Source of the DNA: Flammulina velutipes
Lineage: Eukaryota; Basidiomycota; Agaricomycetes; Agaricales; Physalacriaceae
DNA length: 64,000 bases
NCBI GenBank assembly: GCA_011800155.1
Contig: JAALGH010000011.1
Coordinates: 1,798,001 to 1,862,000, forward strand
Direction of reading: 5' to 3'
Shown here: one piece after another, positions 1-64,000 of the stretch
How the letters are laid out: every line of letters begins with the position of its first letter
Numbering within the stretch: position 1 is the first letter of the stretch
The notes under the pieces: generated by a model
Told to the model about the DNA's origin: nothing
Databases searched by the model: none
The model's input: the letters and a program-made list of their open reading frames with translations, nothing else
Translations under genes and position numbers: made by a program

Positions 1-149
1 TGCTTATAAATAATGTTCTAGGCTGTCTGGCTGACTAATGCAATTGCTAAGCTCGCTAAGCATGATTACATCGTCGGGTGTATAGCATTTCTTAAAGTTA
101 TTTTCAATTTTACTTGAATCACACCTGATAAACTTTTCGGGTGTGACAG

Positions 150-560
150 CGTCTGGATTCCTTTGTGTACGATTGGGAGAAGGAGATGAGAAAACGCGAG
201 GAAGACCATATATCACCCTCCGAACGATGTATGGTCGTTCTCAGCTTAATCCCCTCCTTCGACAGCAGCCCGACCATGGATTACGGGGAGTTCAAATCAC
301 ATGGGTTTGCTGGCCATAGCGCTATTGAACGTCGTATTGCACTCTGCGGGTTGGTCGCCATCATGCGAGGGTGGTGTGGAGACGGTGCATTGCCTGCTGG
401 TATCGATGACCAAGCAAGGGTGTTAACACAATTGTCCACTGCCTTCCCCGACGAAATTGAGACGTTCGGTAAATCTGTTGGTCGGCACTATATACGTACA
501 TTCTACAAAGTCTTCGCCCGCCCTCCTACTCTTCCTCGTCGTCTGGCACCTCAATATTAG
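150..560 (+). CDS. 3' terminal exon of an unknown gene (5' part off window)
   Basis: An open frame of about 137 codons ends at TAG near 560. It opens directly after a plausible splice acceptor (gtgtgacag, ending at 149), and the nearest in-frame ATG (186) lies inside the stretch, so this is better read as a last exon of a gene that starts before the window than as a complete gene. The protein is soluble-looking, with a charged beginning (EKEMRKREED) and an Arg/Pro-rich end. I do not recognise a domain. The 149 bases before it are A/T-rich and look like intron. Confidence 0.4.
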   Translation, partial: RLDSFVYDWEKEMRKREEDHISPSERCMVVLSLIPSFDSSPTMDYGEFKSHGFAGHSAIERRIALCGLVAIMRGWCGDGALPAGIDDQARVLTQLSTAFPDEIETFGKSVGRHYIRTFYKVFARPPTLPRRLAPQY

Positions 561-1370
561 AGAACATTGTTAGTAGACACTCATACTCTTAGTTTACCAT
601 TGTGAATTTTGTACATATATTATCTACTGCCGTTTGGACGCCCTTTCTATTTACTTTACATATCATTACTGTCTAGCAGATTTACTTAGTGTACTTGCAA
701 ACTTGAATCACGTGACAACGATTACGCGTTGTATATTGTTTGGCGCCTTTCATCTCTTTCAACTTACCACCATCATTGCTCTCATAAATCTCTCATCGTC
801 GTCGTGAAGCCAAGTGTCCGGGCCCCGCGCCAGACATTTGTTTGCATCGTTGACATTGCTGGCCTCGTGCTCGCAGTGTTATGCGTTGTCTTTTCACCGG
901 GCCCCGCGCCAGTGATTCTGCTTCCACACCAAGTTCAATGCACTCAAACGCGTCTATCACCTCAAAACGGACCGACTCGTATGCTTCAACATCTCCGAAG
1001 GTGAGATTCCTTATTCTACTTTTTCTTGCACAACAGCGCTGAGGGCGGCTGCCGTCGTTGGTGGCTGACCTCTTCACTGTCTTTTTCTACTTTGCTTTGG
1101 CCCATGGACTCTCGCGACGCGTCGACGACGGCTACCGTTGTTGGTGGCTGGCGTCTTCGTGTTATCTTTCTTTTTTACCTTATATTTTGCTCATGGACAT
1201 TCACGACGCGTTGAGGACGGCTGCCGTCATTGGCGGCTGACCTCTTCGCGTCGTTTTATAGCTATCATTCATATGGACTGTTTTTGACGTGTTCGTTGAG
1301 GACGGCTGTCGTCGTTGACGGCCGGCCTCTTCTATGTTATATTATTTGAGTACATAATGACCATTTTTAG
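561..1370. other. Gene-poor stretch with repeats upstream of the TET/JBP-like gene
   Basis: No convincing single frame spans this stretch. It contains a 16-bp GC-rich word (ccgggccccgcgccag) twice, at 818 and 897, and a four-copy degenerate minisatellite from about 1041. One or more 5' exons of the downstream dioxygenase gene probably lie here: around 881-1000 an open S/T-rich frame ends at a good donor (gtgagattcc). All three frames are partly open there, so I do not assign an exon. Confidence 0.4.
1041..1345. repeat. Degenerate tandem repeat, 4 units of about 83-89 bp
   Basis: The core gaggacggctgccgtcgttg and close variants begin at 1041, 1124, 1213 and 1298. Each is followed by a tggctgacctctt-like word and preceded by a catggact...gacgcgt-like word. 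The period is 83, 89 and 85 bp. Units differ by substitutions and small indels, so the array is old. It lies just 5' of the dioxygenase coding region. Confidence 0.8.
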
Positions 1371-2937
1371 TTTGTTGCAACGAGCTGGAATACGGATGAG
1401 TGTTTGGCTTTGGTGGAAGAGTTATTCGGAGGGGAGCTAGAGGAGCTGACGGACGACGAGACCCCTACGGACCCCATATCCCCTCTCGAGACAGAGCCTG
1501 TCGCAGCTCAGCACGCTTCTAAGCCTTCGCGTTCTGATTCTCCATATCACCATAAATCTCGAACGTCTCCTAACCGTACACGCAAACCGTTACCTGTTCA
1601 CCCTCCACTCATTCATTCGCGCGTCCAACCAACTACCGTTTCCAACATTATATCCACAACACTGCCTGTCCCGCCTCCAACATCATCCATCCCAGAGCCT
1701 GCGACATCGTCAGGGCGCAAACGCAAGCGTCATGACAGTGTTGCGGAACAGGCTCGAAGAAAACGCAAAAAGAAGGAAAAGAGGACTGCGCAACGGGCAG
1801 CAGCATCTCGTCCGCGAGGGCTGAGGGATATTTGGGTCAAGCACTTGTTAACCGCTCAACCAGTCATTTTTCCCGACTTCGACATCACCTCCCTCCCTGT
1901 CGCGCCAAGTGGTGTTCGGGGCTCCCAACGTCCCAGTCAAAACTCCACATTCAGTGCAGCTGAGCTACAGCGCTTGAATTTCGAATTCTTCCCCTACTCT
2001 GCGGACGTCACTTACGCGTTCCTTGACAAGAACCGCCGCCTATTCTCGCTGCTATGCAAGCGGGATGCCTCTGATGAGGGCGTTCAGAGACAGGAGCGAA
2101 TGACGAGAGCGTTGGAAAAGGCAGGGCAAGCTGCAGCACTTTCACCAGCTGGCCGAGGATCTTTTGGTGTGCTTCGGGAAGGTCATATTCATAGTGGAGG
2201 AACTTGGGTGGGTTTCATGCCATTTTTTACCGACTCAAGCTAATTCGTTCAATATCTTCAGGAGCCAAGTCGCGTCGTGAACAGTGCTCATAACCGTGGA
2301 GTTCTCTCGGATCTACTTCAGCATGAAGATTTTCAACTAGATGCCAAACTTTCTGATAGTACGTTTCCCCTTGTATATCTCACTATTGTATCTCATCGCC
2401 TTACCAGTCGTTTTACAAACTTTCAATCCCGGAATGCGGAAGCTTTTCTGGACTGTGCGGGATGCCTTGTCTTTGCAGTATCCTCAACTACATTGGAACT
2501 TTGCTTGCTCCCCATATTCTGCTACAACCGTCAACTTGGGGCCACAGACTGTCTGCATCCCTCACGCAGACGAGAGTGATTTTGGGTTCGGATGGGGGTC
2601 CTTGAGGGCATTTGGCGTGTTCGATTACACAAAGGGCGGACACGTGGCCTTTTGGGACTTAGGCGTCGCGTTTGAGCTGCCTCCTGGTGCGGAGTTCTAT
2701 TTCCCGAGCGGTCGCTTTATACATGGCAATACGGAGCTGCAACATGGAGAAACACGCTATTCAATTACATCCTACTCATCAGGTGGTCTCTTCGAGTGGG
2801 TACATCGGGGTGGAATGCCTGTCTATGCTTGGGAGAAGCATTTGGCAGCTAATCCCGGCTTGGAAGAGGAGGAGAGGGCTGGTGAGGAGAGACGTTGCGC
2901 TGAACTTTTAGACATGTGTTTCCCCGTTTGCCTCTAG
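1371..2937 (+). CDS. TET/JBP-like 2-oxoglutarate/Fe(II) dioxygenase (5' end incomplete)
   Basis: Three exons join cleanly: 1371-2207, 2262-2358 and 2408-2937, with introns of 54 and 49 bp. The frame is closed by a TAG at 1368 followed by coding sequence, so exon 1 begins at an acceptor (tttttag) and the true start lies upstream. The N-terminal half is Ser/Pro-rich with a strongly basic tract (RKRKRH..RRKRKKKEKR), probably a nuclear localisation and DNA-binding tail. The C-terminal half carries the iron site expected for the family: H-A-D (the HxD pair), then GGH...WDLGV, the distal histidine in FIHGN, and the 2-oxoglutarate arginine in GETRYSIT, followed by SGGLFEWVHRGG. Basidiomycete TET/JBP proteins oxidise 5-methylcytosine and are often linked to KDZ transposons. 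No KDZ transposase is visible here. Family assignment is from motif pattern. Confidence 0.72.
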
Positions 2938-3129
2938 GTCTACACGTTGTCTTCATCTCCGCCAGATATTTTGTGGTAATATTACGTTTCTATGTTTTCC
3001 TTGTTTCAATAATATTGACCCTTCAATGTTCTCATTTCCTATAAGGACCTTCCAGTTCGACGCTTTCTTCATCCTTCCTTTCCTTTTTCCCCACTTTTTT
3101 TTACTCCCACTTTCCTTACTCTGACGCGG

Positions 3130-4891
3130 ATGCCTCCCAAGAATACAGCTGGCAAGGGTACTAGTTCCTCTGACTCTACGCCTAGCTCTGTCACCCCGTT
3201 GACAGCAAAGGTCAAGAAAGCAATTGCTGCTCGCAACGCCGCTTTGAAGAAGGCGGAGAAGGCCAAGCAAGATGCTAGTACGTCGTTATCATTTATTCAT
3301 TGCGTTTTACTGACTTCTCTTGCAGTCGTTCGTGCTCGCGCAGCTTCGATGAAGGCAAAGCAGAGTGCTGGTGATGGGTCTGACCATGGGTCTGACTCTG
3401 AGCTAGTGCGCAAGTCTCCTGGCCCTGTGCCACGTACTTCTGCAGCGCCAGAGGAGGAAGACGAGGATGATGACCTTGGTATTGAGGCTCCCGTTGTCAT
3501 TCCTGACGGTCATTTTCTTGAAGACCTGGACGACGACGACGACGACGTATTGCCTCCTTCATCTGATCCTTTCGGGGAGATCCCCTCTGAAGATGAGGAC
3601 TTGGTGCGTGTTTTTGAGCTTCTTTATTCTATTAACTAACTTGTTGAACAGGACGTTGCTACAGTCTATACGGCCACTGGTGCTCGCAAACGTGCTGGTG
3701 TTCCTCTCATGCGCACTCCCACCAAGAAGAGCAAGATTCCGCCAGGCCTTACCGCGCACCCCGACAACATCAAAGGGAAGAAGAAGATGTCCCACTTCAC
3801 TCCTCGCACTGCCAGGATCATGGCGAAGGCCAAACAAGTTGCTCGTGGCGAGTCTATCACCCAGAACCCATTCATTCCTCCCGATGTTCGCCAGAAGCAC
3901 TACCAGGATCTGATGCTCAGTGTGGCCAATGATCCCAAGTTTGGGTCAGAGGCTCTTCTTATCACTGTTCGTCGCATCCTTGACAATAGTAATGAGTCTG
4001 GCTCTATGCCCATCTTCGCCGACTTTGTAAGTGACCCCTACTTCTACTTTCTTGATAAATTCTAACATAACTTTAGATCCACTATGGCGACGGAGATATC
4101 AAGTATCGCCTCATGCTCCATGTTCGCGGAGTTATTCATGGTATTGTTACTGCCTGTGGTACAGACAAGAGTACCATCAAGGCTACTGTGGCTTGGTTGA
4201 AGTCTACGAATGCCTTTATCTTTGGTGGTCTCAATATGAAGGTCTGCCAGTTTCTTTATTTATCTAAACCCTTCTAACTCATCATATCTAGGAGAAGACC
4301 TTTGACGCCAATGCGCAATTCAACTGCGAGTGGTTCACCCTCATGATGAGGTGGTACCTTTTTGAACAAACAGGTAAGAGTGACCTGGTAGGCTATCACT
4401 GCATCGTTGGAATACAACAAATCCCTGGCCCTACTGTCGCTCTCCTGTGCACTATGGTATGGTTATTTTTTTGTTTAATGATCTATTTCTGATGCGTCAT
4501 CTTAGGCTTATCATGTTCTTACTGAATGGGAGGATGGAACACACTCTAGGAGTGACTTCAATCAACGCATGTCTTCCAAGTTCGTCTTTCTTACCTATTT
4601 TCTTTTCTTTAACTGATTTATGTCAAGATATCTTGAGTACCTTGCTCGCATTGACAAACTCAAGACTCTGGCCCCTGCCTACTGGGAGGAAGTGTCCAGT
4701 GCTATCTTCCAGGACGTTGTGTATGCTTCTCTTTATTCTATTATTCTCAACACTTATATCTCTTTAGTCGCCAGAGCAACAAGGAGTGGTTATTGCAGAA
4801 GGCGTCGGATGAGGTGGATGATGCAAACATTGACTATGCTGCTATGCAGGCAGGTGCTAAGGGTCGAAAGGCAGCTGCTTCATCTGTCTAA
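3130..4891 (+). CDS. Unknown 473-residue protein, 8 exons, acidic and basic N-terminus
   Basis: ATG at 3130 follows a T/C-rich leader. Exons are 3130-3277, 3326-3603, 3652-4026, 4077-4241, 4292-4456, 4506-4579, 4628-4720 and 4768-4891. Introns are 47-50 bp with GTRNGT-like donors, and the joined length is exactly 474 codons. Residues 1-50 are Lys/Ala-rich, about 60-140 are Ser/Asp/Glu-rich with a run of Asp, and about 150-200 are basic. The C-terminal 270 residues look globular (conserved-looking WLKSTNAF, CEWF, PAYWEEV). This architecture is common in basidiomycete proteins of unknown function, some in lineage-specific DUF families. I do not assign one. It lies 192 bp downstream of the dioxygenase gene in the same orientation. 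Confidence 0.7.
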
Positions 4892-5647
4892 TGTTCAAGT
4901 ATCTCTCATATTGTCATGTCCCCTTCATCATCTTTACATTCGTTTCTATCATTGGCTTAATTCGTAATACAGTTATGTTCTTTATATCTGTATTTGTTAC
5001 TATCTAGTGCGACGAATAATGCTTTTACCCAATCTTTCAATCAGTGTGAAACCTTTATCTAAAAGAACCTGAGTATTGATTAAGGCTATCAATAAGTAGA
5101 CTGAATGCTAACCTCATGTTAGACTTTAGTTCGTTTTAGGTGTGTCTTGTGTATACATTTGATATACTAGAGTGTTACCAGAGTGTAGCCTTACTATGCC
5201 TAGAGGATAGTAAGTAGATTACTTGAGCACAACTTATAGTTATAATTAGGTTCCCTTTAGGATAATATCTGTATCTTTATCATATCTAGGTCATATCTAG
5301 GTCTAACTTAGGTGTATCAAGAGAAGAATACAGGTTCTCCCTTAGACAAGGTTCGTGTCTAGAGCAATCCTGTAACATGCCATATGTAGACCTGTATAAT
5401 ACTACGAGTTATCCTCAGGCTATATACAATAATGAAACTATACCTCAGGTGCACAATAGATAAGTGACCGGACTGATATCTACTGAGGTATACAAGCCTT
5501 ATAAGACTCTACCTAGGAATACAGAAAGTCTGCATTAGACTTCTAATGCTTACTTTAGGTTAATCTAGGTTAATTGTTGTTCTGAACCTTATCCTCAGGT
5601 CTAGCTAAACCTAGCTAACTTAGGTTTGTAAGGTCCACAATAGTTAA
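4892..5647. other. A/T-rich spacer with a recurrent TTAGGT/CTAGGT word
   Basis: No coding frame of interest. From about 5040 the sequence repeats short words such as cttaggt, tctaggt, cctagg and cctcagg at least eight times, without fixed spacing. The block ends at agagctggggggcg, which borders the truncated left end of the outer retrotransposon. It may be decayed element DNA. I see no LTR matching the 3' side. Confidence 0.4.
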
Positions 5648-5671
5648 CCGAGAGCTGGGGGGCGTTTCCTG

Positions 5672-8485
5672 ATGTACGTACTTCGTTTGAATGAATTATT
5701 CAATACTACCGGGATCACTCGCAATCGCGAGAAAGTCTTGAAGCTATGGGAAACCCTGCGACCAGATATTCAAGGTGGCTTATATCGAGCCAACTTGAAC
5801 CCGGAGACGGCAACCTATAAAAGACTCGTTCAAAAGGCTGAACGTATCGAGATGATCCTCTCTATTGAGGAGAATGCTCGACGTCAGAATCGAGAACAGA
5901 AAACTCGAGACGCACCGTCCCGGGATGAGAAAAGGAAGCAAGGGTTTAGACCTAGCTCCAATTCCAAGCCAAACGTTGCTGGTACATCTCAGCGTAATAC
6001 TAAGCCTGTAGCACCTTCGTTCGCTAGTAGTTCGAAATCGAAACCCTATGGCAAAGACCATCAGCCGAACAAAAACACGAAGCGCCGGGAACTTACGCCA
6101 CAACAGAAGGCTGAGTACCGCGAGCAGGGTCGTTGTTTTGGCTGTGGCGAAACTGGGCACGTTGCTCACGCGTGTCCCAAGGGAAAAGTTGTATCCGGAT
6201 TTGGAAACAAACCACCCAGAATCCAAACAGCGAGCGCTAAGGTGAAGGCCAAAAAGAATATTAGGCCAGACCCTAAAAGCGCTCGGGACGATGGACATGA
6301 TGATATCTGGTCGAACACGATCAACATATCGAACCTCCAAGTCAACGAGGAAAGCTCTCAAGACCCTCCAGACCTATTTAAAGCCCTTTTCGAAACGGGA
6401 ATAGATCTGGATTTGGGCTTGGGAAGTTTCCTGCGTGATTCGCACCAGTCCGATAGCGACGACAGTATGCCACCACTCGATCCGGTTACGGATGACGAAG
6501 ATGAGGGGCTTCCACCTCTGATATGGGGATCAGACTCAGAAGGGTCTGACTCGGAAGAGATGGATCCCGCACCTTTGGAATCGCCATACACGGATACTGA
6601 TTCGTTGGACGAGCCCCCTCCTCTCATCGACATCTCTGAACTGCCAGACTCCGAATCAGATTCTGATGAAGACTGGAGCTCCGATGAATGGGATGGCTCA
6701 CCGAATTTACCACCTCCCACGGGTCCCGTACCTCAGAAGATGAGACCTTATCGGCGAGTTGGTGACGAGCCCCGTTGTGCTAACTGCGGACGCGAGTGCA
6801 CATTACGAAGGAGCCTATACGACCCAGAAGGTCCTGGCTACCATACAATGTGTGAATGCGAGTTCCCAACATTCGGGAAAGGTCACTTACTTTTTCATTG
6901 CTCAGATGGAAAAAGTCAAGAAAAACCCGTTCGACTTCCACCTACAAGGATAGGCGAATTCTGGGGTCACGGTATTGAGTTCGTACTCTCAAGAATGGCG
7001 CCATATCCTGGCGAGACATTATCGCGACGGAAAATTAAAGAACGTGTGATAACCACACAATGTTCTGGAGATTTCTATGTCGTTAGTGATCACCTCTATG
7101 ATCGAGAGGTTCTCTTACCATTAACGGATGCGAAAAATCCTGAATTTGCACTAGTTGAATGGTACGCGCGAGAACGTGCTAGGGATAATAACCTAGACTT
7201 TGATACACTACCCAATCAGTACGAATGGGTAACTACAGGTTGGAACTCATACGCTTGCCTCGGAGAGCTCGAGGAAGACACCGTGGAGGCATTCCTCAAT
7301 ATGCATGCTCCGTGGCTTGGCCTAGGTTTGAAGAAATACAACCGTCTCCTTGAACGCTTCGACGTTCTAGAGTCGTATGCTGCCGATAGCCTAGATATCA
7401 CAGATAACGAGTTAGATGTGCAAGTATTCCTGCCACGAGAACGACTGACGCACCCGCGTTTCGATCTGGCTAGCTGGTATGAGCGAAAGCTCATGAAATA
7501 TAACAAGACGTACTGGGAATTGTGGTCGCTAGACGACGATCCAGTACTGGGATATCTAAACTGGGAAATTAATGATGAACCTGGATATGAAGCCATGTGC
7601 AACGTACAAATGTATCCTGAACTTTGGGACATGGACATGGACGATCCCGATCTCTACCAATACCTGGAAGAAATCAACGAGATGGATTTTCGCGTCGCGG
7701 GAGCTCAAATTCCGAGAGGTAAGCTTCCCGCGATCCAGCGAAATGCCTCTCGCATCAAGACCACAGGTCGACGAGTCCCGCGTCCAGTCATCATTGCTGT
7801 CCGTATCAACGGACAGCCTGCGCGCGCGCTCATCGACACTGGTTCGATGGCCGATATGATCTCTACTACGTTGTTAGATCAATTAAAGCTAAAAAAAGTT
7901 GAACTCACTAACCCTCTACCGTTGCAACTAGCGGTGCAGGGATCTCGATCCAAGATTAACTGGGGCACTCGCGCGCGTCTCCAGTATCAAGGGATCGACG
8001 AAGAACGGTATTTTGACGTAGCCAACTTATCTGGGTACGATTTAATCCTTGGAACACCATGGTTATACCAACACCAGGTCTGCGTTGGTTTTAATGACCC
8101 TAAAGTTGTAATAGGAAGCCAACCTAGCTTACCTATTAGAGACGGCCCTTGGATTGCCGAGGTCGTTACCAATGCTGCGAAACTCGAGGACGAAGCCCAG
8201 ATCGAAGCGGCGCGAAAGGAGATCATCGAGTTTGCACGACCTCTGTTCAAGAAAGCATCGGAGACTCCGCTGCCGCCTCTATGGGCGATTAATCATACTA
8301 TCCCTCTCATCGACGAGAGTAAAATATATCCATGTCGACCAGCCAAATGTCCTGAAAAGTTCAGGGATCAGTGGGCTGAAAAACGTGACGGATATCTGAA
8401 AACGGGACGTTGGAAGGTGAAGGCTACAAGTAATGCCTCACCCATGATGATATTACCCAAGATCGACGATCCAACTCGTATACGC
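5672..8485 (+). CDS. Outer element gag-pol, first half (gag, protease, start of RT)
   Basis: The frame starts mid-gag (NELFNTTGITRNR, LWETLRPDIQ) and carries a CCHC zinc knuckle of form CX2CX4HX4C at about 6133-6174 (CFGCGETGHVAHAC). A long acidic linker follows with an additional Cys-rich stretch near 6775-6900, then an aspartic protease with the D-T-G triad (ALIDTGSMAD, near 7828) and its flap-side LILGTPW near 8050. The reverse transcriptase begins with the family-typical INHTIPL and continues to DDPTRIR, where the inner element interrupts it at 8486. No frameshift or stop lies within the 938 codons, so this half was intact when interrupted. Confidence 0.85.
8482..8485. repeat. Target site duplication ACGC, left copy
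   Basis: ACGC directly precedes the left LTR start (TGATG at 8486) and is repeated directly after the right LTR end (CATCA at 25903). Four base pairs is a usual length for a Ty3/Gypsy-type insertion. The duplication proves that the two LTRs bound a single insertion event. Confidence 0.85.
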
Positions 8486-10224
8486 TGATGCGCATTGTAT
8501 TAATGCAAGTACGAAAGACCCCAAAATTTGCGATTCTAAGAAGCATTCTTAGTGATAGAACGAACCTATGAGTACAAGAACCTCTAGTTACAGACCGAAA
8601 CGCGTATACGATACAGTGTAAGGAGTTTCCGTGGTACGACCGGAAAACTCCTAAGATTCGTCGGAAAAGCGCCACACGCTGAAGGGCGTGTAGGTATAGC
8701 CAAACCACACATGACGATCTTGAATATCATCATCAAAAGTACCCCGATGGAGACATCGTGATCAAATACACTTGAACGCGCGAAACTCCGAAATACTTAA
8801 CGGAATTCGGCGAGTTACCCTTACACAAGGAAACTCTACATAAAGAGACGCAACGCCAGCAAGCAGTTAAACGCTTGCTGGACTAGCAAACCAAATGTTC
8901 GTACTACTCAGACGTCGGGATATTACATAGGAGACTCAGGAGTCAGGGTAACCTTTTAGGCTTTCAAAAGATACTGCTCGATCACCGATCGACTTACTCC
9001 GGTGGACTGTTCCTGATCGATTCTCGGGATCCACAAGTAAATCGTTACAAGGACCTACAATACGAGTACTATCGACAACTCGTAAAGATACAACGATAGC
9101 TTTTCCGGAGTACTACCGGAAAAGTCCGAACACGATACTAAGAACATACTTGCGCGTCCAGTATACCAAACCTAGTCGGTACTACTCGGACTCGTAGTAT
9201 GAAATAAGAATACGAACAAAGGCTAAGAGTTCCTGCTAGACAGGACTCGGCCGCTAATAATAGTGGAAAACGATGAAATAGTGGAGCTTCCAAGCACAAG
9301 GAACAACCTGGCGCCACTGCAAACTCAGTTACGGCGCCACCATTGGTTGGATCCAAAGCAAATAGAAGCCAGAACGAATAGGCAGCAATGCCAAGGGCAC
9401 CATTAGAGGGATATTCCGTACATCCTATCGGAATATTCCCCCGAACCAGCGGACTCGGTATTATATCCTTATTCAGACGTATATAGAAAACACTATAAAG
9501 CTAGCTCGTTTGTACTATTTACAGTAGCTTACGCCCCCCGTATCCGCAGCCCACAAGCCGTATATACTGGAGGAATAGACTCTAAGATTTAGTTAGAAAA
9601 AGAACCACTGTTTAGATAGGTGGAAATAAGAAACAGAACCAAAGATCTAAGAACTCATTGGAGCTACTTCCCATATTAAAGAAGTTGAAGCCAAGTCCTT
9701 TGCGATTCAAACGATCCGAGTTTCCGCGGGAAATTCCATCTAAAGAACCTACCAACTCTGGTTGGAGTCCCAAGTCCCATACAAGTGTGGTTCAGACTGT
9801 GCTAGGCTATCTATTCAGGCCCCGACTAGTTGTTGGAGAGTCCTGATTATACAGATAGATACCAGAGCTCCCGCTCCCTAGTGTGGTTGAAGGTTGTTGG
9901 CCTGGGAAGAGCCTCATTAGGTCTCTTTACACACATCCCAATCGGCCTGTGACTTAGTGGCAAACTAGAACTCAGTTTAAGATCAGATCCCTGTTACCCC
10001 GTCGAACTAGTATAAGCATTTTGAACAGAAGATAGAGAGAAACAGTCCCATAAACAAAGATACAAAGAACAAGAACCCGTCCCATACCACCTATTACAAA
10101 ACGAACGATTGCTACTATAACGTGAAATCCCGCTATAAACCTCGGACTTTCCCGCATCGCACCATTGACTTGTTAGTGTGTGTTTTGTGTGTGTTTTTGT
10201 GGCGTTCTTCTACACTGCACATCA
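8486..10224 (+). repeat. Inner element 5' LTR (1739 bp)
   Basis: It matches 24166-25903 throughout the compared length. The one difference I found is six versus five C at about 9533. Terminal inverted ends are TGATG and CATCA. It contains several hairpins of the form TCCG-spacer-CGGA, at about 8621-8651, 8784-8806, 9099-9124 and 9409-9441. Short open frames inside it have no protein-like features and are identical in both LTRs, so I do not call genes. Confidence 0.93.
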
Positions 10225-10747
10225 TATTTTGGAGCCCACCGCGAGGGGTGATAAATTTGACTTAAACGATCCCTCTTATTGAGGTTCCTTGAGTTACTTC
10301 TACACCTACTTCAAAATTGCACGAAAGCCCAAAGCCAGTAACGCGAACCCCGCGCCTAGCCAAAGCTCAAACGATCAAGAACAAATCAGCCGTAGAGCTA
10401 ACTTGGGTGAAAACTCAAGTGCTCCAGTTGAAAGAGAACTCCGACACGAACGACCGCCTCCAGGCGCCTTATTCGACGGTACTAAAGCTCAACGTTTAAA
10501 ACACGTTCAGTCTCAAAAAGCCCAAACAAATCCTTCACCGGATACAGGCTACCCACCTGGATATATACTATCCACGATCCCTATTTTCCCTAGACTACCT
10601 CGGATTATTCCGAGTCCTAGTCCTTTACTGACTTTAACCCCCTCTCCCAACGAACTCCACCAGTTCGATAACCTATTCCCAGTCACTCCGCATCCCTTTC
10701 TTGAACGATTAAGACAGTCGATTCCCCTTGGAAGACCATTATTCCCA
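10225..10747 (+). promoter_or_regulatory. Inner element leader with primer-binding site at 10230
   Basis: Five bases after the LTR end comes TGGAGCCCACCGCGAGG (10230-10246). It begins with TGG as expected for pairing with the CCA 3' end of a tRNA. I cannot name the tRNA. The rest of the leader is an open frame in phase with gag from about 10289, lacking an ATG, so it is either untranslated or used from a non-AUG start. Confidence 0.65.
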
Positions 10748-12184
10748 ATGTCAGACCAAGGAGACAACGAAGATGGTGCAAGAAGACAGGAAAATCCCGT
10801 GCCTCCAGCGGCAGCTGGTTATGTTAACCAGTTAAGCGCAGAGACACAAGAACAGATAGCTGGGAAACGTATGCCCGTTCCCGGTGCCAAAGATACACCA
10901 AGATTCAAAGGCGATAATATTAGGGACTTCCTAACTAGTTGCGAGTTCTTATTCTACGGCAGGGGCATCATGAGCCCTACAGCCCAAATCGAGATAGCAA
11001 CTTTGTATGTGGGATATGAAATTAGACGCCAATGGGCGGCTTTACCCGAATATTCAGCCGGAGATTGGCAAGCCTTCAAGAACGCAGTACAAAAACTGTA
11101 TAACAAAGGCGACCAAGATAAAGAGTTTACTCTTGAAGAAGTCGAAGAAGTCACTCGCCACTTTCGGGCAAGGCCGATCGCAACTAAGATGAGATTGATG
11201 GAGTTCAGAAGAGAGGTAGTACACAAACTACAGTATCTAATTGATATTGGAGATGTTACTCAAAAGACGGTGTTGAATATGTTACAGTATTGCTTTGCTG
11301 GTCCAGCATGGGCAGCAATATACACCGACTTGCGGGTTTTACCGATCCCACCCAACAATCCTCTTGGACAAAGATGGACCTTAGTTGACGTGGTCAGAGT
11401 AGCTGAAAAATACTTAGAAGAAGTGGAGACGTTCGGAGGAGCCCCTGTAGTTAATGGAGGTGCTACCAACGAACGCGAGTTAGTAACACCCTCCACTGCT
11501 CGAGTAAAGATTGAAGATATGCACGATCAAGTGGCCAGTATCAACTCACTCACGGATACCTTGAAGGCTTTGGAAAAAGCACGACAGGATGAAATGAAAG
11601 AGATGGAGAAAGCCAGACAAGAAGATACTCGGAGGATGATGAACCTCATGGAACGGATGTCAACGGCCAGACAAGTTCAAGTACAGCAGTATCCCGCTCA
11701 ACAAATGGGATACCCACAGTACATACAACAAAGTCAACAAGCGCCATATCCCGTGCAAAACTCGGGATCCTCCGCACCCAAAGGCTTAGTCCCTATGCCG
11801 GCGAACTTCTTACCCCAACGCAGACCAGCTGCTGTGAACGGGAAGTGCTTCTTCTGTGACGAACCCGGACATTTCCTTATGGAATGCCCGGAAAAGAACA
11901 AACTAGAGAAGGAAGGCTGGATTTACAAACCAGCTAACTCGAACTGGTATTTCCTGCGCAATGGAATTTCTCTTACACGAAACAAGAATGGACCTAATCC
12001 GCTCGAGCAAGTGGCAAAGTTCCAGAGGGAATCGGGATCTACTCTACCAGAAACGCCACAGGTGCAAGCATATGAAGGAATCCAACAGGAGGACTTCTTT
12101 GCTCCATCTGGAACGATTGACACATCCATATACCAACAGCAGTCGATGGTCGATCCCGCGTATTCAAGGGAGGATTTCGATTAG
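10748..12184 (+). CDS. Inner element gag (nucleocapsid/capsid), 478 aa
   Basis: ATG at 10748 is the first in-frame ATG. The frame is open another 150 codons upstream, which leaves a non-AUG N-terminal extension possible. The central part (about 10880-11480) has the Trp/aromatic-rich helical pattern of a retrotransposon capsid. A Lys/Glu/Met-rich coiled-coil follows (11560-11670), then a Gln-rich linker, and a CCHC knuckle of form CX2CX4HX4C (CFFCDEPGHFLMEC, about 11848). The stop TAG is at 12182. The protease frame overlaps its last 60-odd bases at -1. No internal break is seen. Confidence 0.82.
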   Translation: MSDQGDNEDGARRQENPVPPAAAGYVNQLSAETQEQIAGKRMPVPGAKDTPRFKGDNIRDFLTSCEFLFYGRGIMSPTAQIEIATLYVGYEIRRQWAALPEYSAGDWQAFKNAVQKLYNKGDQDKEFTLEEVEEVTRHFRARPIATKMRLMEFRREVVHKLQYLIDIGDVTQKTVLNMLQYCFAGPAWAAIYTDLRVLPIPPNNPLGQRWTLVDVVRVAEKYLEEVETFGGAPVVNGGATNERELVTPSTARVKIEDMHDQVASINSLTDTLKALEKARQDEMKEMEKARQEDTRRMMNLMERMSTARQVQVQQYPAQQMGYPQYIQQSQQAPYPVQNSGSSAPKGLVPMPANFLPQRRPAAVNGKCFFCDEPGHFLMECPEKNKLEKEGWIYKPANSNWYFLRNGISLTRNKNGPNPLEQVAKFQRESGSTLPETPQVQAYEGIQQEDFFAPSGTIDTSIYQQQSMVDPAYSREDFD

Positions 12185-13389
12185 GCTCGAGGACGGACGG
12201 AGGTTCGTCTGACATACTGCGACAGCGAACCCTCCCTCCTGAGAGCCAAAATACTCAGCATCGTACAAGAAGTCATAGCGCTATAGAAAAGGAAAAACCA
12301 GAAGAGTCTGAACCAGTTGAACCACAAAAGAAGATACCTCAACCCAGAGGTCTAAGAATGGAAGTAGTGATCCCTACTCGACAGAAACAAGTAAAATTCG
12401 TGGAGCCACCAGTGGCGGAAATAGACGATGAAGAACCTGACTTGAGTGAGATACTCGAGGAGGTACTGGAAGGACCAGAACCCATAGATAGTCGCAAGAC
12501 TGAAGATAAACGGGAAAATCCCGCTAACGCCACGGAAGAAGCCGCAGTAAAGAAGGAAGTAGAAAAACATAAGAGCTACCAACGCATATCAAAGCTAAAG
12601 GATCTCCTTAGTCGGAATCCCGGATGGCGTTCTCTATGGAAGAAACTACTCCCCGAAGAACTGTTAGCGACTAACGAGGCTTGGCAGAAAGACCTGTTAG
12701 AAAACTTAAGAGCAAAGAACGTTAAGGTCAACCAGCAGACAGTTGAATCCGACGAAATCCCGGAATATCACGCAAGTGAAGATCCTATGTACTACTCGAT
12801 TAACTTACAAAATTCGAGTCAGCTACCTCTAGGATCAGTGGTATGCCATGATTTGGTCGAACAACTGTTTAACCATACGGGTTACGCTGGCCCATACCAA
12901 CTACCACGATCAAACGTTGCAGCTGAAAGTGCTGACCTTCGAACCCTATGGCCCACGATCTTTGGGGCCGGCAAGAAGGAAAGTCTACTTGATAGCGGGT
13001 CCCAAATTGTATCGATGTCGTTAAAAGCCGCGCTTGAATTAGGAATCCCATTCGATCCTTCATTCAACATTATTATGGAAAGCACCGACAAAGGACAAAC
13101 CCGCACTGCAGGCTTAGCCAGAAACGTTGCATTTGACTTTGGTGGAATAACGTTCTATCTACAAGTTCATATCATCAGAGACCCTGCATACGAAGTCCTT
13201 TTAGGACGACCCTTTGATGTGATCTCGAGTATCAATACAACCACCCTTAAAGATGGTGCTGTCGTAGCGACTATAACAGATCCCAGCAATGGGAAGAAAA
13301 TCACTTTGCCTACATACAAGAGAGGGCAAATGCCTAGGTATCAGCAACCCGTAGCTATACCGGTTTTTCTGCAACACTCGAGGAATTGA
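12121..13389 (+). CDS. Inner element protease frame (-1 to gag)
   Basis: This frame is -1 relative to gag and opens after a TGA near 12118, overlapping the gag stop, so translation by -1 frameshifting in 12121-12184 is likely. The first ATG in frame is at 12358. An acidic, helical N-terminal half precedes a retroviral-type aspartic protease: catalytic D-S-G in LLDSGSQIVS (about 12989) and the conserved YEVLLGRPFD near 13190. The frame ends at TGA 13387-13389 and is overlapped by the pol frame, again at -1. I did not find a textbook slippery heptamer. A run gttttt at about 13363 lies in the second overlap. Confidence 0.75.
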   Translation, partial: HIHIPTAVDGRSRVFKGGFRLGSRTDGGSSDILRQRTLPPESQNTQHRTRSHSAIEKEKPEESEPVEPQKKIPQPRGLRMEVVIPTRQKQVKFVEPPVAEIDDEEPDLSEILEEVLEGPEPIDSRKTEDKRENPANATEEAAVKKEVEKHKSYQRISKLKDLLSRNPGWRSLWKKLLPEELLATNEAWQKDLLENLRAKNVKVNQQTVESDEIPEYHASEDPMYYSINLQNSSQLPLGSVVCHDLVEQLFNHTGYAGPYQLPRSNVAAESADLRTLWPTIFGAGKKESLLDSGSQIVSMSLKAALELGIPFDPSFNIIMESTDKGQTRTAGLARNVAFDFGGITFYLQVHIIRDPAYEVLLGRPFDVISSINTTTLKDGAVVATITDPSNGKKITLPTYKRGQMPRYQQPVAIPVFLQHSRN

Positions 13390-16345
13390 TCGAGGATCAA
13401 GGAGAGGTTGCTCTAATCATAAGTGATCAAGGGTCTCAGGGAATACATTTGGTGGAAACCTATGTGCCCGGAGATTCCCGGTCAACTTTCACAACCGAAG
13501 CCGTTACGAACCTATACCTAAGAAAATCCACAGAGGGTATTCACAATGCAGTTAAACTCTTGCGCAATGAATATCAATACGAAGAACCGCCTGTAGCATA
13601 CGATAGCACAGGAAGGGAATTTCCGGTGAATCAACGGAAAATTCCACGCAAGAAGATAGCGGGCTTCCATAAACATGGAAACCTGTCTAATACGATAGAA
13701 ACTTGGAGTCAGCCTTTAACAGACGATCAAAAGTATCCTCCAAGTTTTGAACAGGACTTAGCTAGCCATCAGTTGGATACAGCGAATATATTCTACGACG
13801 TTCCCGCAGAACTAAGTAAAGTGTTTAGCAATCTAACGGTTACACTACCTCCTGAAGCATGGGGCTCAGAACAAGTCAAGTTCCTGGAGCAGGTCAAACA
13901 GAAGGCAACTCCTGTACAAGTACTAGCTTCAAAGAAATATAAACCAGTGGCGTTGAAGGTCAAACCACACTTAGGAACCTTACCAGACGAGTTCAGAATT
14001 GTGCGAAACATTGTAGGCGATCCCCTGGAGGGAATGCCTGTATTGAATCCCAATCCACCTAAGTTTCAACCCACCGGGCGATACACGGAAGAACGAAGAG
14101 AACAAGTACAGAAGGACCATACCGGAAATTTCCTATGGCCTCAAGAACGAGATTTGATAGACGACCTCATGTGCAAACAGAATGAAGGCTTTGCATGGGA
14201 AGAATCAGAGAAGGGAAGATTCCGGGAAGACTTCTTCCCGCCAGTAGACATGCCAGTCATACCTCATGTACCATGGGTACTAAGGCCAATCAAGATTCCA
14301 CCGGGAATCTTCAACGAAGTCTGCGCGATAATAAAGAACAAGCTGGACTCCGGCGTGTATGAGCCTTCGAACTCGTCATACAGGTCGCGTTGGTTCTGTG
14401 TAGTTAAGAAAGATGGCAAGAAACTTCGATTGGTCCATAGCTTAGAACCATTGAATGCAGTTACTATTGCGCATTCAGGCTTACCTCCCGCCACCGAAGA
14501 ATTAGCGGAAGCGTTTGCTGGAAGAGCTTGTGGGGGTACCCTAGACTTGTATGTCGGGTACGACGAACGACACTTAGCGGAAAAATCCAGAGACATGACA
14601 ACGTTCTCTACTCCGTATGGGGCATTACGACTCAAGACCTTACCCATGGGTTGGACGAATTCAGTACCCATCTTCCACGAAGATGTTACTCATATTCTCA
14701 AAGACGAAATACCAGCCTTTACTAGGCCTTACATAGACGATGTACCAGTTAGAGGGCCAGCTACTAGGTACCAAGATAAAGATGGCAACTACGAGACAAT
14801 CCGTGAAAATAACGGAATCCGCCGATTCGTATGGGAACATATGATCAACATGAATAGGATCATACAACGCATGAAGTACTCGGGGGGAACCTTTTCTGGG
14901 CATAAAGCTATCATTTGCGCGAACGAAACCGTAGTAGTAGGTCATACCTGTTGCTATGAGGGACGTAAACCGGCAGAAGAACGAGTCAAGGTCATATCAG
15001 ATTGGGTACCTTGTGAATGCTTAAGAGACGTTCGTTCCTTCCTTGGAACCGCAGGCGTTTTCCGAACGTTTGTGAAAGACTACTCTAAGAAAGCACTGGC
15101 AATGACCAGGTTAACAAGAGATGGTGTGTTGTTTCATTGGGGAGAAGAAGAGCAAGCCTCGATGGACTCATTAAAAAGAGCCCTTGAGACAAGTCCCATG
15201 CTGAAGCCCTTGAACTATGATTGGGATACTCCGATTATATTATCGGTGGATACCTCTTATATGGCGGTAGGATTTTATCTTAGTCAAGAAGATCCTGAAG
15301 ACCCTAAGAAACGATACTATGCGAAGTTCCTATCGATTACCTTGGACGAACGTGAGGCTAGATACTCACAATCAAAGAGGGAATTATTCGGACTTCACCG
15401 CGCATTAATGGCGTGCAAGTACTATCTATTAGGTTGTCGAAAGCTGAAGGTAGAAGTCGATGCAAAGTACATTAAGGGAATGCTATCAAACATCGACTCC
15501 CTTACCAACGGGAACCTACAAAGATGGGCAGAAGAGATACTCATGTTCCACTTCACTTTGGTACATGTACCTGGAAAAGTTCATGGTCCGGACGGACTGA
15601 GTCGAAGGGTGCCTGCACCTGAAGACGTTATCATACCCCGTCCTCCAGGGGATGAAGAAGAAGACGAGCTGCCTAGCTTTGAGTATGAAGAACCTAACGA
15701 CTTAGCGGACGAGGACAAGCCTCTCCCCTTCGAGGACTTCAAAGATGCTATAGATACTAAGACAGGTTACCTGCAAGAAGTACGGGAAATTCCCGTAAGT
15801 TTACCGGGAAACGTGGTAAACGACTTCGAACAGACCTCAGAAGAATACCGCGCTAGTCAGCTAGCAGCAATGGCGGTAGAAGACCTTGAGAAATGGGTAG
15901 CAATTGATGAGTTTCCGGACTTAGAAAGATCGAGTAGAGAAGCACTCTGGGAAACTCTCTTGCCACACGTTGAAGCTTGCCTACGCAACAGTGAATATGA
16001 AACCGAAGAACTATCCACCAGACAACTATCAACGTTGAAGGACTGGGCGTCTAAGGATTTCTTCATTGCGGGTGGGAAGTTATACAAGAAGCACAAAGAA
16101 AACAAGCACCGTCGAGTCCTCTTAGTAGGGAAACGGTTGCCAGTAGTGACTATAGTACATGATAAACATGGCCATAAAGGACAATACTCAGTTCGACAAT
16201 TAGTTGGCAAGAGGTTCTGGTGGCCAGGCATGGAAGACGACATGAACTGGTTTGTTAAGACTTGTATTCTTTGCCAAAAACGACAGAAGATTATCATCCA
16301 TAAGGAACCTACGATTACACCAACACCAGGATATTTGAGACTGCT
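13337..16345 (+). CDS. Inner element pol: RT, RNase H, integrase zinc-binding domain
   Basis: This frame is -1 to the protease, open from about 13337, with no ATG needed. RT motifs: DLYVGYDE (first catalytic Asp, about 14548), LPMGWTNSVPIF (about 14641) and YIDDV (about 14731), followed by the long insert (RGPATRYQ...RRFVWEH) known from basidiomycete Gypsy polyproteins. RNase H residues are visible: LSVDTSY, SKRELFGLH, VDAKYI and GPDGLSRR. The integrase HHCC domain follows (HDKHGH ... CILCQKRQ, about 16160-16280). At about 16330 the frame goes out of register with the integrase core. One missing T in the ttt run near 16335 would explain it. Confidence 0.85.
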
Positions 16346-16348
16346 TTT

Positions 16349-16993
16349 GTGGACACATTCCGAATGCCGAAATCAGGCGGGAAAAATCCGAAGATCAAAA
16401 AGTATGACGGCTATAATGCTGTCACAGTGGCTCGATGTGGACTTAGTGGTTGGCCGGAAGCAAGGGCCTTGATCAACGAGAACGCGGATACTCTAGGAGA
16501 CTGGCTCTTTGAAGATATCCTATGTCGTTGGGGATGTATAAAGCAGATCATAACAGATAATGGTCCTGCTATTAAGAAAGCGATGGTTCATATTGAAGCC
16601 AAGTATGGCGTCAAGGGTATCCTCATTACGCCGTACAATAAACAGGCTAATGGGAAGGTCGAACGCGGACATTGGGACATAAGACAATCCTTATTCAAAG
16701 TCTGTAGGGGAAATCCCGAAGAATGGCCGGCATACCTACACGAAGTACTATGGGCAGAACGAATCACTGTTAAACGAACACTTGGACAGTCACCGTTTTA
16801 CGCGGTAACAGGATGTGAACCCATCCTACCGTTAGATATAAACGAAGTGACTTGGTTGGTTGATATTCCGGATTCATTAATGTCGCATTCAGACTTGATA
16901 GCGTTTCGTGCACAACAGCTCATTAAACACAAAGAAGATGTGAAAGCGTATGAAGCAAAGAGTCACAGATGCCAAGATTCGAGCAGCGGCTAA
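16349..16993 (+). pseudogene. Inner element pol, integrase catalytic core (out of frame)
   Basis: It continues the integrase in another frame. The DDE residues are present: VDTFRMP (first Asp), ITDNGPA (second Asp, about 16556) and GKVERGHW (Glu, about 16660), so the catalytic core itself is not damaged. The frame is lost again near 16961: the reading VTDAKIRAAAKF continues one frame over for about 45 bases before the next segment. Each junction is explained by a single missing base. This is either real decay or homopolymer error in the assembly. Confidence 0.75.
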
Positions 16994-17017
16994 GTTCATG
17001 GAAGATCATAAAACAGA

Positions 17018-17329
17018 ATGCCATCTCACAAGTTCAAAACTGGTGAACTGGTATTAGTCCGAAATACTAGGATTGAAGAGGAACTTAATCACAAGTTCAA
17101 AGAACGATTCATGGGTCCATACGCCGTAGTATCGCGTACGACTGGTGGAAACTATGTCCTATGCGAGCTAGATGGATCCTTACTCAAAGACAAGATTGCG
17201 CAGTTTCGGGTTATTCCGTTTTATTCACGGAAAGACCCTAGCTTCTTAGGAGACTTGTTCTTCAAGAGACTACACATGATACGTGGCTCTGTAGGCAAAG
17301 TTATGGACGAATTAAACAAGAAAGCATGA
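17018..17329 (+). pseudogene. Inner element pol, integrase C-terminal (GPY/F-like) domain
   Basis: The segment HKFKTGELVLVRNTRI...FMGPYAVV carries the GPY signature of Gypsy integrase C-termini, then a short basic tail, with a stop (TGA) at 17327-17329. It is in the same frame as the core (16349-16993) but separated from it by a 45-base out-of-frame stretch. A missing A in the gaatg at about 17010 would reconnect it. The pol coding unit ends here and is followed 3 bases later by the first PPT-like box. Confidence 0.75.
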
Positions 17330-17332
17330 GCT

Positions 17333-17368
17333 GATGGTAGGGATACCATCATATAAAGCTTGTGGGAT
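17333..17368 (+). repeat. PPT-like box, copy 1 (after pol)
   Basis: GATGGT/ACCATC hairpin followed by atataaagcttgtggga. It matches the sequence directly before the 3' LTR (24130-24165) at most positions and a shorter version at 20325-20351. In a standard element this is where the polypurine tract and 3' LTR would follow. Confidence 0.7.
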
Positions 17369-17674
17369 ATAGAGGCATTCCCGAATAACGAACGGAATTT
17401 ACCAGGAATTTTCGATTTTACTTAGTACATACAAACGATACGTTCAAGATGTATTATCATTAAGAACAAAGATAGCAGTAACGTTAAAGATATACTGCAT
17501 ACGAACCGTACAAATGATGAATATCTTTCCTTTAGAAAAAGGTACCATTCCGATGCGGGGTTGGGGAAATTCCCCACAATCTAAGATAAGATTCCGAAGA
17601 GCTAGGCCCATCAGAAACGGAATGGCCCTTTCCATTTCGGAGTTGATCGACAGGATCACCGGACCGGGTCCGTG
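17369..17674. other. Spacer upstream of the sense zinc-cluster gene
   Basis: About 300 bases with no coding frame. It includes a perfect palindrome tggggaaattcccca at 17562-17576 and AATTCCG-type words. It is probably the promoter and leader of the gene at 17675, or part of the full-length RNA only. Confidence 0.4.
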
Positions 17675-19926
17675 ATGGTGAACTTAAAGAGAAAATTTGA
17701 GAAAAACGAACTCACTCTTCAACCACCATCGCAGCGACGCGACTCTGCCAAAACGCGACTTAGATCAACGCGACGTCGATTATTTCAAGTACCAATGTCA
17801 ACAACTAGCTTCTTTGAATTGAAAGACGACCCAAGGCGCTCGCATTCGAGCGCCGCCACTTCTCTAAAAATGCGATCAGACGACTTCGCTTTATTCCCGG
17901 CAATTGGCGGACTTTGCCTGTCTGCCACGTTCCGAAGATTACCGAATCTTCTGGACTCAGTTCGAGAAGGCGGCCGGCGAACTCAAGCATTCGGCGGCTA
18001 ACAATAACGTATGGCTGGATCAAGTCCTTACAAGGGCTTGGCAGTTATACGAAGAGTTGCCGGATGCAACGGTAAGATAAAGATCACGTCGGCAGATTCC
18101 GAAAATTTAACGGAATCGAATTAGACAAGTGAAGATGAAAGTGGCGCGAAGGAAAGGTCGAGAAGAAGACTGAAGAGAGAGTCAAGGTAAGTTTCCTTGA
18201 GTCTAACGGGTAAATTCCGGGAAACTCAACGGAAAAACCTTAGACGCCTGAAGGTAAAGGCAAAGAGGTCGACAAGAGTGTCGTCGACGAAAAAGACAAG
18301 TCCGACGACGAAGATGAAGACCAAGAAGAAGATCAAGACCAAAGCCAAGGGAGCAAAGCCAAAGGCAACGTCAAGGTGAGATTTGAAGAGAACCAGATTC
18401 CGGCATATTCAACGGACTTGTTATAGGACTCAAGCGGCGAGAGCTCTGACGACGCAGAGGTCGTCAAGGCTATGGCCGTAGCAAGGACCAGCGAAGCGGA
18501 AGAAGACTCAGGATCCGAGGGTCCTGACGAGGACAAGGTACGATAACGACTTGGTAATAGCAAATTCCGCTAAACTTAACGGAATTTGTAGGATCAAGAG
18601 ATTCAGGAGCAGAGGACGAGCAAAAAAGAAAGCGCTTCCAAAGGGCAAGAGCAAGATGTAAGTAGCTTCAAAAAGGGGTGAAAGCTATATTACAGCTAAT
18701 ACGATCTACGACAGAGCGAGGAAGAGGATTCCGGGAAGCGCAAGGAAAAGTCCGCGCCAACCCGGAAAGGTCTCCAAGTTCAGAGATCCCGCGTCCCCCT
18801 CCCGAAAGACGAAAACCGTGCCAAAGGCTCCAAGTCCAAGGTAGTGGCACCTCGACCAGTTCAAGCTCCCATGCAGATGCCTCCCAATGGCAATGGTTAG
18901 GCCTGCTAGGGCTCCGATGGCTAAGCCGGCCCAAGGTTCCCAGCAGATGCCCCTTCCGCCCATTGCGATGCCTTCGCAAGAAGAAATCAAGGGCTTGGGA
19001 AACCGAAAGCTGTCGAAGCTATCGACAATGGCAGCTCCCGCGGCAACTCCGGTAGAGGACCCGGAGGTGGCTTTATACGAGCGGTGAGCTTTCGCGCCAA
19101 AGCAAGCGAGAATGGAAGATGACTCCGGACAGGAGGTCGTGGATGAAGAAGCACCTTCTCCCAAGAAGAAGGCCAAGACGACGAAGAAGACAACGACGAA
19201 AGCAGTGGGTAAGAAGGTGCTCCAGCAGCCAAACCCAAACCTAGCGTCAAGTCGACTCCGATGTCAAAACCGGACTCGCCCGCGAAAGCCAAAGGAACGA
19301 AGAGGACTCGCGAAGTAGAAGATGGCGACGCAGATGGTAGCAGTGGCGATGATGGCGAGAATGAAGATGAGCAGCACGACGAAGACTTCGCGCCGAACGA
19401 TGAGGACTTCGAGCCCAACAACGACGACTTCCAACCCTCCGACGAACCAACGGACGATTCCGAGGATGGGTCGGAAAGCGAAGGACCTGCGAGAAAGAAG
19501 AAGAAAACGGCAAAGGGAGCTGTAGCCGTGAAGTCGAGCAAGGCCAAGGGCAAAAGAAAGGCGAAGGAACCCATTCCGGAAGATGAACTTTGGAAGTACT
19601 CCCAAGTACTTTGCAAAGAGTGTCTCAAAAGGAGCAAGGAATGCAAGTACGCGACGCCGACGACCAAGTCTTGCATACGCTGTCAAGTCATGAAGCTCAA
19701 ATGCGTCAAGCTAGACCCGGAGTCAGACGTGGTCAAGCGTAGGCCTCAAGCTTTGCTTGAGACCATACAAGATCTTCGACACGACGTAGACCGACTTGTC
19801 GAGCAGAATGGCAGGTTGACTGACGCCGTCAACGACTTACTAAGGCAGTGGGGAGATCCTGCTGCTCTCAAGTACTATGGGTTGGCGTCGGAAAATTCCG
19901 AAGCTGGACCAAGTCGTCGTCGCTAG
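17675..19926 (+). CDS. Element-borne zinc-cluster protein gene (sense, intron-rich, with frame breaks)
   Basis: At least six introns fit: 17789-17879, 18072-18124, 18187-18243, 18376-18426, 18538-18591 and 18658-18714. Most exons are in phase, e.g. 18244-18375, 18427-18537 and 18592-18657, all acidic Lys/Asp/Glu/Ser-rich. The last part (19261-19926) is a long acidic tract, a basic tract, then C-X2-C-X6-C-X9-C-X2-C-X6-C (about 19612-19704). This spacing fits the Zn(II)2Cys6 consensus exactly and is followed by a Leu-rich coiled coil (LLETIQDLRHDVDRLVEQN), as in dimeric fungal regulators. Frame must shift near 18153, 18885 and 19212, so this copy may be broken or the sequence has single-base errors. 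A nuclear DNA-binding role is inferred. Confidence 0.6.
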
Positions 19927-20701
19927 AAGAAAGGGGTTACAAGTGAAAGAGGTCGAAGCCTAGCTCCCTCTAACACTTGTAGTTTCGCATTTTTTGTCTT
20001 GGTTTTCATTGCCGGGTTCTGGTCGGACTTCTTGATATCTTCAGACTTCGTCCCTTCGCGAACTTGTACACATACCTTACGATATTCCTACGAACATGGG
20101 ACTTAGCGGCCTCAGTGCCAAAAATTTACATACAATTTACGATACCGTGAAAAATAGCGAGCACGCTGATTTGACTACAAAATGGTGTGAACTAAGATCA
20201 AAGAAAAGCTTGAAAACCAACAAGAGATACCAAGTCATTGAGACAAGGGATTCTCCGGGTTTTCAAGTGGAAAAACAGACTCTTCTAGGATGAAAGCTTA
20301 GTAGACTAACAAAGATACCAGTATGATAGCATCTAATAAGTCAATGGGAGACGCCATAAATCATGACGATCTCCGGACTTATCAGGAGCGCGAACATTGG
20401 TTATAACTGGAGACTACGCTAAGGCTAGTACGTCTCAAGTTACATAGAAGAACAAGCCAACGAAGGTCTTAAGCCATATATACCTGAGGCTACGAGTACG
20501 AATGCAATAGCATGAAGAATACTCAACTCCGATGAAGATACGGGAAATCCCGCGCCACCATCAATTTGAACCACAGAACGAACTTGGTAACAAGGAAAAG
20601 GGTCTAAATTGAAGGTATAGCGCTACGACATAGGATAACCGACAAACAATATAGACCAAGTATCTAACACCAAGATGATAGACTTTTAACGGAAAATCCG
20701 A
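19927..20701. other. Spacer between sense and antisense modules of the inner element
   Basis: No convincing gene: a 65-codon open frame at 20096 has no family features. It holds the second PPT-like box (20325-20351), a palindromic acgggaaatcccg word near 20541 and aacggaaaatccg near 20688. It probably contains the 3' ends of both the sense zinc-cluster transcript and the antisense transcript of the gene at 20702. Confidence 0.45.
20325..20351 (+). repeat. PPT-like box, copy 2 (after the zinc-cluster gene)
   Basis: gatagcatctaataagtc followed by aatgggagac. It matches the pre-LTR box (aataagtctatgggaga) nearly base for base, with the central part of the hairpin missing. Confidence 0.6.
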
Positions 20702-21868
20702 CTACTGGGTCGGAGGAGTACATTCGACGGCAGGATGACTAGTGGGACAGTGGGTACACATAGTCTGTCCTAGCGTATTGAAGTGGGTCTATCAGAAGAA
20801 AGGTGTTAGAATTATACACTAGACGTCGAACAGAAGACTTACGAAAGATCTGACCACTGGTACTGGAGAACTGATTGGAACAAGTTCAGGCGTTGAGCTA
20901 GATCGCCGTTGAGCAACACAATGGGGCTCTGGTACGAACTCAGTGAAGCGTTCGGCGTGGGGACCAAGTCTGAGGTCACTAGCGTCAACCAACCCAGCCG
21001 GAAAATCGTGTAAAGGCGAATAACCGTTGGTAACGACCCGTTCATACATGATAGGACGAGTATCAAACTCGGGCTGAATGTTGTTAGCGGAAAGATAACG
21101 AGGCCACCAAGCGACCAATTGAACGTCGCTGGCATCCAAACGAGATAGAGGGACAGGGATAGCATCCAAGACCTCAGGATGGGCAAAGATCCCACCCAAA
21201 GAGTCAGGCGCTCCCCTATGATAGCCCAACATTACGCTGGTCTATGGAAAATCCCGAGATTTAGTACGGAAAAAGCGTATAGGTTAAAGAACTCACGATG
21301 AAATCGGCGCTAGCATCCAAGTACAACTCCGTAAAATGCATATGGGGTTGGCGATATACTTTGGAAAGCCATCCTTCGAAGGAAAGACCATCGAGGGTAC
21401 AGTTTCCCGTGCGTCCATGAAAGAAGTTGGACACCAATCGAAGACAGACGATATACAACGAAGCTAAGTTGTAGGCTTGCCCTGTACGAAAGTCGGGATG
21501 TTCGCAATGCCACAAACTAGAAGCGTGTTGCTATCAAGACAGTCAGACCCGCGAAATGTAAGGAAAAATCCGAGACGTACCATTACGCCTAGGGTGAACC
21601 TCAACGTAGGAGCGTCTATCTGACGAGCAGGACCTAAGTGCAAGTCCGCAGCCGCATCGGTATACCGTGCGGTAAGATCCAAGCTATTGAGTGGCGTGGC
21701 CACGATAGGAAAGCCTTGAGCAGTGCGATATAACGATATAGCAACGGCGAGACCAGTCTCAGCCTGCAAAAAGTCCAAGGCCTCCTCGGAAAATCGCTTG
21801 TCCAAACCCGGAATCATGGCGATTTTGAAGTTGGCCCATAGAGGAATCAAAGCGATAGGAGAAGGCAT
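20702..21868 (-). CDS. Antisense gene B of the inner element, 335 aa, CCHC-like tail
   Basis: Reading the minus strand, four exons (21868-21581, 21530-21297, 21241-20843 and 20788-20702) are all in phase 0. They total 336 codons with no break, and introns are 50-55 bp with good donors (GTACGT, GTGAGT, GTAAGT). The ATG at 21868 starts MPSPIALIPLW. The body is a globular-looking protein with Trp/His-rich segments (SLWHCEHPDFR, LVAWWPRYL). The last exon ends in C-X2-C-X3-H-X4-C (CTHCPTSHPAVEC), close to a retroviral zinc knuckle but one residue short, so nucleic-acid binding is suggested. I recognise no wider family. It lies wholly between the two LTRs, opposite to gag-pol. Confidence 0.72.
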
Positions 21869-22309
21869 CTGAGACAGACGAAGACCAAGACATTACAAAA
21901 GTTCAGTCTTATAAACGATGTACAAATCTAATAGGAGGTGTATGATCGACTGGCTAATGGGTCGGGTATTCGTCAAGGCGAAGAAAATAACGAACGTATA
22001 GGCTATAGAAGATTGCCAATGCGGAAAACGAAAATTGTAAACCCCTAAGAACAAGAAAGGAGACCGGCGAAGACTTCATGCGAAATTCCGCTAGGAATCA
22101 CGGAAGTGGCGCACAAGTGTTTTCGGGGTCTAGCTTGAAGTTCAAATCACACGAAGTTTAGGGGACAGTTATATTTGAGTCAATAAGCAATGGCTACAGT
22201 ATCAGAAAGATAAAGATAAAGATAAAGAGCCCCGGAAACACAATAGGTAAACAGTAGTATCACCCGGAAAGAAGGGATGGGCAACTACCTAGTTGTAACA
22301 GGGAAATAT
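21869..22309. other. Spacer between the two antisense genes
   Basis: About 440 bases without a coding frame. It holds gcgaaattccgc...cacggaagtggcgc, one of the element's TCCG/CGGA mini-palindromes (about 22079-22110), and a short taaagataaagataaag run near 22208. It should contain the promoter of antisense gene B and the end of antisense gene A. Confidence 0.45.
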
Positions 22310-23940
22310 CTATTCGAGCATAGACTTGACAGTAGCGATATACAAGTCCTTGGTACGGTTGAACGTCTGGACGTCGCCGTGAATACGATTCAAGAGTCTA
22401 ATCAACTCATTGCGATGCGCCACCTCAGTCGAAACCAGACCAGGTCCGAGTTCAGTCAACTCGTCGGCGGCGAGGAGTCGGTTGACTTGTTTGATAACTC
22501 GAGCAACAGAGCTTCCGTAACTCTGAGCGGTAGCGCCCGCTAAGAAACACGGAAAAATGCGATAAGTACAAGATTAAGATAAGAAGAACTAAACGCACCT
22601 CCAATGAATTGTTCGACAAAGGTGTTGTCAATACGAACGGAGTCAACCTTAAGGCTCTTAAGAGGACGAGGAGATCCATCTTCCGTAGCTTTGCGTTTAG
22701 TGAGCAAAGGAGCAGGTTCCACGAAAGTGACCGTACTTCCTATAACCTCCATGGCCTTCTGGTATGCGCGAGAAGTTATCAGCATACCTGGGATCATCGA
22801 GTAGGGAAGATAAGTTACCACACGGGGGCCTTCGACTTCAGCAGGCTATGAATAAAGGAGAAATGTCTTTAGTTCAAGCCTTAGAAGAAAGAGACAAGTA
22901 CGAACCTGAGAAGGGGGGAAGTCCTTGCGGCGCATTCCATCTCCATCGATAATGGTCAAGTCCTGCAAGGGTTGAGTCAATCTTGCGACGCCTAGAAGGG
23001 AGCAACTGAGCTTACATCTTCATCGTCAGAAAGATCGGATTCAGACCCACCATCGTCCATTTCTGAAGACACCAGACAGTCCGTTTAGTAAAGCGGAAAA
23101 TGCCGGTCAAGAACGAACATACCGATATCCTCAGTAGGAGTGGCGTTGGCAGTATCTCCAACGGCCTCGAGGGCATCGTCGATAACGGCGGCAGACTTAA
23201 CAGTCTTACCAGCCTAAGAAAGTGATACAAGTTAGAAAGACCGAAGAAGTAAGCGGAAAAGTCCATACCTTTTTCGCGGCAGCCCGCATGGCCTTAGCAG
23301 TAAGCTTAGGTGTAGGCGTAGGCTCAGGAGCTGGAGCTGGCGCCTTGACCTTAGGAACTACACGCGAAGCAGCATGAAGGGGGTGGCTCTCGGGATAAGG
23401 CGGTGCGATATAAGCCTTGCCTCGACCCACAGTATTAAGAACTGGAGTGAACATATCCGCAAGGTTGATACGGTGATGAGTTGGGCTAACGCCTAACTCC
23501 AAAAGATAGACCCCAAGGACGTTGCGCAGATTCCAGAAGAAGGAGAAAATCTCGAAGGAAGCCTCCGCGGCGGTGGTTCCCTTCAGAGATTGATTGATGA
23601 GCTAGAAGATAAATAAAGATCTTAGCATGAGACATAGAAAGAAAGCGGAAAGACATACCAGCAACTTGCTAAAGAACTTGTCCACGACGACAATCGGAAT
23701 ATCCCGTGGCGTCGGATTGGCAGACACCGTACGCAACAAGGCCATCACTGGGGCAGTGAGCTGTTCGATGGCGTCAACAATAAGGGAGTTGGTCGAATCC
23801 GGGAGCGAGTAATTAACCAAGAAGTCGTTGATCAACGGGGCAGTAGCAAGGCGATACTGGACGAGCTCCAGCGTAGCAATGGGGGCTTCCGCAGAGATTG
23901 AAGAACCAATGGAGTGCCATTGAGGGATCTTGGGAGGCAT
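22310..23940 (-). CDS. Antisense gene A of the inner element, 428 aa, 7 exons
   Basis: Minus-strand exons are 23940-23659, 23601-23269, 23213-23123, 23062-23016, 22962-22906, 22845-22599 and 22539-22310. They total 1287 bases, exactly 429 codons including TAG, with no internal break. The ATG context is ttactATGCCTCCC. Residues 1-120 are helical and hydrophobic (IVVVDKFFSKLL, FEIFSFFWNLRNVLGVYLLELGV). Then come a Pro/Ala-rich tract (APAPAPEPTPTP), a basic tract, an acidic SDLSDDED segment, and a C-terminal helical domain (RVIKQVNRLLAADEL). I know no family for it. Its intact frame, in a copy whose sense genes are broken, suggests it is under selection or recently active. Most introns contain a TTTTCCG word shared with other parts of the element. 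Confidence 0.75.
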
Positions 23941-24129
23941 AGTAATGAAGGATAAAACGGCGAGCGCCACAGTTTTCAGCCTGCTTTTATAGTAAAGAAA
24001 TATTGGCAATGGAACGTGCAAAGCCGGGAGAATTCCGTTGAAATAAGCGGAATTGTCCTCCTACCTATTGGCCTTTCCAAGAGCCGAGTCCAGGAAGAAT
24101 ATTGAGAGATCCAACGATAGGGGAACCAG

Positions 24130-24165
24130 GATGGTGCGGACACCATCAAATAAGTCTATGGGAGA
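24130..24165 (+). repeat. PPT-like box, copy 3, directly before the 3' LTR
   Basis: GATGGT-gcggac-ACCATC (perfect 6-bp stem) then aaataagtctatgggaga, ending at the LTR start (24166). The purine run atgggaga is in the position of the polypurine tract that primes plus-strand DNA synthesis in LTR elements. Copies occur at 17333 and 20325. Confidence 0.7.
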
Positions 24166-25903
24166 TGATGCGCATTGTATTAATGCAAGTACGAAAGACC
24201 CCAAAATTTGCGATTCTAAGAAGCATTCTTAGTGATAGAACGAACCTATGAGTACAAGAACCTCTAGTTACAGACCGAAACGCGTATACGATACAGTGTA
24301 AGGAGTTTCCGTGGTACGACCGGAAAACTCCTAAGATTCGTCGGAAAAGCGCCACACGCTGAAGGGCGTGTAGGTATAGCCAAACCACACATGACGATCT
24401 TGAATATCATCATCAAAAGTACCCCGATGGAGACATCGTGATCAAATACACTTGAACGCGCGAAACTCCGAAATACTTAACGGAATTCGGCGAGTTACCC
24501 TTACACAAGGAAACTCTACATAAAGAGACGCAACGCCAGCAAGCAGTTAAACGCTTGCTGGACTAGCAAACCAAATGTTCGTACTACTCAGACGTCGGGA
24601 TATTACATAGGAGACTCAGGAGTCAGGGTAACCTTTTAGGCTTTCAAAAGATACTGCTCGATCACCGATCGACTTACTCCGGTGGACTGTTCCTGATCGA
24701 TTCTCGGGATCCACAAGTAAATCGTTACAAGGACCTACAATACGAGTACTATCGACAACTCGTAAAGATACAACGATAGCTTTTCCGGAGTACTACCGGA
24801 AAAGTCCGAACACGATACTAAGAACATACTTGCGCGTCCAGTATACCAAACCTAGTCGGTACTACTCGGACTCGTAGTATGAAATAAGAATACGAACAAA
24901 GGCTAAGAGTTCCTGCTAGACAGGACTCGGCCGCTAATAATAGTGGAAAACGATGAAATAGTGGAGCTTCCAAGCACAAGGAACAACCTGGCGCCACTGC
25001 AAACTCAGTTACGGCGCCACCATTGGTTGGATCCAAAGCAAATAGAAGCCAGAACGAATAGGCAGCAATGCCAAGGGCACCATTAGAGGGATATTCCGTA
25101 CATCCTATCGGAATATTCCCCCGAACCAGCGGACTCGGTATTATATCCTTATTCAGACGTATATAGAAAACACTATAAAGCTAGCTCGTTTGTACTATTT
25201 ACAGTAGCTTACGCCCCCGTATCCGCAGCCCACAAGCCGTATATACTGGAGGAATAGACTCTAAGATTTAGTTAGAAAAAGAACCACTGTTTAGATAGGT
25301 GGAAATAAGAAACAGAACCAAAGATCTAAGAACTCATTGGAGCTACTTCCCATATTAAAGAAGTTGAAGCCAAGTCCTTTGCGATTCAAACGATCCGAGT
25401 TTCCGCGGGAAATTCCATCTAAAGAACCTACCAACTCTGGTTGGAGTCCCAAGTCCCATACAAGTGTGGTTCAGACTGTGCTAGGCTATCTATTCAGGCC
25501 CCGACTAGTTGTTGGAGAGTCCTGATTATACAGATAGATACCAGAGCTCCCGCTCCCTAGTGTGGTTGAAGGTTGTTGGCCTGGGAAGAGCCTCATTAGG
25601 TCTCTTTACACACATCCCAATCGGCCTGTGACTTAGTGGCAAACTAGAACTCAGTTTAAGATCAGATCCCTGTTACCCCGTCGAACTAGTATAAGCATTT
25701 TGAACAGAAGATAGAGAGAAACAGTCCCATAAACAAAGATACAAAGAACAAGAACCCGTCCCATACCACCTATTACAAAACGAACGATTGCTACTATAAC
25801 GTGAAATCCCGCTATAAACCTCGGACTTTCCCGCATCGCACCATTGACTTGTTAGTGTGTGTTTTGTGTGTGTTTTTGTGGCGTTCTTCTACACTGCACA
25901 TCA
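24166..25903 (+). repeat. Inner element 3' LTR (1738 bp)
   Basis: Direct repeat of 8486-10224, starting TGATG and ending CATCA, followed by the second ACGC (25904-25907). It shows one C fewer at about 25214 than the 5' LTR and is otherwise the same where I compared. An open frame runs from within its last 47 bases into the outer pol. Confidence 0.93.
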
Positions 25904-25907
25904 ACGC
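25904..25907. repeat. Target site duplication ACGC, right copy
   Basis: Pairs with 8482-8485. Counting it once, the outer RT codons on both sides join in frame (..TRIR then VVCDFRPRN). Confidence 0.85.
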
Positions 25908-28900
25908 GTAGTATGTGACTTTCGCCCTAGGAATGCCAATACTAAGAAGTTGTCTTCCCCGATCCCAGATCCGCAAGCCATCCGTAGACGTGTTGCTAAT
26001 GCGCGTTTCCGCTCGACGATGGACGGTAGCGACGCATTCGAACAAGTACGCGTCCAGCCAGACCATGTCCCGCGAACCGCCATGTTGACGCCTGACGGGG
26101 TTATGATCAGTGAGGTTATGCAGCAAGGTGACTGCAACGCACCTGCTACATTTCAAAGCATAATGTATCATTTATTCGCACCCTATATTGGGCGTTGGAT
26201 GGACGTATATTTAGATGATATAATTGTCTACTCTAATACTATTGAGGAACATGTCGAGCATTTGAAGACTATTATTCGTATCCTTGCGGAAGATAAATTC
26301 TATCTAGCTGAGCGGAAGATGAAGCTGTTTTCTAAACAGGTAAAAATACTCGGATGCATTGTCGACGACGATGGCATACGAATGGACCCTCACAAGGTCG
26401 ACTCCGTATTGAAATGGCCCACTCCCACTAACCGTGATCTCCTTCGCGGATTCCTGGGATCGGTCGGCTACTTGGCCGACGACGTTGACTCTGTGCGGAT
26501 ACCCATGGGTGTCTTGAGCGCAATTACAGGTGACGCCGTCCCTTTTCGTTGGGGATACACAGAGCAACGAGCCTTCGAGGACGTTAAACGTAAAATTCAG
26601 GAGGGCAGTGAACGAACACGCGTACCATTAGATTACTCTAAGGATGCGCCACCCGTTTGGCTGATAACGGATGGCAGCGCGACTGGAGTCGCTGGCGTCG
26701 TTATCCAAGGTGACGATTGGAAAACCGGCAACGTCGCCGCCTATTATTCTGCCAAGCTCAACGCGGCACAGCAAAACTACCCCGTACACGAGATTGAGAT
26801 GCTCGCGGGGGTAGAAACGATGCTACGCTATCGAGATATTCTGCAAGGACAGAAATTTACTTGGGTTACAGACCATAAAGGATTGACGTACCTTCTCAAT
26901 CAGAAAGATCTTTCTGGCCGACAGGCTCGTTGGATCGAGAAGTTGAGTTCATTTGACTTCGATGTCAAATATCTTCCGGGAAGTGAGAACACGCTGGCCG
27001 ACGCTCTGTCGCGTATCTATTCGAACGACGCTCGTGGTACTCTACGAGCGCGGAGTGAGTACACCTATCACGATGTACGTGATAACAACGTACTGGATTC
27101 ATTTGAGGTGACTCGGCCAGTACTCGTTGGAAATGAAGCGACTGCCCACTTAAGCGCCCAGTCAATGGATGTGGCGCCGGTCTCGTTGCGTCCGCGTAAG
27201 GCTGTGGATTACACTCCAGAAAAGAGGGCACCTAAAGAAGTGTCAGAATCAACGAAATTTGCACGAAGGATGGCAAATAGATTCACGCTCGTTGGCCCAA
27301 AAAACCCCGAGACGCGAATGGAGGGCGGGATAGATAAAGATATCGTACAAAGAGGCGAATCTAACACTCACCGGCCAAATCATACACTGCTAAACCAGCT
27401 TGACGAAGCATTCCTTGCGAACGAACCTCCAATGCCTCTTGAAGGCAGCAGCCAGCAGACAAGTACGTCCGCCAGCGACGAAATCGAAGGAGGAAAGCAG
27501 ACTCAGTCCGCTCACCACCAAACGATTCCGAACGAACCAACATCGGTCAAGCACTCAGAGACGTCAACGACCTCCGTTCCGTCGATTTCAAATCCAAGCA
27601 CATCGAGGGCTGAAAAGAAAGGGAAAGGGTCCCATCAATTCCTCGAGCCCCGATTTGGACCGCCCAATTTGGACGACTCGGGTAACTCCGAGAATACATC
27701 GTTCCTCGATGTCGTTTCTGGAGGGCGAGGGTCTATAGACCTCCTCGAGCATATTCGACATCGCTATAGTAACGATAGCTCGTTTAAAGCTATTGTTGAT
27801 AAACCTAAGGACTTTAGGAACTTTGAATATACGGAGGATGGCCTCCTTTACCTTCGAGTTCAAGATGATACTCAAATATTATGTATACCCGACATGAGCG
27901 TTAATGGACGTCGTGTACGCGAGATCATAATAGATGAAGCCCATTCATTATTGGCTCATTTAGGCTCAAGAAAGACGCTAAGTTACCTTCGAGCCCATGT
28001 CTGGTGGAAAACAATGGCAAGTGATGTTGATACATTCTGCAAGTCATGTTCCACTTGCGCACAGATCAAGCCCGATAACCAGAGACCGTATGGTAAACTA
28101 CGCCCACTTGGACCGCCGCGGCATCCATGGGACGTCATTGGGATAGATTTCATGGAACCGCTCCCATTATCAAAAGATCGTGACGCTGAATATGATTCTC
28201 TCACCGTCATTGTTGATCACCTTACGGGAATGGTTCATTTAGTACCAGGACGGGTGAATTATAAGGCACACGACGTGGCTGAATTAGTTTTTGATCACGT
28301 CTACAAACTACATGGATTACCGCGCGCTATTGTTAGCGACCGCGATAGTAAATTCACGGGCCAATTCTGGACCCGGCTGAATAAACTAGTTGGCACTAAA
28401 TTGAAAATGTCATCAGCATTTCATCCTCAAAGTGACGGTCTCACCGAGCGCGCAAACCGAACAATTGAACAAATGCTAAGGCAATGCATTGCTCCGAATC
28501 AAAAGGACTGGGTAATAAAGTTACCAGCCATTGAATTTGCAATTAACTTAGCCCGCTCCGAAACCATGGGATACGCTCCATTCTTCTTGAACTCCGGCCG
28601 TATCCCTCGATCCATGATATGGGATACAGCCTCAAAGTCCGAGTTCCCAGGGGTACGCGTCCTTGCACAACGAATGAAGAATGCTATCATTTCTGCACAC
28701 GACAATATACTAGATGCTCGTGTGAAGCAGACCCGTGACGCCAATAGGCGTCGACGCGAAGTTCCATTCAAAGAGGATGATCTAGTGTACTTGTCTACCA
28801 AGAACTTATCTTTACCCAAGGGAACGGCACGTAAACTGGTTCCAAAATACATCGGACCCTTCAGAATTCTAAAGGACTTTGATAATGGCTCATTTCGGAT

Positions 28901-29433
28901 AGTGTTGCCTGCCCGTCTCAAGCAACGAGGAATACATGACGTGTTTCACTCGTCACTGCTTCGTATACATGTGCCTAACGATGACCGATTGTTCCCTGGG
29001 AGAGCAGAAACCCAAATTCTCCCGTTTGACCAATTTGAAAATGAGTGGGCCGTTGATTGCATCACAGCCCATCTCGGCTCCGGAGAAGACCTAATGTTCC
29101 AAGTCAAATGGAAAGCAGGAGATGTTACTCTGCTACCATTAAGAGACGTCGAACACTTACATGTGTTCGCGGACTATTTAGAACTACTGGGTTTGGACTC
29201 AGTCGTCGATCTAAAGGCTAATAAGGTTAAATCTGATACCATCCCGAATGAGATTGATCCGCAGATCTTATTCGCCGGTTCCATTGCTTTCGAAACGGAA
29301 ACTAAAACAACGAATAGCCTTCGTGTTGTCATACTAAAGCATACAAAAGCTTGCATTGGGTTAAAGAGACCACTATCGAATTCCCACTTTGAGCTGGTCT
29401 CATCTATTACCACCTCCTACTCCAACGCTACCA
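25908..29433 (+). CDS. Outer element pol, second half (RT, RNase H, integrase, chromodomain)
   Basis: It resumes at VVCDFRPRN and continues with the RT core: STMDGSDAFEQV, LTPDGVMISEVM and YLDDIIVYS (about 26206), then the QVKILGC region. RNase H residues follow (ITDGSATG, HEIEMLAGV, VTDHKGLTYL, ADALSRI). After a variable Ser/Thr-rich linker comes integrase: HSLLAHLG...CKSCSTC, then D (IGIDFMEPL), D (IVSDRDSKF) and E (DGLTERANRT). The GPY/F module is YIGPFRILKDFDNGSFRI, and a degenerate chromodomain (EWAVDCITAH...FQVKWK) lies at about 29040-29190. The RT YLDD and integrase triad are all present and no stop interrupts, so this old element was coding-competent apart from the insertion and missing 5' end. 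Confidence 0.88.
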
Positions 29434-30383
29434 TGCCTCCGCGTCCCTCTGATCTCGGATATTACAACCGCCTGGACAACATCAAATGCGCGGGGCCTCG
29501 ATCTCTTCAGGTCAAACTCCCGGAACGAGACAACCCCGTCAACTTCCTACGCGATACTCTAGATAGTATTTGCAACGACAACAAAGTCTATATTCGGATC
29601 GCTAGTGACGGCACTTTTCCCCACGCCTGGGCGGCTACCCATGGTTTTAATTCCCTCACCCGTGTCTTCAATGACAACCCCGATTTCGAATTCAAGTTCT
29701 GCACGGTTCGGAAAGACGACTCCGTGACCGTCCCTGATAATCGACCACCCCGGATCGACGATCTCCTACCGCCATTGCCTCTCAAATACAAAAACGACGA
29801 TACTGTGGCTGCCCAGTTGGAGAGGAAGAGAGTTGAGTTGTTGGAAAAGGCAAGCATGAAGGCATTGGCAAACTATGTGAATAAAGAAGAGAAGATGGAC
29901 GCTGGGAAAATTATTCGAGAGGAGCAGAAGAAAATTAAGCGCGGGGTTAAGGATCAGATTGACGAAGACCGGATTTATTCACGCCAACGACTTGGGAAAT
30001 CGACCACTATCACAAGCCGCGGCTTCGGACCTTATCCCACATCCGTCCTCACTACCCCATCCCGCCGTGAATCCGCCACTTCCAAAGCCCGGAAGTCCCG
30101 CAAGGAACGCAAGGGAACTCCATCGTTAAACCCTGATGCCGCCATCTTCTATCCCGTGGCCGGACCGTCGAACGCGCCTGCCGCCGAGCCCGCGGCTCCC
30201 TCCAACTCATCCATTGCGCCACAATTTACCAACCCTTCTGCTTATCCCCCACCTCCGTCGATCCCGTCGGCAACCCTTGATGATTACGAGATGGAAGGAG
30301 GTTTGCCCGATGGCGATGATGCCGCCGTCGATGAGGATGATCATGAGCCGAATGACGAGGACACCGCGATGCCAGCGGTGTAG
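29434..30383 (+). CDS. Unknown 315-residue reading at the 3' end of the outer element
   Basis: The outer pol frame continues without a stop for over 300 codons after the chromodomain. A second start is plausible at 29434 (gctaccATGCCTCCGCG) after a T/C-rich stretch that looks like an untranslated leader. The protein has a compact N-terminal part (about residues 1-110: RPSDLGYYNRLDN, SNGTFPHAW-like), a Lys/Glu-rich coiled-coil, a basic RKSRKERKG tract, Pro/Ala-rich linker and an acidic C-terminus. I do not recognise it. It is either a C-terminal extension of pol or a separate element-borne or host gene whose leader happens to be open in frame. Confidence 0.5.
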
Positions 30384-31919
30384 GACTTCTTGGAAGTCCT
30401 GGAGGGCGTATGTAACGAAGGCATCGCTGCGCCCCCGGGTAACCACCCCGGTTACCATTCTATTTACTATAGCTACGCATTGGTAGAAGGCTATGGTATT
30501 TACTACTTAGTATAGTTCTTAGTATATATGCACTATATACTTCCTGTACTCAGTAGGACCCACCGAAATTACCACCACCTAAACCAGTCACTTCGGTCCC
30601 CCTTCTCGCTGGTCGAGAAGCCCATCAACAAACACATATATTCTCGTGTGACGTTACGGTAAAACTACCCTAACCTCACATAAGGGCCTGGCCTTCGGGA
30701 GGGAATCTGGATTGCTGGGTTCTGAATTTCTGTTATATTAAATAGCTAGTTATCTTAGGTTTAGTAGTGTACTGTGTTTTCTTGCAAGCCCAATGCTACT
30801 CTTCCAGCCTCATTGTAATCGGCCGCAGGTGGCGCCACCAAATTGATGTCTCCATATCTTGGTTAGATACTACTTGGCGTGGCTTATTTTTTTTTCTCCT
30901 ACAGGATATCTCTATAGAGCACCACTAAGCATTATTATCAAGGTCGTGGCAGTCACAGTGTACCCCAGTAGCGGCAAATGAGTACTTCGACTTGACTTGC
31001 GCGCTTCTGATCGCTGCCACGTGCGTTTGAGCTTTATATTACTAAGCCATTTTGCCTAATAACTTAGGAAGGATTCAAGCAAACTAGTGCTAAGGTTACG
31101 AACTGCAGGTCAGCTTGCCATGCCTTCACATACTGATCTGCTGAGCGTTGAGTAGTTCAAAATCCCAAGATGATTCTCGTTTCTGCGATTATCGCGTGGT
31201 TGCCCGGCATGCCGAAGCATATAGTTTGATGTTTTCCTTCAAGTTCACCCCTCGCCCTTCTCCGTTCCTACCATCTCAACTCTTGTCCCAATTACTATCC
31301 TCCTCCTCCAGCGCGAAAGTTGGGGCCGTGAATGGTATCCGTCGTAAGTAAAAGCTCTGGAGGTGTCTTGCAGGCCCGGGCCTGATCGTGACTTAACGTT
31401 CACCGTTAGCCTGGAGATCCCGGCTCGAACACGTCCGTTGGAACTCTAGTTCACGGTCGAACCATTGGAATATATATTTCTCAAGTACTTGCTTGCTAAA
31501 ATACTAGTCCAGGTACTTATTCCCCTTAGGTTCCACTCCCTATCCTGACGGACATAACTTCTAGCAAAGACCGTGTCATTCAAGAATGTACTATTGAACA
31601 TGTTGGCGCAATGAACCATTCCTCTTCATTGAAGCGAGGCTAACAAACGCGGTACGCGCATTGCCGAGATCGTCCTTGATTGTTTTCCTGTGGGCCACTC
31701 CGACAATCGACATTGTTCGACATGGCCTCTCCAGACAATCGCTCGCTCGCTTTGCACGCGCACACACGTGCAACTCTCCATTATTTAAGGCGACGCTGGC
31801 TACCTGGTCTTAGCCTACGACCTCCATTACTGTTTTCTCACTCGGTATGACTTACCCTCCTCCAAATCTGCTCCTTGTTCTGAGAATCCGTTGTAGAGAT
31901 ACCCTTACAAGCTATATCA
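30384..31919. other. Possible 3' LTR remnant and intergenic DNA
   Basis: TGTAACG at 30411 after ggagggcgta resembles a PPT/LTR start, and a ccccgggtaaccaccccggttacc palindrome-like stretch follows at about 30434. No second LTR copy exists in the window to confirm it, and I could not place its end. The remainder (about 30830-31900) shows no coding frame of interest. It probably includes the promoter of the gene at 31920. Confidence 0.35.
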
Positions 31920-33475
31920 ATGTTTGGCACACAGCACGACCCCCTTGGCCTTAAGCAGCCACAGTCTTATCACACTGTTCAGCCTACTTCAATCGGACTT
32001 GTTAACGCAACCAATGGCTCGAGTTTGAGACACCCTTCTACAAGCGATGATTCAACGAAGAACAGGAAGCGCAAAGGGTACCTATGGCCGCTCCTTAATG
32101 TTAAAATTCACTAATATTTCTCCAACAGCTCGTCTACCCTCAACATCGAAGAAGGACGTGCCGACAAGCGTGTTCATCTCTCTTCCAAGAACGTTCTTCC
32201 CACAGAGCGAAACAACGCTCTGATTACTCCAGCGCCTCAGAATATTGACTGGTCAACGTTGAGCTTTGAGAGTGCTCTACCTCTGACATTGGAATCTATG
32301 GAACAACCGCCGTACTCGTGAGTATCCTTAGGGCGATCTTTTGTATCCCATATCTGATTTCCACTAGATATGAGAACGAGCTGCGCGAGCTTGACGAAGG
32401 CATAGCCAAGTTCCCACCAAGTCGTTGGAATGCTCAATATCCAACACCTCTATCGATGGGTGACTCTCCCAATGCTTGGACCGCAGATGATGATCGACAG
32501 TACACTTCCCATGTACCTTTCAATGATGAACCGAATGTTGTCCCGGTGGAACCATATCAGATCATGGACTTTGCTAGCTACCCTCCGAGTCAACAGTTTC
32601 CTCCTCCTCCTCCTCCTGCGGAACCGCGTGGCCCTAACGGGTGGACCATTGAAATGGACAATCTCTTCCAGGCAGCTCACCACCAAGTCTCTCAGACGAC
32701 AAGAGAAACGCGCCCGCATCCGTCCAATACTGCACTACTCGGTCAACGGTCACTACCAACCCCGCCGCAAGATGTTCAGCTCCATCCTCAATATACCTTG
32801 ATTCCTCCTCCACGCTATACTCATCCCGGGCTACCTGCTCCTCCGATGCAGGCTGGTGCCCCATATCAACTGCCGAGTGTTTATTTGCCACCTCCCCAGC
32901 AGCATCAACATCCTTCTCATGCACACCCATTCCCATCTCAAGCTGCAGGCCAGCATCAACAGCACCCCCAATTCTACCATCCCCTGGCATCCCAAGCCTC
33001 TTCTTCCGCCACTCCGCTTCCCACGTCCACCCCGCTTCATACCGTCGTCCAGATGAGAACAGGCAACACCCACCGCTTCCAACTCCTCCTCCAATACCCA
33101 AAGTTCACCAACCAATTCCAAGACCGTTTCACCCTGCTCGAAGTGATCCTGACACCCCACGAACGAGTCCTCCCCCGTCCCTGCCCCCTCGGCGCGAACT
33201 GCACAGCGCAAGTGAGGATCAACGGACTCGCTGACCATATCGCACACTTCCACTCGAACGACGGAGTGTTGACGTGTCATGGGCATCCCGGGAATGAGAA
33301 GGAGCTCACAAGGATGGATGCGATGGTGAGGCATGTTTTGCAGGAGCATTGGAAGGTCACGCGGTTTGAGTGTGCGTACTGTGGTACAAGGACGAAGAGC
33401 GTACAGGGGGATATGGTCAACCACTGGATGAGTTGTAATCGACTCATTAGCCTGCATGAGAACTATCGGATCTAG
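31920..33475 (+). CDS. Zinc-finger-like protein with Pro/Gln/His-rich middle, 484 aa
   Basis: Three exons (31920-32077, 32129-32317 and 32368-33475; introns 51 and 50 bp) join to exactly 485 codons with TAG. The N-terminus has a basic KNRKRKG stretch. Residues about 150-330 are rich in Pro, Gln and His, as in activation domains. The C-terminal 130 residues hold two Cys/His clusters: CX5C with a downstream HX3H (CPLGANC...HIAHFH), and CX2C followed by HX4C (CAYCGTRT...HWMSC). This arrangement suggests two atypical zinc fingers and a regulatory nuclear protein. The DNA target and pathway are unknown, and no closer family is recognised. Confidence 0.7.
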
Positions 33476-34008
33476 TGAAAGCAGGCGATGGGGCTATTTC
33501 TTTCATTTCAATCTTGGATAACTTTTGAGGATATCTATATGTATTGGGACTATCGCTTTCTTTGCTATCTTCATGCTGTGCGCTTTGTATGTCTATTTTT
33601 CTTGCTACTTTGATTTATGGCTATAGCCTGGTAGCACATCACAACTTTTAGTGCTACCAGGCCTGTATCACAAAATATCGTGTACCTATTTCACAAGTTA
33701 AATAGTCTAAACAATACACGGGTGTTCAACATGTTACCACAGTGCGCATTCACGTCGTGAAAGGACAGTATGGTGTCCTCACAATCTACAAAAAAAACTC
33801 CCATATCCGAGAAGTGTGGCGCGGCGCAAATTGATGACGTTCTCCTAAGCCGAAACCATCTACGTACGACCGTTACAGAACACGGAAAAGCAAAAACCAT
33901 ATGCCGATATAACTTATCGAATTGTAATGCGTAAAGAGTCCCAGAAATGTCCCAGAGTCGTGAGTAAGTATGTTGGGATTCTACGAATGAAATAATGATA
34001 AAGACAAT
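33476..34008. other. Intergenic, convergent 3' ends
   Basis: It lies between the stop codons of the zinc-finger-like gene (+) and the MFS gene (-). A near-repeat of tagcctggtagcac / agtgctaccaggcctg near 33623-33665 could form a hairpin (GCCTGGTAGCAC with GTGCTACCAGGC), possibly a transcript end signal. No coding frame is supported. Confidence 0.4.
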
Positions 34009-37000
34009 TCAGCGAATGAAGAAACTGTGCAGGATCGCCACGCCGCAAACACCTGAGCAAACGAAGAAACCTAAAGGATATCCCCCTGGGTTTCCGTCGA
34101 TGCTTACTGACCATAGCTAAAGTAGGAAATGAAAGATTAGTTGATAGCGCATCATTGAAGACTAGATCATACGCACCCAACCACCAAAGACAGGGCCAAG
34201 GCATCGAGCAAGACTGACAATGCTTTGCGCGATGCCGTTCGCGACACCAACCGCATTTGGCGGAGTCACTGTATCAAATGAGGAAAATGTGCCATTTCAA
34301 GCCGGAGGGACGAACTGTAATTCAGGAGAATTGACACAGCAGTATATGCGAACGTATTGCCACAGAATCGACATGCACTAATCGTGATCTCCATTAGCAA
34401 ATTAGAAGGGCTTGACGCAAGGGTAACATACGTGCTGACGGCAAGAGCAGCCATGAGGACGAAATTGCCATCGTCCTCCTCGCTGGCGAAGGGAACCCGA
34501 TACATGGTCACGGTGACGTAGGCTGGGATAAAAAGGAAAGACCCCAGACGGAACATGGCCAGATGAGAGAAGCGTCCTCGGGGAGGTCTAAGTGGCTGGT
34601 CAATATAATCGTACGGGGCACCAGTGCGACGGAATCAACACACCCAATGTTCCTAATAGTAATAGACATGAGCTAAGAATAACGAATGTATAGGTCAAAC
34701 ACACTCACGGATAAAGATAGAATTGGTATGCAATTTGACAGAGACACATCAACGCGACTGGGAGTTCGTCAACACATGCACCGCCTGATAGCGTGAAAAA
34801 CTCACTGAGCTGGGCGAAATGCCCGGCGTTGAGATTAAGCCCTCCAGAGTCATATTCGCTAACCGAAGGTCAGAACCATGTCGACGATGAAGATGTGAAA
34901 CTCACGTCACAAGATAGGACATGAAAACTTGATCATGAGTGGTGGAGTGCAGAGCGAGCAGCCCGTACTGGATGATGATCGCCATCGGCAACTGAGAGTA
35001 AAGCGAAGGCGGCTTCTCAAGCCCAGCTTCTAGATCCGCCTCAGCATGCGCCATAGAACCCCGCCTTGTTTCCATGATGGGTGCGAGCAAATCATTCTGC
35101 GGAGAGTCTAAGGTATCGGTGCGCATAAGAAGTTGTTGAGCATCTGTCACGGCGGGCGGCGTTCTCACACCAGAGTGCGCAAAGATCGCAGGGGCATTGG
35201 AAAATCTCCTTGACGTAGGTGTTCCGTCCAAAGGTTGAGTGAATGATGCAGTTCGTGCCGCGATGGGACGCGCATTGGAAGGACGCCGAGGAGAGCCAAG
35301 CTGCGTTCTGCGATGACCCGGCATAGCCTGTTGGGAAAAGGACAATCTTGGAACAGAGTCGTTGCTCGAGCGCCCAAAGTGAGTCGGAGAAGAACTACCA
35401 TCCTGGTCGCTATTGTCATCAGAGACGTCGGAGTCGGAGTCAACCTCGTCGTCAGACTCGAATGGATTCTCATTATCCTGGTTCATTGCAGCGGCAACCC
35501 AAAGGTCCGAAATATGAGCCACCGCATCTCCATGGGCCACTAGAAGACGTTGTGCAAAATTCATGTCGTCTGCGACAAAAGACTCCCTATTCGGATCCGC
35601 GCTCCCCCGCCGTCTACGCATCGAGCTGGCCATACTTCCACGTCGGGTCCTAATCGTGGCACCACTGGCAAGCCTGTTTCTATAACTGCCGTACCCATAA
35701 GCAGAACCAGAGGGGCGGTTAGGCCGTGTGTTGGAAAATGTCCGGGATCTGTCCACTCGCTGGCCAGCTGTATTCATCGGAACAGGAGCTGTAGGAACGG
35801 GGATATTGCTGCCATTGGCATCACGGACTCGGGAGGCAAAATATCCAGATAATTTGGAGGAGAGACGTCTGCCTATAGATCCTCGTGGAGCCTCGTCTTC
35901 GTCGAATATGGGGCTTGGAGGAATAGATTCTTCTTCAGGAATTGTTGGATGGATGTTGGTGTCCTTCTCAGGAGCGAGTTGAATGGCACCTTCCCTGGGC
36001 CCACCATCAGGTCCTAAGAAGCAGCCAAGAACTGCACCACTGAATGTGATAGTAGCGGCCATCATACATGGCAGCAAATACGGATAGCGGACGAAGAGGG
36101 GAAATTTTTCGAACGCCGAAGGCCATTTTGCAGCAGGAGTCTCAACTATGAGGTCAATTCAGTTATGAAGAAGCTCGTATGAGAATAGAATCGGCGCACA
36201 TGTCCCTCCGATAATTGCGCCAGCAACACCACCGAAGCCCCAACAAAAGCTGTTATGGCATGGAGATTAGAAGACGAGTGGACGGAGTCTACAAAGCCAC
36301 AAACCCGAGGATAGCGTATGCTCTTCCTTCATTGGATGGGTCGGTGACAAAAGATATTGATCCTCGAGCGACACCGACGGCGCCAGCGAAGATACCTTGA
36401 AGAAGGCGTACGCAGATCGCTTGAGATAGAGTGGTACATGTTCCGAAGATAGCACAAGTGATGGCGCTGCCTAGGAGGGAAAGGACAAGAACTGCTCTTC
36501 GGCCATGCCTATCAGCCACTGTCGCCTATAAAGTGATCAGCTAGAGTTCTAACGCTACTTCGGAACAACAAACCCAAAGCATTGAGGTGAGGAATTGAGT
36601 TAGGAAAAAGGTGGACACTGTTCAAAGATGAGGCGATGTATGGATAGGAAAAGGGACGTGAATGCGCACCCAAGATGCCCGTCCAGAAGGCAATCTCGGC
36701 TTCGTCTTCGAAAACACCGAAACCTGGGAGGCGTTAGACAGATGCCGATAATTCCAGGAGATATACGCACTTTCCACCATGAATAACAGGAATGGAGTAC
36801 TGACGTTGGCAGATAAGAACTCCCCGAGGAGAGCCTGCCCAAAGTCAGCGCAATAATCAGTGAGTATATGCGTTGAACGTACGATGGACAAGACAATCAT
36901 TGAGAGAGCAGGTAATGGTGTCTGGTACATCTCTGCTGGTGCATGCATGACTGTGGGCACCGGCGCCTTGTCGACAGGTGTGCGCTCGCCGTCCTCATCT

Positions 37001-37137
37001 TCGGCTTGAATCGTGGCGCTGTTGAAAGAGAGACGAGCTAGGACTTTTCTGAGAGAGCTCGTCGTCTGGGGTGCTTCATGTCCGTTATCTGCATTGTTGC
37101 TGGATCCAAATGTACGAGTGACCCGAGTCGAGCTCAT
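34009..37137 (-). CDS. Major facilitator superfamily transporter with long central loop
   Basis: Read on the minus strand from ATG 37137 to TGA 34009, with about a dozen short exons. The first exons join in phase: 37137-36883, 36834-36771 and 36723-36670. The hallmark MFS loop 2-3 motif is present (ADRHGRRAVLVLS, about 36520), preceded by TM segments (NVSTPFLLFMVE, FFLTQFLTSMLW) and followed by GIFAGAVGVARGSISFVTD. Between TM6 and TM7 is a roughly 300-residue Ser/Arg-rich cytoplasmic loop (35950-35050), with the second bundle after it (AIIIQYGLLALHS, GGLNLNAGHFAQL). The pattern matches the fungal YCR023C/ZIFL-like MFS group rather than sugar porters. The substrate is unknown. It is divergent from the sesquiterpene synthase across a 1.5-kb gap. 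Confidence 0.75.
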
Positions 37138-38675
37138 CGTCGCGTACAGCGTCAAAGCTGTAGATCCTGTTAAAATGAAGTGGCAAAGAGTGCAAGATGC
37201 TCACGACAGTGACGCTCTGACTTGTCGTCGTCGTCGTGGTCGGGAAGAAAGAGATGAAATCTGCCCGAGTCGTCGTCAAGTTTAGAGGAATGGCCGACGT
37301 CACCAAGCACGACGAGCAGCTTGTTTATTCCGTCGCGTGACAAACATACCGTAAACGTAATGCTGTGCAAACTGTTGACCTGATCTTTGCCTGCCGCCGG
37401 TTACTCAGTCTCTCAATAGCAAATTTTATAGCTCGTCGTTTGGAAATGTCCTGTAGCGCGGCAAGTAGCTTCCTTACTAGCCTGAAGATTTTGAACGGCT
37501 TCAGTAGAGGCTAATCGGACATATCGTTTTCTTCATCATTGACATGATTAGTATCATAATAGTATGTGCTTCGTCAAACCTTTCCTTTCTTCCTCAATAA
37601 TTCATTCAGTTAAAGATATAAGCCTCAGATGCGGTAGAGAGGTATCAACTACGCCATGAATTAGGATCTTTCCGCCATCTGCTCCCCATCGTCTGTTGGC
37701 TGTTCCGTTCGTTCATCATTATATACTCCATAATGATTGTCTGCGGGAATCGAGTCATCTCTCCTAGTGCAACTCGTCGGCACTACTTGGTTTATCTCCT
37801 GTTGACAGCTTTCCAGGTATCAAGTCGATATGTATCAAACTTTAATGGCGTCTCTGGGACCGAGCTTGAAGCCAGTGGTACATCTGACATGAACTAGTTC
37901 CTTCCACGCGCTACTAAAGGCATTCGCTGTCGACCGCTACCCCCTCCAAGTGCGACCGGTATTATCGACACCGTTCAGACCATTTCAACAGTTTACACGA
38001 TACGATGCACACACGACATGTGGGTCTATATTACGGGGTACGAGGGAACTATGCTACCCGCGAGGCAGGTACAACGTAATCCACGGTGAATCGCCTGCAG
38101 TTGAAGGTGTCAACTCACGGATCGGAAGCTGGTCTGCCTCCGACGTTCACAGTGTCGATATCAGTGAGGTGGTTCGTTTCATGGTCGCTGCCGTCGTTTG
38201 ATATGTTTGTTTCAGGGCCTCAACATTCCGCAAACACAACAGGCAAACGAATGATACGATGGACGCTCCAAATTGAGAGGCGAGCGCATGTTAACATTGT
38301 GGCGCGAAGGCAATGAATAGGCAACGTATAGGCAAAAGTATAATGTGCTTCGCTAAATCTGGCAGACGGAGTCAAAGCTAGTCATCTAACAGCCCGTGGA
38401 TAGCATCCACGCAGCGGAGGCGACTTTATTTTCGGATGAACAGCTGCGCGCGTCCCTTTGACTGTAGCAATCCAGAAATGGACTGTGACAGAGCCGCCTC
38501 CAAATATGTGCCGAACTCGCTGGGTCACCGATCACATATAAAAGGCACGATTGTCAGATCCCGAGTTCGTGCTTTCTTGCTATCGTCTGTTCATTCCCGA
38601 CTATTCTTTCTAACCCGCCTTTCCTATTCTCTCTTTATTCTTCTTCTATCGTCAAGCCTCGTACTAGTTTTCGAC
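37138..38675. promoter_or_regulatory. Divergent intergenic region between MFS and terpene synthase genes
   Basis: About 1.5 kb with no coding frame that I trust. Near 38534 there is atataaaagg, a TATA-like box about 140 bases before the synthase ATG, and the leader is T/C-rich (ttctttct tracts). Both flanking genes are transcribed away from this region, so regulation could be shared. Confidence 0.4.
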
Positions 38676-39911
38676 ATGGACGCCTTCTCCTCGGCCACGC
38701 CACCATCCAAATTCATGCTACCCGATCTCCTCTCGCACTGTACTTTCGGTATCCGAGTCAGTCGCTTTCGAAAGCAAATCACGTCGCAGACAAAACGCTG
38801 GCTCTTTCAGAGCGGGAACCTCATGGGCCAGAAACGCGAGGCCTACCACGGCTTGAACGCAGGCCTGCTCACCTCGATGTGTTATCCAAAGGCTGGCTGC
38901 CCTCAGCTCCGCCTCTGCAACGATTTCCTAACCTACCTGTTTCATCTCGACAATCTCTCCGACGATATGGATAAGCGGGGAACAAAACAGACAGCGGACG
39001 TCGTGCTAAATACGCTTCACCACCCCGAAACCTACCATTCTCCTACACGTATATCCAAAATGACGAAGGAGTGCGTCGCGTCATCTTTCATATCCGCTGC
39101 CACTTACCGTTATCCGCAGCTACTGGCGTCGTCTCATACAGACAGCTGCCCCCGGCACGCAGAGACGCTTCATCGAGACGCTGGACTTCTTCTTTGAGAG
39201 CGTCACTGAACAAGCGCATGACCGACAGGCAGGATTGATTCCTGACCTCGAGTCGTACATCGCCCTTCGCCGGGACACCTCAGGTCAGTCGCGTTGTTTC
39301 CGTGAGGCCAAATACATTCTCATCGCTCATGTTTTGGCTTCTTCTTCCCAGGATGCAAGACGTCGTTCGTCCTCATAGAATATGCATACAACCTGGACAT
39401 CCCCGACGAAGTGATGGACCATCCTCTCATCCGCGGCTTAGGCGATGCTGCCAACGACCTTGTAACGTGGTCTAATGTATGTACTAGCATGATCCGAGGA
39501 AGTGCTTGCACGACACTTACTTGATCATTATAGGACCTCTTCTCATACAACGTTGAGCAATCTAAAGGCGACACGCATAATATGATTCCCGTGGTGATGA
39601 ACGAGCAAGGCTTGGACTTGCAGGCGGCGGTGGATTTCGTGGGGGAGCTGTGTAAGCAGACGATGGACCAGTTCAACGAAGATCGAGCGCAGCTACCTTC
39701 GTGGGGAGCGGATGTTGACCGCGATGTAGCGGTATACGTACAGGGACTGGCGGATTGGATCGTGGGATCGCTGCATTGGTCTTTCGAATCCGAGAGGTAT
39801 TTCGGGAAAGGCGGACGGGAGGTGAAAAAGTCGAGGGTTGTCAACCTGTTACCTCGTCGTCGGTTATGGTATGTCGCTCCGTTACCATTTTTGCGTTGGA
39901 ACTCACGGTGA
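38676..39911 (+). CDS. Sesquiterpene synthase (class I terpene cyclase), 353 aa
   Basis: Exons 38676-39070, 39120-39283, 39352-39476 and 39534-39911 join in phase (354 codons). Class I terpene synthases ionise farnesyl diphosphate with Mg2+ and cyclise it. The Asp-rich motif is D92-N-L-S-D (LDNLSDDMD), and the NSE/DTE motif is NDLFSYNVEQSKGD, with the metal ligands N, S and E in place. Also present are the pyrophosphate-sensor-like RRDTSG and the C-terminal SLHWSFESERYFG typical of mushroom enzymes. Length (about 350) is normal for the family. At the 3' end, splicing at a donor after 39868 would end the protein at once (stop split across the junction); unspliced it ends at 39911. The exact product cannot be read from sequence. 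Confidence 0.88.
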
Positions 39912-40303
39912 TCATTATTCAGATGACCACCCCACACTCCTTTCGTTTCTTCTTTTCGACCGGACATTCATTCCTATCTAGACTATTTCATCATCAGACA
40001 CGCTTGGGTCGTGTGCTGTATGTATCTACTGGCGCATCCAACTTCCGAGAGCATGTTGCGTCCGGAGCCTACTTTCCTTTAGTCTACCTACTCCCCCGGA
40101 CTTTGTTATCTTTCGCTGGTTATTGCAATTGGACAATATGTAGGAACATGTAGCTATTTATTAATTATTACTCATATATTACAACTGTTTTCTTTGCTTT
40201 CCATATGCAACTGCGTGCAGGGCGGAAGATATACATAAAGGTAGGCGTAAAAGTCATGAAAAGGGACGGCGTAGGTAAGTATACAGTTGTAGAATGAAGT
40301 AAA
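39912..40303. other. Intergenic, convergent 3' ends
   Basis: About 390 bases between the terpene synthase and FunK1 stop codons. Partly open frames here carry no recognisable domain, and A/T-rich sequence near 40140-40180 is likely 3' untranslated. Confidence 0.4.
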
Positions 40304-42930
40304 TTAGGTTGGGGGGAAATGCCCGACTAATCCAGCCTTGAGCGCGTTGTAGAAGACGGCGTAGGTGACATGTCCATTCAATGTTTCCACATCGACAGCC
40401 GGCAAAGGAGTTTCTTGGGTAGTACTTCCATTGGTTCCTTCGTCCCAATCACCCTCTACTACCCCAGCGGCAGCTTCACCTTCGTCCTCGTCCGATTCGT
40501 CACGAAGCTCAGTGCGTTGTGTATGCTGGCCTTCATCCCATTCATCGTCCCCAGCCGCCTGGCGACGAAGCACCTGAGCAGCAGCCACTTTCGCAGCAGC
40601 GATCGCCCTGAAACCCATGGAAAACGCATCATGAAGTTCACTGAGTCTCCGTGCAAACCCACTGAACGAGGTCGTGGGCACTGGCGGGATGTAGCCTGCA
40701 GACAGGTTCATGAGGGCGTTCTTTGCAGCTAAAAGGTCTTTGTCGGTCATGACCAGCCATTCATGCCACCTTCTCCCTTCGGTGGTGTCCACTTGGAGGC
40801 GGGGCGCCTGCGTTCCTATTTGTCTGATGGAATGCGCGCATACAACGAGGAGGATGACGTAGAAGAGGGATTCCAGATCGTGACGGTAAAGGGGAAGAAC
40901 ATCGACATCCTTGACATGTAACTCTTCCGCCATGAAAGGTCTGGTCCCGGTGCGGTGCTGGGAGGTCTGACCCGGCCAGTCGAGATGGGAGGAGAGGTCG
41001 AAGTCATTGAGCACGCCGCAGATTCTCTTTCCGCGAACGTGCCACATTATGTTGCCTTCGGAGATGTCACGGTGTAAGATGCGAGCGAATTGGTATATCC
41101 AGCGATGAACTGATATCGGGTGCATTAGCGTATAAAAACGAGATACAAATCATAGAGACGAACCTTGCAAAACGTCGAAAAAGACTTGTCCATATTCCTT
41201 GGGACTGGCCAACTCTGAGAGAGGATAGAGCCGCTCCTGTACAATAATCCGGCATACTCTCAGTTCATAAGTGAAGCAGCCCGTGTCCTCGGCATAGGCT
41301 GTGTCCTTATCGTTCAAAAGGTTATGCAATCTCATGCCGGGTGAGTCGTCCGCTAGGGGGAAATCCTGTGAATGAAAGGTCGTCGGGATGTGATTCAAAA
41401 CCCAGGCAGCTTTCTTTCCTGCAGCAGCAACGGCCTTGGTAATGTTATCCAACATGCCCACTTCGGACAGACGCTCCACTGCAGGCCAGCTAATTTTGAC
41501 CACGATCTTCTTCTTCGGCCACTCAGCACATTGTCCCTCGACGACGCAAGTGCTCCGACCGATGATACCAGGTTGTCGGTAGATGATACGTCCTAGAGTA
41601 ATCTCGACTCTCTTCTCTTTAACGGTAAGAAAGAGTTTTTGTCCGGCAAGAAGAAGGGTGGGATCTGCCGACATTTCCTTGGTGTAGTTTTGGTAGATCC
41701 TGAGGAATGGATCCGGCATGAAGGCATCCATGACACCACGTTGGGGAAGAGTCAACAGCTGGAGGGCGACGAGGAGGCTGGCGAATCTGCGTCGGTTTTT
41801 CATGTCGAAAGGTGGGGAAGCGACTAGAGCAGAGCGATCATAGTATAGAACCTGGACATAGTTCCGCGCGACGAGCAAACTGATGCTATGGGTACGGAAC
41901 CCGGCGTAGGAAAGCATCGCGAGGGCGTAACGGGCCATCTGAGCTAGGACCTCAAATCGATCTTTCGCGTCGTCTTTCGCTGACGAGACTTCAGGTAGAG
42001 GTTCCGGTCCATACACGACTGGGACGGCAACTGACGCCGTTGTCTTCGTCGACCGATTCGACGGGCAAGAGCGCTTGTGCGGGTAGGTCACTGCAGAAGC
42101 GCAGTTGCGTTTGACTCCATGGTGAATTTCGTTGAGTCCTATGCTGTATTTCTGTATTGTGCGTTGGGCAGCAATGTACTTCTCGGAGTGTGGGAAGAAG
42201 TCGCGGGGGTCTTTGCCATCTACGACACGGTTAGGGCGAATGGAGGTATCGAAATGATTGAAGACTCACCTGAGTACAAAACTACTCGAGCGCCATGGCC
42301 ATGGTCGAGCAAGCGTGGATGGAGCTTGAGATCTCGGGCATCGAGGTACTGGGGCCAGCCGAAGTTGTATGTTGGCGCTGCGTGACGATATTCAATGTTC
42401 TCGGAGGTATCAAACATTTGTCGCAGGATGCCACCAACGTCGGGCTTCAACTCCCGATTGCTACCACGAACGATCTTGTCTGTCTGTCGAAAAACGAATA
42501 TGGCATCCCCCTTAGGAGTGTCCATCGTGCGCTGAACGATATCGGAGGCATCATTGCAAACGTTGATGAAGTCTGCGTACAGCTCTTTCTCGTGCTTCAA
42601 GGTCTCGTCGTCGCAGAGGTCGGTGTAGGTTGCGAGAGTCCGGCGGAAACGTGAGTTCCTTTCGACTTTGTCAACAAGTTTCTTGAAGCGGGGGGCGGAT
42701 GTCTCCCATTGTGGAGGGACGTTGAGAATGACCTCCAAGAACTTGTCATGCGGAAGAAGTACTTTGTTTCCCGTCAAGTCTTCGGCGATATATTCTTCGA
42801 TTTCGGGGCAGGTGAAGCGAACATGATGATCGTATTGACTTGCGGTTCCTCGGTTTTGAGGCGTGCTCTGAAGCAAAACTCTGGCGTTGGTGCGGATCGG
42901 GCGTTGCGGCGTGACGGGATTGGAGGCCAT
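40304..42930 (-). CDS. FunK1-type fungal protein kinase, 840 aa
   Basis: Minus-strand exons 42930-42270, 42219-41164 and 41109-40304 (introns 50 and 54 bp) total exactly 841 codons. The N-terminal 250 residues (TCPEIEEYIAEDL, FFPHSEKYIAAQ) are the usual FunK1 leader. The kinase core spans the last two exons: a likely ATP-binding Lys in KKKIVVKISW, catalytic loop LHRDISEGNIM (Asp and Asn present), LNDFDLS in place of DFG, GTRPFMAEELH, and YRHDLESLFYVILL. These are hallmark FunK1 features, a family expanded in Agaricomycetes, with substrates unknown. The C-terminal 90 residues are acidic. Confidence 0.88.
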
Positions 42931-43888
42931 GACTGCAGAGTCCAGAAAGATGAAGAAGGGTGAGGCCAACATTGCGCTTATATAGATAGCAAATAGCAGA
43001 CAAAGGAAAGCGACAATGAAATCCTAAACAATAAAAATCAGTGACAGTGGTTCGCGCTATTGAAGCACTGACGTGATTGACTCTAACGAACAAAGAATCC
43101 GAAGATGGTGGTCGTTTATAAAGTGAGTAATGTCACGTGCTCGTGATGAATCGGACCGATAAGGGCCGATTAAATTTGAAATAAGCTCAATAGAACGCTG
43201 TGTGCTATGGCTCAGCGTCTCAGTCTAAGCGCCCTCTAAGTGTATATCTTTGACGAGCAATACAATTGTACAACGTCCCTTGGTGTACGCTACAAAGATA
43301 CTCGGAGGAATACGACTGAATCCAAGAGCTTCGGCAAATGCCGGCCTTGCTCTCCTTTCTCCCCCAAGTTACTTAAGTACAACCATTGAAAAGTCGGTGA
43401 GATCGTGGTCTTCGCTTCTTTGAATGAGCTGTTAAGCTCAGGATATACAGCTCTTAGGACGTCTACCATCCGAGTTGCTTGTGAGCTGGTTTCAACTTTC
43501 GCAGCTGTTCACTCATTCGCGACCTGCTACTCCGAACTGATGCTCACTTCTAAACAATTGAGTGGTGTTATAACATATCATATCCAACACCGCTGCGGCT
43601 ATCTGCGATGATACTTTTTGTCACATATGTCGGATAATCTTGTTTTGGCCGTCTGGGATGATAGGAACACGATACCGAGCGCTTAGCGGATCTCTTTGCT
43701 GCGAAATGTGTGGAAAAGGAGCTCCTCATCCACCACGAAGTAGTATAGGCGCTTGAATCGGCGGCACTAGTATAGCATGGAACTGGTTAGCGGCTTGCGA
43801 CATGATGCTCGGCAAATGCCAACCGGGAGTCTAACCACCCAACTTATAAATCGACTCTGGCATTTAGACCTTTTGTCCGGACCCCACC
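42931..43888. promoter_or_regulatory. Divergent intergenic region, FunK1 kinase and deaminase-like gene 1
   Basis: About 960 bases without supported coding sequence. Transcription starts in both directions from here. ataggagcgttt-like and tataaa (43846) words occur near the plus-strand start, the latter about 43 bases before its ATG. Confidence 0.35.
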
Positions 43889-45844
43889 ATGTCGGACGCT
43901 GGATACGACGAGGACGACGATTTTGAGGACGACGACGACGACTACCCGTATAACGCAGGAGAATTCCAGGCTCTTGCCCTTCAGATACGCAGTCTCTCCA
44001 GTGCTGTGTTCCTCTCCGGACAACATACATACTCGAAGAGCTCCTCACTAGAGCCAGACCGGCATCCTCTTGTGGCTATCGTTCGAGCACTTGCTACACT
44101 TCTAACGCGCAACTCGTGCGAGAGGGTCGTAGCAGTTACAGGAAGTCCATCCGATTGTTCATCGCAAACTACGCCGCACGACTCATTCATCGCGTTAATG
44201 CCAATGCCTCCCCAGTATTCAGCTCATCCGGGAGACCCAGGAGTATGGAATATCCTGTCGCACATCGACATAGTCCCGCGTAGCGACAACATTACGCCGT
44301 CCCTTTCAAGGCAAGTGCCTTGATACATTACATAGCTCAAAAAATCACTAAATATGATAGGGTTAGGCGTCGAAGCCAAGTGGATGACAGACAACATGCA
44401 GAGACCGTCCTGGCGATCATTTCATCTTTTCGCGACGCGAACGACGCGACGAAAAGCCGGATAGTCAACTCAAGCTTGCGCTATATCATAAACCAATGCT
44501 GGGAGGACATCTACTCCCGATTCTTCGCTTCTACGCAGCTCTATGCAGGCCGCCGGCTCGGGGACATCCTGCTAGGGTGGAGACCGGCGGCTATAGATCG
44601 TAGAAACTTATCCGGCGGCTGGGTCCGTGTGTGGAATGGAACCCTGGCGTCGAAATTGCAGGTTGCCCACGTACCCCACCGACGCGACTCCGACGCGACG
44701 TCGTCCCTCTTCTTCTACCATTGGTACACCTTGGAAATATGGCACAGAGTCTTCTGCGATACCATTGTCACGCTTTTGGTAGCCGGGGGGATATCAGTAG
44801 ACAGTGCCACCGCTACGCCTCCTCGCTTGGCCGATATCGCCACCTCCATACCTGTTCTAGCTGCGCTGTTAGAGTCAGTCGCTGTACTTGACATGTTACA
44901 ACTCCCTTCGCTTCAAGTCTACCTCTCGTCTTTCGCAGAACAAGGTCATGATCGGACTTACCTCCAAGACCGCGTCGGCTGCGCCATCATCGGTTCGTGA
45001 TCTTGTCGATTGTTGCGAGGCCATTAAAACTTATCGATCTTCCATTTTACTTTCGATAGCTGACCAGAGAAGGAGCAATGAGACCCCGGGAGAACACATT
45101 CTGCGCTATCTGACATCCTTGACGTCGTGGTACACATCCCTCTGTACTTTGACTCAAGCATACGACACCCCAGAACTCTCCCTTCCTTCCCTCCGACTCG
45201 TCTTTTGTGGTCGTACTCTGCCTTTCAATACCCCCAATCGTAGACTTTTTGATATCCTCTCTCCGGACCGCGCAGCAGTAAAGAATCAAGTCCTCGAATA
45301 TGTTCGTGGTCACGTTTCCAACCGGGAGGACCTCGACGACTGGCTGGGTGATATCTTCAACAAGATGTTCACCCTTGGAGGTCAGGCATTTGAACCGATT
45401 GAGACCACTCATACCGAGGCTTTGTTAATGGACTTCGTGGCGCACATCGAGAGCGATGAGAAACACATTTTCTCGGTATGTAGGATTCAAACCTCTGAGT
45501 ACAATTTATTATACTCTTCACTCATACATACTATTCAGGCCTGCCGCTCATCCAGGACGTTTGGCATACCGAATCAATTTACAATGTGTTATTGCTGCAA
45601 CTTTCTACGCAGCATTTTATTCGACCCCTCACAACATATTCTCGTACTACAGCGTCTTGGGGGAATTCTGGGCTACTCCAGTGCGTTCCCGGGTCACGTA
45701 GAACCTTGGACGCCCCCTCGGCTGTACTGGAGAAACGACGCTGTAGATGGCATTAAAGGTGGGCTTACACAGCTATTTGCAGCTATCATAGCAAACTTCG
45801 GTGAGGATATGACACCAACAGCAACTCCGCATTTGTCCATATAG
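43889..45844 (+). CDS. OTT_1508-like deaminase-fold protein, paralogue 1
   Basis: ATG 43889 (accATGTCGGAC) starts an acidic N-terminus (DEDDDFEDDDDD). Exon 1 ends at 44310 with a GC-AG intron (44311-44360, donor GCAAGT), which joins SLSR to VRRRSQ in phase. The last intron is GTATGT...TTCAG at about 45477-45538. Between 44940 and 45010 the frame changes and I cannot place the intron with confidence. The C-terminal part carries H-T-E (THTEALLMDFV, about 45409) and a C-Y-C-C cluster (TMCYCCNFL, about 45585). These are the zinc-binding HxE and CxxC signatures of the cytidine-deaminase fold as used by the fungal OTT_1508-like family. The nucleic-acid or nucleotide target is unknown. Confidence 0.62.
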
Positions 45845-46619
45845 ATCGCAGATGTCTTCTGTCTTCATGTTTGATCAGAAGGCTATGATACGAGAGCTTC
45901 GTGTATGGGGATGGAGATGGGGAATGCAGGTGGCAGACGGCGTCAATCAGTGGATAAATTTGAATGGGAATCAAGCCACTGTTGCTTCCTTTTCTCGCGA
46001 AGGCTGAAACTCTACCTGCAATTCACGGAAGACGGGGAGCCTTTTTACTACACTCGGCAAAAGATACATATGTTGTGATATACAGCAAGTTCGAAGCGAG
46101 TGAACCTGCTGTGCGCTTCGATATTACGACAGTATTGCACGTGAAATTCCAGTGAAATTGAGCTCAGCCTAAAGCCAGCGATCTTGAGAAGCTTAGGACA
46201 GGTAGACATGGACTTGTTTGAAGATGCCATAAACAGGGTCGAAACGGGGGAACGCATCAAGCAAGTCCGGGTTACTAACACTTGACTTGTAACCAGCATC
46301 TGCCATCGATTCGGCAACCAAGTATGGCCAATCATTCTCTTGAGATTTAGACTCCAATAAATATGCTCCTCGCGGCCGCGACGGGGACCTACATCTAACA
46401 GGCGCTGTGTCTCACCTAGGGCTAACCCACGTTTTCCAAAAACGTCTGCTGCTGCTGATTGCGAACCGATCCATGCTTCTTCGAGGCTTCCTTGAGGGCA
46501 GAAATGCCGAAACGGGCAGCCATTCCAGACTAGGTTACAGTTTCCGTATTCGACACGATGATCTTCGCTATTTAACAGCCTCAGGGATATAGTTGTACGC
46601 CTTCCTCGACATACTCATC
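45845..46619. other. Intergenic between the two deaminase-like paralogues
   Basis: About 775 bases. No frame with protein-like features. A TATA-like gctatttaac lies at about 46567, some 50 bases before the next ATG. Confidence 0.4.
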
Positions 46620-48722
46620 ATGTCTTCCAGTCTGCTCAGCCGTATAAGCGAAAACGAGTACTACGAGGAGGACGATGACGACGACGAGGACATCGAAGCG
46701 TACTCACAAGATGAATGGGAGGACATAGCCCGCCAGATCCGAAGTCTATCCACCACTGTTTGGCTGACGGGGGAGCATTACACCGTTTCTGCGCGACGCC
46801 GCACGACATGCATAGACCTTCTTGAGGTCTATCGCTCGTGGGCGACACTCCTTACGCGCGACTCTCAGTCGGAATCGGTCGTTGCCGTCACCGGAGATGG
46901 TTCAACAATCGACGACGCCACACGAGTTATCGCCATCCTCCCCTATAGGGAGGACTCGGTAGACTTCATGCTATCGCCAGAGTCGTACACTGGAGCAGAC
47001 TACTATATGCTACATCGACAACCTATCGAGCTTCGGCCGGATTCATGCTTTGTATGGTACGTCGCTGTGGCGTTCCCCAAGCGCCGTTCTCACTCAATTA
47101 CAGGCCAGACAATTTATTTTCGGCAGAATCCCATGCTAGATGTCTCTTAAACATCGTATCATCTCTCGCCGAACAACCCGACGGGCTCTTTTTGTACGAG
47201 GACACCCAGCGCCAGAGCGCTTTGCGCTTTATTTACGCCCAATGCTGGCCCGAGGTACTAGCATGTGCCAAAGGTGCCAACCATCTTCCCCAAGCCACCA
47301 AGACGTGGCACGACCTCGGACTACTAGCGCGCTATAAACCGCATCCTGCAGAGCTCAACGCGAAGAGCTACGAGCGCGTTCCATCCAGAGCTGCCGCCAT
47401 GTTTGCCGGAAAAGGTCTGGAGCAGCGTGATGATGACGATGACACGATGATAACGGACGACCAAGAGAACGGCGCATGGTTTGTCTTCTGTCCGGAGACT
47501 GCGCGGATATGGTTCTCCATTCTCTGTGATGCTGTTTATGGGGTGCTGTATCACTGTCAACGTGTGACGGAGGCTGGCAACAGCGAGGACCGTCCAGCTC
47601 CTGCCGTTATGGATGGCGTGGTGAGCAGCATGTCTGACCTTTACATGCTGTCGGAGGTCAATGCCATGCAACGTCTCCTCAACTTTCCCTCTCTGATACG
47701 CTATCTCGACATGAACTGCCCCGATATTAACCAAGAAATCTGTCCGCAGCTGTCTAGCGTTAGAAGGTCGACAAGAACATTCAGCCGTTCAGACTACAAA
47801 GTACTTGGTACGTTACGCCTTCTATTCCTTCATTTCGTTTCTTGTATGAATGCCCTTTTGTAGAAGAGTGGCGCGAAGGAAGGAATATTGTCGGAAGGAT
47901 GCGACGCCACATATCCGACCTGCTGGCATGGCATACGGCCTTGATTACGCTAGTTCACGCCACCTCTCTCTGTGCCAACCCCATGACGCTCGAGCTTGTC
48001 CCGTACCGGCGCCCAAGCCCTCAATGGCGGGAGAAGCTGATGATGCAGAATTTGACATCAGTTTTGGAGATGGATCCTCCTGGGCAGAGCGTCAAGTATA
48101 ACGAGGTGTGGCGCTATGTCAAGGGCGGCTTACCGGAGGACCTCGATGCGGAAGGGGAATATCACTTGGGCCTAGAGATCGACGAGCGAGCGAAGATATT
48201 GGATCTGCCGAAGGCTGAGGATGATCCTCCGAAGTGGAAACCCCTCCATTTTCCAGATAATGTGCATACAGAGGCACTCCTCATGGACTTCCTGGCCCAA
48301 GGCGAACACGTCTACCGTTCCAACTTTGACGCGTATGTCCTCAGCCGCACTGCTCCGGGCCTACTCACTTTCGTCGTACGTCTTCTTTCTCAACTGATGT
48401 ACAGTTCCTGTTGAACCCAGTCCCCCAGGATTCCCGGAGAACATTCAATAGACTGATAGGCATCCCATTGCAGTACGACATGTGCTACTGCTGTTGCCTT
48501 CTAGAACGTAGGCTGTTGCATGGTATGACTGAGCTGCATTCGACGATCCCTGGGCCCATCGTGCCTTGGACGCCACCCCTCCTTTGCCACAACGATGAAG
48601 CCCTGGAGTCAGTGCAAGGTGCACTGTTTCAGACTGTCGCTGATATCATTAGGACGTTGGAGGATGATGCGCGAGCCTCTACCCCAACGGCGACATCGCA
48701 ATATGGCTCTGTCGCAGAGTGA
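46620..48722 (+). CDS. OTT_1508-like deaminase-fold protein, paralogue 2, 648 aa
   Basis: Exons 46620-47056, 47104-47807, 47864-48375 and 48429-48722 join to exactly 649 codons. The layout is as in its neighbour: acidic start (YEEDDDDDEDIE), then an IARQIRSLS segment matching LALQIRSLS of paralogue 1, TLLTRDS, and VVAVTG. The deaminase signature is complete: H-T-E in VHTEALLMDFL (about 48265) and C-Y-C-C in DMCYCCCLL (about 48478), then VPWTPPLL (VEPWTPPRL in the neighbour). Both genes end ..TPTATSQ or ..TPTATPH. This is clearly a tandem duplication. Zinc-dependent deamination is inferred from the fold signature; substrate unknown. Confidence 0.7.
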
Positions 48723-49773
48723 TCTCATGTCCTCACTATTATATGCCTCCATATTATGCGTTTCCTTACGATACTGCTATGAATATCTTCGGACTGGTTC
48801 CTCAATAAGAAAGATGAATGGATGAAGCCTTGGGTAACACCGTGTCGTGAGAAGTACATACGACGGGAAGCCGGCGGTGAAAGAGGTAGATTGCCGAGAG
48901 ATGAAAACCATGCGAGGAGATCTGCGAATTGATGTTGCGTAAAGATTCAGGCATGTCAAGGATGGCTGAGTTGAGGTTGAGGAACGCGAACTGCAGAAAT
49001 CAGATAAGTATCAGAAGAACGGCGAACACGGAATTTAGCGTTCGAGTGCATACTGTGCGTGTGCGCCAAACAGGCGCCAAATATGTAGGCTTCAACCAAG
49101 GCGGCTAAAGTGAGTATTCTATATCCAATCAGAGCTACGCTTTTCTAGCGAACGGAATGTTGACCGCAGTCGACTTTTGTCGATCATTTATCTGTCTGGA
49201 GCTACATATCTCTGCGTGTACCACAGCCAGACATAATCATCCATAACACAGCTACTTCGCCAGGACCAAGAAGTACTTCCCAGAAGTTACTCTCCTGATG
49301 TTTATCACCACTTCGATGGATAGGCCCCGCGTGTTTATTTCTCGCCTTTCGATAAACTGGCGCACAGCGGCAACGTCGAATATGAAGAATGCGTTCGGTT
49401 CCGAGAGCTACATGGGCGAAGAGCTGAGTGCGAATAGTATAAGCCTAAGCCATAGACTCTGCCTATACCATTCGGCCGATCCAAGCAGGGGTAGATAAAA
49501 CGTCCATGTCATTCTAAAGCCTTGCGGACGATGAAGCTCGACGTCTATCACGACGTTCGGCCTGGCACCGCGTCGAGCTGGGGAGCTACGAGGACCAAAT
49601 GGAGGACCGGATATCGAGGGTAGAAGAGAAGAAGGTCATCGGGAACCCTACAGACCTGCAGCAAGTAAAACGGGATGTAGGCCCCGCCGCAGGGATCGAA
49701 CAAGGATAAAAAGACTTCAATGTCATTCATCGGTCTACAGCACAAGATCGATTAAAACTACGTCAAAAATGGA
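48723..49773. other. Intergenic, no supported gene
   Basis: About 1 kb. Short open frames (for example near 49298) lack introns, homology cues or composition typical of the neighbouring genes. Confidence 0.4.
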
Positions 49774-50387
49774 TTAGTAGGGTGCGGCAGCAGCTTGGCA
49801 CTGAACATTCGGTGAGTAATTCGTATGACACAAATGAACAAAGTGCTTACGGCCTTGAGCTGCTCGAGATACCAGGTGCACGACGGGAGGTCAGCCTTCT
49901 CCAGGCATTGAGTAAAGTCTGCAACAAAATTATGTCAATAACCATGGACACACAACCCGAACATAATAACGTACCCTTCGCCTGGACTTCACAGCTAATG
50001 CCGCTCTGTTGTTGCTGAACGGGGGTGGACTGAGGCTGGGCAGCCTCGGGCGCTGCTGCGTGGCCTCCACCGCCAAAGAGCATGCTGGACAGACCGTGGC
50101 CTATAGTGGAACCAACGGCCACGGATCCAGCGGTTGCGGCCATTTGGGCAAGCATACCAGGCTGCTGCGTCCCGGACTGCGACGCAGAGCTTGTGTGAGG
50201 AACGTTCGCTGGGGGCGCAGGCGGAGCCCTCGAGCCGAACGCAGACGGAGCAGCAGCGGTGCTGGCGCTCCGGGATTGCACGGGGGCGGACCTTGGTGCA
50301 GACGCGCGAGGACGAGATTGGCGCTGTAGAGAATATATTTAGTATTTCTTGGGAATATACGCGACATTTTGGAGGACGTACGGCCAT
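49774..50387 (-). CDS. Twin CX9C protein, CHCHD2/CHCHD10 (Mix17)-like, 149 aa
   Basis: Minus-strand exons 50387-50382 (only ATGGCC), 50323-49975, 49918-49851 and 49800-49774 join to exactly 150 codons. The N-terminus is Arg/Ser/Ala-rich and amphipathic (ARQSRPRASAPRSAP), as for a mitochondrial signal. The middle is Ala/Gly-rich with AGSVAVGSTIGHGLSSMLFGG, the conserved hydrophobic stretch of CHCHD2/10. The C-terminus holds two CX9C motifs split over exons (C-EVQAKDFTQ-C and C-TWYLEQLKA-C), which form the disulfide-bonded helical hairpin imported by Mia40 into the intermembrane space. The yeast homologue is Mix17/Mic17. Confidence 0.88.
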
Positions 50388-50734
50388 TGTAGCAAGATTA
50401 GTGGTGGTGGTTAGAAACAGAGCGTACCCGACTGGCCGCGCATTTGGGAAATTTCTCGGCAAGGATGACTCAGCACTTAGCGGCCGGCAAAATAAAGTGT
50501 GGCGGTATACTAATTTTCGATGTGTCACCGGATATATATAACGACGTGAGCATGGACTGGATTACTGTAGCAAGTAAGTGCGTTTACAAAATCCTACCAA
50601 GTTTCTAATGTCTCCAAGTTCAATGAAAGCCATGACTCAATATACCACTACGCCACACAGGAGGACACCGGACCGCGCTACATTTCCTTGCTTACCTAAG
50701 GCAATTTTTCCTGTTTCCCGACCACCACGTCAAA
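50388..50734. promoter_or_regulatory. Bidirectional promoter between two mitochondrial-protein genes
   Basis: 347 bases separate the start codons of the twin-CX9C gene (-) and the Tim44-like gene (+). A gatatatataacg word lies near 50531. No coding frame is supported. Confidence 0.45.
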
Positions 50735-51922
50735 ATGTACGCGACGCGCCTATGCCGCCGACCTTATCTCTCGACGCTCTCCAAGCCTGTATGGATGCGT
50801 TCCCTTCTGCATGCACGGACGTATGCTTCGGAGGTCGACCTTGTCAGAGAGAAAATCAAGCAAGAACGAACGGAACGAATGGCGTCTCTCAACGAGATGG
50901 AACAAATGAAGGAAATGGAGAAACAGAGGCTGTATCATGCCCTGAATCCCTTGCTAGATCCATGGGCAATGGATTTTGACTCTATGGGTATGTCCATGCA
51001 CTAACGTTGTTTCGCCGGGAATACACACTCACCTAGGTATGTCCAAGGAAAGACTACATGTTACCGTACAAGATCAACTGGACGAAACCAAAAACTATAC
51101 CTGGCAACATTATGGACCGTTTAGAAAACTTTGTCAAAAATGCGTTCGCGTGAGTCCTTTCCCTTGCCCGTATTTGTGTCAGTAGGATTAATGTGTTACA
51201 TAGGATGTATATCATAGCCGACTATGACGGCTTTCCTGGTAGAGACACCCGAGCAAGAGGCTGGATAGACAGATACCTCGTCTTCCCGTGGAGGTCCACG
51301 AAGGCTTCATCCCTCAAAGAAGATACCTGGATTGCACCTATGCGAGGGCTTTTTTTGCAGTCATACAAAGATCTCAACAAAGCCGTAGCCGAGTGCGTGC
51401 TACTTACCTACATTTCCTCTTACTCGCTGACCTCCGCCCAGCCGAAATACTCGCCTCGTCAAAGACCTCTCCAAAATGACATACAGGGAAGACGTTATGG
51501 CGCGCATGCAAGCCACCAATCCCAAGTTCAAGTATATCTGGAACTTCCACAAAGAGCTGTCTCCTCTGCGTGTCCTCTCAATACGCGCAACGGAGGGTAA
51601 CCTCGGGGAAGCGGATCCTCCTTTCGGATCGCGACTCACCATACAAGCGTTGTGCCGCATCCATACGGAGCAGGTTTGTGTTCCTTTCTCCCAAAGAAGC
51701 GGCCTACTGACATTTTCCCAGTCTCTGGAGATTTATGATGCGGCGGGCAAGGCGGTTCATGAGCCCCAAGACGGCGCTGTACAACGGAAAGGGCAACGCG
51801 TACCAGCAAAGAGAAGGAGTGTCACGGAGTACTTGACGTTTGAGAAGAAGATGTGGTATGACTCACCGTTCTATGTGAGGGAGCAGTTATGGCCAGACGT
51901 TGATAGAAAAGTCAAAGCATAG
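50735..51922 (+). CDS. Tim44-like/MRPL45-type mitochondrial protein, 323 aa
   Basis: Exons 50735-50987, 51053-51149, 51204-51392, 51442-51673 and 51722-51922 give exactly 324 codons. The N-terminus is a basic, Ser/Leu-rich presequence (MYATRLCRRPYLSTLSKP...HARTYAS). A helical charged region follows, then YMLPYKINWTKPKTIPGN, which is typical of fungal members. The C-terminal half fits the Tim44-like fold used by MRPL45 and Mba1, proteins that tether mitochondrial ribosomes to the inner membrane: RIHTEQ followed by SLEIYDAAGKAV, VTEYLTFEKKMWYDSPFYVREQL. The first intron's acceptor (ggaaag, 51052) was chosen because only it keeps the frame. The assignment rests on motif pattern. Confidence 0.65.
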
Positions 51923-52116
51923 CTATGTACTTGCTGCTGTTGGGGACATACCTACTACTACTTAATATAATTCGTACACACTCGCCTCGCTATATTTGGC
52001 GTTGTGTATTGGTACAATGTGTAGGATGAGTTAAGTGACCTTGCTGAGGCTGGAAGCTTGGTTTGGGATCGGAACATAAAGCTGTCCTGACCCTGCTTGA
52101 CTTGCTCGTTCCCGCC

Positions 52117-52681
52117 ATGTCGTCCAAAGTGCGTGCATGTCTTGTTAATCCGTTCTCCAGCCATTCACCACCGATATAGACTGTCACCCCATCAGCTTCT
52201 CGAAAGAAGTCGAATTATCCTGCTCCAAGACCGTTGGTCTGCTACACCCAACCCCCGCCACCCGGCAGTCAATGTCTCATGGGCTATGGCTTCCACATCT
52301 CACCCAAGTACCTGAGGTCTACTGAACACTACATGCCGCCTACAGACGAACAACTATCAGAACCCGGTCTTTCCGTGGACGACAAGATGATCCTCCAAAT
52401 GAGTTCGGAAGCTGTGGCGTCTTGCGTGCTGGAACACATCGTCCACGAATTTTGGAAAGGCGCCAAAATGAAGCTCGCCGATAGAGGGCCTCATATCCCG
52501 GCGCGTATTCTGGTCCTCGCGGACAATATAAACAGGTACCCTCCGATGCCTACAGAGGATGAGGTTGCCACTATCAGGGAGAAGCTCAATCTCCATGATG
52601 CGCAGCTTGGGTGGTACCGTGTGGATCGTTGTACGTTGATATATTGTGTCTTTGAGGTGTTCTGACGAGTATGCTTCAGAG
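52117..52681 (+). CDS. Unknown 154-residue protein, copy 1
   Basis: Exon 1 is only ATGTCGTCCAAA (52117-52128). It is followed by a 51-bp intron (52129-52179), exon 2 (52180-52630) and a two-base exon 3 that completes a TAG (52680-52681) after an intron beginning GTACGTTGAT. The structure is supported by the paralogue at 63175, which keeps the same tiny first exon, both introns and promoter-proximal words. The protein is Pro-rich at the start (QPPPPG), then MGYGFHISPKYLRSTE and a conserved PMPTEDEVATIREKLNL. No known family recognised. If the last intron is not spliced the protein ends at 52665. Confidence 0.65.
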
Positions 52682-53576
52682 TGAGATTTAGTATCATCTT
52701 CTTTAGAAATGTTTCATGTGGATGGTTTGTTTATCTTGAAAGAGAGTATGTGCGTTTAATTTGACGGGAAGTAGATGCACCGACGATTTGTGTGTGATTT
52801 GTTTCTGTTGCGCCACACATAGTCACACTCAATGTAGGGCAAACCAATCGTAAGAGCCACAAGCCTTGCGCAATAAGTTTTCAATAACGCACGAAACACT
52901 CTGACTCTGAGCATACTTATGCCAAAGCACGTGGTGGGACAAAGGAAAGTGGCGTGAGTAACGTGTCACACATCTTCTTGTCCACCAACCTTCATCATCG
53001 TTTTTCTCTGGCAACTTTGCCACTGTGTGGATATCTACGCCATAATTCATTCATCTCGCTATCAGCTACACGTCTAAAGCTCGGAAAGGGATCTATCCAG
53101 TACGTTCGTTCTTTTTTGTGGCACGTCAACGCCGTAGTATAGTCCAAATTACTAACACGACGTACAGACACACACTCTCTCAAAGTCGCTTAATCCACTT
53201 CCAAGATGGTTAGAAGCGTGTTCTACGCGACACGATACCTTATGCCCAATGTGAATGATCCAGTCTACCCCGCCACCAAATTCGTTGCCGTGTCTTGCCA
53301 CGCGCGCGCCTCTTCATATCTGCATCCTCCCAATTAAAAACGATAGGAACGGAGTAACCCCTTCAATGCCAGGCAACGGGATATGACCTTGTAGCCAGTG
53401 GTGAAACTTCGTCAGTCATATAACTGATGTGCCTCTCTCTGCGACCAGCCGCCTTCTATGTACAGCGTCTGTGCTGGCCTCTTCGGCAGAAGATGATCCG
53501 CTACGCCGGACGGGATGATCTGAGCAAGGTTGGGTCAATAGCTGCGCCACACAACGGAGAAAGGCGATTTTCATTA
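52682..53576. other. Intergenic left of the Tc1/mariner element
   Basis: About 900 bases with no supported gene. Its first 150 bases resemble the sequence downstream of the paralogue at 63175 (gtgtgattt...tttctgttgcgccaca), marking the end of the duplicated segment. The last two bases are the TA target duplication of the transposon. Confidence 0.4.
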
Positions 53577-53645
53577 CAGAGGTTCCGGAAATTCTTGCCA
53601 CGCCGTAAAATATCAAGTTCCGTAAATAGTAATTGTGATCAATTC
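53577..53645 (+). repeat. Left terminal inverted repeat (69 bp)
   Basis: Begins CAGAGGTTCCGGAAATTC. It is identical, as reverse complement, to 57008-57076. It contains the internal words ttccggaaatt and gttccgtaaatag, possible transposase sites. Confidence 0.92.
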
Positions 53646-53718
53646 GAAAAACTGCAAAGAAATCCAACGCCGTGTCTTCGCATCCTCCCGTGGTGTCTCT
53701 TCACTGTCAGTCCTTGCT

Positions 53719-55813
53719 ATGGTCAATACTCGTCAAAGGAAGAAGAAGAAGGCATCCCTGGAACAAGTGGGAGATACAGAAGCTCTTGAAGACCTCAACA
53801 ATGGGTTTTCAAACCTTGGCTCTGATTTTGACATTCCCAGTGCGTTAACAGAAAGATCCAGCTTCTATATGCTCAGACTCAATTAGATGAACATGCTAAA
53901 CTGACTATCCGTCTTCCACCGGGGCCACGTCGGTCCAAAAGAACAGCTGCAACCAAGTCTGACTCTCCGGACTCTCCCGATGAAGACGATGCTGCAGATT
54001 CAAGCAACGATGCAGATGCCAATGACGACGATAGTGATGCTGGTTCTGGTGACAAAGGCATGGGCTCTGGGGGTGAGGATGAAGGCTCCGGCAGCGAGGA
54101 TGAAGGCTCCGGCGACAAAGATGATTCCAACGATGATTCTCCAACCCATGGTAGCATACAGGACTTCGAGCCAGAGCCAATGTCTCCTAATAGCTTTCAG
54201 GCGATGCAGTATACGGAAACGACACCGGAGCACTCACCGAAGCCTACAACAGTGATTTCACCCATGAAGCCTAGTCAGAAGCGCAACAGCCGCTTCAGGT
54301 CTCCTTCCATCGAGTCAGATGTGGCATCCACCAGACGTGCTTCACGGAAGAAGATCAGGCCAATCCTCTTCTCGTCATCGCCTGCTCCAGACAACCTGTT
54401 CGACGACAGCAGTGATCCCCCGTCCCCGACAAAGGCAGTCCTGTCTGTCAAAGCGAAAAGACACGGGAAAAGCAAGAAAAGTAACAAAAAGAAGAAACAC
54501 ACCAGTACGAGCGACCTACTTTCCGACAGTGAGCCAGAGCCAGATCCGACTCCGTTTAAAGCCAAACCTGCACGGCGCAAGCCCGGGCGTCCTCCCAAAG
54601 TCGACGTCGAGATTGCTGCTTCAGCAGTTTCGATCTATGTGCAGTATCAGTGGCATGAGGAGGTACCGGGGAAGACGAAGAAGGCCGCACCAAAAACCGA
54701 GTTCAAAAAGGGCAAGCTTATGGGCCCTCGATGGATGACAGAGTCCTCGCCTGAAACCTTTGCTGGACTGCTCTCTCTTGTGACAGAGATCACCAAGCAG
54801 CCCTCGCATTGGCACGACATCGCCTCGTTCACATGGCAGCTTGGAAAGAATGAACGCGTCGGCAATAACTCCTTTCCACTGCAGAATGATGGTGGCCTGG
54901 CCTCGTTGAAGACACGAATCCAAGGAATGAGCGCCAATGACCGAGCTGCGTCGTTCATCGTGATTGCAATGGTGGTGCCGAAGAAACCAAAGAAAGCTGT
55001 TGTACGTACATGTTTGTGTCATCTTTCCGAACTTGATCCTTGACCATCACTATTCACAATAGCGCCAGGATGAATCTGACGACGATAACAACGCTGGCGA
55101 AGAGCAGGAGGTGTCAGACAATCCAGAGAAGCAGCTCCAGTCTCTGCTTTCGCAAAAGGTGTGTAATTATATAGTCTCTTACAGTTCTATTGGATTGATA
55201 CGTCGACAGCTCACCGTCGACAAGAAACTCAAGCCTATTATGGACGAGTTGGTAAGGCAGTACATGGGAAAGTGTCTCCTTCATCCTGATATTGCCTGCT
55301 GTCATTACCTTCCCAATGGCACGCATTACAAGCTGGATCCTATCTGTCTCCAGATTTGGGGGATGTCCATTGTGCGTTATCAATTCTAGCGACTGTACTA
55401 TTGACTGATACATTCTGTGAGAGTAGATCCGCGACGGCAACAACTACAATACACCCTCAATGGTGAACGGTGCTTTCAAGAAGCAGCACGACGATCAGAA
55501 GAAAACTGGACCTCCGCCAGGTGCAACACCAACAACGCCGGGCCCACCAGGACCGTCATCTTTCGGTACACCTGGATATTATCCTTCTCAGTACTATCCA
55601 CCTTCAGGCTTTCCTTCACCATTCATGAATCACCATCCGATGATGTATCCTGGCGCAAACTATAGTCCTATGGCCATGTATCATCCATTTCCCGGGCCGT
55701 TAGCTGGCCCTTCTCAAGCCCCACCTTCGTATGGAGCACCTGCTGGAGCACATCCCATGTCGCAGCATTATCCATACCTCCATGGTCAAGGGCCTCACTT
55801 CCCCCCTACGTAG
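53719..55813 (+). CDS. Transposon-borne AT-hook protein, 626 aa
   Basis: Exons 53719-53839, 53887-55001, 55063-55158, 55210-55371 and 55427-55813 join to exactly 627 codons. The N-terminal third is acidic (Asp/Ser/Glu repeats such as GSGSEDEGSGDKD). A basic Lys-rich tract follows, then an AT-hook (RRKPGRPPKV, about 54571), which binds the minor groove of A/T-rich DNA. A globular-looking domain comes next (WHEEVPG, PETFAGLLSLVTEITKQ, WHDIASFTWQLG), with a Pro/Tyr/Gly-rich tail (PYYPSQYYPP-like). Autonomous Tc1/mariner elements usually encode only a transposase, so this is accessory. A role in transposition, targeting or expression is inferred only. Confidence 0.78.
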
Positions 55814-55847
55814 CTAGATACATAGAGACGGTATTCAGATAGCAATA

Positions 55848-56919
55848 CTATATATATCCACTATGCGCAAACCATCCTACTGCTTTGTGTGCATTTACCG
55901 CAGCGAGACATGCAGCGTAGAGATCGAGCTCAGGATCTCCGCTTTCCTCAAACTCTCGCCAATACCGTCTCAGGTACGCCTTTACTGCACTGAAGCTCTC
56001 CTCAATTGGATTGAAATCAGGAGAGTATGGTGGCAAATAGATAAGTAGAACACCTAAGCGCGAGATTAGACAGTGAGACGACGAGACAATGAGATCCAGA
56101 GGGGTCATACCTTTCTCCTCACATGCAGTACGTACAGCATGACTCTTGTGTATATTACAGTTGTCCATGACAAGTACGCTCCGATTCTCCGGCCAGGCAT
56201 TCATCAATGGCAGCTGAAAGGAAAGATCAGTACAACACAACCATAAGCTCGAATCGTAGGCCTACCACGTCGTTCAGAATGAAATCAAAGTACTCCTCAC
56301 CATCCACAGATCCCTCTACAACTCGCAGGGCAATGTATCCATCTAGCGATAGTGCGGGTAAGATACTATATCGCTGACCACGATCATATGTCACGATTTC
56401 CTCTGGGGTCTGGCCTTTTGGCGCTCGTCCATAGCGGCGGGCTATTGTACGGCCGTCTTTGCTGGATTCATCAACGAAGACATATTGGTCTGCTTGACAA
56501 CTCCGCAGCATGTAGTCCATCCACCTAATGCGGAGCCCTTCGTCACGCTGTGCGGCAATTTTGCGCTGGACTTTACGGTGATAGCCAATATCCTGGAGGT
56601 TCTTGGCTAGTGCAGATGTTGATATGGTTTGACTATGCATCACCGTAAGATAGTCAGTGATTTCTGCCAAGTACATACTAGGAGCCTCCCCGAGGAGGAA
56701 GGCCAACTCCTCCAAAATTGGCGCACTTAGCAAGCGTGGTCGACCAGCGACACCTGGAAAGCGGGCAAGTGTCTTGTGTTGCTCCAGCTTGTCCTGCCAG
56801 CGCAAAATGCTCCGCTTCGAGACATCAAAGTCACGAACGACATCGTCAATGTCTTTGCCGTTGTCGAGGGCTCGTAAAGCCAGAAATTTGATTTCGGTGG
56901 TGTGTTTCTTGAAAACCAT
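55848..56919 (-). CDS. Tc1/mariner-type (IS630 superfamily) DD34E transposase, 320 aa
   Basis: Minus-strand exons 56919-56266, 56213-56111 and 56053-55848 give exactly 321 codons. ATG 56919 (MVFKKHTTEIK) is preferred over upstream non-ATG starts. The N-terminal helix-turn-helix region (VVRDFDVSKRSILRWQ) binds the terminal repeats. The catalytic triad is complete: D in YVFVDESSKDG, D in LVMDNCNIHK and E in NPIEESFSAVK, with 34 residues between the last two after splicing. The block LPPYSPDFNPIEE is the DDE_3 signature. It has two short introns, unusual for Tc1 elements generally but normal in this host group. Length is typical. It appears functional. Confidence 0.9.
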
Positions 56920-57007
56920 GGATATGTAGTAGTGTTCGTCACCGCAGGAACACAACTGGAGGTCGTGGTCGGTCGCAAAGGAATTACTAGGTTTTCATGA
57001 TTTTTCG

Positions 57008-57076
57008 GAATTGATCACAATTACTATTTACGGAACTTGATATTTTACGGCGTGGCAAGAATTTCCGGAACCTCTG
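57008..57076 (-). repeat. Right terminal inverted repeat (69 bp)
   Basis: Reverse complement of 53577-53645, ending ...GAACCTCTG, followed by TA at 57077-57078. Confidence 0.92.
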
Positions 57077-57582
57077 TAGGCTACAGGAATTATCTCTATT
57101 TTTTTACATCCAAAACAATGTTATTTCGATGATATCAGCCACCTTTCGCGAGATTGTCATGCAAGCCAATGTCTGAATCTTCATTCCTCATTCATCCTTC
57201 CTCGAAGACACAAGTGTATTTCCAAAATCAATAGGTCTCTAGAAGCATTTAAGCCGAAGTAGGATAGTTTCCGGAAGCATAATCTTGCATGGAACACAGA
57301 AATGAGATTGCGCCACAGAACTTGCCCATAGCTTCCTCTGAGTACTATAGAATGTCATCGTCCACCGTTTGTCATAAATGCGAGTCTGAAACGGCTCTGG
57401 AATATTGTTTTATCTCTTTCCGAACACGCATGAATTGGCTCGTAGATCTTCTCGAAGGGAGAAGAATGTACTCAGAGAGAAAGAGCAAACCGGAGCGGCT
57501 TAGTAGTAAAAGCTGTAGCTGATCCGACATCCTCACGCCTCTTTCCCTGACCCTTCGAGATTACTATGTCTACTGTGGCAGA
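57077..57582. other. Intergenic right of the Tc1/mariner element
   Basis: About 500 bases. A 77-codon open frame from ATG 57289 has no intron or family features and is not called. T/C-rich sequence just before 57560 may be the leader of the following small gene. Confidence 0.4.
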
Positions 57583-57959
57583 ATGTGTACAGTTCCCAAC
57601 CCCTTCGGTGACGCCACGAACAAGAAATTGGACGAACGTCAGAAACTTATTTGCAACCTCCTCAGCGAGAAAGTCACATCACGTCCAGTGCAGATTTTGC
57701 TGCAAGATTGGGCCGAGGGACTCAACGGAGCGTATGTTTTCCACCACTTATTCATACATATAGTTAGCTCACTGGTGTGCTTCATAGGGACACAGAGACC
57801 ATGGCTTGTCGCATTCGTGAGCGACACAGACCCAATAATGATAGACTTCACACTGTGGCTTACTACGACGTGTCTGGGGAGCAACATATTGCTTGGGTGT
57901 ACTCCGCTATTCAAAATCAAATTGGGATCGAGAGATTGGTTTCTGAAGTCTTCACGTAG
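57583..57959 (+). CDS. Unknown small protein, 106 aa
   Basis: Exons 57583-57731 and 57788-57959 (intron 56 bp, GTATGT...CATAG) join to exactly 107 codons. The protein is soluble-looking and moderately charged: KKLDERQKLICNLLSEKV, ILLQDWAEGLNGA, then HTVAYYDVSGEQHIAWVYSAI. No family recognised. An alternative ATG at 57566 lies in a different frame that ends soon. The clean splice and composition support a real gene, though expression evidence is lacking. Confidence 0.5.
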
Positions 57960-58263
57960 GTACCAAACACACTTTGCGGCCACCCAGAAATCAGAGGTGC
58001 CACAGTATCCGAACACCAGCCTCAAACTCCTTAACACCATCTGTTCGGTTAGTTTAGAAACATGTATGCCAGTGGGAAGTTAGATGATAGATTCTTGAAT
58101 TTTATATGGCACAGTGGTCGTGGGCTCACGGTGAAATGGGCGCCTAAAGCGTTCCGACCCTAATCTCCCCTAAATCATCACAGCACGGGCGAGAGAGGGT
58201 GTTTCCTCAACATCAACATCACAAGCGACACAAGCTTAGCACATCAATCTACCAACTCCTGGG
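57960..58263. other. Intergenic, convergent 3' ends
   Basis: About 300 bases between two convergent genes. No supported coding sequence. Confidence 0.4.
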
Positions 58264-61200
58264 TTACGAACGCCTTAAAACGTCAGTGTCTTCAGTTTTG
58301 TGTGAATATATAGCACCTACCTCGATCTGTCTCGGTGAACTGTACAGTGGCACCGCCAAGGGGAAGACATCCTGCGACCAGTGAGCGGCTTTCAACAGCT
58401 CGCTCACTAGTCCCGGTAGGTCTGCAAAGGAGCGTATAACAATCTTGACTTGTGCCTGGCATGGATGTCTTGCAAGATTCCCAGGAAGATGGCAGTAGGT
58501 ACCGTGTATCCTCGCTGCATTCTCTGTGAGGAGGAACTCGGTGATTTTCGAGCACGCCGAAGTCCATATCTCCGGATCCACGATACGTGCCAGTTTCCAT
58601 AGCCTGTTACAAGCGTCCACATCGGCAAGAATGAGTATCTTGAATAGGACGAATACTGTATGCGGCTGACGCAAATATACCATGAACATTGCATGCACCT
58701 CCGGACAAGCATGCTCAAGAGCGTCAAGACCATCAAGTACGGTGGAGGCGAACCAAGGATAGGCGAATGCATCGTCTCTCCCTGTGCCCATCTCCGACTT
58801 TTCGGATGGATCGTGTCTGGGCATATGCGTAAATCTGCGTTCAACCTCATCTATAAAGCGTCTTTCGACCAAACCGCGATAAACCTCGATACCGATGTAG
58901 GAGCCCGAAAGAGAGACATATTCCAGTATCTCGGCAACGAGGGGGTGGGGAAACACCAAGGGGTTCTCAAACATTGCAAGGATGACCTTGGGTGTAAGGT
59001 CTTCCACGGACTGTTTGTGCTCTGAGCGAAGTCGGCCATCCAATACAAGGGCTCGGAATAGCGCATGGAAGAGATCCAATTGGCAGCGAACGGATACCAG
59101 GATAGCGAAGGTGTCACTAGTCACTGCCGAGTGCACCGAAGAAAAGACAGCTCGTACGATGCCTGGATGACGTGTGAGAGGGTACAGGCAGATTTCGGAA
59201 TGTTGGATAGCCATGTAGACACAGATATTATTTACGAGAATCTGGTAAGGAGTCCTGAATGAATCCACTTGGTCGGTGCACGACTGGACGATCTTCACGT
59301 CAAGGAGACCAAGGTGTACCCTGATGTCGCATGGCAGGTCGCTGTCAATGTCCTTCGCCCGGGATGACACGACGGACAATAGAAAAGAGCCTAGGGATGG
59401 ATACAAAAAGTCCCTAACTGCACGATCGATATTCATCCCGTCATTTGTAGATTTTGGAGGCGTCCAAACGTTATCGGTGCTATAGATAGCGAACTTGCAT
59501 TTGTATCCTCTCCCTCGAGGAATGAAGGACGTTGTCGTCAATGGTTTACGATTGTGTCGGCAATCATCGCAATAGTGCTCGGTGATAAACCATGAAAGAA
59601 AGGTAGGCCAGACTTTGGAGCCATTAACACCGATCTCGAGAAAACCTAGTCCACCTAGTAGAGCGTTTTCGAGAATATGAGCCCATGTTATGGCATCAAA
59701 CTCAACAGAACGATGAATGATCTGTTCAGAGAGGAATGTCGAGGCAATTTCGGTGCGTACTGGGTCCAACAGATCGAATAAGGTGTTTTCGACAGGTTGC
59801 TCGGGACCGTAACCATGATTGGGAGACGGGTTATCTGAAAATCGAATATTGGCCCTCAGGAGGCGTTGGTGGCCATAGCGTCGCTCTGGAGTGCGATGCT
59901 CGTGCAGTGCTTTTAAGATGTCTTCTGCCACAGATGGGATCTCTCTCTGGAATACATGCACATCCTCGACAGGCATATTCCCTAACGCTTGAAGGACAAG
60001 CCGTTGCACTGAAGAATTTGACGAGATGGTGTACAGCCAGGAAAGGCTACGAGCGTCAAGAGTCCCAGCGATGGACTTTACCCTGACGCGCTCCATCCCC
60101 TTAAGGTTCAGGACCGGGGGCGAGGCTGTTACATGGTTCTTGGGTGCAGTATGTGCATGTCTGGCAAACTTCCACGGCAGGGGGTGGTGCAGCCATCCCA
60201 TGAATCGCTTGAGGAGGGGGAGAATGAAGGTGAACAGGTCATGGGTGTATAGTGTTAACGGGGTTTTGTACGGACAGTCGATTCTGAATAGAGGGATAAG
60301 ATTCGTCGTAAAGTAGGCAGCGAAGGCCAGAACAGCGATGGTTCCAATCACCGCCGATATGGCGCTGTTCAAAGAAAACAGAAAGACCACTAGACCCGCA
60401 AAAAACACGCCAAGAGATAGGTGCATAAGCACTGGGAGGAGGCCAATGATGACTGGAACATGCCATGTCTGCAAGTTCATAAATCTGAACTGGCGGACAC
60501 GACAACGGTCGCGGGGAGTCCCAGATGGAACGGACAGGTACTGGTGGATCCACTGCTTGGTGAGGACCGCGAGTAACGCAGTAGTCAGGCTGAGCGCTAG
60601 GCTGGTAAACCAGAGCCCGTTGACCCAGGTATCCGACCTTGTTGCGTGGAAGGGAGTGAAGGGGTTGAGTTTGGAAGGTGGAACATTGAGGACAGACGTT
60701 CCATTGGCCTTGGCCCTCTCCATAGCTAGTGACTCGTACATTAGGTGGACGTTGATTTCGGTGAAGTCCGGCTTCAAGTCTTGACAGGTTTGGGCAACGA
60801 AAGTGGTGACTACCGCCGAGAACAAACCAGCCTCGCAATCATATAGTCAGTCCTGGTTATGACATGCAACTGGGATGTCAAACTCACAAAGACCAAGAGG
60901 ACATCTAACGCATCCCGCCAGTCATCGATCATCTCGACATAAAAGCTCCCGCACTCATCGAGGAAGACTTTCCAGATCCGTGCCATCGGGCCCATCTCAG
61001 TGAACTCCACTTCATCGTCGGGGTATTTTTGCTCATAGTCAAATGGGTCGTTGCCTGAATGATCAAGTCAGAGAAGTGCAATCATACAGTGTTGAACCAC
61101 CTACCTCGTTGGGTGTTGATTCCGCTATTGGCCGCATTCTTGATGCCAAAAAGTGTTCTACGTCTGCCTTTCCTGTGGTTTCGTATAAGGGAGCGCCATT

Positions 61201-61417
61201 TCGCCCTTGAATTGGCGATTATCTTATCCCATTTCGCAGACTCGGAATCACTACGGGTAGGGCTCGTTGAATTGCGACTGCCAGAAGCGGCCTTCCCTTC
61301 TGGCGATTTCGACGAAGCAGTACCAAGGGCATCAGGTGCCAGTGTAGCATGGTTGCGATGCGAAGGTTCGATGACTGGAGCTGCGTCCAGCGAAGTGGCA
61401 TTCGTGTTCGAGGACAT
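58264..61417 (-). CDS. DUF6535-type membrane protein, 1015 aa
   Basis: Minus-strand exons 61417-61105, 61054-60888 and 60831-58264 (introns 50 and 56 bp) join to exactly 1016 codons. The first exon is a Ser/Ala-rich, basic cytosolic leader. DUF6535 follows: WRDALDVLLVFAGLFSAVVTTF (split by the second intron), TWVNGLWFTSLALSLTTALLAVL, LTKQWIHQYL and HVPVIIGLLPVLMHLSLGVFFAGLVVFLF, i.e. four or so membrane segments in the first 300 residues. The rest is a long helical, soluble region without known domain. The family is large and specific to Agaricomycetes, with no established function. Confidence 0.88.
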
Positions 61418-63174
61418 CTGGTAACGAAACGTAGCGATGGGCGACAATTGGTTTTCGTGGTACGGGACCAACACAGCGTCTCAGAGCATCCACATGGGAT
61501 CAAAAGATGGTGTACGCTCTTCGCACGGTGGTGTGAACAGCAGACCCGATAAGGATTGTGGGTCCAGCACGGATAATAATATTACAGGGACATCTACTTC
61601 GAAGTCAGGAAGCGATGACAAGAAGCGTACGTCTACGTGATCGAACGCACCTTCGCATAGTTTGCGCTGTCATAAATGTCGACCCGTCTCCTCGTAATAT
61701 GTGATTGTCGTTGGTTGCGTAGATAGCAGCCGTGGGTTGATGAATATTTGAGTGTACTATACTTCATATAAGAATTAGTTGATAAGAACAAAAAAGGGTA
61801 TACATACCTTTTCGAAGTCTCTGGGAGGATTCAGAGCGTCGAGTGGGCAACAGCGAGATACTGCGACTTCTGAGCTACTGTCCAGAAATGTTGACCGAAT
61901 GTCGAAGAGGATTCGAGATGGTTTAACGCGTCAAGGCGGAGTTGTGTTGCCTGTGAGGGAGTCTCGGTTCGCAATAATCTGTGGTTTCTGCTCAACATGC
62001 GCAAAATAAAACGAAGAAGAAGAGAGCGACATGTCTGTCGACATTTCTGGACGATAATCTATGAGATGTGCATATACCAAGCGGCCTAGTGTCGCAAGCT
62101 AGGCTGAATACTGTTATCCGTGTCAAAAAGCCGTGAGTTTATCTGTTCAACTGTTCAACGCGCCTGATTCGATATTGAAGCTGGACATCATTGTCTTTAG
62201 TGACATAAGCTCGTCAAGTCAGAAGGTGTCCTTGAGATGGTGGTAATTATAGTCCGGAACGCCGGACCGGTACCATTTCTCAATTTTTGGCTACCGCGTC
62301 TACGAGAGAAATGACCAGTCTTCTACTGAAGTATTACAGCATTTGAGATAGAGTGCCCGTCTAACCTTCGACATTTTCTCTAGGTTGCGCCACATGGGAA
62401 ACTACATCATAGGTTGTTCAGAGAGATGGGGTAGACTATGTTACTCACGATCGACAACGAGCCTGGGAGCGGCTGTTCCCTGTAAGTACTCGATCGATTT
62501 GACGGTGATGACTGGGGCAAGCTTCCTTTACCATGGATCAAATATGGGCAGAAAGCACAGGAAGGAGAAATCTGGTTTCAGCTGTGCGTGCTAGGACGAG
62601 GATGCAAGCCCACAAACGCAAGAAGGACGTCAAGCACGTCCCTCCGATCTTCGACCATCTCTGCATCGGATACACCACACTTGTCCAAGAAAACTCTTCA
62701 AAGTTTCTCCAACGGATCCAGCTCCTTGACCTCTTCATCCTAGGATCGTTCACTGACGCCACGATGAAAATTGCCGTGGCCAGGGCCCAGACATGATCGG
62801 TTACACACATTTTTGCTGGTTCGTATGCGCTGTCGTAAGGCCAAAGACCATCCTACACCTGAGTACCTCTTCTGCCCTTTCGGCCGGTAGGATTGGCATT
62901 TGGCTGTGTGGACGCCGGGGGTATGCACCCCGTCTATATACAGATTTCTACATGAAAGAGGATTTAGTTACAGGACGACATATGCCAAAAGTTGTGAGTT
63001 TCTCGTTGTTAGATGTCCAAGATTGTCCAGGATGAGTCAAGTCAGGACCCCGGCATATACGGTAAGAGGTCCGATACAAAAAACCTGTTTTAGAGCGATT
63101 TACAAGTCACAAAGTGCGGGCCGATACCGAAAAACATGACGCTGGCCCTAACTCTTGACTTGCACGTTCCCGTC
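61418..63174. other. Long intergenic stretch, at most one doubtful small gene
   Basis: About 1.75 kb. The only frame I would look at twice is ATG 62533 to TGA 62796 (87 codons, basic then helical: HKRKKDVKHVPPIFDHL, LQRIQLLDLFIL). It has no supporting intron or family. The last 50 bases (ctcttgacttgcacgttcccg) match the upstream region of the gene at 52117 and mark the start of the duplicated segment. Confidence 0.4.
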
Positions 63175-63751
63175 ATGTCATCCAAAGTGCGTGCATGTCT
63201 TGTTGAGTGTACCAGCGCTCACCGCCGATATCTAGACTGTCACCCCAACAGGTTCTCGAAAGAAGTCGAAATATCCCACTCCAACACCATTGGTCTGCTA
63301 CAAGAAACCGCCGCCACCCGGCTATCCATATTACATGGGTTATGGCTTCCACATCTCCCCCAAGTACCTCAGGTCTACTGAGTACTACATACCGCCTACA
63401 GACGAACAACTATCAAAACCCGGTCTTTCCGCGGACGACCAAGTGCTCCTCCAATTGAGATCGGATGGTGTGGCGTCTTTCGTGCTGGAACACACGGTCC
63501 ACGAAGTTTGGAGTGGCGCGACACTTCAATCCTACGATAGAGGGCCTTTTGTCCCGGCGCGTATTCTAGTCCTCAAGGACAATATGAACGCGTACCCTCC
63601 AATGCCTACAGAGGACGAGGTTGCCACTATCAGGGAGAAGCTCAATCTTCGTGATGCGCAGCTTGGGTGGTACCGTGTGCAACGCGGTACGTTGATCTGT
63701 TCCTATCCTTGTCTTTGAGGTATTCTGACGAGCGAGTATGCTTTAGACTGA
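63175..63751 (+). CDS. Unknown 155-residue protein, copy 2
   Basis: It has the same gene structure as at 52117: a 12-base first exon ATGTCATCCAAA (63175-63186), intron 63187-63235, exon 2 63236-63686, intron 63687-63746 (GTACGTTGAT donor) and a five-base last exon ending TGA at 63751. The protein differs from copy 1 by many substitutions but no indel of note (YPYYMGYGFHISPKYLRSTE; PMPTEDEVATIREKLNLRD). Conserved frame and splice sites in both copies argue for a functional gene. No family recognised. Confidence 0.68.
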
Positions 63752-64000
63752 CACTCATTGCTCACGCATAACGTGACTACCATTTCCTGTAAGCTACAGT
63801 AATATATTCTTCTCCGAGTTGAAATGATTGCATATGGTCTGTGTATCTTTAACTTGAGGAAGGGAAGGACGTGCACCGATTGTTCGTGTGTGATTTTGTT
63901 TCTGTTGCGCCACAGATCAGTGTTTCACGGATGACATTGATAGTCGAAGACCGTGGCGGGTGTCTCTTTCTGTGAACACCAACACACACTCGTAGTACTG
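63752..64000. other. 3' flank to the end of the window
   Basis: No gene seen. It includes the conserved downstream words shared with copy 1 (gtgtgattttgtttctgttgcgccaca). Confidence 0.4.

Follow-up and report, generated by a model that had tools for sequence, protein, structure and literature searches.

Fungal Zn2Cys6 homodimers typically read pairs of CGG triplets, which can be inverted, direct or everted, the everted arrangement being that of Leu3 (from the available part of PMC5559640). Sequence-specific self-recognition by a transposon has already been described for a group of plant DNA transposons, the VANDAL elements of Arabidopsis, through their protein VANC. According to the accessible parts of PMC5735166, the VANDAL motifs lie in noncoding regions and introns, VANC is more variable than VANA, and another VANDAL family has other motifs. 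For the extra ORFs of Retand-type Gypsy elements, a regulatory role has been suggested (available sections of PMC7264820 and PMC11963269). The literature titles and abstracts listed, among which subscription papers are thinly covered, mention neither a Zn2Cys6 gene nor a CGG-pair field in an LTR retrotransposon, which is weak evidence of novelty. Ty1 and lentiviruses possess a central polypurine tract (PPT), a second, internal copy of that tract.

Here we describe a Ty3/Gypsy family of Flammulina velutipes for which we consider self-recognition reasonably probable: the family's own Zn2Cys6 dimer would act on its own everted sites and, in a VANC-like manner, activate its copies or relieve them of silencing. 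The core of this case is a spacing-locked field of CGG pairs combined with an element-encoded Zn2Cys6/coiled-coil protein, found in two families. The copy analysed lies at positions 8486-25903 of the window, the whole 64,000-nucleotide stretch of DNA under study. Its outline is as follows.

8482..8485 (left) and 25904-25907 (right), no strand: target-site duplication ACGC
8486..10224, + strand: 5' LTR, with 5 everted CCG-N9/10-CGG sites
10283..12184, + strand: gag-like ORF, zinc-knuckle match under the Pfam cut-off
12121..13389, + strand: aspartic protease ORF, Asp_protease_2 above cut-off
13338..16472, + strand: pol ORF with RT (weak), RNase H and integrase zinc-binding domain
16304..17329 (16304-16993, 17012-17329), + strand: remaining pol in other frames, probably broken in the window copy
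24144..24165, + strand: terminal PPT region, before the 3' LTR
24166..25903, + strand: 3' LTR, with 5 everted CCG-N9/10-CGG sites

This segment is a single Ty3/Gypsy-type insertion, nested within another Gypsy element. Its LTRs start with TG, end with CA and are flanked by ACGC on either side. A sequence-only reading had proposed that near-identical LTRs and ACGC bound one insertion; this was borne out by the LTR identity of 99.94% across 1739 columns and by removing the insert in silico, as joining the flanks restored one uninterrupted frame of the surrounding Gypsy pol. Judged by its ends and flanks, the insertion is clean, recent and nested; it is a young member of a large Ty3/Gypsy family. 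Membership of Ty3/Gypsy is indicated by the two LTRs, the short target duplication, the PPT adjoining the 3' LTR and the domain order gag, protease, RT, RNase H and integrase across 10283-17329. In the Pfam scan, protease, RNase H and H2C2 scored above the cut-off, and RVT_1 (E 0.0021) and zf-CCHC below it. The surrounding Gypsy element (5648-8485 and 25908-30383) is interrupted in its pol frame and has a long ORF tail after pol. Further along the window, a direct repeat of ~545 bp with 85% identity (52096-52640 and 63154-63696), with another repeat pair (82.5%) just beyond, is perhaps an older LTR or a duplicated element. An inverted repeat of 78 bp with 98.7% identity (53575-53651 and 57001-57078, 3.5 kb between) perhaps represents the terminal inverted repeats of a DNA transposon.

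Besides gag, protease and pol, the sequence-only reading had recognised about 6.8 kb with a sense zinc gene and two spliced antisense genes, and we found the same set. Our analysis adds a field of everted sites, a hypervariable cassette and an internal PPT, all three new beyond that reading. The parts of this block are listed below.

17400..20270 (borders approximate), + strand: hypervariable, mosaic cassette
17795..19926, + strand: sense gene for the Zn2Cys6/coiled-coil regulator, split into six exons and with an interruption in the window copy
19612..19704, + strand: Zn2Cys6 motif CX2CX6CX9CX2CX6C, with a coiled coil after it that ends near 19855
20330..20351, + strand: internal copy of the pre-LTR PPT, candidate central PPT
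20702..21868, - strand: antisense gene B, 4 exons (21868-21581, 21530-21297, 21241-20843, 20788-20702), 335 aa
22310..23940, - strand: antisense gene A, 7 exons, 428 aa

We searched for copies in the same 38.1-Mb genome, and all copy counts refer to this one genome. Scoring 40 of 125 candidates gave at least 40 near-full matches to the LTR, among which nine same-strand pairs had a start-to-start spacing of 15.64-15.82 kb, compared with 15.68 in the window. With the window included, segment 20800-22900 was complete in at least 18 places at 96-100% identity (40 of 46 candidates scored), segment 23100-24165 was complete to within one base in at least 19 places at 95-100%, and pol segment 13800-15800 was present in at least 18 places at 97-100% (40 of 66 candidates scored). 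The same pol search revealed a second family, matching at 76-77% in at least 19 further places. One of its elements, at C8, has a Zn2Cys6 gene of its own, along with the two antisense genes, in the order found in the first family (hereafter families 1 and 2). Because the antisense part recurs in 18-19 places and the second family carries the same gene set, the 6.8-kb block 17330-24165 is, on this evidence, a property of the family and not of the locus. Copies lacking 17330-24165, with the block having its own borders at this locus, would have contradicted the sequence-only reading; instead, 18-19 places contained the antisense segments in full, and the further copies with the same gene set that it had called for were found in both families. 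Two pairs of copies have the same bin-by-bin identity profile, C18:1953-9084 with C5:2729168-2736299 and C4:665810-673035 with C8:2635478-2642703, and look as if they had been duplicated along with their surroundings.

The sense gene reads through in the C9 copy to give a protein of 627 aa. Its last exon was open in 11 of 13 aligned copies, the two exceptions with an interruption being the window copy and C8_2635; the alignment left out the C4 copy, a near-twin of the latter. Three conserved extra genes in a large family, as first proposed, therefore stand, with the correction that the sense gene is interrupted in the window copy. As pol is also spread over several frames there, this copy is probably defective and not autonomous. 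The five introns align between copies and have GT..AG ends, with exceptions at intron 4, where three copies have an extra exon-intron unit and two use an alternative donor. Introns 1-4 (18072-18714) resemble one another (z 2.1-4.0, partly due to the shared site itself) and intron 5 is unlike them; in most copies, they alternate with acidic exons of a length divisible by three, as if exon-intron units had been multiplied. The Zn2Cys6 consensus allows spacings of CX2CX6CX5-12CX2CX6-8C, within which the element protein falls, and both families encode the domain at the same place. PPR1 and PUT3 were the best matches of the Zn protein in a PDB profile search, and a protein search (7996 candidates scored) identified four close proteins. 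Two scans of viral collections for relatives found none.

Antisense gene A was intact, and B open, in 17 of the 18 stretches spanning 20600-24165, one of the open B copies (on C1) having a changed last donor. A three-exon model of B, whose stop was reached by only 7 of the 18 copies, was replaced by the four-exon model. Where the pieces align, the two proteins share 37-48% amino acid identity with those of family 2, and intron-like interruptions occur at matching positions. Using the three-exon form of B, a Pfam scan of A and B yielded no family above the cut-off, TRP28 (PF04195) included, and a protein search with both yielded no match.

The element also carries a field of everted CCG-N9/10-CGG sites.

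8625..25824, no strand: field of everted CCG-N9/10-CGG sites, 46 in all when both LTRs are included
18095..18586, no strand: four everted sites in the sense gene, with introns 1-4 each holding one
Strict TCCG-N9/10-CGGA starts, 8628 to 17215: 8628, 8787, 9104, 9415, 12748, 13622, 14800, 17215
Strict TCCG-N9/10-CGGA starts, 18098 to 19459: 18098, 18216, 18399, 18566, 19048, 19257, 19438, 19459
Strict TCCG-N9/10-CGGA starts, 20697 to 25095: 20697, 22087, 23080, 24034, 24308, 24467, 24784, 25095

The longer form TTCCG-N6-16-CGGAA had 14 matches in the window versus 0.84 expected, a number reached by none of 100 shuffles; all 14 were within the element and every one had a spacing of 9 or 10. TCCG-N9/10-CGGA sites numbered 24 inside the element and one outside. 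Each other spacing from 0 to 30 gave at most three TCCG/CGGA pairs inside the element, and inverted or direct arrangements gave at most two. Counting one LTR, the family 1 element contains 41 CCG-N9/10-CGG sites versus a shuffle mean of 5.0 and a highest value of 12 (300 shuffles), and family 2 contains 32 in 7.7 kb versus 5.0 expected. The window flanks, used as a control, showed no excess (1 and 17 versus 2.5 and 15.4 expected), and neither did the surrounding Gypsy element within them. Among the 64 self-complementary triplets at N9/10, CCG alone was enriched (41 versus 4.1 in family 1, 32 versus 3.8 in family 2), the other 63 together showing no enrichment (515 versus 491 and 214 versus 239). 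Genome-wide, the strict family 1 form occurred 348 times versus 85 for the reversed pattern; on contig C3, among the matches listed, 13 strict sites fell in one 17-kb copy and seven elsewhere. The form CCCGC-N7-GCGGG occurred 170 times versus 20 for its reversed pattern, and many among the matches listed clustered at family 2 elements, although the exact form was present only once in the family 2 stretch examined. A chance origin of the field is countered by the shuffles, the spacings, the arrangements, the flanks, the reversed-pattern controls and the other triplets. Pair-breaking CCC/GGG variants also appeared enriched, an effect that disappeared after removing overlaps with true sites.

Sites occur throughout the element, at densities per kb of 2.88 in the LTR, 1.97 in gag-pol and 3.22 in the passenger block, compared to 0.12 and 0.45 in the flanks. 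Within the passenger block, 14 sites fell in 2.7 kb of noncoding and eight in 4.1 kb of coding sequence, as counted with the three-exon B model and the interrupted sense gene of the window. In introns 1-4, half-sites differed between copies at 0.061 per position versus 0.134 for the remaining sequence there (p 0.013). The bases flanking the sites are family-specific. In family 1, AA follows the paired CGG in 35 of 82 cases versus 38 of 309 for unpaired CGG; in family 2, GT follows in 15 of 64 cases and, for the 178 unpaired CGG, falls outside the six most frequent. Since paired and unpaired CGG differ within one family, base composition was ruled out as the source of this difference. Within family 2, the site and the DNA-binding domain do not change in step. 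The outer flanks of family 1 sites mirror each other (98 versus 79.1, p 0.001; non-consensus only, 28 versus 17.9, p 0.003), in a test that leaves out the innermost position, which is common to both arms at spacing 9. Family 2 showed no excess in these counts (47 versus 47.3), and its stem runs were longer than expected (0.81 versus 0.45, p 0.009). The mirroring in family 1 speaks against two simple, independent half-sites; its origin may be an RNA stem or a blend of strong sites with chance ones.

The regulator gene is hypervariable, while the family is otherwise 96-100% identical. Across the cassette, copies are 65-100% identical to the window per 200-bp bin; identity returns to 90-100% at 20200-20400 and is mostly 96-100% further 3'. 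Within antisense gene A, at 22800-23200, identity to the window is 92-96% for many copies and 97-100% for others, which on these values is a second, milder allele split. Across the 21 pairs formed by seven copies whose last exon is open, dS was 0.12-0.56 for that exon and 0.08-1.83 for its DNA-binding part, and dN/dS of the last-exon parts was 0.02-0.22. By these measures, the cassette variants are old alleles under purifying selection. Ten of 78 pairs combined at least three 120-bp windows at ≤2% divergence with three at ≥12%, indicating exchange of old alleles; these mosaic windows also counter hypermutation as the sole cause of the variability, to which a raised local mutation rate may contribute. 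Family 2 repeats the pattern of a variable Zn gene and a near-uniform antisense region: nine stretches around the antisense gene had a mean nucleotide identity of 97-99% per 300-bp tile (lowest pair 94%), and, with the Zn protein of the C8 element as reference, identity was 65-88% for the Zn proteins of the other eight elements and 50-88% over 24 places.

Just 3' of the cassette lies the internal PPT copy. Positions 20330-20351 are the best internal match to the 66 bases preceding the 3' LTR (20/22, score 34), compared with maxima averaging 21.9 and reaching 32 in 40 shuffles. The copy is identical in the 20 of 30 family 1 stretches in which it was found. In family 2, a terminal PPT copy ends at 1025715, before TGAT, and an internal one (1021975-1021995) lies between its Zn gene on one side and its antisense genes on the other. 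Between families 1 and 2, the internal copy is the same at 20 of 21 bases. The base before GGGAGA differs between families, and within each family the internal copy equals the terminal one at this base. A third PPT-like stretch at 17333-17356 was rejected as weak (score 28, shuffle highest 32), family 2 having no good counterpart. We infer that the internal PPT would work as a second primer and would have a role in cassette exchange.

We propose that intact copies would produce the Zn2Cys6/coiled-coil protein, which would act as a homodimer and bind the everted CCG-N9/10-CGG pairs that its own family carries in LTRs and introns as well as in intergenic and coding sequence. Binding would switch on the LTR together with the passenger genes, protect family copies against silencing, or do both, with the antisense proteins as conserved partners. 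Both the DNA binding and the activation or anti-silencing by the sense-gene protein are what we infer from domain and site field. The main effect may be either promoter activation or removal of silencing; by analogy with VANC, the sites in introns and pol point somewhat towards the latter. Old, diverged cassettes would be exchanged between co-replicating genomes next to the internal PPT, which would explain a mosaic, hypervariable regulator amid a near-uniform remainder. A more far-reaching version is possible, if doubtful: the sites would form a family-specific code on which the family's own Zn2Cys6 dimer undoes silencing of all family copies, and swapping of the PPT-side cassette would provide nucleotide divergence that escapes homology-based silencing while the protein is preserved.

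Part of the same evidence would suit plain transcriptional feedback, with a Tat-like activator driving the LTR and three internal promoters without anti-silencing, and the other sites being surplus. Each LTR has five sites, those at 17212 and 17377 are upstream of the sense gene, and those at 24031 and 22084 are upstream of antisense genes A (close to its start at 23940) and B (start 21868). However, introns and pol are filled with sites as well, 14 of them in gag-pol, beyond the need of a few promoters, and we think this explanation unlikely. The paired arms could instead be RNA hairpins with a 9-10-nt loop, serving packaging, splicing or export; the arms are complementary by construction and the family 1 outer flanks are mirrored. 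Yet enrichment is confined to CCG stems, other 5-bp stems having no loop-size preference, and there are sites inside introns and close to the antisense genes; we regard RNA stem-loops as improbable. Because the RNA reading is weakened but still standing, we lowered the probability given to our best explanation.

That sites cover the entire element, coding parts included, would also be expected if the protein coated newly reverse-transcribed cDNA, whether to help it into the nucleus, to protect it or to prevent self-integration. Half-sites are kept in introns too, however, which are absent from spliced RNA (full-length genomic RNA retains them), and we find coating highly improbable. Fungal Zn2Cys6 proteins usually target CGG pairs (available part of PMC5559640), so a host factor might read the sites and the element's zinc gene have another role. 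This is made very improbable by the presence of a Zn2Cys6 protein in both families and by site flanks that differ between them. Captured host genes carried as passive cargo were among the roles the sequence-only reading had allowed for, next to regulation and counter-silencing. The genes are spliced and cellular-looking, and the cassette end has a weak relative at C3:2717210 (73%). Against this, almost every copy has them, with open frames and purifying selection, two families have them at the same place, and the antisense proteins were unmatched in the protein search; we consider passive cargo barely credible. The site and selection tests favour the regulatory or counter-silencing roles, and self-recognition by the element's own dimer is the form of these that we prefer.

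If true, this would be a fungal LTR counterpart of VANC built from a fungal transcription-factor domain, and would suggest that the strategy has arisen repeatedly. The reading makes an explicit prediction of domain, site, spacing and family-specific flank, and the hypervariable cassette beside a duplicated PPT offers a test case for gene exchange among LTR elements. In structure, it comes closest to plant Gypsy elements that carry additional ORFs (available sections of PMC7264820 and PMC11963269). The Gypsy elements Retand, Grande, RIRE2 and Boty likewise have a long region between pol and the 3' LTR, with antisense genes in most copies. In comparison with what those sections describe, the present element differs by encoding Zn2Cys6 on the sense strand, by the splicing of its antisense genes and by a site field to match. 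As in Ty1 and lentiviruses, a second PPT copy is internal, but here it borders a hypervariable gene and is a candidate primer only. The protein resembles PPR1, PUT3, Leu3 and GAL4 in its six-cysteine pattern, linker, coiled coil and putative CGG-pair targets; it differs in that the domain is C-terminal and retrotransposon-encoded, and in that the putative targets are concentrated in the element at a spacing of N9/10. DUF1985 and DUF287 were not found in Pfam scans of the element, which sets it apart from VANC and VANDAL by descent of the regulator: going by the accessible text on them, VANDALs are DNA transposons whose VANC has DUF1985/DUF287, whereas this is an LTR element with Zn2Cys6. VANDAL motifs are tandem repeats in noncoding sequence, while the sites here are dispersed and partly coding, and hypomethylation has been demonstrated for VANC, the present element being known from sequence alone (both from the available parts of PMC5735166). 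The likeness to VANC lies in the logic: a variable, element-encoded regulator and a short motif, presumably bound by it, that accumulates in the element, including the regulator's introns, and differs between families (accessible parts of PMC5735166 and PMC10398659).
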